From: Armatimonadota bacterium
GTDB taxonomy: Bacteria; Armatimonadota; HRBIN16
Direction: 5' to 3'
Length of the DNA stretch: 35,164 nt
Assembly (NCBI GenBank): GCA_026003195.1
Contig: BPGU01000007.1
Location: 1-35,164, forward strand
How positions within the stretch are numbered: the first letter of the stretch is position 1; every line of letters begins with the position of its first letter. The notes below the pieces were generated by a model that worked only from the letters and a program-made list of their open reading frames with translations, made no database searches and was not told the DNA's origin. The position numbers were made by a program, and so were the translations under genes. This document shows positions 1 to 35,164 of this stretch, in pieces.

Positions 1-199
1 ACGATGCATCTTACCGTTGCACCATCCGACCAAATGACTACTATATGTGGTGTTATCGCTTGCGCCCCACCACAACCTGTAGGTATGTCGCTCTGCCTTA
101 GTTTCCACCTTTCTACAAGCGCCTGCAAGACTCCTGCAAATCCCGCGCAACTTGCAAGAGAAATCTCACAGGATGAAGGGAGGGTGCAAGAGGGTTTGT

Positions 200-235
200 G
201 GGGAAGGCAGACCGCTACCCAGTCCCGCCTTCCCC
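200..235 (-). terminator. Terminator-like hairpin after the 244-648 gene
   Basis: A perfect 9-bp stem (200-208 with 227-235, arm GGGGAAGGC) lies just past the stop codon of the minus-strand gene at 244-648. It lacks a strong T tract, so it may be an mRNA-stabilising hairpin instead. In 1-199 I see no gene that I can support. Confidence 0.45.
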
Positions 236-243
236 TTCTCATC

Positions 244-648
244 CTAAACCTCCACTTCCACCTCCTTCCTTACCTGATACGGTAAGTCTTCCACTACATC
301 CAGATAGTTCCGACAGAGCTGAATGAAAAGGTTGTCGGCACCAGCCTTAACCTGAGAAGCAGTAAAGTCCAGCCCTGTCTTCTTCCACTCTGCATAACTG
401 GCTTCCAGCGCCTGAACGTACAGCTGAACCAGATCTACAGCCATCTCCTTCAAGCCCGGAGGAACCTTGCCAGTCCTCACAAAGCTCGAAGGCACATGAC
501 GGCAGAGTTCAATGAATACCGTAGAAGCGGAAGACTGAACCTCCGCAACTACAGACCACTGAACTCCCCACTGAGCCAGCAGATCCTTCCATGCCTGAGC
601 AATACGCCGCAGCAGGAAACCATACAGCTTTGCCAGATGTTCTACCAA
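244..648 (-). CDS. Hypothetical helical protein with an internal motif repeat
   Basis: I do not recognise this 134-residue protein. It is rich in helix-forming residues and has no signal peptide or clear membrane segment. A motif occurs twice: FIELCR at residues 45-50 and FIQLCR at 108-113, each preceded by a similar Ala-x-(Thr/Asn)-(Val/Leu) stretch, which suggests an internal duplication. The frame opens with TTG; I accept this start because AAGGAGG sits nine bases upstream and no ATG fits. It is the last gene of the leftward series and is followed by a hairpin. It faces the tandem repeat array on its upstream side across about 170 bases. Function unknown. Confidence 0.65.
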   Translation of the reverse strand: MVEHLAKLYGFLLRRIAQAWKDLLAQWGVQWSVVAEVQSSASTVFIELCRHVPSSFVRTGKVPPGLKEMAVDLVQLYVQALEASYAEWKKTGLDFTASQVKAGADNLFIQLCRNYLDVVEDLPYQVRKEVEVEV

Positions 649-814
649 TGGAAATCACCTCCTTATGTTGGTATGAGAGAGGATAAGCTTGCACCTATCC
701 TCGAATACAGCCAAATGAGAGAAGTATGATACCAATGAGATAACGAAGAAGGGAAGAGTTAACGAATGCAGAAAGAAGTAGAACTAACATGAGATAGGTA
801 CAACACAGTATACG

Positions 815-1375
815 ATAAGCCAGGAAGGAAAGGATGAGGAACGGATACAGCATAGCAAACTCTGGAACGATAGTGAGTTACAGTGTGATGAAAGCCGACT
901 CCAGAAAAGGGTTGACGAGAGTGATGTACAGCGAAAAGTAGGGCGGCTTTAGGAAAAGGTTGACGTGAGTTAGGTATAGTGTAGAAGAGGTTGGCTTTGA
1001 GAGAGAGTTGGCGTGGGTTTTGTACAGCACAGGGAAGGCAGGTTCTAGGAAAGGTTGGCGTGGGTTGGGTACAGCGAAGAGAAGGCAGGCTCTGAGAAAA
1101 GGTTGGCGTGAGAAAGGTACAGCGAAGAGGAGGTAGGCTCTAGGAAAGGTTGGCGTGGGTTGGGTACAGCGAAGAGAAGGCAGGCTCTAGGAAAGGTTGG
1201 CGTGGGCCGGGTACAGTGCGAGGGAGGGCGGCTTTGAGAAAGGGTTGGCGTGGGCCGGGTACAGTGAAGAGGAGGCAGGCTCTAGGAAAGGTTGGCGTGG
1301 GCCGGGTACAGTGCGAGGGAGGGCGGCTTTGAGAAAGGGTTGGCGTGGGCCGGGTACAGTGAAGAGGAGGGTGGA
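815..1375. repeat. Tandem array of 47/48-bp units, degenerate to the left
   Basis: About twelve head-to-tail units can be read. Clear units begin near 910, 958, 1006, 1053, 1101, 1148, 1195, 1243, 1290 and 1338, and degenerate ones near 862 and 815. Each unit starts GGTTGGCGTG, has a central GTACAG, and ends in GGCTCTAGGAAA or GGCTTTGAGAAAG. The last four units form two copies of a 95-bp higher-order repeat that are almost identical. Sequence decay increases leftward. No frame across it has a convincing start or ribosome binding site, so I treat it as non-coding. The region 649-814 upstream is A-rich and holds nothing I recognise. A replication origin, a recombination site or an expanding satellite are all possible. 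Confidence 0.9.
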
Positions 1376-1585
1376 TGAACGATGCAAGCCCCGCCCCACC
1401 TTGTTTTCGCAGCCTTCGTCGCGTTTGGTCTCTTCTCCTTACTGGTGATCTGTTGATTACGGGTGAGTTGTGTGCATTTGGCGGGTGGTCTGTCGAGTGC
1501 TATGTCGAGCGTTATGTGAGTGGTATACGGGTTTGTCGAGCGTTATGTACGTCGTGTTCGGTTTGTGTTTGTTAGGTGTTATGTG
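1376..1585. other. Non-coding spacer with three short direct repeats
   Basis: This 210-base gap has no supported gene. The 15-mer TGTCGAGCGTTATGT occurs at 1503-1517 and 1534-1548, and a variant (TGTCGAGTGCTATGT) ends just before the first copy. The repeats could be protein binding sites or remnants of local duplication. Confidence 0.5.
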
Positions 1586-1846
1586 TTATGGGTTCGGTGT
1601 GGTGTTCTCTTCGATCTTGAGGGTGAGTACGACTTGGCCGGAGTCGTTATCCACGAGTGTGTAGGTATCGCCTTCTTTGACGAGTGTGAGTTGGGTGAGT
1701 TCTTTCTCTACGTTGACTTCCACCTGGTTGAGGGCTTGCAATAGTTGTGGTGATTTGGTGGCGAGTTTAGCGATGCTTGCGCCGGCTCTGACCAGCATCT
1801 TGGGTGCGAAGGTAATGGCGCCTTTGAGGGCTTGTCCGACCAGCAT
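1586..1846 (-). CDS. Hypothetical small protein
   Basis: An unrecognised 86-residue protein. The first half (residues 1-45) is hydrophobic and helical (many Ala, Leu, Ile), the second half alternates in a way that suggests beta strands (TYTLVDNDSGQVVLTL). It begins at an ATG with AAGGAGG eight bases upstream and ends with a Pro-rich tail. It follows the three paralogous membrane genes by only three bases, so it is probably co-transcribed with them. It could be a membrane-associated accessory protein, but no family is evident. Confidence 0.7.
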   Translation of the reverse strand: MLVGQALKGAITFAPKMLVRAGASIAKLATKSPQLLQALNQVEVNVEKELTQLTLVKEGDTYTLVDNDSGQVVLTLKIEENTTPNP

Positions 1847-1849
1847 GGT

Positions 1850-2134
1850 TTACACCTCCTTGTTCTTGTAGTAGACGAAGCGTACTATGTGGTGATAGAT
1901 TGTGCCGGTAATGTACCCCGATCCTATGGAGACGATGGCAAGCTGAATGAGTTTCCAGCTGAGTTCCAGACTGATGACAATGTCGATAAGTATCCAGTAA
2001 AGGGTAAGTTTGATGATTGACCAGATGAAGTTGAGGTTGTAGAGCGAGAACGCGATTGCTGCCAGTATAGAAGCTACGGTGATGCTTTTGGTGCGGTGTT
2101 CGCTCAGGTCATCTCGAGTATCGCTCTTCATCAT
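1850..2134 (-). CDS. Small membrane protein, paralogue 1 of 3
   Basis: A 94-residue protein with a charged N-terminus (residues 1-17) followed by two or three hydrophobic segments between residues 18 and 85. It ends in a conserved paralogue signature: Gly-Tyr-Ile-Thr-Gly-Thr, a Tyr-His-His-Ile-Val core and a terminal Tyr-Tyr. The same signature is found in the next two genes upstream, and their DNA also matches, so the three arose by tandem duplication. It is the longest of the three in its membrane part. Holin or other lysis function is possible for small phage membrane proteins, but nothing specific supports it. Confidence 0.75.
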   Translation of the reverse strand: MMKSDTRDDLSEHRTKSITVASILAAIAFSLYNLNFIWSIIKLTLYWILIDIVISLELSWKLIQLAIVSIGSGYITGTIYHHIVRFVYYKNKEV

Positions 2135-2155
2135 AGTACTCCCTTCTGTAGCGTG

Positions 2156-2383
2156 TTACTTCTGTTGTCCATTCTCATCTCGTGCATAGTACTCAAAGTG
2201 CACTATGTAGTGGTAGGCGGTACCGATGACGTAGCCCAGCACCAGTGAGATGACGACCAGCTCGAGCAATTTCCAGACGGTGCCAGACCTGTCAATCAGG
2301 AGAACGATGGCTACCAGTGCGGCGGATACGAGGATACTGTCCGCGCGGTGGTGGTTCATGCGGTCTCTCGTCTGTCTGTGCAT
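2156..2383 (-). CDS. Small membrane protein, paralogue 2 of 3
   Basis: A 75-residue protein with two hydrophobic segments and the shared ending GYVIGTAYHYIVHFEYY. I place the start at the ATG at 2383 because GAGGAGG lies seven bases upstream; the open frame extends further but without a ribosome binding site. The start lies inside the 3' end of paralogue 3, a 92-base overlap in another frame. The charged tail (ARDENGQQK) differs from that of the other copies. Function unknown; see the other paralogues. Confidence 0.75.
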   Translation of the reverse strand: MHRQTRDRMNHHRADSILVSAALVAIVLLIDRSGTVWKLLELVVISLVLGYVIGTAYHYIVHFEYYARDENGQQK

Positions 2384-2600
2384 GGTATTCCTCCTCATCA
2401 TAGTACTCAAAGTATACTGCGTAATGGTAGAAAGTGCCGGTGATGTATCCCAATCCCAATGCGGAGATGAGGATGAGAAGTGCGAGCGGCCATGTGAGCA
2501 CCGGCCTGTCATAGACGAACGTAATCATGAACAGCACCGTAGCGATGGCGGTGCTGGCTATGTGATGCTTGTGCAGGCGGTTGCGTGTCTCCTTATCCAT
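2292..2600 (-). CDS. Small membrane protein, paralogue 3 of 3, with a 3' overlap
   Basis: A 102-residue protein. Residues 1-70 match the other two copies (charged start, two hydrophobic segments, GYITGTFYHYAVYFEYY). The last 35 residues (Asp/Glu-rich, then Pro- and Arg-rich) have no counterpart and are coded by DNA that also holds the ribosome binding site and first codons of paralogue 2. This looks like a duplication that removed the original stop so that the frame now reads into its neighbour. It starts at an ATG with TGGAGG upstream. Function unknown. Confidence 0.7.
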   Translation of the reverse strand: MDKETRNRLHKHHIASTAIATVLFMITFVYDRPVLTWPLALLILISALGLGYITGTFYHYAVYFEYYDEEEYHAQTDERPHEPPPRGQYPRIRRTGSHRSPD

Positions 2601-2892
2601 AACGACCTCCAGAGAGAGTGTTCATATACGGTATTACAGATGATTCAGAGGAAGAGACAACGAAGAAGAGAGAAGAAGAAAGAAGATGGGCGGGGACGGA
2701 CGTAATGGCTGGCGTGAGAGGATGGGGGGCTTTTCCGTCCCCGCCCGACAATCACCTTATGGTCTTTCAAAGAGAGGGGCTATCGTCACAAATGACGCGC
2801 CCCCTTTTGCATTGGAGGAGAAGCGATGACCTGAGATGAGTGCTATGTCAAGGATGAAGGAAAGGGTGGGGCTTTCGCCCCTCCCCATATCG
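2601..2892. other. Non-coding spacer with two strong hairpins
   Basis: No gene is supported in these 292 bases. A perfect 13-bp stem joins 2688-2700 with 2734-2746 (arm GGGCGGGGACGGA). A second nested hairpin pairs GGGGC 2776-2780 with GCCCC 2799-2803 around an inner CGTCA/TGACG stem and is followed by CTTTT on the plus strand, which looks like a plus-strand terminator. The 2640-2690 stretch is strongly purine-rich. Confidence 0.6.
2861..2886 (-). terminator. Terminator hairpin, GGGGC-tttc-GCCCC family
   Basis: GGGGC (2868-2872) pairs with GCCCC (2877-2881), extended by an outer GGG/CCC after a T-T mismatch. Read on the minus strand the loop is GAAA and CCCTTTCC follows. It sits just past the stop of the 2893-3216 gene and belongs to the family that recurs after most genes up to 9.8 kb. 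Confidence 0.6.
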
Positions 2893-3216
2893 CTACGGCT
2901 TGCTCAGTTTGGCGATGATCTTGGCCAGCAGTTCGCGTTCGTATTTGCTTCCTTCCTCGTGTGTCCATTTGCCGAACGAGCCACCTGCGATAGCTGCTAA
3001 TGCTGCTGGCAGGATGGCGAACGGTCCGAGTGCGATGGTGGCGATGGCGCCTCCTGCGAGTGCACCGAGACCGGTGGACTTCAGCTTGTCGTCGTTGATT
3101 GCCTTGCGCAGGTGATCCGCCGCCATCTCCAGGAATGCGCGGTCGGAATCGTTGAGTACGGGCTTATGCAGAATCTTCTCCGCCGTCTGGCAGATCTCTC
3201 GGTGTTCCATGACCAT
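2893..3216 (-). CDS. Small protein with a glycine-rich hydrophobic hairpin
   Basis: A 107-residue protein. Residues 1-47 are polar and helical. Residues 48-83 form two Gly/Ala-rich hydrophobic stretches separated by a Gly-Pro turn (LGALAGGAIATIALGP and then ILPAALAAIAGGSFG), a glycine-zipper-like membrane hairpin. The C-terminal 24 residues are charged. Such a plan fits a small pore-forming or membrane-inserting phage protein, for example a holin-like or injection protein, but no family signature is present. The ATG at 3216 follows AAGGAGGAG. It is followed by a terminator hairpin. Confidence 0.7.
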   Translation of the reverse strand: MVMEHREICQTAEKILHKPVLNDSDRAFLEMAADHLRKAINDDKLKSTGLGALAGGAIATIALGPFAILPAALAAIAGGSFGKWTHEEGSKYERELLAKIIAKLSKP

Positions 3217-3276
3217 TTTCTCCTCCTTATGCTTGGGGAGTGGTTGGCTCCCACTCCCCTTTGATTTGGACTAATC

Positions 3277-3891
3277 TTACGCGTTGTTGGTTTCGCCGGT
3301 CTGTTCTGCGGGCTGCTCGGTGTTCAGCAGTGTCTTGACGTCGATCTCCTGTGCCTGCTCGCCCTGGTTGACCTCAATCGTTATCGGCTGCAGGTTGGTG
3401 AACTGCTCATGCATCTTGAGGTTCAGTGCGGCAACCAGGTCAGGGTCGACGTCATACAGACCGGTTTGCGGATTGGGTGTGACGAATGCACCGTATGCGC
3501 CGACGCTGATGGTGACGACACCGGTGGTCTGCGGCACTCCGGTGACCTTTGCCAGTGCAACGCGCATGCGCACATCGCCCTGTCGGGTTCGGACAGGCCC
3601 GTATCCCAGCAGCACCTGTTTGACGGGCACTGCTTCGCGGCGGCGGATGGGCTGCATGTTGTCGTTCACGCCGTCGGGAGTGGGATAGAACCAGTTCGCT
3701 TCCACCTTTTCGGGCACGCTCAACTCGAACGGAATGCCGGTCATCTCATCGACGATCTGGCATTTGCCGTTCTCGGTCGGTGGCAGGCAATCGCTCAGCG
3801 CCATGAACTTCCAGTGGCTGGTAGCCGGGATTGCCTGTGAGCGGATGATGTGCTGGAAGATGCGGTTCTTGGCGATATCGATCGGGTTCAT
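3277..3891 (-). CDS. Hypothetical protein downstream of the split polymerase-like genes
   Basis: An unrecognised 204-residue soluble protein, mostly predicted beta by residue pattern, with a low-complexity Glu/Gln/Thr/Asn tail (residues 185-204). It starts 10 bases after the stop of the beta-like polymerase gene with AAGGAGGTAAGT directly before the ATG. It is therefore likely translated from the same message as the two polymerase-like genes and may be an accessory subunit, but this is inferred only from position. No motif for nucleotide or DNA binding is visible. Confidence 0.7.
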   Translation of the reverse strand: MNPIDIAKNRIFQHIIRSQAIPATSHWKFMALSDCLPPTENGKCQIVDEMTGIPFELSVPEKVEANWFYPTPDGVNDNMQPIRRREAVPVKQVLLGYGPVRTRQGDVRMRVALAKVTGVPQTTGVVTISVGAYGAFVTPNPQTGLYDVDPDLVAALNLKMHEQFTNLQPITIEVNQGEQAQEIDVKTLLNTEQPAEQTGETNNA

Positions 3892-3901
3892 ACTTACCTC
3901 C

Positions 3902-5155
3902 TTACTCGTAGTATTGGATGAGCACTTTCGCCATATTCCAGTAATCGTTCACTTCGCGCAGGTCAATCATCTCCAGCGGGTCGAACGGCAGACCTGCGCA
4001 GAAGTGTTGTTCCGGTCTTATCGTGAGCGTCTGGTCGTCCCGTGCGAAATACACCTCATTATGTGAGGTGGTTGCCCAGTATTCGGTGACGACCAATCCG
4101 ACGCCTTTCTGCACCAGCAGTCGTTCATCCACTTTCCATCCTGCTGGTGCGGTGCGTCGTTCCAGCTCGAACTCGACGAGGTGCTCCTGAACCTTATCCA
4201 GTGGGATGTTGTTGTTCAGCAGCACCGTCCACGCGGATTTCTTCTGTATCATACGTGGACTGACGATGATGTCTACGGGTTCATCGTTCACGATGACGTC
4301 GTGTTCGAGCAGGAAGGTCATGCCTTGTATGCCGCTTGCTGCCATCAGTTTCAGCGTCATGTTCTCCACCTTATACTCGCCAATCGCTTTCTGTTGCGGT
4401 AGTTGTCCGTATGCCGTCCAGCGGTTGGTGGTGGCGACCGTTTCGTTGCGTTCGCGGTCGCGCACTTTCTTGATGTTGGTGGAGAACGGCATTTCCGCAC
4501 GCATCTTGCTCATACCGGTTGGAGTGACCAGCATGGCGTCATGCACCGGTCCCTCATGCAGATTGGTTTCTGCGATGAGGGTGCGCAGTGGTTTCCAGAT
4601 GCCCCATGCCGGTTCCTCCTTCCGTTCATCCTGCCATGGGATAGCGTTCTTCCATGCGGACCGGAGTTTGCGTCCGGTTCGGTGGGCAGCGAACGCATCC
4701 CAGTTGGGATTGACGGTGCGGAAATGGTCATCGCTGATGCACAGTTTACGGAACGGATGGGAGTTACCGGTGATGTACGGGTTCGCTCCCAGCACGTCCA
4801 TAGCAGCAAGCACGGCGTTGCGTTTGCGCACATAGTAGAAGTCGTCTTGCTGTGCCTGGTCGCGAGGTAGGTCCAGTTCCACTTCGCGGCGGAGTTGCTC
4901 GAGCTGGTTCTGTGTCATGACGATTTCCAGCCCGTTGATGAACTCGCTTTTGTCGTCCGCGCGTGCGAACTGGTCTTGCAGGGTGAGCACATGGAAACGT
5001 TTCACGTATCCGAACTCATCATACTCCGGCAGCAGTTTCACGGGGCACCAGCGTTTCGTGCCCGTTCGGGTTGTAATCAGCCAGCCCGCAGCCGGTAGTT
5101 TGTCGGAGATACTCGGAAACGTCTCCGTGGAAATCACCAGCGAAGTCAGGATCAT
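3902..5155 (-). CDS. RNA polymerase beta-like protein (second half of a split polymerase)
   Basis: A 417-residue protein that I assign to the beta-type double-psi barrel of multisubunit-like RNA polymerases. Around residue 204, VHDAMLV resembles the EDAI(L/V) motif of beta. Residues 269-279 (KLMAASGIQGM) match in spacing the beta motif K-x7-K-G-V: Lys269 aligns with the first catalytic lysine, but the second lysine position is Gln277. Then VDIIVSP (294-300) matches the VDI-(V/L)-NP strand that follows in beta. The same order of motifs occurs in the giant protein at 10472-16618. The start follows GGAGGAGGAG closely and lies inside the 3' end of the beta'-like gene (137-base overlap). Assignment is by motif; loss of the second lysine raises doubt about full activity. 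Confidence 0.6.
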   Translation of the reverse strand: MILTSLVISTETFPSISDKLPAAGWLITTRTGTKRWCPVKLLPEYDEFGYVKRFHVLTLQDQFARADDKSEFINGLEIVMTQNQLEQLRREVELDLPRDQAQQDDFYYVRKRNAVLAAMDVLGANPYITGNSHPFRKLCISDDHFRTVNPNWDAFAAHRTGRKLRSAWKNAIPWQDERKEEPAWGIWKPLRTLIAETNLHEGPVHDAMLVTPTGMSKMRAEMPFSTNIKKVRDRERNETVATTNRWTAYGQLPQQKAIGEYKVENMTLKLMAASGIQGMTFLLEHDVIVNDEPVDIIVSPRMIQKKSAWTVLLNNNIPLDKVQEHLVEFELERRTAPAGWKVDERLLVQKGVGLVVTEYWATTSHNEVYFARDDQTLTIRPEQHFCAGLPFDPLEMIDLREVNDYWNMAKVLIQYYE

Positions 5156-6290
5156 CGTACTCCTCCTCCAGTTTGCCCGACCAGAGCTGTTTGAGCAGCT
5201 CTTCGGGCGGAGTTTCGATGTGGCGGATGATGCTGCGCGGTCGTGCTCGGCGCATGAGTACGGTGAACACGCCGCCTTCGGGCATCATCCATGCCATTGC
5301 TTCCGCGCTCTTCATCACCTCCTTCCCATACGGCAGGTTGAGGATAGATTCGTCGGGCGTGGCGGTTCCGCGGATGCATTCGATGGCATGACGCACGTCG
5401 AAGGTGGATTCCGCTTTGAGTTTACGGGCGTCCATGACGTGTTCAATCAATGCCGTGGCGAAATCCCACACCTCGCAGGCAGCCTTTTGCGGGTCTCCAG
5501 TCCTTGCAGCATGGGCATACTGGAGTACCCATATCGCCTGAATCACCTGACCGATGTATCGGGTTGCGGTGAATCCCCAATACAGGTCATCGAATTCGGC
5601 GTTCGGCTGGATTTCCGGCGTCACGTCCCACTCTGCGAAATGTATCTTGCGGGCGATGGTGACGCGCGGTGCGGGTTTCTCGCCTGAGATATAGCCGGCG
5701 AATCCCTCATCGCCATCCGAATCGCCTTGCAGGTCTTCCACTAAGGTGTTCGGATGGACGAGGATTGCCCTGTGCGGATAGTTAGTCACTCTCCGGGTCG
5801 GGCGGATCCTGCATGAGGAACTGCTGGCTTGCGGAAACCGCTGGAACACGGTCAAGCGGGTGGGCTTCCCGAAGGTAATCCAGATTTCGCCTTCCGGCAC
5901 TTCCGGATGACCTACCAGTTTCGCCCAAGCGCACGGCAGTTCATACTGCGCTGTGCGGAGCAGTGCTCGACCGTATTCGCCCTGATTGCGCCCCACTCCG
6001 ATTACCTGTCTTGCCAGTTCTTGAAGGAGTCCCCGATAGGGTTCCCCTTTCGCTTTGGCGATGGTAATCTGGTGGAGCGTGGTGAAGGGCGGTCGCAGCT
6101 GCACGACGGGCAGTTTGGACCGGTTCAGCTGGATATAGTCTACGGGCAGGTTCGGCTTTGGGATGGGGATGAGGTCGCCATAGACTTCCAGCTGTGCTGG
6201 TTCGCCGGTGACCATTTCGTGGAGGATGGTTCCGCGATCCGGTACGGCGAGGTTTGGTGCCACCGTGTGAAGCACCTTCTGAACGATCAT
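5019..6290 (-). CDS. RNA polymerase beta'-like protein with DSDGD (first half of a split polymerase)
   Basis: A 423-residue protein. Residues 151-194 carry the beta'-type barrel signature: Arg-Phe-Pro at 151-153 (compare Arg-x-Pro in beta'), AILVHP at 175-180, and the metal-binding motif GDSDGD at 189-194. Asp190, Asp192 and Asp194 would bind the catalytic magnesium. The Arg-to-Asp spacing (39) is close to that in the giant protein (37). A later helix, YIGQVIQ...HVMDARK (245-290), also has a counterpart in the giant protein (IGQVARI...VIMDAGK). The ATG at 6290 follows AGGAGGTGG. The gene is first in a unit with the beta-like gene. Related small polymerases are known in phages such as Thermus P23-45 and crAss-like phages; exact family unknown. 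Confidence 0.65.
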   Translation of the reverse strand: MIVQKVLHTVAPNLAVPDRGTILHEMVTGEPAQLEVYGDLIPIPKPNLPVDYIQLNRSKLPVVQLRPPFTTLHQITIAKAKGEPYRGLLQELARQVIGVGRNQGEYGRALLRTAQYELPCAWAKLVGHPEVPEGEIWITFGKPTRLTVFQRFPQASSSSCRIRPTRRVTNYPHRAILVHPNTLVEDLQGDSDGDEGFAGYISGEKPAPRVTIARKIHFAEWDVTPEIQPNAEFDDLYWGFTATRYIGQVIQAIWVLQYAHAARTGDPQKAACEVWDFATALIEHVMDARKLKAESTFDVRHAIECIRGTATPDESILNLPYGKEVMKSAEAMAWMMPEGGVFTVLMRRARPRSIIRHIETPPEELLKQLWSGKLEEEYDDPDFAGDFHGDVSEYLRQTTGCGLADYNPNGHETLVPRETAAGV

Positions 6291-6299
6291 GTTCCACCT

Positions 6300-6598
6300 C
6301 CTGAACGAGGTTTTGCAGAGCGAGACTATCTAAGCGCCAGATAGCCGAAAGAGGATTATCTAAAGCGACCATTCCTTGAAGAGGAGAGGAGACATATCAT
6401 CAGAGAGGAGAAGATCAAAGCGAGAAGAAGCGAAGCGAGGAGAAGATGTTCGGTGTACTCGGGTGTGTTATGTGAGGTGTGTTGCTAAAAGGATAGGTTA
6501 TCGGAGTGCTATGTGAAGGGTGTTGCTAAAAGGGTGGGCTGTCTGCCCGTCGGTGGCTACGGTGCAAGGGTGGGGGCTGTTCCGCCCCCTTTCCCTTG
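6300..6598 (-). promoter_or_regulatory. Leader region of the beta'-like gene, with repeated motifs
   Basis: No gene is seen in this roughly 300-base gap. Two TATCTA motifs (near 6319 and 6355; TAGATA on the minus strand) recur here as in other leaders, and CTATCT/AGATAG form a short inverted repeat. Further out, a 25-base direct repeat (GTTATGTGAGGTGTGTTGCTAAAAGG and a variant) lies near 6467 and 6510, beside a purine-rich tract at 6375-6445. The gap ends in the terminator of the next gene. Promoter position cannot be fixed by eye. Confidence 0.4.
6566..6596 (-). terminator. Terminator hairpin after the 6599-7042 gene
   Basis: GGGGGC (6572-6577) pairs with GCCCCC (6584-6589), extended by AAGGG/CCCTT, directly past the stop codon on the minus strand. 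Same family as the hairpins after the neighbouring genes. Confidence 0.6.
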
Positions 6599-7042
6599 TT
6601 AGTCGGCGAATTCGTCCACAGGGATCGCTTTCGGTTCCTGTTTCGTGGTTGCATCGGTGCTAATCAGTTCTTGCGCGTTCGGTTCGTTGAAAGCCCCCAC
6701 AATCCAGCTGGGTTCGACAACTCGGCTTCCGTCGTTCAGCAATGCCGGTCTCCAGCCGTTGAGTGTGGGAGTGAGGTATGAGACGACATTTCCATGCACC
6801 AGTGCCACGGATTTCCTTCGTCCCATCGTCGACACGATTTCGGCGATGATGACGGTCGTCTCTTCCGGTTTCGCGGTCACTTGCTGGGTTTGTCCGTCTT
6901 CCACGCCTCTCAAGGTCAGTGCTTCCACTTCGTATCCTACCAGGTTCAGCAGTTTGGAGAGTGGGAATGCCTTTGCGATGCGCAGTACCTTTGCCCTGCC
7001 CCTCTTTTCCGTCTTGGCGATGAATACTTCCTTTGCGTTCAT
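6599..7042 (-). CDS. Hypothetical protein
   Basis: An unrecognised 147-residue protein. The start is set at the ATG at 7042, eight bases after AAGGAGGAG; an upstream extension of the frame lacks a ribosome binding site and would run through the terminator of the next gene. The sequence is basic at the N-terminus (EKRGRAKVLRIAK), then alternates strand-like segments (ETTVIIAEIV, SVALVHGNVV) and ends in an acidic tail. There are no cysteines and no membrane segment. It is an isolated cassette with its own leader and terminator. Function unknown. Confidence 0.7.
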   Translation of the reverse strand: MNAKEVFIAKTEKRGRAKVLRIAKAFPLSKLLNLVGYEVEALTLRGVEDGQTQQVTAKPEETTVIIAEIVSTMGRRKSVALVHGNVVSYLTPTLNGWRPALLNDGSRVVEPSWIVGAFNEPNAQELISTDATTKQEPKAIPVDEFAD

Positions 7043-7076
7043 GTTTCTCCTCCTTATCATGTAAAGGTTGATTCCA

Positions 7077-7104
7077 AAGAGGGGCTGTCTATTCCAGCCC
7101 CTTT
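7077..7104 (-). terminator. Terminator hairpin after the 7113-7319 gene
   Basis: GGGGCTG (7081-7087) pairs with CAGCCCC (7095-7101), with flanking AAAG/CTTT. It follows the stop codon of the minus-strand gene. Its first arm is part of the 29-nt direct repeat. Confidence 0.55.
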
Positions 7105-7112
7105 CCGGTGCG

Positions 7113-7319
7113 TTAGTTTTCCTTCGTGAGTTCCTCCCACCGCACCTGGTCTGCAATGTGCATCAGCGGGTACAGTGCGGGGAATGCGATCACGAGGGAC
7201 ACGGTGAACATGATGGCGATGAGGGTTCGTGTTAGTTGCGATGCTTCCCTCCCTGCTCGCCGCAGGAATGTCCACAGGTCTTTCAACAGTCCCACGAAGT
7301 CCTCCTTTGCTTCCTTCAT
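7113..7319 (-). CDS. Small single-pass membrane protein
   Basis: A 68-residue protein: a charged amphipathic N-terminal half (residues 1-33) and one hydrophobic segment of about 22 residues (TLIAIMFTVSLVIAFPALYPLM). The start is the second of two adjacent ATGs (7319; alternative 7322), spaced five bases from GGAGGA. The neighbouring cassettes code for soluble orphans and another membrane-anchored protein. It could be an inner-membrane or lysis accessory protein, but there is no family signature. Confidence 0.65.
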   Translation of the reverse strand: MKEAKEDFVGLLKDLWTFLRRAGREASQLTRTLIAIMFTVSLVIAFPALYPLMHIADQVRWEELTKEN

Positions 7320-7351
7320 CATTCTCCTCCATGTAAAGGTTGATTCCAAAG

Positions 7352-7373
7352 AGGGGCTTTCTTATCAGCCCCT
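7352..7373 (-). terminator. Terminator hairpin after the 7382-7570 gene
   Basis: GGGGCT (7353-7358) pairs with AGCCCC (7367-7372) just after the minus-strand stop codon; its first arm belongs to the second copy of the 29-nt repeat. Confidence 0.5.
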
Positions 7374-7381
7374 TCTTTGCA

Positions 7382-7570
7382 CTACAGGCTCTGGTGCAGT
7401 CTTCCGTCCTTTCCCATGTAGAGCCCGTAGTTATGGAGGAACTCCTTCAGTGCCTGGCGTTCGTCCTTGTATTCAGCCTTCGCAATCCATTGCTCTGTAC
7501 GCCAGTCTTCCAGAAGTCCCATCGCTCGGAGTTCACGTTCAATCTGTTTCAACGTGACATGGTGTTTCAT
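7382..7570 (-). CDS. Hypothetical 62-residue protein
   Basis: A small charged protein, probably all-helical, with a basic start (MKHHVTLKQIERELRAMG) and aromatic residues near the end. No family recognised. Its ATG overlaps the stop of the upstream gene in an ATGA junction, so the two are translationally coupled; a GGAGGAG lies within the 3' end of the upstream gene, about 12 bases away. The helix pattern would suit a small regulatory or DNA-binding protein, but no helix-turn-helix is clear. Confidence 0.6.
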   Translation of the reverse strand: MKHHVTLKQIERELRAMGLLEDWRTEQWIAKAEYKDERQALKEFLHNYGLYMGKDGRLHQSL

Positions 7571-7770
7571 GACTGAATCTTCTCCTCCATTTCCCTGATG
7601 AGTTGCATGAGGTTCTCTTGGGTCCGCTTGATGGTGTCGCTGTCGATGCTGGAGCTGATGGAGAACTTCTCGATGCGCAGGGTGAACTTGTTCCCGTCAA
7701 CGTCCAGCTGCACTCCCTCAATGTTGAGGGAGGCGTTGTTGAAAGTTGGGATGAAATCGTAGTCTTCCAT
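7567..7770 (-). CDS. Hypothetical 67-residue protein coupled to the next gene
   Basis: An unrecognised acidic protein. Residues 1-35 look like beta strands (VQLDVDGNKFTLRIEKFSI) and residues 43-67 form a charged helix. It starts at an ATG eight bases after AAGGAGGAG, and its stop overlaps the start of the next gene (ATGA). Its leader carries two copies of the TAGATA hairpin described below. Function unknown. Confidence 0.65.
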   Translation of the reverse strand: MEDYDFIPTFNNASLNIEGVQLDVDGNKFTLRIEKFSISSSIDSDTIKRTQENLMQLIREMEEKIQS

Positions 7771-7794
7771 CGTTTCTCCTCCTTAAGAGAATTC

Positions 7795-7860
7795 CAGAGT
7801 GTGGCTATCTAAGCCACTGTTCCAGAACAGGGTTATCTAAGTCCCGGTTCCGAAATCTGA
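7795..7860 (-). promoter_or_regulatory. Leader with two TAGATA stem-loops
   Basis: GTGGCT (7801-7806) pairs with AGCCAC (7812-7817) around the loop ATCTA. A second copy has GGG 7830-7832 and CCC 7843-7845 around TTATCTAAGT. On the minus strand the loops read TAGATA. CTGGAA follows each, and then the ribosome binding site. Related leaders lie before the genes at 8633 and 9683. Confidence 0.5.
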
Positions 7861-7948
7861 CTTTCTACTTTCCTTGTTTCCTTTTCAAGGCGGTGGCTGG
7901 GGGCGGGTGGGCGGGGACAAGGTGAGGGTTCTGTCAAGGTTCCTTCGA

Positions 7949-7972
7949 AAGGGAGGGGCTATTCGCCCCTTC
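7949..7972 (-). terminator. Terminator hairpin after the 7976-8266 gene
   Basis: GGGGC (7955-7959) pairs with GCCCC (7965-7969), flanked by AAGGGA/TCCT. The segment before it (GAGGGTTCTGTCAAGGTTCC, TTCGAAA) recurs before other hairpins of the family. Confidence 0.6.
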
Positions 7973-7975
7973 CTC

Positions 7976-8266
7976 CTACAGCCACAGTTTCACGTCCACC
8001 CGGAGGATGCCGTTCTCTATCTTGACGGTGGCATTCTCATGGGTTACGGTTTTCCAGTCGTCGGCTGTGACCATAGCGGTCCAGCCTTCTTCCTTCTTGT
8101 GGATGAAGACGGTCTTTCCGCTATCGGTCTCAATCAGGATTCCGATATGGTTCAGGTCGGAATCGCTGATATGACCGATTCGTCCAGCCACCTCACCGCC
8201 GAAGGCGGCTAATGGCTGGAACTCTTCCTGCTTCATCCACACCGGGTACTTGATATGTGCTCTCAT
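7976..8266 (-). CDS. Hypothetical beta-rich protein
   Basis: An unrecognised 96-residue soluble protein whose residue pattern is mostly beta strand (HIGILIETDSGKTVFIHKK, NATVKIENGILRVDVKLWL). The start at 8266 is chosen because AAGGAGG lies eight bases upstream; the frame extends upstream without a binding site. It has its own leader and terminator. No motif points to a function. Confidence 0.65.
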   Translation of the reverse strand: MRAHIKYPVWMKQEEFQPLAAFGGEVAGRIGHISDSDLNHIGILIETDSGKTVFIHKKEEGWTAMVTADDWKTVTHENATVKIENGILRVDVKLWL

Positions 8267-8321
8267 CCTGCTACCTCCTTCCGGAGTATGGCTTTCTATG
8301 GTTATGTGAGGGTTCATCGAA

Positions 8322-8344
8322 AAGGGTGGGGCTTTCGCCCCATC
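8322..8344 (-). terminator. Terminator hairpin after the 8355-8633 gene
   Basis: GGGGC (8328-8332) pairs with GCCCC (8337-8341) with a TTTC loop (GAAA on the minus strand), followed on the minus strand by ACCCTTTTC. One of the best examples of the family. Confidence 0.65.
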
Positions 8345-8354
8345 GGCTTCGACG

Positions 8355-8633
8355 TTAGCTTGGGTCGAATATCACAACGTCGAAGCCAACCACGCGCATC
8401 TTGATTGGCGCTACGATGCGCAAGGTGCGTGTGGCGTCGTCGCGGAAATCGGCGATCGCTACGGGATCGCCGTCGACGACAAGATGGACAAGCTTCCCGC
8501 CGTTGCGATAGTAGATCGCAACGTCGGGCGATGGTCGGTGCACGGGGTCGTTCCCGTAAGCACCGGGGTACATGAACACGGTTTCGCCAAGATCTATCTG
8601 TGGTGGTGCTGGGTAAAGGTACTTGTTGTTCAT
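8355..8633 (-). CDS. Hypothetical beta-rich protein
   Basis: An unrecognised 92-residue protein. Strand-like segments dominate (KLVHLVVDGDPVAIADF, TRTLRIVAPIKMRVVGFDVVIF) and the N-terminus is rich in Tyr and Pro. I choose the ATG at 8633 (eight bases from AAGGAG) over the in-frame ATG at 8639, which is too close to the binding site. It sits in an isolated cassette with a TAGATA leader and a terminator. Confidence 0.65.
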   Translation of the reverse strand: MNNKYLYPAPPQIDLGETVFMYPGAYGNDPVHRPSPDVAIYYRNGGKLVHLVVDGDPVAIADFRDDATRTLRIVAPIKMRVVGFDVVIFDPS

Positions 8634-8640
8634 TCTCATC

Positions 8641-8690
8641 TCTCCTTGTATAGTATTCCAGAGCCGGGTTATCTAAGACCCGTACTTCTG
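8641..8690 (-). promoter_or_regulatory. Leader with a TAGATA stem-loop
   Basis: CGGGT (8665-8669) pairs with ACCCG (8678-8682) around the loop TATCTAAG. On the minus strand this is followed by CTCTGGAATACTATAC and the ribosome binding site. The CTGGAATACTATACAAGGAG part is identical in the leader of the gene at 9683. Confidence 0.5.
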
Positions 8691-8751
8691 TGGTGGAGGT
8701 GTCTTTGGCAGGTGTGGGCAAAAGCGAGGGTTGTGTCAAGGTTCCCTCGAA

Positions 8752-8777
8752 AAGGGTGGGGCTTTCACAGCCCCAAG
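8752..8777 (-). terminator. Terminator hairpin after the 8786-9157 gene
   Basis: GGGGCT (8758-8763) pairs with AGCCCC (8769-8774), with ACCCTTTTC following on the minus strand. Confidence 0.6.
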
Positions 8778-8785
8778 GGTGTTAC

Positions 8786-9157
8786 TCATGGTTTGGTAGC
8801 TTGTTTTGCATCTTGCAGTTCGTCGTTGATATATCTGCATGAATTCTCCATTTCCTGGAGATTCACATCCGTTCGACTCAGGTGTTGCAGAGCTGCGATG
8901 AGCTTCTTTTCATCTCGCGAGACAATCGCCTCTTGTATGAGGACGATTGCCTCGTTTGTTTGTTTCCTGGCATCCACTACGTTGATCTTAATGTCATTCA
9001 TGTAAGCTTCTGTGCGCTGTACATGGTACCTTACAGGCCTTAGTCGGTCGTTCACTTCCTTTTGGGTTACAAGAACGAACGCGACAAACAGCGCGAGGGC
9101 CGTTCCTAAGAACAGCCCTATTACCCCGAGCCGATCCCAGTCAATCCCGATAGTCAT
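8786..9157 (-). CDS. Membrane-anchored coiled-coil protein
   Basis: A 123-residue protein with one N-terminal membrane segment (about residues 9-31, GVIGLFLGTALALFVAFVLVT) and a long charged helix (32-123) with heptad-like spacing, probably a coiled coil exposed in the cytoplasm or outside. The start has AAGGAGGAG six bases upstream. Similar plans occur in spanin-like, superinfection-exclusion and membrane-scaffold proteins, but no specific match is visible. There is no lipobox, which argues against an outer-membrane spanin subunit. Confidence 0.65.
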   Translation of the reverse strand: MTIGIDWDRLGVIGLFLGTALALFVAFVLVTQKEVNDRLRPVRYHVQRTEAYMNDIKINVVDARKQTNEAIVLIQEAIVSRDEKKLIAALQHLSRTDVNLQEMENSCRYINDELQDAKQATKP

Positions 9158-9289
9158 TCTTACTCCTCCTTGTAGTAGTTTTCCATAGCACGGCTATCTA
9201 TACTCTAACTCCAATGTACAGGTTTCCTGCTATCCTTCATATTCCTTTGGGCGGATACAAAAGTGAGGGCTGTGTCAAGTTCCTTCGAA

Positions 9290-9313
9290 AAGGAAGGGGC
9301 TTTCGCCCCTCTC
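9290..9313 (-). terminator. Terminator hairpin after the 9324-9683 gene
   Basis: GGGGC (9296-9300) pairs with GCCCC (9305-9309) around TTTC, flanked by AAGGAA and CTCTC; the minus strand reads TTCCTTTTC after the stem. Confidence 0.6.
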
Positions 9314-9323
9314 TCTCTCCTGC

Positions 9324-9683
9324 CTACAGTGTGTAGACAGGAGAGAAGTTGTCGACGATGATGTGCTCGTCGTCGACGTATGAGATGGTGCAGGAGGTCG
9401 CCATCGCCAAAATGCGGGCGACTTCTTTGAGTTGTGTTTCGTCGGCGGATTCAATCCACCGTGCCGCCGCATTCAGGACTTCCGGGTCCCTCCGGAAGTC
9501 CCAAGTTTCGACGGCTGCTGGGTGGTTGATGCGGTAGTGGGTGTTCTTGTCTTCTCCTACTGTTTCCACAATCTCTATATCGTGTCCTAGTGCTCGTGCT
9601 ATCCTGACTACCCAGTATCCTGGCGTGGCACCCGCCAGGATTAGGGTCTGCAGAACCTCGACTGGTTTTCCTTCCAGTCTCAT
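9324..9683 (-). CDS. Hypothetical protein
   Basis: An unrecognised 119-residue soluble protein of mixed helix and strand. Residues 1-40 could form a small helix-turn-helix-like unit (VEVLQTLILAGATPGYWVVRIARALGHDIEIVE), which would suit DNA binding, but the match is weak. The start has AAGGAGG eleven bases upstream. It has its own TAGATA leader and terminator. Function unknown. Confidence 0.65.
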   Translation of the reverse strand: MRLEGKPVEVLQTLILAGATPGYWVVRIARALGHDIEIVETVGEDKNTHYRINHPAAVETWDFRRDPEVLNAAARWIESADETQLKEVARILAMATSCTISYVDDEHIIVDNFSPVYTL

Positions 9684-9695
9684 TTCTTGTTTCCT

Positions 9696-9735
9696 CCTTG
9701 TATAGTATTCCAGAGCCTGGTTATCTACAACCCTC
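9696..9735 (-). promoter_or_regulatory. Leader with a TAGATA stem-loop
   Basis: GGTT (9719-9722) can pair with AACC (9729-9732) around ATCTAC. The adjoining CTCTGGAATACTATAC is identical to that before the gene at 8633. The stem is only four base pairs. Confidence 0.4.
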
Positions 9736-9783
9736 TCTTCATTCCTTCATCGAAGAAAAGAGAGGGTTATGTCAAGGTTCGTT

Positions 9784-9812
9784 CAAAAGGGCGGGGCTTT
9801 CGCCCCTGCCCT
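9784..9812 (-). terminator. Terminator hairpin after the 9829-10245 gene
   Basis: GGGGC (9793-9797, offset by one possible) pairs with GCCCC (9802-9806) around TTTC, with outer GGGC/GCCC possible; the minus strand continues GCCCTTTTG. Confidence 0.6.
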
Positions 9813-9828
9813 CGGCGCCTTCCCCCTA

Positions 9829-10245
9829 CTATTCGTAGGGGGTCGGCGCCTCGGCCTCCGCTTCGGCTGCTGGCGCGACCGCATCGGCCTCGATGCCGAT
9901 CGCGGAGTCGAAGCTCCCCAGGATCTTCCGCTGCAGGACCCCCGGGATCCGGAGGTCCCCAGCAAGGGCGAAGCAGAAGCTCCGCCCTTTTGCGGAGGAG
10001 TACAGCAGCCGCGCGAATGGGGTCTGCTCGAGGAGCGCGACCCCGCGCCGAGTGGCGTTGGAGGCGACGAGAACGATGTCCAGGCCCTCGACCTGAACAA
10101 TAGTCCAGGTCGACGGATCCTCGCCGAGGATACCTGCCAGTACCGGCGCTGAATCCAACGCGACGCTGTGAGCCTTGCACCAGGAGATGACCGGCGCAAG
10201 TAGGTTATTCGCGATCGCGTTGATCTTGTCTTGCAGAGTTGCCAT
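9829..10245 (-). CDS. Hypothetical protein with an Ala/Glu-rich tail
   Basis: An unrecognised 138-residue protein, markedly more GC-rich than the genes to its left. The body (residues 1-115) is mixed helix and strand; the last 20 residues are an Ala-Glu-Pro low-complexity tail. The start is the ATG at 10245 with GGGAGG seven bases upstream. It follows the giant polymerase-like gene and may be read from the same message, though hairpins lie between them. Function unknown. Confidence 0.65.
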   Translation of the reverse strand: MATLQDKINAIANNLLAPVISWCKAHSVALDSAPVLAGILGEDPSTWTIVQVEGLDIVLVASNATRRGVALLEQTPFARLLYSSAKGRSFCFALAGDLRIPGVLQRKILGSFDSAIGIEADAVAPAAEAEAEAPTPYE

Positions 10246-10456
10246 TATGGCACCTCCCATCAAGTAGTAGCACTGCCCTTCCCCAAGGAGAAGAGCAGTG
10301 CTCCATATCCAGACTTTCTATTCCATCGCATAGCAGGATAGACCCTCGCCGGGGATCCCAAGAACAATACCATACTTCCCAAATTCCCCCAATCCCCTCG
10401 ACTTCGGGGAAAAGGGAAGCCCCGAAGGGGCGGCCTGCTAATGCGATAACTATCAC
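10205..10456 (-). CDS. Possible small ORF after the giant gene
   Basis: An 83-codon frame opens with GTG eight bases after an AGGAGG that lies immediately past the stop of the giant gene, which is why I list it. Against it, a terminator-like hairpin falls within its first 20 codons, the residue composition is unlike its neighbours, and its 3' end overlaps the next gene by 41 bases. It may be a non-coding leader with a chance binding site. Confidence 0.25.
   Translation of the reverse strand: MIVIALAGRPFGASLFPEVEGIGGIWEVWYCSWDPRRGSILLCDGIESLDMEHCSSPWGRAVLLLDGRCHNGNSARQDQRDRE
10269..10302. other. Inverted repeat in the leader of the 9829-10245 gene
   Basis: AGCACTGC (10269-10276) pairs perfectly with GCAGTGCT (10295-10302) around an 18-base loop that holds its own short CTT/AAG stem. 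It could be an operator or an mRNA structure just before the start. Confidence 0.5.
10402..10431 (-). terminator. Terminator with a competing hairpin after the giant gene
   Basis: On the minus strand GCCCC-TTC-GGGGC (10431-10419) is followed by TTCCCTTTTCC, a plausible intrinsic terminator. CTTCGGGG at 10427-10420 can instead pair with CCCCGAAG at 10409-10402. The two structures exclude each other, as in an attenuator. Confidence 0.4.
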
Positions 10457-10471
10457 AGCTATTACCTCCTA

Positions 10472-13400
10472 TCAGAAGAAGCGGTCTATCGGTATCACCC
10501 GCTCCGACCGGCGCTGGCCAAGGAAGCGTCCGAGGGCTTGCAGAGACTCTACCTCGGACACCAGCTGCTTGACCTCGCCACCGCGGATGCGGAAGACCTC
10601 GACCGCTTCCGCCTCCAGCTTCGCCTTCGCCTCATCACCAGCAGCGACGGCAGCATCCCGCTTGTACATCGCAGCCTGGCGGAGGAGCATCTGAGAGCCG
10701 AAGTTGTCCTCACGCCCAATCGTCGCACTGGTATGCGGTAGCGCGATGGCGTGGAGCTTCAGCACCATCGCAGTGCCGATAGCCTTCCGCTTGTCGCCCT
10801 CTACCGCATATAGAGGCACGACGTTATAGTCAACGCCCGGATGCTCAGCCTTGATGCGCTCGGCGAGCTGCTGAGCATACCGGGCGGCTATCTCCATCTC
10901 AGCCTTCTGGCACTCCGGATTGTCGCCAACCTCATAGTTCGCGCGAGAGGCGAGTATCTCCGCCTCAAACGCTTCGATGAGGTCGGTATAACCGAACAGC
11001 TGCGCCAGACCGTAGAACACCACCGTGCCCGTCTTCTTCTCCACTACTGCAGTAGCGGGCGCGATGATGTCTACGGTGTGCTCCTTATCGCCCATGACCG
11101 CCACGATCTTCTGGTCATGCAGCACGCTCGCTACACCCTTGATCGTGCCTTCGGTGAACATCAGCTTGAAGGCATCGGGCGTAGCGTCGGCACCAACCTT
11201 CACCGAGGCGCGGACGATGGTATACATATCAGCCACGCTCTCGAAGCTGAAGTTGATGCCGAACTCGCTGAGCTTCTCCCAGTCGTTCTCGCAGGCGAGA
11301 ATCGCTTTCTCGTCTATAGCGAGCTTGCCGCCGCCATAGACGATATACTGAGCCTTCAGGCCGCACGTCTTGATAGCAGCCAGAATCTGCTCAGCATAGG
11401 ACTTCTCGCCCTGGCTGAGTACGATCTGGACGCTCCGCGTGACCGGAATCGTGAACGGACGAGTGGCCACCATGCCCTCTACGGACGTGTAGGCGTGACC
11501 GGTATCCGGAGCGAGCGGGATCGGATTCCCTTTCTCATCCTTCTCAACCGGAGCCACCAGCCAGTCCGCATTCGCGAAGGCCACGGTGACCTCCATCGGC
11601 AGATGCTCCTTGCCGTTTACGATGAACGGCAGACCAACCAGCGGCAGCTGCTCGCGGACGCTGCGGCGGAAGTTGGTCGCCACTACGCGGATGCCCATAT
11701 CCTCCAGCTCGGCCCGATCTGCAGGATCGAACCACAGGATGCGAGAGGCATCCTTCTTGAGTGGCAGATAGATGCGCTTCCGCCCGTCACGGCGAATCAG
11801 CTGGTTGATCAGCTCGCCCATCGCCACATAACCTATCTCCTTGCGGCGAGGCAGCACTGCCATGACGCTCTTCTTGCGCTTGCCGTCATCAAGCCGCACG
11901 AGTACCTCTTTCGGACGGCGAATCAGCCCCAGAAGCACATCATCTACATACAGCATGTGCTTCAGGAACTTCACCGCGTCCTTGGACTCCGCATCGTTCT
12001 TCGTGTCGAACATCGCGCTCAACCGCTGATTGACGACACGCTGAACGATCGGAATCAGCGTGGCATTGATGGAACCGGCAAAGCGCTTGCCATCAATCTC
12101 CTCGACCTTCACGAGCGAGGAGCTCATCACGGCTTGTATCATCTCGTCTATCAGGACGACAAACGGATCCTGATAGACGATACCGAATTCTACCTTAACG
12201 GTCTTATCGCTTTCGGTCTCGATCTCTTGATGAATCTTACCGAAAGCGAACCGACCTCCGAGGATGCGGTCGCGCCCGTCATGGCTTATTCGGACGGCGG
12301 TGACAACATCGCCGATCTTGGAGACGATGCTCACCGGACCTACCTCGACGATCGGGCGATACATGGTCTCATAGTATGCACCGGTCTCGCCCGTATCGTA
12401 GGTCTTGGCGTAGTTCACCATGACGGGGGCCAGCAATACCACGAACGTCTGCTTCACCTCCACCCCATTGACCTTGCATACACGGCTGCGGATTACCGGG
12501 ATGATATACGGCAACCGCCCGCCACTCCTGTACGCTTCGGTCAGGATGGAGTTCATCGTGGTCACGTCGCTGACCCAGACCTCCTCCTCCTTTCCGTTGA
12601 CGACTCGCTTCTGCGTCACCCGGTACGGCGCCATGAACCGAGTGTTCTTGGCATACCGGGTGGTCGTATATGCGTCTACGAAGAATGGCCGGCTACCGGG
12701 TTCGACGATAGACGGCACGAAGCAGTCCACCTGCTCGCCTCGACCGTTGAAGACCTTTGCATGTGTGCTCGGCTTCGTCGCGATGAACTCCAGGCAGGTG
12801 GCCTTCGGATAGTCGAACTGCCGAGCCGCACGGCCCACATTCCATGCTACGAAGCGCACGGGCAGGCTCTTCTCCAGCTCGGCGTTCACATGTTTCTCTA
12901 TCTCATCAGCGCTCATCACACTGCCAGCCGGAACACGTGGCAGGTTGGCGCTGCCGCTCGTGTTCATCACCGAGACGGTGGAGGACTTACCTTCCAGCCA
13001 GAGCTCGAAGGTCTCCGGAGTCGGCAGGTATCCGTTCAGATACGCTGCCTCTAACGCCTCCGCGCCGTCGTAGATGTTGTCATCTTTCTGGCTAGCGCCA
13101 GGCAGCCCCGCTACCTCTTCCATCATCATCGCTGCCTCGCGAACCTTGTCGGAGAACTCATTATTCTCGCCGAAGAAGTCATCCAGATACTCGGCGAGTT
13201 CGGCCAGAGCCAGCGCATACTCGGCGGGCGTGCGCAGGCTCATCATGGAGACCAGATGGTCTACGAACGGCAGACCAAAGTCCATCTGCTTGACCTTGCT
13301 GGTCTCCTTTCCGGCGTCCATGATAACCTCGAGCAACGGCAACATTGCATCGCCGAACTTGACAGCAACCTCAGGACCGGCAATGCGTGCTACCTGACCG

Positions 13401-16400
13401 ATCATGGACACCACGTCGACGTGCAGCGCACCCACACCGCTGCGTGCGTCGGCACCGATCAACGCGAGGATACCCTCGAACATCGAGGTCGGAAGCACCT
13501 TGGTGCCGACACTCTCCAGCATCAGACGCAGATCATGCACCAGCTTGGACTTGTCACCGATCTTGTTCTCGGTGATCCGCGCATAGCGCAGATCCACGTC
13601 CTTCCGGCTCATGGCCTCCTTGACCTTTGTGAGCAGCATGCACAGGAAGTACAGGTCGCCGTCGAAGTCGCCGTAGAACTCCTTGGCAACATCCGGCGGC
13701 AAATGCAGTGCATTGCTACCCATAACGCCTACTATATGAACGCGCCGATATGCGTTGGTAATCTCGGTCACCGGGTTGCGGAACAGGAACGCGCCCAGTC
13801 CGCCGCTGTTGACAGCAGCAATCAGGCGCTTGATGTCCGCAAGCGTTACCTTCTTCATACCGGCCCCGCTCAGGATCTGGCGCAGAAGCTTCACACCCAC
13901 GCCAACATACACGACGCCGTACTTCTTCTGCCAGCGATTCTCCGCTTTCTGGCGTGCGGCGTTCGGTATGGCGGGGCTTACCGTGCCCAACGCGCCGACA
14001 CCGGAGCGCATGCGCCCGCGACGCAGCCACGGACGGCTAGAGCCGATAACCTTCTTCGCCTCATCCTCGGCGACGTTAGCCGCCTCGGATACGGACCGCG
14101 CCTCGCGATAGCCTTCCATCTCAGCACGCTTCTTGTTGATGGCGCTGAGCAGGCCCAGCACCAAGCCCTCCGCCGAGTCGGGCTGCACGGATACGATGAG
14201 CGTGCCGTTCTCCAGCTCCGCATCGATACGGGCGAGCCGCCCGTCTATGCGGAATGTATACTCGCTGTGGCTAGGCACAACCACATCGAACACCTTGCGA
14301 GCCTTGACCAACTCGGCAATGCGGCCCGTGAGCACGAACCAGTTACCGGCTGTGATGACGCCGGTGTCGGCGGGGTCTACGCGCAACATGTTATCTACCT
14401 CCACGCCTGCAGAATCCTGAGCAGGCTCGTCATCGTCATCATCCACCGACTCTTCAACATCAGCATCGTCGACAACGATCTCGACGGTGTCGTCCAGCTC
14501 CACGTCGTCCACCCAGTCCACGTCACCCGCCTCGCTATCCTCGGCGAGCTTGGCAGGATCGATGGACTTCATCTGCTCGCGCAATGCGGACAGTGCCGCC
14601 GTAACATCTTCCTCGTTGTCCGCGCTGTCCACCACAATCTCATCCTTGTCTACCATCTCGTTCTTCACCTCCGACGCCTCCTCATCCTGAGCGTCATGGG
14701 AGACTCGCTCTACGCTGGTCTTTTCCTCGACGTTGGAGGAGGCGGCTGATTCTTCAACAACTACAGGCTCCTCACGCACTTCTTCGTCCACTTCTATATC
14801 AACCAGATCGGAGCCGTTCACATACGTATCACCCACCAGCACCTTGCACTTGATGCCCAGGTAGACTGCCATGCGAATCATCATCGCAGTACCACCGGTG
14901 GGCTGGCCGTTCTCCATCTTCGGGAAGGCTACCACGACGCTGCCTTCCGGCAAGTCGACGAGCATGGCGTAGTTGCGGATGTGCAACTTCCATGCCGCGT
15001 CCGTGAGCCGCTCCGGTGCAGGATGCAGCTTCTGCACCAGTTCGCGCCCACGCTCCGCCACTTCCGGCGAGACGTATACCTTCTTGCCAGGCAACGCCTC
15101 TCCGGAGTGACCACGCCAAGGCAGTACCAGAATGGCATTGTGGCCAAGCGCATGTGCAGTCTTTGCCACAATGGCATCAATGCCTTCCGCACCGCCGGTC
15201 ATGATCTGGAAACCGCGCCTGATGCCGGCCTCCACCGCCTTCTTGCAGAGGTTGATCTGCGTGACGGACGGTGTACGGGTGCCGACGATGATGGAAATCG
15301 GCTTCCGTACGGTGCTGGTGTTCATCTTTAACTCCTCCCGAATATCCATCAACAACTTGCCCAGCATGTTCTGTCCGCCATGCTGGCACCACCACTTCGC
15401 GCAACCGGTGCACACGCCCCAGAACGTGTCACCCCAGTCGTTCTCCTCCACGATCTGGGCGTCGCCGGTTGCGAGAAGCGCATCGCGCAGCTCCGGCACG
15501 CTGAACTTCTGGCGCAGAAGCTCACGCATGACTTCCACTTTCACCTTGTTCCAACCCGACTCATCGAAGCGAATGCCGCGCTGGTCGAGGTTGTACTGCT
15601 TCAACGCCGCCTTCGCCTGTGCAGGAGTGCACTGCTTCAGCAGCTTGCGCAGCTCCTCGACGGCGGCTTCCAGCCCGTGCTGATGGACGCTGCGCAGGTA
15701 GTCCAACTTCGCCGCCTGGTACGCGTTCTCAACGGAAGGATACTCCACACCCTTCCATGTCACGCGCACCGGATGGAAGTTGGAGAACACCGTACCAACG
15801 GTGTTCACCTTTGCAGCCTTCTTGTCGACACGAGGCTCCTTCACAACTTCCTCCATCTTGCTTACCGCATACCATTTCCCGGCCGGCAGGTTGGCTTTGA
15901 GCACGGCAGACACCTGCGACCATTGCAGGCGGCCCAGCCCGCAACCTACGCGCGGCATGACCGCAGCACGAACAGGCATGGAAAGCGCAGCCTTGCGGAT
16001 AAGGTCAATGTCGGCGTTCTCCTTCCAGTGATACTTAGTCGGGAACAGCACGACGTTGAACCGCTCCACAAAGACGCTCCGCCCGTCCTTCAGCACCTGG
16101 AGATAGTTGCGATACTCATCATCCAGACCGGGATAACGGTCAGCCGCCTGCTTGGCGACGCCTGCGCCCATCGTACCGGCGCAGTTCACCGGCACAACGA
16201 CGGGCAGGCCAAGCTCGGCTGCGACCTGCCACACGTCGCCAACACGCTCCGTGAACATAACCTTCTCCTCCTCCTGTACGACTTCGGCCTGGTCCTCAGG
16301 CACTACTTCGTACAGTCGTCCCCCACTCTTCGCACGGGCAAGCAGAGACTCGATCTCTGCGTGCGCCTCGTCGGCGAAATGGAGTTCTGCCCCATAGTAA

Positions 16401-16618
16401 TGCGCCCCCTCAAAGTAGGCGCGGGCGCTAGTGGGCAGAACGATCCGGTCCACACGCAGACCGTCCTGCTTGAGGAACTCCACGAGGGTCTTAATCTCCT
16501 CGCGGTAGGTCCTCTTCTCATCGCTCGCCATGCCCGCACGACGAGCGATGACCTTCTGCCCTTTTACAAGCACCGCGGCGAACGCGCGATGCTCGACTAC
16601 GAAGAACAGGGTGTTCAT
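10472..16618 (-). CDS. Giant fusion: macro, NADAR, SLOG-like and RNA-polymerase-like domains
   Basis: A 2048-residue protein, numbered from the ATG at 16618 (GTG at 16621 also possible; GAGGAGG precedes both). Residues 1-110: small domain shared with the gene at 18418. 123-255: macro domain of DarG/TARG1 type, with PVNCAGTMGAGVAKQ, FPTKYHW (Lys195 at the catalytic lysine position) and PRVGCGLGRLQW. 274-431: NADAR domain (FSNFHP, YPSVENAYQAAK, LLATGDAQIVEEN, FWGVC, LGKLLMDIREEL). 439-600: SLOG/DprA-like Rossmann unit (VGTRTP, TGGAEGIDAIVAK, PTGGTAMMIRMA). 605-745: acidic linker. 945-990: beta'-type barrel with FRNP and GDFDGD (Asp984, 986, 988). 1818-1870: beta-type motifs Lys1818, Lys1827-Gly-Val and VDIIAP; LKLHAIA near 1953 resembles the beta C-terminal clamp. 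Its start overlaps the previous stop (TGATG). Confidence 0.8.
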   Translation of the reverse strand: MNTLFFVVEHRAFAAVLVKGQKVIARRAGMASDEKRTYREEIKTLVEFLKQDGLRVDRIVLPTSARAYFEGAHYYGAELHFADEAHAEIESLLARAKSGGRLYEVVPEDQAEVVQEEEKVMFTERVGDVWQVAAELGLPVVVPVNCAGTMGAGVAKQAADRYPGLDDEYRNYLQVLKDGRSVFVERFNVVLFPTKYHWKENADIDLIRKAALSMPVRAAVMPRVGCGLGRLQWSQVSAVLKANLPAGKWYAVSKMEEVVKEPRVDKKAAKVNTVGTVFSNFHPVRVTWKGVEYPSVENAYQAAKLDYLRSVHQHGLEAAVEELRKLLKQCTPAQAKAALKQYNLDQRGIRFDESGWNKVKVEVMRELLRQKFSVPELRDALLATGDAQIVEENDWGDTFWGVCTGCAKWWCQHGGQNMLGKLLMDIREELKMNTSTVRKPISIIVGTRTPSVTQINLCKKAVEAGIRRGFQIMTGGAEGIDAIVAKTAHALGHNAILVLPWRGHSGEALPGKKVYVSPEVAERGRELVQKLHPAPERLTDAAWKLHIRNYAMLVDLPEGSVVVAFPKMENGQPTGGTAMMIRMAVYLGIKCKVLVGDTYVNGSDLVDIEVDEEVREEPVVVEESAASSNVEEKTSVERVSHDAQDEEASEVKNEMVDKDEIVVDSADNEEDVTAALSALREQMKSIDPAKLAEDSEAGDVDWVDDVELDDTVEIVVDDADVEESVDDDDDEPAQDSAGVEVDNMLRVDPADTGVITAGNWFVLTGRIAELVKARKVFDVVVPSHSEYTFRIDGRLARIDAELENGTLIVSVQPDSAEGLVLGLLSAINKKRAEMEGYREARSVSEAANVAEDEAKKVIGSSRPWLRRGRMRSGVGALGTVSPAIPNAARQKAENRWQKKYGVVYVGVGVKLLRQILSGAGMKKVTLADIKRLIAAVNSGGLGAFLFRNPVTEITNAYRRVHIVGVMGSNALHLPPDVAKEFYGDFDGDLYFLCMLLTKVKEAMSRKDVDLRYARITENKIGDKSKLVHDLRLMLESVGTKVLPTSMFEGILALIGADARSGVGALHVDVVSMIGQVARIAGPEVAVKFGDAMLPLLEVIMDAGKETSKVKQMDFGLPFVDHLVSMMSLRTPAEYALALAELAEYLDDFFGENNEFSDKVREAAMMMEEVAGLPGASQKDDNIYDGAEALEAAYLNGYLPTPETFELWLEGKSSTVSVMNTSGSANLPRVPAGSVMSADEIEKHVNAELEKSLPVRFVAWNVGRAARQFDYPKATCLEFIATKPSTHAKVFNGRGEQVDCFVPSIVEPGSRPFFVDAYTTTRYAKNTRFMAPYRVTQKRVVNGKEEEVWVSDVTTMNSILTEAYRSGGRLPYIIPVIRSRVCKVNGVEVKQTFVVLLAPVMVNYAKTYDTGETGAYYETMYRPIVEVGPVSIVSKIGDVVTAVRISHDGRDRILGGRFAFGKIHQEIETESDKTVKVEFGIVYQDPFVVLIDEMIQAVMSSSLVKVEEIDGKRFAGSINATLIPIVQRVVNQRLSAMFDTKNDAESKDAVKFLKHMLYVDDVLLGLIRRPKEVLVRLDDGKRKKSVMAVLPRRKEIGYVAMGELINQLIRRDGRKRIYLPLKKDASRILWFDPADRAELEDMGIRVVATNFRRSVREQLPLVGLPFIVNGKEHLPMEVTVAFANADWLVAPVEKDEKGNPIPLAPDTGHAYTSVEGMVATRPFTIPVTRSVQIVLSQGEKSYAEQILAAIKTCGLKAQYIVYGGGKLAIDEKAILACENDWEKLSEFGINFSFESVADMYTIVRASVKVGADATPDAFKLMFTEGTIKGVASVLHDQKIVAVMGDKEHTVDIIAPATAVVEKKTGTVVFYGLAQLFGYTDLIEAFEAEILASRANYEVGDNPECQKAEMEIAARYAQQLAERIKAEHPGVDYNVVPLYAVEGDKRKAIGTAMVLKLHAIALPHTSATIGREDNFGSQMLLRQAAMYKRDAAVAAGDEAKAKLEAEAVEVFRIRGGEVKQLVSEVESLQALGRFLGQRRSERVIPIDRFF

Positions 16619-18258
16619 CACATTACCTCCTCATAAGTAACGGCGCCGGGTGCCGCTACAAACGCGACAACAGCGCCGTTCACTTCGGATGCCTGTCGGA
16701 TGAGAGCCAGTACGTCATCAGCGTACTGCTCTGGCGTGAACGGCATCCTCACGTTCACGCCAACAACAACATAAGGCAGGTCGCCATAGTGGCGGCGGAA
16801 CTTCTCGATGTCCTTCTGGATCTTCGAGACAGCCTCGCCTACCTCGACCTGCCCGTTGACCAGCCGCTTCATGGCGCTGGTCTTCGTGGGCGTAGTTGCA
16901 GCCAACCAGTTCATCGTGGTCAGCTGCAGGCAGACGCCAACGCCATCCACGATGACGAAGGCGTCTACACCTGCCTTGCGGTCGTCCTTCTGGCTGCGGT
17001 GCACTTCCACACCGCGAGCCTCAAGCGCCACAAGCAGGCGCTGCTCCGCGTCGCGCCCACCATCCGACGCGGAACCGACGACGGCTTCAAAGCCAGCCGC
17101 CGCGTCGAATGCGAACGCGAGGCGGCTGACCAGATCGTGCAGGCCGAAGCCGTCAATCGCCTGCACGATAGCCGCTGCGTCGGTCTCGTGACCGCGCAGC
17201 GACTCAAGGACGCGAACCGCGACTTCCCTGTCGCGAACCGCACCCCACCGCAGCGCCTCTACCAGCGCTGCGTGCAACTGCGGCAGCATCGGGGCTGCCG
17301 CCTTGGCCTTGAGAACCGCTGCCTTCTTGCGGCGCAGCGCCTCCTTGATGCCGCGCCGCACGGCAGCCCGTTTCCGCGCCGCTTCCTTCTCCGCGGCGCG
17401 GATCTTCTTCAGAGCCTGCTTCCTGGCAAGCTCTTCCTTGGCGGCCTCAACAGCCGCCTTCTTCTCGCCGCGCTTGTGCAGGCGCGGCTCTTTCTGCTCC
17501 TTCGAGGGAGCCGGCTCAGCCTGCTTCACGACAGGCTTAACAACAGCGACCGGGACAACAACGCGCCGGCTGTGCCGCAAGGCCATCTCCCCCTCTGCCT
17601 TGCGGTACTCCGCATACTCAGCGCGGCTCATCAGATAGCCGCGCTTCCGCAAGGCCCGGAGCAGGGCCTTGGCATGCCGGACAGTGCGCCGAACGGACCT
17701 CTTGATTCGATCGGCGACCTTCTCCGGCAGACGGCGCGCCCGGCTCTTCGCAAACTCCGTCGCGGGAGTTGCTATATCGTGAAGCGCCATGTGCCCGGTC
17801 TTCACATGGCGCTCATAGAACCGCTCCACGGCGTCGCGACCGTGGAGCATTACCATCAAATGAGCCCAGGCACCGAGGAGGCTCGCAACCTCCTCCAGCC
17901 CGGGCTCTTCAATCGACTCGAAGAGGCTAATCGCCTCCTCGAGCCGACGGATAGCGCTGGCGAGCCTGCCGGCCCCCAGGCCCGCCAGCATTCGAACTTG
18001 CCGGTCGAAGCGGACAGCGCGATCCGCCTCGCCGGCAGCTTCGAGGAGGGTGACGATGGCAGCGAGGGACTCGTCACCCTCAAGAACCTCCGCCCCTTCT
18101 ACATGTGGCGGAAGTTCATCGGCTCCTGGTAATCGGAGCCAGATGGCATCCGGCCCATCGCGGAGCCAGAGCAGCATCTCCTGCCCTGACTCCATCGTCG
18201 CTGGCTTGCTCGGCCTGGGCCGGACGTGGCCGAGCAGCTCGGCGACAGTAACTTTCAT
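16618..18258 (-). CDS. Hypothetical protein with a basic coiled coil and a nuclease-like C-terminus
   Basis: A 546-residue protein coupled to the giant gene (TGATG overlap) and therefore a likely partner of it. The N-terminal 250 residues are helical. A Lys/Arg/Ala-rich segment (about residues 255-335) looks like a basic coiled coil that could bind nucleic acid. Near the C-terminus (about 405-510) a pattern Glu...GVEVHRS...GVDAFVIVDGVGVCLQLTT resembles the core of restriction-endonuclease-like folds, with Asp then Gln-x-Thr where active enzymes have Glu-x-Lys; it is probably inactive. I place the start at the ATG at 18258 because GGAGGG lies six bases upstream; the longer frame has no binding site. 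Family not recognised. Confidence 0.7.
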   Translation of the reverse strand: MKVTVAELLGHVRPRPSKPATMESGQEMLLWLRDGPDAIWLRLPGADELPPHVEGAEVLEGDESLAAIVTLLEAAGEADRAVRFDRQVRMLAGLGAGRLASAIRRLEEAISLFESIEEPGLEEVASLLGAWAHLMVMLHGRDAVERFYERHVKTGHMALHDIATPATEFAKSRARRLPEKVADRIKRSVRRTVRHAKALLRALRKRGYLMSRAEYAEYRKAEGEMALRHSRRVVVPVAVVKPVVKQAEPAPSKEQKEPRLHKRGEKKAAVEAAKEELARKQALKKIRAAEKEAARKRAAVRRGIKEALRRKKAAVLKAKAAAPMLPQLHAALVEALRWGAVRDREVAVRVLESLRGHETDAAAIVQAIDGFGLHDLVSRLAFAFDAAAGFEAVVGSASDGGRDAEQRLLVALEARGVEVHRSQKDDRKAGVDAFVIVDGVGVCLQLTTMNWLAATTPTKTSAMKRLVNGQVEVGEAVSKIQKDIEKFRRHYGDLPYVVVGVNVRMPFTPEQYADDVLALIRQASEVNGAVVAFVAAPGAVTYEEVM

Positions 18259-18363
18259 CGTTCCCTCCTCTAATTCCCCACTCAGCCGCAACCTTTTCAG
18301 GCTGCGTTGCCCGGCACCGCCACGTGGAGGCGGGGGTTTCGGTGCCGTCATCAATTCCAGCAC

Positions 18364-18400
18364 GGGATGGGGAGCCAGCATCGGCTGCTTGACCCATCCC
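18364..18400 (-). terminator. Hairpin after the 18418-18777 gene
   Basis: GGGATGGG (18364-18371) pairs with CCCATCCC (18393-18400), with an inner AGCC/GGCT. It follows the stop on the minus strand. There is no T tract, so it may be part of the general hairpin richness of this block. Confidence 0.4.
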
Positions 18401-18417
18401 CGCGCCCTGGAGGCCGC

Positions 18418-18777
18418 CTACCACTCCGTCGGGAACCACTCGGCTCCCTCAGGAGCGGTGATGCGGCTCTTCGCCTCGGCGAAGAGGGCCTTCATCTGCT
18501 CAGCCTCCTTCTCAGAGGCCTTGCGGACGTTGTAGCCCTCCGCCTTCAGCTGATGAAGGGCGCGGAAGGAGTTCACTACGAACTCCACCTCCACGCCCTT
18601 CTGCTGGGCGAGAGCCGCCAGCCGGCGCACCTCCTGGGCGACCGTGCCGTGCCAGCCACCTTCGGTGGCTTGACGGGCGACCCACTTGCGGTCGCCCATC
18701 TGGCACAGCACGCAGTGGCCCAGCCACTTTCCTTCGTGGCGGGCCACGACGCCGACCAGGATGACCAACTGCCGCAT
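18418..18777 (-). CDS. Stand-alone relative of the giant protein's N-terminal domain
   Basis: A 119-residue protein. From residue 18 onward it can be aligned with residues 12-100 of the giant protein: a strand pair, a basic strand (RKWVARQA against QKVIARRA), a helix with a conserved Glu (AQEVRRLAALAQQKGVEVEFVV against REEIKTLVEFLKQDGLRVDRIV) and a final helix (LFAEAKS against LLARAKS). The order of strands and the Glu-bearing helix recall an RNase H-like fold without the usual aspartates, but this is tentative. ATG at 18777 follows AAAGGAGG. Paralogy suggests that the two proteins work on the same partner. The gene is crowded with perfect short inverted repeats. Confidence 0.6.
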   Translation of the reverse strand: MRQLVILVGVVARHEGKWLGHCVLCQMGDRKWVARQATEGGWHGTVAQEVRRLAALAQQKGVEVEFVVNSFRALHQLKAEGYNVRKASEKEAEQMKALFAEAKSRITAPEGAEWFPTEW

Positions 18778-18781
18778 CGGG

Positions 18782-19014
18782 TTTTCACCTCCTTTCTCTG
18801 ATTGCTAACCGGTCGCCCCGATGCCCGACGCCGGCTCAGTGTCGGATGCACCGCTTCCGTGCATCCCAAGCCCGATATGTGCAGGAATCCGCGACCGTTC
18901 GGAGCCGACGGTCATATCTCAACCGCCTGTCCCTTAACCACGCAGGCAGCAGGCGGTAACCACCTGCGTGGTATAATGCAAACGGAGCCGTCACCATCCG
19001 TGGTCACGGCTCCG
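18782..19014. other. Structured non-coding region with several hairpins
   Basis: No gene is seen. Perfect inverted repeats include GGATGCAC/GTGCATCC (around 18846-18868), ACCGCCTG/CAGGCGGT, ACCACGCAGG/CCTGCGTGGT (these two overlap and compete, about 18920-18971) and CGGAGCCGT/ACGGCTCCG (about 18986-19015). The last follows the stop of the 19015-19452 gene and can serve as its terminator on the minus strand (CCGTTTGCATT). A structured RNA is possible. Confidence 0.5.
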
Positions 19015-19452
19015 CTACTCATCCGCCCTGCCCGCTGCTCGCAGGGCATCCAGGAGGGAACTGACCATCCCATCGCGCCGGGACCGGTCGAAGTACACCA
19101 GCGCGGGGCTGATGGTCAGCCCCTCCAGGTGATTCGTTAAGGCGTCGGTGATGGACTCCCACCTGCCGTCCAGTCCGTGGACGATGAGGAGGACGTCCGT
19201 TCTCTCCGCCGGGAGCCGCGGGTCGGCTCCACGACGGAGAAACTCCGCCGCCTTGCTCCTGGAGCGGCCATCCTCCGGCCGCAGTACCTGCAGCAGCGGT
19301 TTGCAGGTCACCTGCAACCGGATGGTCCGCCCGTTCTTCGAGGCCAGCAGGTCGGTTGCCGCCTCGCGATCGAGGTCGGCACTATACTCGACCTGCCAGC
19401 CTGAGTTAGACAAAACGGAGCGGACGAACCGCTCCAGGTCAAAACCGTTCAC
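19015..19452 (-). CDS. Hypothetical protein, possible degenerate restriction-endonuclease-like fold
   Basis: About 145 residues. The N-terminal half runs helix, strand, then ATDLLASKNGRTIRLQVTCKP, a pattern (Asp, two hydrophobic strands, Gln-x-Thr) like that of PD-(D/E)XK proteins and close to the C-terminus of the 16618-18258 protein (VDAFVIV...LQLTT). The usual catalytic Glu-x-Lys is Gln-x-Thr in both, so nuclease activity is doubtful; the fold may serve DNA binding. The start is a GTG at 19452, eight bases from AGGAGG; another GTG three codons upstream overlaps the binding site. Family not certain. Confidence 0.6.
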   Translation of the reverse strand: MNGFDLERFVRSVLSNSGWQVEYSADLDREAATDLLASKNGRTIRLQVTCKPLLQVLRPEDGRSRSKAAEFLRRGADPRLPAERTDVLLIVHGLDGRWESITDALTNHLEGLTISPALVYFDRSRRDGMVSSLLDALRAAGRADE

Positions 19453-19487
19453 TGCCTTCACCTCCTTCCCTGCTAGCCCTACCTCTC

Positions 19488-19634
19488 GCAGGCTGATTTA
19501 GCCTGCATCTTCACCTGCGCGGCGGGCTGCACTACCGCTGCAGGCGCTTGTTGTAGAGTGGTATGAACTCACTTGTTATGAGTTCATATCACCCTACAAA
19601 CGCAGAGAGCCGGGGCGTCGTGACCCCGGCTCTC
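19488..19634. repeat. Intergenic inverted repeats, including a long operator-like one
   Basis: Between two minus-strand genes lie GCAGGCT/AGCCTGC (19488-19506), a 20-bp inverted repeat with two mismatches (19552-19571 with 19579-19598, core TATGAACTCA/TGAGTTCATA) and a perfect 11-bp stem GAGAGCCGGGG/CCCCGGCTCTC (19605-19615 with 19624-19634). The last lies after the stop of the gene at 19650 and could end its message. The long AT-richer one looks like an operator. Confidence 0.6.
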
Positions 19635-19637
19635 CGT

Positions 19638-20059
19638 AGGCAAAGTGGCCTAGAACTTAGGCCACTTTGCCTTGCACTCGTCGCGGGGATTCCCCGCGAC
19701 GACCCTGTGGTACCCGCCCATGGGGCGGACTCCGCCCCACGAGCGGGTGTAATTGAACGGCGCGGGGCAATCCTCAGCCCCGCGCCCGAATTCCTCCAGG
19801 CTGCGGGCCGCAGCCTGAAGCACGCGGCCCACAGCCTCATGCAGGGTGGAGTGTGCCTCCCACCCTGCAAGACCCCGCGCGCCCCGCGCGATCTCAAACG
19901 CGCGGGTCGCGGCCTTGGCGATCACGCCGGACGCCAGGGCCGCAGCCTCCCTGCTGCGGCCCTCAGCGAACCCGCTAACTCCGTCGAACAGGCAGCGATC
20001 TGCCTGCTCACAGAATTCCCTTACTGTCAGGTCGACATCTCCATCCGTGGAGATGTCGA
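19638..20059. repeat. Array of perfect hairpins inside a coding region
   Basis: Perfect stems follow one another: 15 bp at 19638-19672, 10 bp at 19680-19700, 9 bp at 19721-19739, 10 bp at 19759-19786, 10 bp at 19797-19817, 9 bp at 19841-19868, 11 bp at 19936-19963, 7 bp at 19989-20006 and 11 bp at 20032-20059. Centres are mostly 35-50 bases apart. They continue the intergenic series and run through the gene at 19650-20114. See the findings. Confidence 0.85.
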
Positions 20060-20114
20060 AGAGAGTCTCTGCGACCCAGAGGGCCGCATTGATCACATCG
20101 TAGACGTTTCTCAT
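19650..20114 (-). CDS. Hypothetical helical protein
   Basis: A 154-residue protein, mostly helical and rich in Ala, Arg and Glu in residues 1-115, with a less regular C-terminus containing Trp, Tyr and Pro and ending KAKWPKF. No family recognised. I choose the ATG at 20114 because AAGGAG lies eight bases upstream; the frame extends upstream without a binding site. The coding DNA is full of perfect inverted repeats and a 15-bp one covers the stop codon, so codon choice here may be constrained by structure. It is the first gene of the GC-rich leftward block. Confidence 0.6.
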   Translation of the reverse strand: MRNVYDVINAALWVAETLFDISTDGDVDLTVREFCEQADRCLFDGVSGFAEGRSREAAALASGVIAKAATRAFEIARGARGLAGWEAHSTLHEAVGRVLQAAARSLEEFGRGAEDCPAPFNYTRSWGGVRPMGGYHRVVAGNPRDECKAKWPKF

Positions 20115-20618
20115 CTCTTTACTCCTTCCCGACCCTCCGACAGCGTGCTCAACCCTGTCGGGGAGCTTCTGCCGTCGGGACGGTTGATGATTTGTTGAAG
20201 CAGATCGTGTCAAGCCTGCTCACTCATCTCAAGACTGAAGAGGAGCAGACTATTCACTTTCTGCTTCACCAACTAAGGGACTGAAAGAGATACCCCCCTT
20301 AACTCCAAATACCCCCCTACTTCCAAACTCACGGGCTTTCCGACTCACTCGACGGGAACAGTTTCGAAGCCCCTATGGGCGCCCCACCCTCCTTCTTCTT
20401 CCACCTCTCTCGCGTTAACGTCGTTTGACATTCCAGTTTGTCGTGACCGGCCCTATCCGTCTTCCACCTCTTTCGCGTTAACGTTGCTGGATATTCCGGC
20501 TGGTAGTTGATGTTGACGAAGTGGCGAGTTGTTGTGTACATAGTGGGTGGCATCGAAAGCAAAAGCCCGCCATGCATAGGTGGCGGGCTGTGTGTGTGTG
20601 TGTGTGTTGGTTATTCGG
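20115..20618. other. Long non-coding gap with 63-bp-spaced repeats
   Basis: No gene is supported in these 500 bases. Two imperfect 39-base direct repeats start at 20398 and 20461, each holding the palindrome CGTTAACG and the sequence CTTCCACCTC; on the minus strand they point toward the gene at 20114 and may be promoter or operator elements. TGAAGCAGA (20196-20204) and TCTGCTTCA (20260-20268) form an inverted repeat. ATACCCCCCT occurs twice near 20290 and 20309. A (TG)n run lies at 20587-20606. Confidence 0.5.
20561..20589 (-). terminator. Intrinsic terminator of the 20619-21077 gene
   Basis: A perfect 9-bp stem AGCCCGCCA/TGGCGGGCT (20564-20572 with 20581-20589). On the minus strand it is followed by TTTTGCTTT. 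It separates the 20.6-21.4 kb genes from the GC-rich block. Confidence 0.7.
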
Positions 20619-21077
20619 TTATGGTTTCCACTGGATATGGTGGTAGTCTTTGACGGGCCAATATCCGCCCCATACGTGGTGGGATTGGATACAGAGCAAT
20701 CCGAGCAGTTCGTTCATTGCCTGTTCTGGTGGGTTCAGCATAGGGATACCGTTTTCGTTCATCCACTGGATGGTGATGGCTTTACCGGTTGTATAGATAA
20801 AGGGGTTACGGATGGATGTGAGTATGGGTTTGTTATGTGTATATCCTGCGGTTCGGATATGGCGGAGTTCTTCTGGTGTATATCCTATTTGGATGAGTGC
20901 AGAGTCTTTGCGTCCTTGTGCGTACAGGGCGCGTTGGTATTGTGGTGTACGGTAGGTATCCCAGATGATGAGTGGGAGGTCCAGTTGTCTTGCGGAGTAG
21001 AGCAGTTGGTAGAAGAAGGGTTTTGCGTTTGGGTGTGTGTTTTCGAGCAGGTGGTCTCTATGGTGGGGTGGGAGCAT
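20619..21077 (-). CDS. M15 (VanY-type) peptidase-like protein, zinc site degenerate
   Basis: About 152 residues with the layout of phage L-alanyl-D-glutamate or D-Ala-D-Ala peptidases of family M15: a Tyr-Arg-Thr-x-x-x-Gln core (WDTYRTPQYQRALYAQGR), a GKA segment, then WGGYWPVKDYHH near the C-terminus, which matches the WGG.W...D..H ending. In active enzymes the middle motif is S-x-H-x-x-G-x-A-x-D. Here it reads SIRNPFIYTTGKAITI, so the zinc-binding His and Asp are missing. It may bind peptidoglycan without cutting it, or be decayed. I choose ATG 21077 (GTG 21089 is possible). A terminator follows. Confidence 0.65.
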   Translation of the reverse strand: MLPPHHRDHLLENTHPNAKPFFYQLLYSARQLDLPLIIWDTYRTPQYQRALYAQGRKDSALIQIGYTPEELRHIRTAGYTHNKPILTSIRNPFIYTTGKAITIQWMNENGIPMLNPPEQAMNELLGLLCIQSHHVWGGYWPVKDYHHIQWKP

Positions 21078-21099
21078 GGTGGGGGTCACCCCTTTCTGA

Positions 21100-21402
21100 T
21101 TAGAGTTGCATGAAGTGGAGTGGGTTATAGGGGTTGAATGCGGTTTTGCGGCGGGCGAAGCTGGTCTGGTAGAGGTAGCCGTGGTTAACGGTTTGTGGTC
21201 CGCCGAGGTAGCCCAGGTTGATGTTTTGCAGATCGGTGCTTAGATTCGATGCTGGTGGTGGTTCATCTTGTTCTGTTTGTGGAATACCGTATAGGGAGAA
21301 CGACGAGGGTATGTTACGGGTCAGGTTGAGTTGTATGGCTGCCAGGGAGTTAGTCGGTGCGGACTGTTGCAGCTGTCGTCGCCACAGTTCATTTGCTGTC
21401 AT
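21100..21402 (-). CDS. Hypothetical 100-residue protein
   Basis: An unrecognised soluble protein, rich in Asn, Gln, Pro and Tyr, with little regular secondary structure expected; such a composition suits a virion-associated or tail-related protein. The ATG at 21402 is eight bases from GGAGGG. It is the first leftward gene at the divergent junction, 22 bases before the peptidase-like gene, so the two probably share a message. Its leader contains GAATACTATA, close to the CTGGAATACTATAC motif of the distant cassettes. Confidence 0.6.
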   Translation of the reverse strand: MTANELWRRQLQQSAPTNSLAAIQLNLTRNIPSSFSLYGIPQTEQDEPPPASNLSTDLQNINLGYLGGPQTVNHGYLYQTSFARRKTAFNPYNPLHFMQL

Positions 21403-21493
21403 CTTTCAATCCCTCCACTCATATAGTATTCATAGTTTACAGGCGACAGCATTCCATAAGTTGAATATGAACTACGTGTAGTATATGTAACGA

Positions 21494-21515
21494 CTCCAGC
21501 AAGTAATTGCTGGAG
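21494..21515. promoter_or_regulatory. Inverted repeat in the divergent intergenic region
   Basis: A perfect 9-bp inverted repeat CTCCAGCAA/TTGCTGGAG with a 4-base centre. It lies between the leftward start at 21402 and the rightward promoter at 21558, a natural place for an operator acting on both. Confidence 0.5.
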
Positions 21516-21557
21516 ACGATGAAAACGTGCAGGTTTTGGTTGGCGAAGCAAGTAGAC

Positions 21558-21586
21558 TTGACAGGAGTATGGGAGTTCGGTATAAT
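21558..21586 (+). promoter_or_regulatory. Perfect consensus sigma70/SigA promoter
   Basis: TTGACA at 21558-21563, a 17-base spacer, and TATAAT at 21581-21586: both hexamers match consensus fully with the optimal spacing. The expected start is near 21593, about 70 bases before the first rightward gene. It should be recognised by the host housekeeping polymerase and so act early in infection. Confidence 0.9.
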
Positions 21587-21664
21587 AGAAATGGACGAAT
21601 ATGCTAGCCCAGAAGCTATACCTCCTCGTCATCCACCAACTACATATCTCTTGGAGGAATGCCA

Positions 21665-22168
21665 ATGGATTTACCGTCATGGAAGGAATGTGACGATTCG
21701 CAGAAAGGGCAGTGGGTGGAAAGGATTGTCCAGGAACTTCTCCGCCCGCTGTGGTCTAACGTTCGCGGGGGGAACACCATGATGGTTCCCCGACGATTTG
21801 TGGCGGACGTGGACATCATTCCGGAACTCCGATCCGCGCTGAAGGAGTATCAGGATACGGACGAGGAGTTCAATGAGTGGAAGAACAATCTACTCGACAC
21901 GGTGGACTGGGCACCAGCTCCGCCGGAAGCTCCGTGGTTCTACGTGATGACCGAACAGGATGTACAGCGCGAGCAGACCATCAAGCTACTGCAGCGCTGG
22001 ACATCGGAAGTAGCGTTGACCGACTATCTCCAAGCTCGAAACATCCCGCCCCAGTCCGTGAACGATCTGAACACTCTGATGCTCCTGCGTACACTCTACA
22101 TGGCAATAGACCTGTACGAGTGGAACCGGATGCGTCAGAGACTGGTCATCCCTACACCCTCATCATGA
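21665..22168 (+). CDS. Hypothetical protein, first gene of the rightward operon
   Basis: A 167-residue acidic, mainly helical protein with many Trp, Glu and Asp residues. I do not recognise a family. Its ATG at 21665 is seven bases from GGAGG; another ATG at 21659 is too close to the binding site. It is the first gene behind the perfect promoter and ends seven bases before the sigma-like gene, so it is probably an early protein. A regulator or a host-takeover role is possible from position only. Confidence 0.7.
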   Translation: MDLPSWKECDDSQKGQWVERIVQELLRPLWSNVRGGNTMMVPRRFVADVDIIPELRSALKEYQDTDEEFNEWKNNLLDTVDWAPAPPEAPWFYVMTEQDVQREQTIKLLQRWTSEVALTDYLQARNIPPQSVNDLNTLMLLRTLYMAIDLYEWNRMRQRLVIPTPSS

Positions 22169-22175
22169 TGGTGGG

Positions 22176-22799
22176 ATGGAGGAACTGTTCAATCGGACTT
22201 GGGTGGATATCGAGCCGTACGCCAGATGGTTGATACGCTACCGATTCTTCGTGCTGGAAACGGAAGAAGAGGATGCGATACAAGTAGCAAGAATCGCCCT
22301 TTTCATGGCAATGAAGAACCACAATCCCGCTATAGCAAGCCTGGAGACCTACTTCGCGGCGATACTCAAGAAGTTGCTGATGAAATGGGTACTTCTGTAC
22401 AGACCGGCATTGTCTATCCCGTACAATGCCGTCTATGCGACTACCCATCCAGGACATTGCTATATGAACTTGGACTTCCCCTCTGTCGAAGAGTTGCTGG
22501 AGATAGAGGAGGAAGTACACGAAGCCGGACAGTGGGATATCCGAAACCTAAAGCAGTTCAGTCAGGCGATCGCTACCAGTAACATACCATCCGCTGAGGT
22601 GATGGACTTGAAGGACTGCTTGAAGCAGATAGGAGAACCCGACCGCACTTTGCTTTTCATGAAGTACGGACTGAACGGCTACGCCGAAATGACCAACAAG
22701 GAAATCAGCGAAGTTACCGGTATGTCAATACGTCAGATCCAATGGCGGCTGAGCCGTATACTGTGCCAGCTGAAACAGATGTTATCCAAAGGGGCATAG
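22176..22799 (+). CDS. Sigma70-family-like transcription factor
   Basis: A 207-residue protein with the two parts of a small sigma factor. Residues about 28-75 (EEEDAIQVARIALFMAMKNHNPAIASLETYFAAILKK) match region 2. Residues about 145-205 form region 4: LKQIGEPDRTLLFMKYGLNGY then a helix-turn-helix, NKEISEVTGMSIRQIQWRLSRILCQLKQML, which would contact the -35 element. The linker region 80-145 is unusual. It lies in the operon behind the host-type promoter and could redirect host polymerase to later phage promoters. Some phage proteins of this kind act as general late regulators. Confidence 0.8.
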   Translation: MEELFNRTWVDIEPYARWLIRYRFFVLETEEEDAIQVARIALFMAMKNHNPAIASLETYFAAILKKLLMKWVLLYRPALSIPYNAVYATTHPGHCYMNLDFPSVEELLEIEEEVHEAGQWDIRNLKQFSQAIATSNIPSAEVMDLKDCLKQIGEPDRTLLFMKYGLNGYAEMTNKEISEVTGMSIRQIQWRLSRILCQLKQMLSKGA

Positions 22800-22856
22800 C
22801 GTGTTGACGCTAACCGCAAATCTAAGTAATGGCTGGAATGATGATGTGTTTTGTGT

Positions 22857-22894
22857 GGCGGAGAATGTAGCACATTCTACGCTACAACTCCGCC
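22857..22894 (+). promoter_or_regulatory. Hairpin before the primase gene
   Basis: GGCGGAG (22857-22863) pairs with CTCCGCC (22888-22894). Inside, GTAGC/GCTAC and GAATG/CATTC offer competing inner stems. It lies about 15 bases before the primase ribosome binding site and could control its translation or end upstream messages. TTGACG at 22804 with TAATGG 17 bases on may be a weak promoter. Confidence 0.4.
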
Positions 22895-22919
22895 GCACTT
22901 CATACCTTAGAGGGGTGCA

Positions 22920-24767
22920 ATGAAGGTTGCTTCGTCTTCCACCATAGACGCTTTCACCTACAAGTACTTCCAGCCGTTCCTCACGAACGGAGATTATGAA
23001 GACATGTACCTCTACCTGCTCGCCTATCGCAAAGACGGGAAGGAGAGCAGGACAAAACTCATCTTGATGAACGATATGTTCCAGTACGACCTGGAATACT
23101 GGCTGGAAGAACTGGAAGACGGATACAACGTCGCGTTCGGTATCATGCCCCGAAAAGAAGTGGATGGACAGGTCTCCCGAAACATCCCCAAACACGCCGA
23201 AGACGACCACTACAGCTATTATCTCGTCGTAGATATCGATAATACCTACCTCAAAGACGAACAACTGGAGCTCATTCAGGAAACAGGACCGGCATGGATC
23301 ATAGCGTCTGGCGGCGGGTACCATGTCTACTACTATGTGGAATCGATAACCGCTGCCGAGTTCCGGGAATACCAGAAAGAACTGATTGCACTCTATAAGA
23401 CAAGATTTCCTACCGTGGATACCAAAATCCATGACCCCTCCAGGGTCATGAGACTGCCCGGTACGTATAACCCGCAACGGGAACGTAACGGGGAACCGGT
23501 AGCTTGCCGTATACTCTATGAAGAAGATGTATATCCTGAATCTGCGGAAGATGTGATACAAACCGTCCGGGAGGTGTTTTGTAGAGAGGACCCGGACGAT
23601 ACTAACCGAGAGGAGGTGAGTGCGGTACCCGTACATCTGGAAGAAGAACGGCATCCTCCTGTGGAGATGTGCGGGAAAAAGGGAAGCGAACCGAAATCAC
23701 TGTGTATCGAATTCGCCTGCAGGGAATCGTACGAATACTGGATACAACATCACCATGTACTGCGAAAGGTACCGGTAGAGATTGTGGAGAATACAGCAGA
23801 ATACTCTACCGGTACCGAAAATGCAAACCTTATCCGTCTGTACGTCAACGTCAAATCCATACCGTTTGCGAAACGGTATCTGGGAGGGGTGCGATTCTAC
23901 CGTTGTACGTATAGACCGGATGCCCCTCAGATGGAACCCAAAGACGTATACGACGATTCCCTGCTCAATCTGGAAGTGGAACTCTCTACAGCGTTTGCAC
24001 TCCGTGCCAGAGATGCCAGATGCGCACTCGTCCTTCCCTACCTTCATCAACTCAAAAGGGAAGGCTACAAACACGGAGTGATCCCAACCGCACGGATCGT
24101 GGAATACATCCAGAACCATGTGCGCTCTTCACGAGGGAACCCTGTAGACCGAAGCGTCGTCTATAAGATACTCCGACGACTGCAAACGCTGGGACTGGTC
24201 ACCGCTACAGATTCCGGATACATCGTCCACTCGCTGAAAAGACAGGTACAACAGCTGAATCCGAAAACAGCACCGATAGTGGTCCGTATCCGGAAAGAGG
24301 ATTGGCAAGACTTGAAGAGTATGAAACGTATACTCGCCCTTATCCCAGCACTCTACAGGCAACCCAAACAGAAGAGAACCATCGCAGAGATTCTGCATGT
24401 CCACCCCACTACCGTCAAACGAAACAGAAAAGGTACGGCACGGGCGTGGACAAAAGAGTACCTTCCAGCACGACAGAGCTATGAACAGGCGGTAGAGGAC
24501 GGATACCAAAACTTCCACCGCGGTTTCCGACCGAAGCCGGAGAAGACGGCAAACGGCTACTCCGCATGGAGATTCTCCGCCGCAAAAGCACTGGCTCTCC
24601 TGTGCTGGAAGGTGTATGGCAAAACGAAGCACCTGCGCAGATCCTTCCAGCAAAGGCATGCTTTCCGAGAGGGCAACGGCGCAGGTGCCCAACTTTGCCA
24701 ACAAACCATGACAGCAACAACCGCCCTGTATACAATACAACACTCTACAGGGTTATACTACGCATGA
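22920..24767 (+). CDS. Archaeo-eukaryotic-type primase (prim-pol)
   Basis: A 615-residue protein. Residues 60-200 carry the primase catalytic core: VVDIDN at 103-108 (Asp105 and Asp107 as metal ligands), ASGGGYHVYY at 129-138, and HDPSRVMRLPGTYN at 171-184. This is the pattern of AEP-superfamily primases of phages and plasmids. A winged-helix-like segment follows (about 385-440, IVEYIQNHVRSSRGNPVDRSVVYKILRRLQTLGLV), and another DNA-binding-like helix pair near 480-510 (TIAEILHVHPTTVKRNRKGTARAW). No helicase motifs are present. It probably starts DNA replication of the phage. ATG after AGAGGGG. Confidence 0.85.
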   Translation: MKVASSSTIDAFTYKYFQPFLTNGDYEDMYLYLLAYRKDGKESRTKLILMNDMFQYDLEYWLEELEDGYNVAFGIMPRKEVDGQVSRNIPKHAEDDHYSYYLVVDIDNTYLKDEQLELIQETGPAWIIASGGGYHVYYYVESITAAEFREYQKELIALYKTRFPTVDTKIHDPSRVMRLPGTYNPQRERNGEPVACRILYEEDVYPESAEDVIQTVREVFCREDPDDTNREEVSAVPVHLEEERHPPVEMCGKKGSEPKSLCIEFACRESYEYWIQHHHVLRKVPVEIVENTAEYSTGTENANLIRLYVNVKSIPFAKRYLGGVRFYRCTYRPDAPQMEPKDVYDDSLLNLEVELSTAFALRARDARCALVLPYLHQLKREGYKHGVIPTARIVEYIQNHVRSSRGNPVDRSVVYKILRRLQTLGLVTATDSGYIVHSLKRQVQQLNPKTAPIVVRIRKEDWQDLKSMKRILALIPALYRQPKQKRTIAEILHVHPTTVKRNRKGTARAWTKEYLPARQSYEQAVEDGYQNFHRGFRPKPEKTANGYSAWRFSAAKALALLCWKVYGKTKHLRRSFQQRHAFREGNGAGAQLCQQTMTATTALYTIQHSTGLYYA

Positions 24768-24869
24768 ATGTGGTATTTCTGTTCCCGCCTTGTAAAGGCA
24801 TTGGGGGGAGGGACTTGGTGGGGGTAGCTTGTACAGGGCCATGCTGGTTCGAGAGCGAGGTGTACGCCA

Positions 24870-24896
24870 GGGGTAAGGGGGTGTGGGGGAGAGGGG
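24870..24896 (+). promoter_or_regulatory. Canonical G-quadruplex motif upstream of the ASCH-like gene
   Basis: Four G tracts of at least four bases separated by three-base loops (TAA, TGT, AGA) on the sense strand, 42 bases before the start at 24938. A second G-rich stretch lies at 24802-24826. The mRNA leader could fold into a quadruplex and affect translation. Otherwise the 24768-24937 gap holds only the ribosome binding site. Confidence 0.8.
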
Positions 24897-24937
24897 ATGA
24901 ACGGAAGCCATGCTATTCGTCAGGAGGTAATTCAGAA

Positions 24938-25318
24938 ATGTCATCTGGTAGCATGATTATCGACGTCCGACCAGATGTACTGCAAACGGCAATCCGGAAA
25001 CGCAAACTCAAACTGTACTTCCCAGAGGACAACAAGCTGGAAGTTGGAGATATCGTACTGGTGACAACCGGCGCGGAAGCGGTGAGGATGGAAGTGGTAT
25101 CTACCAAACTTACCAGGTTTGCTTTCCTTGAAGAATCTGACCTGGAGCCATCGATTCGAGATTTCGGTAGCCGAAGAAACATCCTCGCCACGATGAGACG
25201 GCTGGTTAACTCTGATATCACTCCGATGGATATCGTCAAAGTGGTTGGACTGGAAGCGTGGACTTACGACTTGAAGTCCCTGAACAGCATGATTGACAAA
25301 CATGATACTGGGAACTGA
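24938..25318 (+). CDS. ASCH/PUA-like RNA-binding fold protein
   Basis: A 126-residue protein. The first 70 residues fit an ASCH-like barrel: MIIDVRPDVLQTAIRKRKLKLYF, then KLEVGDIVLVTTGAEAVRMEVVSTKLTRFAFL, where the GD-hydrophobic turn and the following strands are typical. ASCH domains bind RNA or modified nucleosides and some cut RNA; which applies here is unknown. The start at 24938 is ten bases from AGGAGG; a longer open frame upstream runs through G-rich DNA and is not credible. It is two bases from the deformylase start, so the two are co-translated. Confidence 0.5.
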   Translation: MSSGSMIIDVRPDVLQTAIRKRKLKLYFPEDNKLEVGDIVLVTTGAEAVRMEVVSTKLTRFAFLEESDLEPSIRDFGSRRNILATMRRLVNSDITPMDIVKVVGLEAWTYDLKSLNSMIDKHDTGN

Positions 25319-25320
25319 AG

Positions 25321-25830
25321 ATGTTGACACCTCCAGCAAATCTTATACAGGGTAAGCTGGTACTGTACCCCAGCGAGATTCTGCGCTTTACCTGCAACGA
25401 GGTCTTATCCTTTGACGGAATGCTGCATCATCTAGTGAACGATCTCGCGTTGGAGTTGATCAAGCACCGAGCACTTGGTATAGCAGCCCCTCAAATCGGA
25501 GCACCTTATCGGGTATTCCTCTTCCTGTATCAGGACCAAATCCACCATGTGGTTAACCCTACCTTGAAAGTGGGGGACGGGATGGAAGCCGGTTATGAAG
25601 CCTGTCTTTCCGTGCCAAGAATGGCTGGTATGGTGATGCGTCACAAGCGGGCGTATTTGAGTGGCATGAACATGCACGGTAGACCGGTAGAGTACGATTT
25701 GACCGGTCTGGAAGCTAGAGTTGTGCAGCATGAGTATGACCATCTGGATGGTATTCTCTTCATCGACAAGATGGTACCCGGTACTGTAAGAACGATGAGA
25801 AACGGAGGTACTGATGCGCAAGTTCTATAA
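25321..25830 (+). CDS. def: Peptide deformylase
   Basis: A 169-residue enzyme that removes the formyl group from the first methionine of new proteins. All three family motifs are present: GIAAPQIG at 53-60, EACLSVP at 93-99 (usual form EGCLS; Gly replaced by Ala) with metal ligand Cys95, and QHEYDHLDG at 136-144 with metal ligands His137 and His141 and catalytic Glu138. Length is typical of a full catalytic domain. Phage-coded deformylases are known, for example in marine cyanophages, where they are thought to support host protein turnover. It overlaps the next gene by 17 bases. Confidence 0.92.
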   Translation: MLTPPANLIQGKLVLYPSEILRFTCNEVLSFDGMLHHLVNDLALELIKHRALGIAAPQIGAPYRVFLFLYQDQIHHVVNPTLKVGDGMEAGYEACLSVPRMAGMVMRHKRAYLSGMNMHGRPVEYDLTGLEARVVQHEYDHLDGILFIDKMVPGTVRTMRNGGTDAQVL

Positions 25831-26314
25831 CGAGCAGTTAGCGAGCGAGTTGAATCAGCGTGCGGTAGAGGAACTCTCTGCCGTTCATCAATACACCACC
25901 TACGCCCAGATCTGCGGTAACTGGGGATACAACGTACTGCAGCACGAGTTTCAGGAGTATGCGCTTCAAGAGCTGCACCATGCACAGGAGTTGATGGAAC
26001 GGATCCTGTACATAGGAGGTCAACTGGAAACCAACAGACTGGAGCCGTTCCAGATACCGTCCAATGCGACGGGTTTACTGATGGAGTTTGATGCGGCAGA
26101 AGCGGATGCGATTGAGAATTACAATCGGACGATTCAGTTATCGGAGCAGGTTGGGGATTACGGTACGGCGGAGTTGATTCGGCACATCCTGTCGGAAGAG
26201 GAAGGTCACAAGTTGTGGGTGCAGCGGCAATTAGACCAGCTGGAGCATGTGGGGTTGGATAACTATCTCACTCTGAAAGTGGACAACGAAGAGGAGGATG
26301 AGGAGGAGGACTGA
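25814..26314 (+). CDS. Bacterioferritin-like non-haem ferritin
   Basis: A 166-residue four-helix ferritin-like protein closest in pattern to bacterioferritin. All six di-iron ligands can be placed, each two positions beyond E. coli Bfr numbering: Glu20, Glu53, His56, Glu96, Glu129 and His132. The Bfr haem ligand Met52 is replaced by Leu54, so haem is probably not bound at that site. The tail (residues 157-166) is a run of Glu and Asp that could gather iron. The ATG follows GGAGG and lies inside the end of the deformylase gene. Iron storage or peroxide defence during infection is plausible. An iron-store gene is unusual for a phage. Confidence 0.85.
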   Translation: MRKFYNEQLASELNQRAVEELSAVHQYTTYAQICGNWGYNVLQHEFQEYALQELHHAQELMERILYIGGQLETNRLEPFQIPSNATGLLMEFDAAEADAIENYNRTIQLSEQVGDYGTAELIRHILSEEEGHKLWVQRQLDQLEHVGLDNYLTLKVDNEEEDEEED

Positions 26315-26326
26315 GAGCAGTCCTCC
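26305..26326 (+). terminator. Hairpin after the ferritin-like gene
   Basis: GGAGGACT/AGTCCTCC (26305-26312 with 26319-26326) overlaps the stop codon. No T tract follows, so termination would be partial. It marks the border between the early-type genes and the packaging block. Confidence 0.4.
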
Positions 26327-26396
26327 CTGTATTCCTCCAGATTGTGGTATGTTTGGCATTTCATGAATACTAATAGTATGGAAGGGGACAGGAACG

Positions 26397-27125
26397 TTGG
26401 GGAAGAAGGGCAAACCGGCGAAGGCCCCTGTACTCAACATCGATTTCACCAAAGGTATTGAAGAGATATTCACCGAGCGGATGAAGTCCCAATTGATGGG
26501 TTGGGATGTACGTTCGGTGCGGATGGTGGAATCGCATGTGGGCATTTGGGACCGTTTCCCGATGACCTGTCGCGGGCTGGAGTGTCCCTTTGCCAACCGC
26601 TGTCCTGTTTCGCATCGCCCTGAGTTTCTGGGCACTCCATGCATATTGGAGCAGATTGAAGCCTACCGGTTATTCGCCGCCTATGTACGCGAGCTGGATA
26701 TCGGGCCGTTGGACCATGTTGACCTGCAGATGGTTTCCGAGCTGGTTCGTCTTCATCTGATGCAGCGTCGTATCGAGTTGACGCTTGCCGGTGAAGGCGT
26801 GACCGAGGAGGTAAGCACGGTCATCGGTGGTAAAGTGGTGACCAACCGGGAAATCAACAAGTTGATGGGCGAGTTACGCAATATCCGCAAGGATATGATG
26901 ATGCTTTACGATAAGTTACTGGTTTCCAGAGAGGCGCGGTTGAAGAAGCAGGTAGCGGAAGAGAGGATGAAGGAAGATGCGGCGAGCGTGTTCATGCGGT
27001 TAAGGGATCGTCTGTTGTCCGCTGTGCCTGCGGAAGCCTCCGTGAAAGACCCGCCGAAGATGTTGTATGGAAAGGAGTTATCAGTTAGTGAGCTGGAAGA
27101 AGGTTCCGATTCCTCCGAGCAGTAA
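26397..27125 (+). CDS. Cys-cluster protein, possible terminase small subunit
   Basis: A 242-residue protein. A cysteine cluster at about residues 58-82 (C-x4-C-x5-C-x13-C within MTCRGLECPFANRCPV...GTPC) could bind zinc or an Fe-S cluster. Residues 95-215 are helical, with a long charged stretch (LMGELRNIRKDMMMLYDKLLVSREARLKKQVAEERMKED) that may form a coiled coil. Position ahead of the packaging genes and the helical middle part make a terminase small subunit possible, but there is no clear helix-turn-helix. The start is a TTG at 26397 with AAGGGG upstream. Confidence 0.65.
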   Translation: MGKKGKPAKAPVLNIDFTKGIEEIFTERMKSQLMGWDVRSVRMVESHVGIWDRFPMTCRGLECPFANRCPVSHRPEFLGTPCILEQIEAYRLFAAYVRELDIGPLDHVDLQMVSELVRLHLMQRRIELTLAGEGVTEEVSTVIGGKVVTNREINKLMGELRNIRKDMMMLYDKLLVSREARLKKQVAEERMKEDAASVFMRLRDRLLSAVPAEASVKDPPKMLYGKELSVSELEEGSDSSEQ

Positions 27126-27246
27126 TTCCCCCCGTCCCAACATTGTGGACATCATCAAATCCATCAAACCACAGAAGCCGGTACCTTTGCCGGATTGGAT
27201 GAGACCGAAAGGTACCGAACCCGCAAACAATCCAGATAAGAAGTAG
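27088..27246 (+). CDS. Small proline-rich protein
   Basis: A 52-codon gene beginning GTG-AGC-TGG, ten bases after AAAGGAG, that overlaps the end of the previous gene by 38 bases and ends eight bases before the next start. The product (begins MSWKKVPIPPSS, ends NNPDKK) is rich in Pro, Lys and Asn with a short hydrophobic helix (PNIVDIIKSIK). Tight packing, a good binding site and uniform codon use in the non-overlapping part support it. Function unknown. Confidence 0.6.
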   Translation: MSWKKVPIPPSSNSPRPNIVDIIKSIKPQKPVPLPDWMRPKGTEPANNPDKK

Positions 27247-27254
27247 GTGATGAT

Positions 27255-27977
27255 ATGGATCTCGGAGCACTATTAGCCGGTGCATGGACTCGTGTAACGA
27301 ACAACTTGGAAAAAGGAAGTGCAGCCAGATCGGCATTCACGGCCATTGCCGAGAATGTGGCGAAAGGTATAGATCAGAAGATGGTGCAGGGTGTGGCGCC
27401 TCAGCGTTCTGTATGGCGTGGCGCCTCTGCCTTTTGGGGACGTGTAAGTAATGCTTACTCCGCAATTTCCGAGCAGGCGAGGACTGTTTGGGATGCAGCA
27501 GAGCAACGTGCACGCATGGACGCCATCTCTCGGATATTCGAGGGTTTGGAGCAAGGTAGTGCCAGCTACGGAGCCCTCAGTTCCCTCGCGAACGAGATCA
27601 AGAGTGGTAAGATCAGTACAAGTTTTGGTAAGGCGTTGGCGGGTAAAGCTGACTTTGCCGAGTTCCTAGAATCCAGGGGTGTTGAGGAGAAGGTTCGACA
27701 GAACATCCTTGAAGCCGCTCGTTCCGCTACTATCGGACAGCGTGCTGCCATTATCGGTACCGGTGTTGTCATTGGTGGTGGTGCGTTGTATGCCTTGAAC
27801 AATGTACGCCGCGGTGACTACTTTGGTGGCATGGTTGGTGCTGGTATTGCCGGTCTTGGTGCATGGGCGGCTCTGCGTAACGGTGTCGGTGCGGGTTTGA
27901 GTGGAGTCATGAGCGCCTACGAGAAACAGCTTATCAAGGCTCGAGCGCAGTACCTTGGTATGAAAGTAACCCCATAG
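27255..27977 (+). CDS. Membrane-interacting structural protein candidate
   Basis: A 240-residue protein. Residues 1-155 are helical and polar. Residues 160-210 contain two Gly-rich hydrophobic segments (AAIIGTGVVIGGGALYAL and YFGGMVGAGIAGLGAWAAL) separated by a short basic loop. The C-terminal 25 residues are polar. Together with the next two genes, which have the same Gly/Ala-rich hydrophobic style, it forms a trio that may be internal virion or DNA-injection proteins. No family recognised. ATG with AGGTGATG upstream. Confidence 0.7.
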   Translation: MDLGALLAGAWTRVTNNLEKGSAARSAFTAIAENVAKGIDQKMVQGVAPQRSVWRGASAFWGRVSNAYSAISEQARTVWDAAEQRARMDAISRIFEGLEQGSASYGALSSLANEIKSGKISTSFGKALAGKADFAEFLESRGVEEKVRQNILEAARSATIGQRAAIIGTGVVIGGGALYALNNVRRGDYFGGMVGAGIAGLGAWAALRNGVGAGLSGVMSAYEKQLIKARAQYLGMKVTP

Positions 27978-27994
27978 ACAACTGAGGTAGTTAG

Positions 27995-28618
27995 ATGCTG
28001 GACAAAGCATTACCTCTTGTCAAATACGGAGCAGCTCCTCTCATCGGAGGCACCCTGGCGTATATGGCCACCTCGAAAGGGGTGGACTATGCACGCCGGT
28101 CGGATCCGGAATCGGCGCTGGCCCGTCGGTATGAAGACGATCCGATGGGTGCACGTTACGGGATGCTGACCTTTGGAGGTATGGGTGCCTCCTTCCTTGC
28201 TTACCATACCATTCGCGCAGGTAACCTGCTTACCGGCTTGAAGAACGCTGGCTGGTCATTAGGTACAAAAGCGTTTAACGCCGGTAGGGCAGTCTCCGAG
28301 ATAGGTTACGATTTCGGACGTGGTATCTACGGTGCGATATTCCGAGACACTCAGGGTAAAGTGATGGGTTTAGGTCGCGTGTTCACCGAACCGGGTGAGT
28401 ATGTGCACCGTGTTCGCGGTTTGGTATTGGGTGCGGTGTTTGCAAAGATGGGTATTGATATGTTGACCCATGAGAATCGGATGGCACGTGCCTATGCAAA
28501 GACGGTGGACTGGCGGGCAGCCAGACAACCTGCGGATTTCTCTCTCGGTGTGGACGGGGATATCGTTCTCGCTTCCTACTACAACGCACGTAGTGTGTGG
28601 GAGACGGCGGTGACGTAA
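27995..28618 (+). CDS. Gly/Ala-rich hydrophobic protein, second of a trio
   Basis: A 207-residue protein with hydrophobic segments near residues 10-25 (APLIGGTLAYMA), 55-72 (MLTFGGMGASFLAYHTI) and 142-158 (RGLVLGAVFAKMGIDML), joined by polar and Tyr/Arg-rich parts. Not recognised. Its stop overlaps the next start (TAATG), so it is coupled to it. Likely a virion-associated membrane-active protein by analogy with its neighbours; this is inference. Confidence 0.7.
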   Translation: MLDKALPLVKYGAAPLIGGTLAYMATSKGVDYARRSDPESALARRYEDDPMGARYGMLTFGGMGASFLAYHTIRAGNLLTGLKNAGWSLGTKAFNAGRAVSEIGYDFGRGIYGAIFRDTQGKVMGLGRVFTEPGEYVHRVRGLVLGAVFAKMGIDMLTHENRMARAYAKTVDWRAARQPADFSLGVDGDIVLASYYNARSVWETAVT

Positions 28619-29037
28619 TGGTCAGTCTGGGCAACCTTGCATTGAACGCCGCGTTCATGGGCATTCCCACCATGAACGCTATGCGGCAGGCACGAGCAGA
28701 AGGTCGGTCGGCAGCCGGTGCGTTTACGAAATCGGTATTCCAAAACATCATCCCGCAACTGTTGTTTAGTTCGTTTGGCGGTACCGTCGGATTCGCCGCG
28801 CAGATCGCGTTGCCTTTGATGTGGGCGGTGGGTGGTAGTGCCATCATGTTGGGACTGGACTCCGCCAACAACGTCATCCGCAACCTGAGAGGTGTAGCAG
28901 CTACCCCGTTTTCCACTTCCTACGTACCCAGCGAGCGGGCGTCGTTGAGTTTACGGCACGGTATTAGTGCGATATCGGGCGCAAGGAACATGCTTGGTGC
29001 GGAGGCTGCACTGTTCCATGCCCGCTATGCTCGATAG
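28618..29037 (+). CDS. Gly/Ala-rich hydrophobic protein, third of a trio
   Basis: A 139-residue protein, with hydrophobic segments near residues 40-75 (FQNIIPQLLFSSFGGTVGFAAQIALPLMWAVGGSAIML). The start is the ATG at 28618, which shares a base with the stop of the previous gene (TAATG); an in-frame GTG upstream is unlikely. It is the last gene before the terminator and the terminase gene. Not recognised. Confidence 0.7.
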   Translation: MVSLGNLALNAAFMGIPTMNAMRQARAEGRSAAGAFTKSVFQNIIPQLLFSSFGGTVGFAAQIALPLMWAVGGSAIMLGLDSANNVIRNLRGVAATPFSTSYVPSERASLSLRHGISAISGARNMLGAEAALFHARYAR

Positions 29038-29082
29038 GTTTGTTCGGTCTTCCGCACCCCTCCCTCCATTCCATTCCTCTGG

Positions 29083-29120
29083 CTGGATGGGGGCACCCTC
29101 TGTCCCCTCCAGCACCTTTT
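29083..29120 (+). terminator. Terminator before the terminase gene
   Basis: CTGGA-T-GGGG (29083-29092) pairs with CCCC-TCCAG (29104-29112) with one bulge, followed by CACCTTTT. It lies between the trio and the terminase gene. Confidence 0.55.
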
Positions 29121-29140
29121 CAGAAGTGGATTGAGCGATT

Positions 29141-30745
29141 GTGGATAAGGTCACTAAGGACATACTGGAAGAGATAGATCCGCAGTGGATACAGCGGGTG
29201 ATGGAAGACCCGCTGCTGTTTGCGGAGACCTTTCTGGTCGACCCTGAACACCGCAAGCCGTTCAAGGCGAACTATGTGCAGCGGCTCATCTTCGATGCGG
29301 TCAAACATCACCGGCGGATTGTGGTGCGGGTGGCTCGGCGTTCCGGCAAAACGTATGCGCTTTCGGTATTGGCGCTATGGTCGGCATTCGTGAGACCGAG
29401 CAATCGCATCCTGGTCATTTGTCCGGACAGTGCAAAAGTAGAAGCGATATTCAACAACATCGACGCCTTCCTGGAATCGAACTCCTTCCTGCGGGCTTCG
29501 CTATCGGGTAGCCGTCGTGCTCCGTATATGACCAGGGAGTTTTCCAACGGGTCTCGTATCAGTGGGTTCTCGGCGGGCTCGAGATCCAAGGGGGAGGCGC
29601 AGACGCTACGCGGTCAGGGCGCGGACGTGGTGATTATCGACGAGGCGGCGTATTTCAACGACGAGGACTTTACGGCGATCAACCCCATTATCGAGGGTGA
29701 CATCCACCATGAGCCTCCCATCACCATCATGTCCTCGACGCCTCGGATGAACAGCGGGAGGTTCTACGATACCTGCACCAATCCGGAGTTGAAGAAGATA
29801 TGGTATGAGATTCATGTACCGGCATCGAAGAACCCCGATTATACTTCCCGTATCGACTACATCCGTGCTTCGGTAGGTAAGCTGGAGTGGGAGACGGAGT
29901 ACGAGGCGGAGTTCCCCGAGCAGGGTGAAGGCTTCTTCCGCAAGGGTGACATCCTGTATGCAAAGCGGGAGTATCATTACAATATCAACAATGTACCCAA
30001 AGATGGGTATTTGGCGTTTGGGGTAGACTGGGATAAGGTATCGGCTGGCTGTACAATTGCGGTGGTGCATTACGAGCCTGAAATCCGACTGTATAAGTTA
30101 GTCTATCGGGAAGAAGTAGAGCGTAGCGATTTCACACTGACCGAAGCGGTAAGCCGAATCATCGCACTGAACGAGCAGTTGAAGCCGCACTGGATCTACG
30201 TAGACCGTGGTTTAGGTGAGCAGCAGGTTGAGTTGTTGCACCTGCATGGCAAGCAATACCCGCACACGAAGCTACATGAGAAGGTCAAGGGCTGGTGGTT
30301 CCACCAGTATGTGGAACGAGAAGACCCCGTTACCGGTGAACGGGTCAAGGTGCGGTTGAAGGATGCGATGAACACCTATCTGGCGAACCTGCTGGAGCAG
30401 CGACGGTTCGTCTTCAGCGTTTGGGACAACAAGTTCGACATGCAGCTGCGTTCTTACAGAGTGGTCGGCGTCTCCAGTAGCGGGTTGAGGTACTCCTCCG
30501 ATCAGGAGCACATCATCGATTCCACCGCGTTGGCGATTTGGGCGTTGAAGACGAACTATGAGGATCGCCAGGTGGGGCTGGTGTATGAGGCGGAGCGGAT
30601 GCGTGCTGCGATGGTGCAGCTGGAATCGGATCGTCCTACCTCTCTCATCCGTTCTTTCTACAACTCCGTAACGTCTGGATATACAGAGACGCCTCGTGGT
30701 GGATTTCGGTCGTTTACGGATTTCGGAGGTAGCAGGTCGTTCTAA
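29141..30745 (+). CDS. terL: Terminase large subunit
   Basis: A 534-residue DNA-packaging motor. ATPase domain: Walker A ARRSGKT at 65-71, Walker B VVIIDEAA at 163-170 with the catalytic Glu, and coupling motif SSTP at 198-201. RNase H-like nuclease domain: GVDWDK around Asp296, YVDRG around Asp355, and HIIDSTALA around Asp460, which together should bind two metals. All key residues are present. It begins with GTG at 29141 with a weak binding site, and its stop overlaps the next start (TAATG). Confidence 0.93.
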   Translation: MDKVTKDILEEIDPQWIQRVMEDPLLFAETFLVDPEHRKPFKANYVQRLIFDAVKHHRRIVVRVARRSGKTYALSVLALWSAFVRPSNRILVICPDSAKVEAIFNNIDAFLESNSFLRASLSGSRRAPYMTREFSNGSRISGFSAGSRSKGEAQTLRGQGADVVIIDEAAYFNDEDFTAINPIIEGDIHHEPPITIMSSTPRMNSGRFYDTCTNPELKKIWYEIHVPASKNPDYTSRIDYIRASVGKLEWETEYEAEFPEQGEGFFRKGDILYAKREYHYNINNVPKDGYLAFGVDWDKVSAGCTIAVVHYEPEIRLYKLVYREEVERSDFTLTEAVSRIIALNEQLKPHWIYVDRGLGEQQVELLHLHGKQYPHTKLHEKVKGWWFHQYVEREDPVTGERVKVRLKDAMNTYLANLLEQRRFVFSVWDNKFDMQLRSYRVVGVSSSGLRYSSDQEHIIDSTALAIWALKTNYEDRQVGLVYEAERMRAAMVQLESDRPTSLIRSFYNSVTSGYTETPRGGFRSFTDFGGSRSF

Positions 30746-32001
30746 TGGCTGGTTCCAAGGACCTTCTTTTCCGTCCTTCGCTGGATACATGGATGCCGGA
30801 ATCCGTGTATGTGGATTCCGTGCACATATCCAAGCCTACCAACCCACCTGCTTCTCTCTCCGCGTATGAGATGTTGGTAGAAGATACGGTGAAGGTAGCC
30901 CGATTGATGGACCTGTATGGCTATCCGAAAGATGATATCACCCATCTGACCAGTATCCTGTTACCGCATGAAAGTCGATACGGGTATGAATGGGACGATC
31001 GGTTCCTGTATAGCGGAAGCGTGGAGCAGTTGATGCTCTCTTCCGTTTCCAGGTTGTATCGGGAAGCGGTGTATTCCCTATACGACATCACATCCGACCT
31101 GTTTCCGGCTTCCGGTTATGCGGAGTTCGTGGCGATGATGTTGCAGGATAAGCCCACCTATTACAACTCCTATGCGGAGTGGACGCAGAACTGGATAACT
31201 CGGATTCAGGTACAGGAGGCGTATCGGAGCGATTTGCGAGAACGAATGGATCGCGCAATGGCGAAGGGTATTCGCGGTCTTCGCGAGTATTCCGAGAGTC
31301 GGCTGCGGTATGGTATCGAGTCCTCCATAGACCGGTTTGTGGTATGCATGGTGCACAAGGCGCGGGACCAGGGCAGTCTGCGCCGGATAAGAGATTTCCT
31401 GGTGAAGCTGCGTACGATGACTGCGGTACTGCTTTCCCTATGGCAAACCGATGTCTCTCTGACCTGGCGTAAGCTGGACGACGCCTTTGTGCGAATCATT
31501 ACCGACTACGCGAGACGTTCGGTGCTGAAAGCGTTGAACCGCGTGGTGGACCGTGTAGTGGATGAGGTGGAGAGTGGCATTTCGGCAGTGACCAGTTCCA
31601 TGGTACGGTCGGTCGCTGGTGGAGGGTCGCTGGCAGAGTGTTTTGATGTGCGTGATTTGGGCTTGGCGGACGTGATGGAGTTTCTGGTGGATGGGATAGA
31701 GGATATTGTCTACCGCTATATCCGACATAGAAACTACTATGATACTGCACAGACGCAGCGGTTGTACGAGCTCCGAAAGAGTATGGAGCAAAACCACAAG
31801 ATAGATAAGGCGAGGCGGGTGCTGGCGGCGCTGGATGTGATGATAACCGCCATAGACCGCATCATGTATTCGGCAAGTGCGATGGAGATTCAGATGGCGA
31901 TGGATATGATAGTAGATGCGTACCGCAAGACGTCGGATGTGTTTTCCTCATCGACTCCTCTATCCCCGTCGGCAATGAAGAGGTTGGGGGTTGCGCCTTG
32001 A
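30745..32001 (+). CDS. Hypothetical head-region protein
   Basis: A 418-residue, mostly helical protein between the terminase and portal genes. No family is recognised. It has many Arg, Tyr and Met residues and long helices (for example 230-300, which contains RSVLKALNRVVDRVVDEVESGISAV). It starts at an ATG that overlaps the terminase stop. Position suggests a packaging or head-assembly role, but the size and sequence do not match a usual component. Confidence 0.7.
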   Translation: MAGSKDLLFRPSLDTWMPESVYVDSVHISKPTNPPASLSAYEMLVEDTVKVARLMDLYGYPKDDITHLTSILLPHESRYGYEWDDRFLYSGSVEQLMLSSVSRLYREAVYSLYDITSDLFPASGYAEFVAMMLQDKPTYYNSYAEWTQNWITRIQVQEAYRSDLRERMDRAMAKGIRGLREYSESRLRYGIESSIDRFVVCMVHKARDQGSLRRIRDFLVKLRTMTAVLLSLWQTDVSLTWRKLDDAFVRIITDYARRSVLKALNRVVDRVVDEVESGISAVTSSMVRSVAGGGSLAECFDVRDLGLADVMEFLVDGIEDIVYRYIRHRNYYDTAQTQRLYELRKSMEQNHKIDKARRVLAALDVMITAIDRIMYSASAMEIQMAMDMIVDAYRKTSDVFSSSTPLSPSAMKRLGVAP

Positions 32002-32399
32002 GTGTGATATGGAGATGGATTGCCCGTATTCTGGATATTCGATGGAAACAGAGAAGAACGGCGGAAGTGCTGCGTGTCATTCGTAGTGTGTATCCCAATC
32101 AGCCTTACGTACTGTACGGACGCTGGAGCTGGACGGACAGGGAGAACCCGATACAGGTGGATATCCTGTTCCCCTATATCCCTGTCGCGGTGCAGATATT
32201 GAGCTGGTACGATGTGGATAGGAGAACCTGCCAGCTGTTTTGCGGAGATTACGAAGACAGAGTACGTCGTTTGAATCGACTGGTAAACAGGGCACTGGCT
32301 ATCAACCTGCCTTTTGTGCAAGTGAGACCGGATGAGACCCCGGATGAAGAATGGGTTAGAAGAAAGATTCCCTCTGGAGAGCTGGTATCCATATCATGA
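31998..32399 (+). CDS. Possible restriction-endonuclease-like protein
   Basis: A 133-residue protein. The middle part, QVDILFPYIPVAVQIL (53-68), followed by Asp/Arg-rich residues and a second strand, LPFVQVRPDET, resembles small nucleases of the PD-(D/E)XK group with Asp55 and a (Glu to Gln)-x position. The N-terminus is basic with several Trp. The match is partial. The start is a TTG at 31998 overlapping the previous stop; a GTG at 32004 is possible. It overlaps the portal gene by four bases. Confidence 0.5.
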   Translation: MSVIWRWIARILDIRWKQRRTAEVLRVIRSVYPNQPYVLYGRWSWTDRENPIQVDILFPYIPVAVQILSWYDVDRRTCQLFCGDYEDRVRRLNRLVNRALAINLPFVQVRPDETPDEEWVRRKIPSGELVSIS

Positions 32400-33829
32400 A
32401 TACAGATGGAATGCAAAGAGAGTTGGACTTGACCGGTATTGTGGGTGTAGACATCCGCAAAGGACGAGGCAACCTGAGGCCTGGTCTGCCATCCATAATG
32501 GGGGTGCCGAACACCAACCGTTATCCCGGTGTGCTTACCGATAAGCCGGAGCAGATCGATTTCCAGACGATCACCAAAGCGTATCTGCGCGATTCGTATC
32601 TGTCGCGCTCCATCAACCGATACGTTTCCATCTGTTTCACCAGGGAGCCGGAGATCGAGGCATCGGAGTCTGTTGCGGATTACCTGCAGCGTCGGCTGAT
32701 TATCAGTGCCTATTTGAACGAGATGAGTTTACGGCAGTGGTTCCGAGTGGTATTCCGCGACTTCACGTTATACGGCAACGCCTTCCTCATCAAGAGCCGG
32801 ACAACCCAGCTCTCCAGGGTAGGGCAATACGAGATACGCGGGCAGCGCGGTGTGATAGCAGGTTTGTTCCCGGTACCGCCGGAAACGATGCGTCCGATCA
32901 TGGATGATACGGGCACGAGGGTATCGAAGTGGTTGTACACTTCCACGACAACAGGGCGGCGGGTGCAACGAGAGTTTCCTGCGGAAGATGTGTGCCATCT
33001 GCGATACAACCCGATGCCCTCTTCCATCTGGGGTTTGCCCTTCATCTTCTCCACCATTGAAGATATCCGCTGTTTGCGCAAGTTAGAGGAATCCATCTTG
33101 CTACTCATCGATAAGTTTGCCAACCCGCTTATCCATGTGGAAACGCCTGATCTGACAGGTACGGGTGATGGTATTATCGAGGATATGCAGGTGATAGCGA
33201 ATGCCATCCGGTCGATGTCTAGAGATGGCGTGTTGATTACTGCGCCCGGTCAGAAGGTGAACGTTATCGGTGCAGAGAGTATTGCGTTGAGGATGGAGGG
33301 TTATCTGGACGCCTTCAAGCGGCGCGTGTTCTCCGGTCTGGGTATGAACGAGAGTATGATAGGTGACCGGAGCATGGAGCAGAAGGACGTGGAGCTGGAC
33401 CGTATCCTTAGAGACCAGGCGATGGACCTGCAACTCCAGTTTGCCAGTCAGGTTGAGCAGAAGGTGCTAGAGGATTTGCTGATGGAAGCGGGTATTGCGG
33501 AGTCGGTGCGTTTGTGTTTCGGCGATCCCGACCCGTTGTATTATGCAAAACATGCTCAGGCTGTATCTAATCTGTATATTGCCAACATGATTACCGAGGA
33601 CGAGGCACGCGAGATGGTAGGACTGGATAGCATGGAGAATCGGGATTACAAGCGCACCTACGTCTTCCGTGCGAAGGTGCCGTTGATTCAGGAGCAGGCG
33701 AAGGCGCGTGCTTCGATGTCCGGGTTGTCTACCGGTGATAGTGATCAGCCGTCCCCAGATTCGAAGTTACCAAAGAGTCGCTTGTCGGATAAGACTGCGC
33801 GAGAGCCTCGCCCGAGGAAGAGAGATTAG
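32396..33829 (+). CDS. Portal protein
   Basis: A 477-residue phage portal subunit, the dodecameric ring through which DNA enters the head. Typical features: YLRDSYLSRSINRYVSICF near 61-80, FRDFTLYGNAFLIKSR near 120-135 (the conserved GNA(F/Y) segment), HLRYNPMPSSIWGLPFI near 200-216 (H(I/L)R...G.S), and FKRRVFSGLGMNESMIGD near 310-328, the stem and wing pattern. The C-terminus is a polar tail. It overlaps the upstream gene (ATGA). Order terminase, portal, protease is the usual one. Confidence 0.85.
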   Translation: MNTDGMQRELDLTGIVGVDIRKGRGNLRPGLPSIMGVPNTNRYPGVLTDKPEQIDFQTITKAYLRDSYLSRSINRYVSICFTREPEIEASESVADYLQRRLIISAYLNEMSLRQWFRVVFRDFTLYGNAFLIKSRTTQLSRVGQYEIRGQRGVIAGLFPVPPETMRPIMDDTGTRVSKWLYTSTTTGRRVQREFPAEDVCHLRYNPMPSSIWGLPFIFSTIEDIRCLRKLEESILLLIDKFANPLIHVETPDLTGTGDGIIEDMQVIANAIRSMSRDGVLITAPGQKVNVIGAESIALRMEGYLDAFKRRVFSGLGMNESMIGDRSMEQKDVELDRILRDQAMDLQLQFASQVEQKVLEDLLMEAGIAESVRLCFGDPDPLYYAKHAQAVSNLYIANMITEDEAREMVGLDSMENRDYKRTYVFRAKVPLIQEQAKARASMSGLSTGDSDQPSPDSKLPKSRLSDKTAREPRPRKRD

Positions 33830-33840
33830 GGGGTATCTTC

Positions 33841-35164
33841 ATGACCACATATTACGAGAGTGTTGTTGTACAGAACAGCAATTCAGTAGTACATGGAGTG
33901 AATGGTGCTTTGGTCCGTTCCGATATGCCGGTGTTGTATACCCGGATACGGGCGATCAGCGCAGATAAGATTACCCGCAACTACACCTATTACCCTTCAT
34001 CGGAATTACGGGGTGATAACGAGTCGTATGGTTATGTGACCTTTGTTCAACCGTACCCCGTTCCCATCTTAAGGGAGCATCGTCAATCCGATTCTCCGTT
34101 TGTTGGGCAGGCAGCAGAGCCAATGGGTCGTGTGATAGAGGCGCGGTTTGTCCGCAGCAAGAACGGCAACTATGTGGAGGTTCTTGCTGAGATTACCGAC
34201 CCTGACGCTATCGAGATGATTGTATCGCGCCGGTATCTGACGGTATCTATCGGTCACATACCGATGGGTGTGCGTTGTTCCATTTGTGGCAATTCGCCGG
34301 ATCACGAAGATTGCGGTCACACCCGAGGTCAGGTGTATGAGACCGCGAACGGCGAGAAGAAGATGTGCTATTACGAGATGTTGAAGCCTCGCATGATTGA
34401 GTTGTCCTTTGTGAACGTACCTTCGGACAACCAGGCGCAGGTGCTGGATGTGGATAGAGAAAGCGCAAGCATGGAGCACTTTGTGATGCGGGATGGAAAG
34501 TACTATAGTTTGAGCCAGTGGAAGTTTGTAGAAAGCGTTTGGTCGAATGAGGAGGAAATGATGGCTGAATCTGAAGATATTCGTGTGTTGAATATGGGTA
34601 TTCTCTACAGGTTGGAGCAAAACGATCCGCTTTACTCTCAAGAGTCTGACATTGTGCAGATCGGCGAAGACCTGTACACTTTGGACGAGGCGAAGTTAAC
34701 GGCAGCGCAGCGCAAGCGTTTGCCGGATAGCGCGTTCTGCGGACCGAACCGTTCGTTTCCGGCCCACGATCGCGCCCATGTGATTGCAGGTTTGCGATTG
34801 CTGGGTCGCGCAAAGCTGAGTACTGCCCAGAAGGCAAGAGTGCGTGCATGTTTACTGCGCAAGGCCAGGCAATTGGGAATGTCTACCGGTGACAACAAAG
34901 ATAGCGCTTCGCCGGTGCTGTTTATCACCGAAACGGACATCTTCGAGATGCCTGGCTTATTGACCGCACCCATCATCCGTCATCTGGTACAGACGCTGGA
35001 GATGGATGATTTCACCTTGAGTTGTCTGCGTTCGGCCTCCGTCGGTCTTCTGGATAAGGAGTCCGATATCGAGCTGTTCGAGTCCCGTAATCCATCGGTA
35101 CTGGCGGAATCGGTGGCATATCCTGTAGTAATCGCTGTTTCTCAGGAGTATTACGATGCGTTTA
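33841..35164 (+). CDS. Head maturation protease-like protein, partial (runs off the right edge)
   Basis: An open frame of 441 codons with no stop before the window ends. Residues 95-200 have a head-protease-like pattern: MGRVIEARFV, a DPDAIEMIVSRRYLTVSIGH segment with a candidate active-site Ser, a four-Cys/His zinc-like knuckle (CSICGNSPDHEDCGH), and MIELSFVNVPSDNQAQV. A later block, AFCGPNRSFPAHDRAHVIAGLRLLGRAKLSTAQKARVRACLLRKA (about 300-345), is a conserved unit found in such large phage proteins. The role would be cleavage of head proteins or scaffold. Start ATG at 33841, eleven bases after the portal stop. Confidence 0.7.
   Translation, partial: MTTYYESVVVQNSNSVVHGVNGALVRSDMPVLYTRIRAISADKITRNYTYYPSSELRGDNESYGYVTFVQPYPVPILREHRQSDSPFVGQAAEPMGRVIEARFVRSKNGNYVEVLAEITDPDAIEMIVSRRYLTVSIGHIPMGVRCSICGNSPDHEDCGHTRGQVYETANGEKKMCYYEMLKPRMIELSFVNVPSDNQAQVLDVDRESASMEHFVMRDGKYYSLSQWKFVESVWSNEEEMMAESEDIRVLNMGILYRLEQNDPLYSQESDIVQIGEDLYTLDEAKLTAAQRKRLPDSAFCGPNRSFPAHDRAHVIAGLRLLGRAKLSTAQKARVRACLLRKARQLGMSTGDNKDSASPVLFITETDIFEMPGLLTAPIIRHLVQTLEMDDFTLSCLRSASVGLLDKESDIELFESRNPSVLAESVAYPVVIAVSQEYYDAF

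Follow-up and report, generated by a model that had tools for sequence, protein, structure and literature searches.

A 35,164-nucleotide stretch of an Armatimonadota assembly (GCA_026003195.1 BPGU01000007.1:1-35164; hereafter the window) raises the question of whether one giant reading frame encodes an RNA polymerase joined to domains that process ADP-ribose. A preliminary description had read positions 10472 to 16618 as one 2048-residue protein with macro, NADAR, SLOG-like and polymerase-like regions in that order. The frame is indeed open over this interval on the minus strand from an ATG at 16618, and starting from a GTG it comprises 2049 residues (10472..16621, stop codon included). Residues are counted here from the GTG, so that each number is that of the preliminary description plus one (D985, D987, D989, K1819 and K1828 in the motifs discussed below). 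A Shine-Dalgarno (SD) sequence, AGGAGGT, lies upstream of the start, which overlaps by four bases the stop of an upstream gene of 587 aa (16618..18381, minus strand).

Within a 29-contig, 4.58-Mb assembly, the window constitutes contig C7. It represents a phage fragment, as indicated by genes for a terminase, a portal protein, a primase-like protein, a sigma-like factor (22176-22799) and peptide deformylase. The terminase is akin to those of Moorella phage MTATph1 and Bacillus phage KLEB27-3. Positions 1-8290 are identical to the left end of the chromosomal contig C3, whose genes beyond this part are bacterial, and the first letter lies within a tRNA-Val gene (C3:8264-8334) that looks like an integration site. 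A prepilin-type gene of the host points to a probable member of the Armatimonadota. A repeat was also seen upstream of small genes at 7.8-9.8 kb and was considered as a possible phage promoter. The same assembly contains a second phage contig, C5, of 202 kb, whose terminase, portal and many neighbouring genes are homologous to those of the window; its CRISPR spacers gave no match to the window. This sister phage encodes a homologue of the giant protein (C5:71741-76753, 1670 residues), whose start likewise overlaps the preceding stop by four bases (76750-76753). The upstream gene is a conserved partner, with a homologue in the corresponding place (C5:76750-77748; 30% identity over 174 aa, E 1.6e-7).

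The order of regions given in the preliminary description was borne out, with the macro, NADAR and SLOG domains identified by HMM. Residues 2-120 (16262..16618; this and all following features of the window lie on the minus strand) were without a Pfam match. They are followed by a macro domain of the DarG/TARG1 type at residues 122-254 (15860..16258), which matched PHROG 335 at residues 121-292 with an E-value of 9e-23; its profile also matched PDB entries 5m3i (E 9e-13), 7omu and 5m31. As in the DarG/TARG1 type, it carries an FPTKxHW motif, in which K196 is the catalytic lysine. Residues 277-432 (15326..15793) form a NADAR domain (Pfam PF08719, E 8e-24; 85.2 bits against a cut-off of 35.1), in which the catalytic and binding positions are filled by E298, K305, E393, D398 and W401; the Glu, Lys and Glu positions are required or conserved in NADARs (PMC11543638). 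The catalytic residues of both the macro and NADAR domains are thus intact. A SLOG/DprA-like domain follows at residues 440-592 (14846..15304), with matches to Pfam PF02481 (E 1.4e-8; 34.6 bits against a cut-off of 29.6) and PHROG 768 (E 4e-19). Beyond an Asp/Glu-rich linker of 144 residues (601-744; 14390..14821) lies the polymerase-like region, residues 745-2049 (10475..14389), for which no family match was found in Pfam or PHROG over its roughly 1300 residues.

Could such a protein simply be a set of neighbouring genes that have run together, with proteins made largely separately from internal starts and the fusion meaning little beyond co-expression? SD matches of 5-6 bases precede the ATG codons exactly at the starts of the macro (M122), SLOG (M433) and polymerase (M745) regions, suggesting possible additional production of these domains on their own, or an origin as separate genes. 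In the window, 6 of the 59 in-frame ATGs had an SD match of at least 5 bases, versus 3 of the 69 out of frame. The C5 homologue has only two internal SD and ATG sites, M17, which is probably its true start, and M1357, at the start of its macro domain. Furthermore, the macro ('phosphatase') and DprA-like genes are separate in Moorella phage MTATph1. However, Glu codons (GAG GAG) can mimic SD sites, and some of these matches may be of that kind. The frame is open across every boundary, and its linkers are acidic and protein-like; in the Asp/Glu-rich linker, GC content by codon position is of the coding type and no stop occurs, which makes an artefactual frame unlikely. The polymerase-like parts of the giant protein and its C5 homologue share about 25% identity over their whole length, but in C5 the macro domain (65% identical to that of the window) and the SLOG domain are C-terminal to the polymerase part, and NADAR is absent. 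That both phages have macro and SLOG domains attached to the polymerase part, N-terminally in one and C-terminally in the other, makes chance read-through unlikely and favours selection for linkage; the link is therefore probably meaningful. We regard a mere run-together of genes as unlikely, although a free module and a free polymerase may be made from the internal sites alongside the full-length protein.

The assignment of residues 745-2049 to a polymerase had been based on two motif blocks, FRNP...GDFDGD and Lys...Lys-Gly-Val...VDIIAP, read as the double-psi beta-barrels (DPBB) of beta' and beta. Both blocks are present, and both are kept in the 25%-identical sister protein and in a second gene pair of each phage. 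The putative DPBB-A (beta'-type) block spans R948-N-P ... G-D985-F-D987-G-D989 (13655..13780), and the putative DPBB-B (beta-type) block comprises K1819-x8-K1828-G-V ... VDIIAP (11012..11179). The two giant proteins share the pattern R-x-P-(37-43)-D-x-D-G-D together with a K-x8-K...VD block, with K1819 and K1828 of the window corresponding to K1072 and K1081 in C5. The distance from R-x-P to DxDGD is 37 residues in the window protein and 43 in that of C5, which resembles the spacing in Thermus phage P23-45 gp64 (38), YonO (43) and E. coli rpoC (35). When the A parts were combined into one profile, its best matches were the DFDGD of P23-45 gp96 and the DYDGD of gp64, and none of 60 shuffles scored as well, although the margin for gp96 was thin (24.8 vs 24.3 for the best shuffle). 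C5 conservation, spacing and profile comparison therefore support the reading of the blocks as predicted beta' and beta barrels.

The second gene pair extends this evidence. In the window, one gene (5019..6290, 423 aa; 31% identical to its C5 homologue) carries a DPBB-A-like RFP ... QGDSDGD block, and the other (3902..5155, 417 aa) carries a DPBB-B-like block, KLMAASGIQGM ... VDIIVSP; the corresponding pair in C5 lies at 67778-68938 and 66567-67763. Common to the pairs of both phages are RxP...QGDSDGD in one gene and KLxxxxGxK/QGM...VD in the other, the second Lys being replaced by Gln in the window and kept in C5. In the split A genes, R-x-P and DxDGD are 39 and 36 residues apart. When a bridge helix and a trigger loop were sought, a conserved E..(M/F)DA(R/G)K segment, 100-120 residues past DxDGD, was noted as common to the four phage proteins. 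The profile of the A-like split gene aligned with the A part of the giant protein with a score of 31.9 (shuffled maximum 24.1), and that of the B-like gene with the B part with a score of 43.5 (shuffled maximum 25.3); in neither case did any of 40 column shuffles score as well. Both alignments, to the N- and C-terminal polymerase parts respectively, run in register with the motifs. The best match of the B-like gene in E. coli rpoB (1342 aa) was weak, but it fell at 1089-1108, in the beta barrel by K1073.

Other comparisons gave the polymerase call no support. The A and B profiles scored at chance level against crAss phi14:2, YonO and rpoC/rpoB, profiles of cellular rpoB/rpoC from 31 genomes found nothing significant, and a search of PDB sequences with the polymerase profile returned one chance match only. 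Thus, none of the matches to annotated RNA polymerases, whether by HMM, PDB sequence or profile, was significant on its own. Single-sequence AlphaFold models of residues 850-2049 (pLDDT 37.6) and 880-1005 (pLDDT 46.1) support neither the fold nor its absence. The missing match to a known RNA polymerase family and the low-confidence models are what would be expected if DxDGD and K-x8-K were coincidental in an unrelated fold and the protein were no polymerase. Against this, the motifs are conserved jointly and with canonical spacing in a protein of only 25% identity and in the gene pairs of both phages, and shuffles fall short of the profile scores. Coincidence is therefore quite improbable. With the sister protein, the split pair and the profile comparison to both ends, the polymerase call is well supported by motifs, and the C-terminal region likely represents a two-barrel polymerase.

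Two-barrel motifs are, however, common to all polymerases of this kind, PolD included (PMC4996933), and one split copy has Gln at the second Lys position. The giant protein could accordingly be a PolD-like DNA polymerase, an RNA-dependent polymerase or an inactive relic instead of a DNA-dependent RNA polymerase. We consider this improbable, because R-x-P precedes DxDGD in all four proteins and all three Asp are retained. In addition, the sister phage already encodes a family A DNA polymerase, so a DNA polymerase is not missing there. The giant protein is probably a working RNA polymerase, though this is less likely than the two-barrel assignment itself.

The order of the barrels sets the predicted enzyme apart. 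The A motif (around residue 985) precedes the B motif (around 1819), an order that the two genes of the split pair repeat. In P23-45 gp64, phi14:2 and QDE-1, by contrast, a connector leads from DPBB-B to DPBB-A (PMC10770324), and in PolD the B-like barrel is also first (PMC4996933). The giant protein does not follow this B-then-A order of the single-chain two-barrel polymerases checked, which lowers its membership in the known single-chain families but not in the two-barrel superfamily. If the B assignment holds, its predicted architecture is permuted, and in the literature searched we found no report of a permuted A-then-B two-barrel polymerase.

Several known systems resemble the giant protein in part. 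YonO-like and crAss-like (phi14:2) RNA polymerases and QDE-1 have two double-psi barrels per chain, as predicted for the giant protein, and share DxDGD and conserved lysines with it; for phi14:2 and QDE-1, the order is opposite. Thermus phage P23-45 has two single-chain two-barrel RNA polymerases, the virion gp96 and the non-virion gp64 (PMC10770324), and each phage here likewise encodes two polymerase versions. gp96 and the window protein both read FRNPV...DFDGD, and both are fusions, but gp96 is fused to a tape measure whereas the giant protein is fused to macro, NADAR and SLOG domains. The P23-45 enzymes also have B before A, and they showed no tblastn similarity to the giant protein in the phage collection. 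In phiKZ-type jumbo phages, two RNA polymerases have their barrels on separate polypeptides (PMC7824862), similar to the pair at 3902-6290; here, however, the split version consists of two small genes, alongside a second copy in the form of one giant chain. A sigma-like gene is present in the window phage, whereas group 1 phages have none (PMC7824862).

The known members of this lineage are two proteins from the same assembly. The polymerase part had no tblastn match among the 50,697 phage records of INPHARED, and scans of IMG/VR and of 291 genomes of the phylum recovered the C5 homologue alone. One weak match (E 7e-4), whose frame resembles that of an NAD-dependent DNA ligase, was taken as chance. 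Scans of IMG/VR and GTDB seeded with the macro domain yielded no polymerase fusions, and a terminase-seeded IMG/VR scan yielded three short contigs, each without the giant polymerase. No DxDGD polymerase was found in Moorella phage MTATph1, which is distantly related by its terminase.

What might the ADP-ribose module do on a polymerase? The three domains occur together on one polypeptide in large phages, according to the survey by Iyer et al. 2022 (PMC9503650); the passages searched contained no fusion of these domains to an RNA polymerase. The same source proposes a small-signal role for such fusions, and cyclic ADP-ribose variants are among the ligands of SLOG domains. The module may thus act on small ADP-ribose signals in Thoeris-like host immunity instead of on DNA or RNA, with the polymerase as a mere carrier. 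Although this has a real claim, we consider it the less probable account. With its FPTKxHW motif, the macro domain belongs to the DarG type, which removes ADP-ribose from DNA, NADARs take ADP-ribose off guanine in nucleic acid (PMC11543638), and a nucleic-acid polymerase would be a natural carrier for a macro or NADAR domain acting on DNA or RNA. A phage antitoxin mimic acting against DarTG, and anti-DarTG macro proteins of phages, have been reported (PMC11481870). DarG and these factors have a DarG-like macro domain with FPTKxHW, as here, but the predicted macro domain of the window is part of a polymerase protein.

We therefore lean towards a two-barrel phage RNA polymerase of permuted architecture, tethered to a module that processes ADP-ribose and is possibly directed against a DarTG-type defence. 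In this model, the divergent polymerase of a jumbo phage, with A before B, would be covalently tethered to a macro-NADAR-SLOG module that hydrolyses or binds ADP-ribose. During phage transcription, the module may remove any ADP-ribose that host defences such as DarTG attach to the phage template, to transcripts or to the polymerase; alternatively, it may neutralise ADP-ribose signals. We infer both the folding and working of the region as an RNA polymerase and the de-ADP-ribosylation role of the module. Of nine genomes of the host genus that were searched, two contained DarT, in one case next to a DarG macro gene; DarT was absent from the host assembly itself. As the host genus carries DarTG, the anti-DarTG idea is directly testable.

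As judged from the sequence, the predicted enzyme would have two unusual features for a phage two-barrel RNA polymerase: a tethered ADP-ribose module and barrels that run from A to B. A bolder reading, which we consider doubtful, is that of a new architectural class, in which reversed-order two-barrel RNA polymerases exist as a giant and a split version in each phage and the giant's own hydrolases clear ADP-ribose from template or transcript during transcription. If the favoured reading is right, one enzyme would couple transcription directly to reversing ADP-ribosylation, which attracts increasing attention as a defence chemistry. If the reversed order is also true, the catalytic barrels, which run B then A in the single-chain enzymes checked, would work in either order, and this would bear on the origin of RNA polymerases.

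The left end of the window also occurs on a chromosomal contig from the same assembly, C3: window 1-8290 is identical to positions 1-8290 of C3 in reverse orientation. Because this shared segment also terminates inside a tRNA-Val gene (C3:8264-8334), the left end suggests a prophage integration site.

Repeated sequences precede small genes on the minus strand at window 7780-9770. The repeated sequence comprises a GGGGC-AAAGCCCC hairpin with CTTGACA, followed by TAGATAACC...CTCTGGAATACTATAC ahead of the Shine-Dalgarno site, and is possibly a phage promoter/terminator set. No counterpart of this set was seen in C5, the 202-kb sister-phage contig of the same assembly. C5 carries Cas3, Cas5, and one Cas7-type (DevR) gene (C5:185150-192254) and a CRISPR array of approximately 20 repeats of 30 bases (C5:187962-189470), the spacers of which matched neither the window nor the remaining C5 sequence. 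Elsewhere, C5 encodes a Ro60/TROVE RNA-binding protein (C5:62520-64148) and an intein-containing, B12-dependent ribonucleotide reductase (C5:171136-173937).

A second, compact polymerase-like system, consisting of two genes (423 and 417 aa; window 3902-6290), is kept in both phages, and no relatives of this pair were found outside the two phages in the collections searched. The giant polymerase-like gene, in turn, overlaps by 4 bases with a gene encoding 587 aa (window 16618-18381), a homologue of which is positioned identically in C5. The product of this gene could be an accessory polymerase subunit.

Follow-up and report, generated by a model that had tools for sequence, protein, structure and literature searches.

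The stretch of DNA analysed here (the window; 35,164 bp, the whole contig C7 of a 4.58-Mb assembly) encodes a giant phage protein in which an ADP-ribose-related module is fused to a core that probably is an RNA polymerase. The gene may encode a phage RNA polymerase with tethered DNA or RNA ADP-ribose erasers directed against DarT-type defence; we put the probability of this reading at about 0.45. The original prediction had described macro, NADAR and SLOG domains in one chain. The combination was borne out, with three significant profiles in one frame. Overlooked were the other 1,280 residues, an RNA-polymerase-like core that bears the three domains as an appendage.

The giant gene (10472..16621, minus strand) is a single unbroken frame of 2,049 codons from a GTG. 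An ATG at 16618, one codon after the GTG, is the more likely start because the Shine-Dalgarno sequence GAGGAGG lies just upstream of it. Residue numbers count the GTG as 1 throughout; the lysine earlier listed as Lys195 in ATG numbering is K196 here. The range 14818-16252, to which the module had been assigned, corresponds to residues 124-601 and omits the N-terminal ~120 residues and ~1,450 downstream residues. The domain order is macro, NADAR, SLOG, followed by an acidic linker (residues ~600-765; 14327..14824, minus strand) with 56 Asp/Glu and 9 Lys/Arg in 166 residues. The N-terminal ~112 residues (16286..16621, minus strand) had no family match in profile searches (Pfam, PHROG, NCBIfam) and were not found in the related phages. 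A 4-base overlap with the stop of the preceding co-directional gene (16618..18381, minus strand; 587 aa) suggests coupling of both genes. The upstream gene has no assigned family. Its homologue precedes the giant gene of a sister phage (BLAST 4e-10), with conservation in the N-terminal half. The last ~150 residues of its product look by eye like a nuclease of the PD-(D/E)XK type or a related fold; no profile matched them.

The sister phage is represented by contig C5 of the same assembly (202 kb), a related myophage with a tail sheath gene. Terminase, head protease and portal share 42%, 49% and 37% identical amino acids with their counterparts in the window. Its giant protein (C5:71741-76783; 1,680 aa) starts with the core, followed by acidic linker, macro and SLOG, without a NADAR. 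A frameshift artefact as origin of the fusion was ruled out: the window frame is open over all 2,049 codons, and the C5 homologue also joins macro and SLOG in one frame, with a macro that is 62% identical. The SLOG domains are 35% and the cores about 25% identical. The window core (residues ~766-2049; 10475..14326, minus strand) and its homologue (G000:C5:72797-76783) share full-length similarity in an HMM comparison over the whole length. BLAST of core against core aligned two segments (E 2e-9 and 7e-6), and a whole-length alignment was made. The C5 protein is the only close relative of the window core. By these identities, conservation of the macro far exceeds that of the core or the terminase. 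The module behaves, as judged from the two proteins, as a transferable appendage that changed ends between the phages.

The macro domain (residues ~121-250; 15872..16261, minus strand) is of the DarG/TARG1 type. It matched PHROG 335 (8.9e-23, residues 121-292), the PADLOC DarG model (2.6e-15) and the NCBIfam DarG model NF048014 (2e-13); the best PDB matches include DarG 5m3i and TARG1. The matches of macro, NADAR and SLOG are far beyond chance. DarG-type macros are known to act on thymidine in DNA, and the catalytic macrodomain lysine is K80 in Taq DarG. This lysine is kept in the FPTK motif of the giant protein (K196; codon at 16034-16036) and is present in 81 of 85 aligned macros. A tree of 87 macros pairs those of the two giant proteins and places them among stand-alone phage macros. 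A full-length DarG or a C-terminal DarT-binding domain was not recognised: the matches cover 17-133 of 329 (PADLOC) and 16-158 of 338 (NCBIfam), and the DarG comparison gave 50.3 bits against a cut-off of 250. Macro relatives in the same phylum (G006, G012, G019, G025, G042 and G054) directly adjoin DarT matches, and of nine other genomes of the genus, two had DarT matches. The host genome (G000) gave no DarT match, and no darT lies beside the giant gene. On a contig of an uncultivated phage, macro and NADAR are adjacent separate genes (L190:8932-9915); in L159, macro and SLOG genes are located close together.

The NADAR domain (residues ~277-437; 15311..15793, minus strand) is of the YbiA type. 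It exceeded the cut-offs of Pfam (7.9e-24; 85.2 bits, cut-off 35.1; residues 277-432) and TIGR02464 (85.1 bits, cut-off 73.7). The glutamate-lysine pair SVE298NAYQAAK305 has a spacing of 7, as E88/K95 (compared with PMC11543638 and PMC11125620), and the YbiA-type last-strand glutamate lies in IVEEN. The claim that catalytic-type residues are kept holds for these three NADAR residues as for the FPTK lysine of the macro. Removal of ADP-ribose from nucleic acid is the best reading of the macro and NADAR pair, because the macro is DarG-type with cellular relatives beside DarT and the NADAR is YbiA-type. Both domains are predicted to be hydrolases.

NADARs act on guanosine-ADP-ribose in DNA and RNA (PMC11543638, PMC11125620, PMC11833690), and some macrodomains remove ADP-ribose from RNA phosphate ends (PMC11833690). 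With nascent RNA emerging at the polymerase, the erasers might act mainly on RNA, either by repairing transcripts hit by mRNA-targeting toxins or by processing NAD-derived 5' ends made by the polymerase. The thymidine substrate of DarG-type macros argues for DNA, and in neither the giant gene nor its upstream partner did profile searches recognise a domain for RNA binding or RNA repair; a main role on RNA is quite improbable.

The SLOG domain (residues ~440-600; 14822..15304, minus strand) is DprA-like, with matches to DNA_processg_A (1.4e-8; 34.6 bits, cut-off 29.6; residues 440-592) and PHROG 768 (4.2e-19). The Rossmann-like nucleotide-binding motifs GGAEGID/GGADGID and GGT are common to the SLOG domains of both giant proteins. 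It does not score as a true DprA (equivalog TIGR00732; 23.8 bits, cut-off 191). Some defence systems use SLOG domains to bind NAD-derived signals, and both giants have a SLOG. The module could handle small NAD-derived signals (cADPR isomers, ADPR-1''P) from TIR or RES effectors, with the core as a carrier for early delivery. Iyer et al. (PMC9503650) favour such small substrates; they found phage macro, NADAR and SLOG to co-occur and argued that these mainly process low-molecular-weight ADP-ribose derivatives. A scavenger of soluble signals, however, would have no need to be fused, in two phages, to an enzyme that acts on nucleic acid, and the DarG-type macro with its cellular relatives beside DarT also speaks for a nucleic-acid substrate. 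No Thoeris protein model was among the PADLOC matches and nothing found points to cADPR trapping; the trapping of Thoeris signals that had been part of the counter-defence proposal was rejected. The small-signal function is unlikely. What stands of that proposal is nucleic-acid erasing, carried by the DarG-type macro, the YbiA-type NADAR, the phage context and DarT beside related macros.

The core had no match in any family library searched. With the giant proteins themselves as queries, core relatives were not found in viral or genome contigs. With the core as query, tblastn gave nothing credible among 50,697 phage records, and a scan for the YGDxDGDxY DNA pattern yielded mainly Gly/Asp repeats and no core relative. 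Contigs with terminase relatives are too short to reach the giant gene. Many uncultivated viral contigs (L023-L101) have near-pure Gly/Asp/Tyr short frames (YGDGDGDGY), likely simple-sequence DNA. L020 (G196) was considered as a weak core relative and rejected; it reads as an NAD-dependent DNA ligase, with a helix that matched by chance.

The polymerase assignment starts from a beta'-like double-psi barrel signature (DPBB-A; residues ~945-1000; 13622..13789, minus strand), FRNP...LPPDVAKEFYGDFDGDLYF. Within this signature, RNP...GDFDGDLYF, the DFDGD is located at 13655-13669. The counterpart in the C5 giant is RRMP...LPPDIALQLYGDEDGDRYY. By motif, both are the R.P...DxDGD block of the DPBB-A of two-barrel RNA polymerases, and the presence of the beta'-like signature in the core is statistically supported. 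The host rpoC profile scores the window giant protein (P0001) with 6.3 bits, compared to a maximum of 2.1 in 200 shuffles per protein. This score exceeds those of the known polymerases gp77 of phi14:2 and YonO. The unselected giant pair matched a DPBB-A profile of rpoC and YonO with an E-value of 0.0054 for the whole core and 0.001 for the sub-region. This unguided alignment scored ~26, above every one of 60 column shuffles (at most 17.5). Among 6,931 other frames with 1.6 million residues, matches of the R.P...DxDGD regular expression were confined to known polymerases, to Gly/Asp repeats and to a single frame of a related phage.

That frame (L313:9902-11473) has a homologue in a third phage (L315:9926-11542) with 45% identical amino acids. 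The genes behind them (L313:11382-13358 and L315:11518-13452) are 49% identical, making a conserved pair. A profile of these four sequences found similar split pairs in the window and in C5. In the window, gene A (5019..6329, minus strand; 436 aa) reads RFPQASSSS...GDSDGD...MDARK and has an E-value of 6.8e-5 genome-wide with the A9 profile. Gene B (3902..5284, minus strand; 460 codons) reads KLMAASGIQGMT...VDIIVSPRMIQKK. In C5 (C5:66570-68950, minus strand), as in the window, the DxDGD gene is followed by the K...KG gene. In four phages, the split genes contain the R.P...DxDGD block along with another conserved block, (N/D)A(R/G)K. A six-member phage block reached E-values of 1.3e-4 against rpoC and 9.9e-6 against rpoC and YonO; since some members were picked by the motif itself, these values are flattered and are supporting rather than independent. 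An independent profile search did not link giant and split genes (P0001 ranked 68th), and pairwise local alignments between giants and split genes were not significant. The connection rests on motifs and gene order. In two related phages with split genes, NADAR was missing from the entire records, which are possibly fragments, and neither macro nor SLOG was seen in the parts that were read. A split pair in each of the two phages with giant genes suggests two polymerase sets per phage.

An alignment also placed a bridge-helix-like segment (LPLLEVIMDAGKE; residues ~1075-1110; 13292..13399, minus strand), assigned at motif level only. A weak candidate for the beta-like barrel (DPBB-B; residues ~1790-1880; 10982..11254, minus strand) reads K1819-x8-K1828-G...VDII. 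The motif K-x7/8-[KQ]G...VD occurs in P0001 at residues 1818-1875 (FKLMFTEGTIKGVASV...HTVDIIAPATAVVEKK), in the C5 giant and in the second gene of each split pair; it is the pattern of rpoB, GDKMAGRHGNKG...PVD. An unguided alignment to rpoB had K1819 and K1828 in register, with an E-value of 0.023 and one of 60 shuffles scoring higher. The host rpoB profile alone gave no signal with the giant in single-protein tests, nor did the YonO profile with the giant pair. AlphaFold2 gave no usable model for core residues 850-2049 (2 alignment rows; mean pLDDT 30.6) or for the DPBB-A region (4 alignment rows; mean pLDDT 36.0). Due to the weak statistics of the second barrel and the lack of a usable model, the core is regarded as probably an RNA polymerase, at the level of motifs and profiles, and the reversed order, with the DxDGD barrel preceding the lysine barrel, as an even chance.

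The same observations, together with the lack of a family library match, would fit a core that is an unrelated giant phage protein, such as a virion or ejection protein, with a DxDGD loop and the module as cargo. This is doubtful in view of the unguided alignment of the giant pair to known RNA polymerases above every column shuffle and of the two conserved blocks shared by the split genes of four phages.

The element is a tailed phage, as indicated by genes in the window for a terminase large subunit (29141..30745, plus strand), a portal protein (32396..33829, plus strand), a head-protease-like protein, a sigma-like factor and a primase-like protein. The sigma-factor-like protein (22176-22799, plus strand; PHROG 351, 6.2e-8) could serve the host or a phage polymerase. 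The phage also encodes a peptide deformylase (25321-25830, plus strand; PHROG 2890, 1.5e-24). The element appears to be integrated, with the left end of the window next to the chromosome, because window positions 1-8290 match, base for base, the reverse complement of one end (the first 8,290 bases) of contig C3 (922 kb), where a cellulase, ruvA, ruvB and other chromosomal genes follow. The assembly breaks inside the phage. Another genome of the genus has a region 92-99% identical to window positions 1-9737 (L323; G005:C6:150001-164425); its contig ends immediately before the giant gene. At ~903-1370, direct repeats offset by ~96 bases gave secondary BLAST matches to C3 and G005.

Integration would be expected if the module served a dormant prophage, by shielding the DNA of the lysogen from DarT-like toxins or through antitoxin-like addiction or exclusion. 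Such a role is highly improbable: a module fused to a polymerase is expected to be used while phage genes are being transcribed, and the host genome had no detectable DarT.

In the preferred reading, polymerase with tethered erasers, a large, integrated tailed phage would have two RNA-polymerase-like enzymes, one of them encoded by the giant gene. The acidic linker would tie the eraser module to the two-barrel core. The DarG-type macro would remove ADP-ribosyl-thymidine and the YbiA-type NADAR ADP-ribosyl-guanosine, the latter from DNA or RNA. The SLOG would bind a nucleotide and possibly senses the ADP-ribose product or an NAD-derived ligand. DarT toxins modify single-stranded DNA, which transcription itself would expose. 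The tethered erasers would clear ADP-ribose from transcription bubble, template or transcript, and the phage could keep transcribing in DarT-bearing hosts. We infer this co-transcriptional coupling, like the activities and substrates of the domains, from sequence. ADP-ribosyl-thymidine in the non-template strand inhibits mycobacterial RNA polymerase and in the template strand may stall it; the authors suggested transcription as a source of the single-stranded DarT substrate (PMC12170906). During phage infection, DarT inhibits viral DNA replication and RNA synthesis (PMC11543638). The C-terminus of DarG was reported as a mimic of negatively charged DNA (PMC11481870); its likeness to the acidic linker is only a lead to the role of the latter. 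The full version, a DNA-dependent RNA polymerase with reversed barrels, joined in one chain to two DNA/RNA ADP-ribosyl hydrolases and a nucleotide sensor for co-transcriptional erasing of host ADP-ribosylation, is more tentative.

If true, repair of the template by the polymerase itself would be a novel means of evading nucleic-acid ADP-ribosylation and would tie phage transcription to NAD-based immunity. The core would extend the two-barrel RNA polymerases by a divergent branch, and each phage would have two polymerase sets. The giant protein would offer a direct test of the substrates of phage macro and NADAR domains, nucleic acid or small signals. To our knowledge, the counter-DarT factors AdfA and AdfB neutralise the toxin or stand alone.

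The combination of SLOG, macro and NADAR by itself is not new, since phage proteins with these three domains in one chain, as here, were already described (Iyer et al. 2022, PMC9503650; jumbo phage survey, PMC7824862). The available text of these studies does not mention fusion to a polymerase-like core; here, the module is attached to a core of ~1,280 residues and changes ends. With DarG of DarTG, the giant protein shares the DarG profile matches and a macro with the catalytic FPTK lysine. Unlike DarG, it is part of a 2,049-residue phage protein, has no darT beside it and no recognised C-terminal DarT-binding domain. The NADAR resembles NADAR/YbiA hydrolases in exceeding curated cut-offs and keeping E298, K305 and the last-strand glutamate, but is a fused domain. 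NADARs of T4-type phages have a histidine at the last-strand position instead of the YbiA-type glutamate. AdfA and AdfB of T4-like phages and ICP1 act in phage counter-defence against DarT, the role proposed here. AdfB was proposed to neutralise DarT by direct interaction (PMC11481870), whereas removal of ADP-ribose is proposed for the giant protein. The single-chain two-barrel RNA polymerases YonO, phi14:2 gp66, P23-45 gp64/gp96 and QDE-1 have, as here, an R.P followed by DxDGD in the DPBB-A block. The giant protein differs from them by the added ADP-ribose module and shows no significant pairwise similarity. In published single-chain polymerases the lysine barrel precedes the DxDGD barrel (PMC10770324), the reverse of the order in the giant protein if the assignments hold. 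P23-45 and phiKZ-type phages each encode two polymerases, as is likewise proposed for the phages described here.
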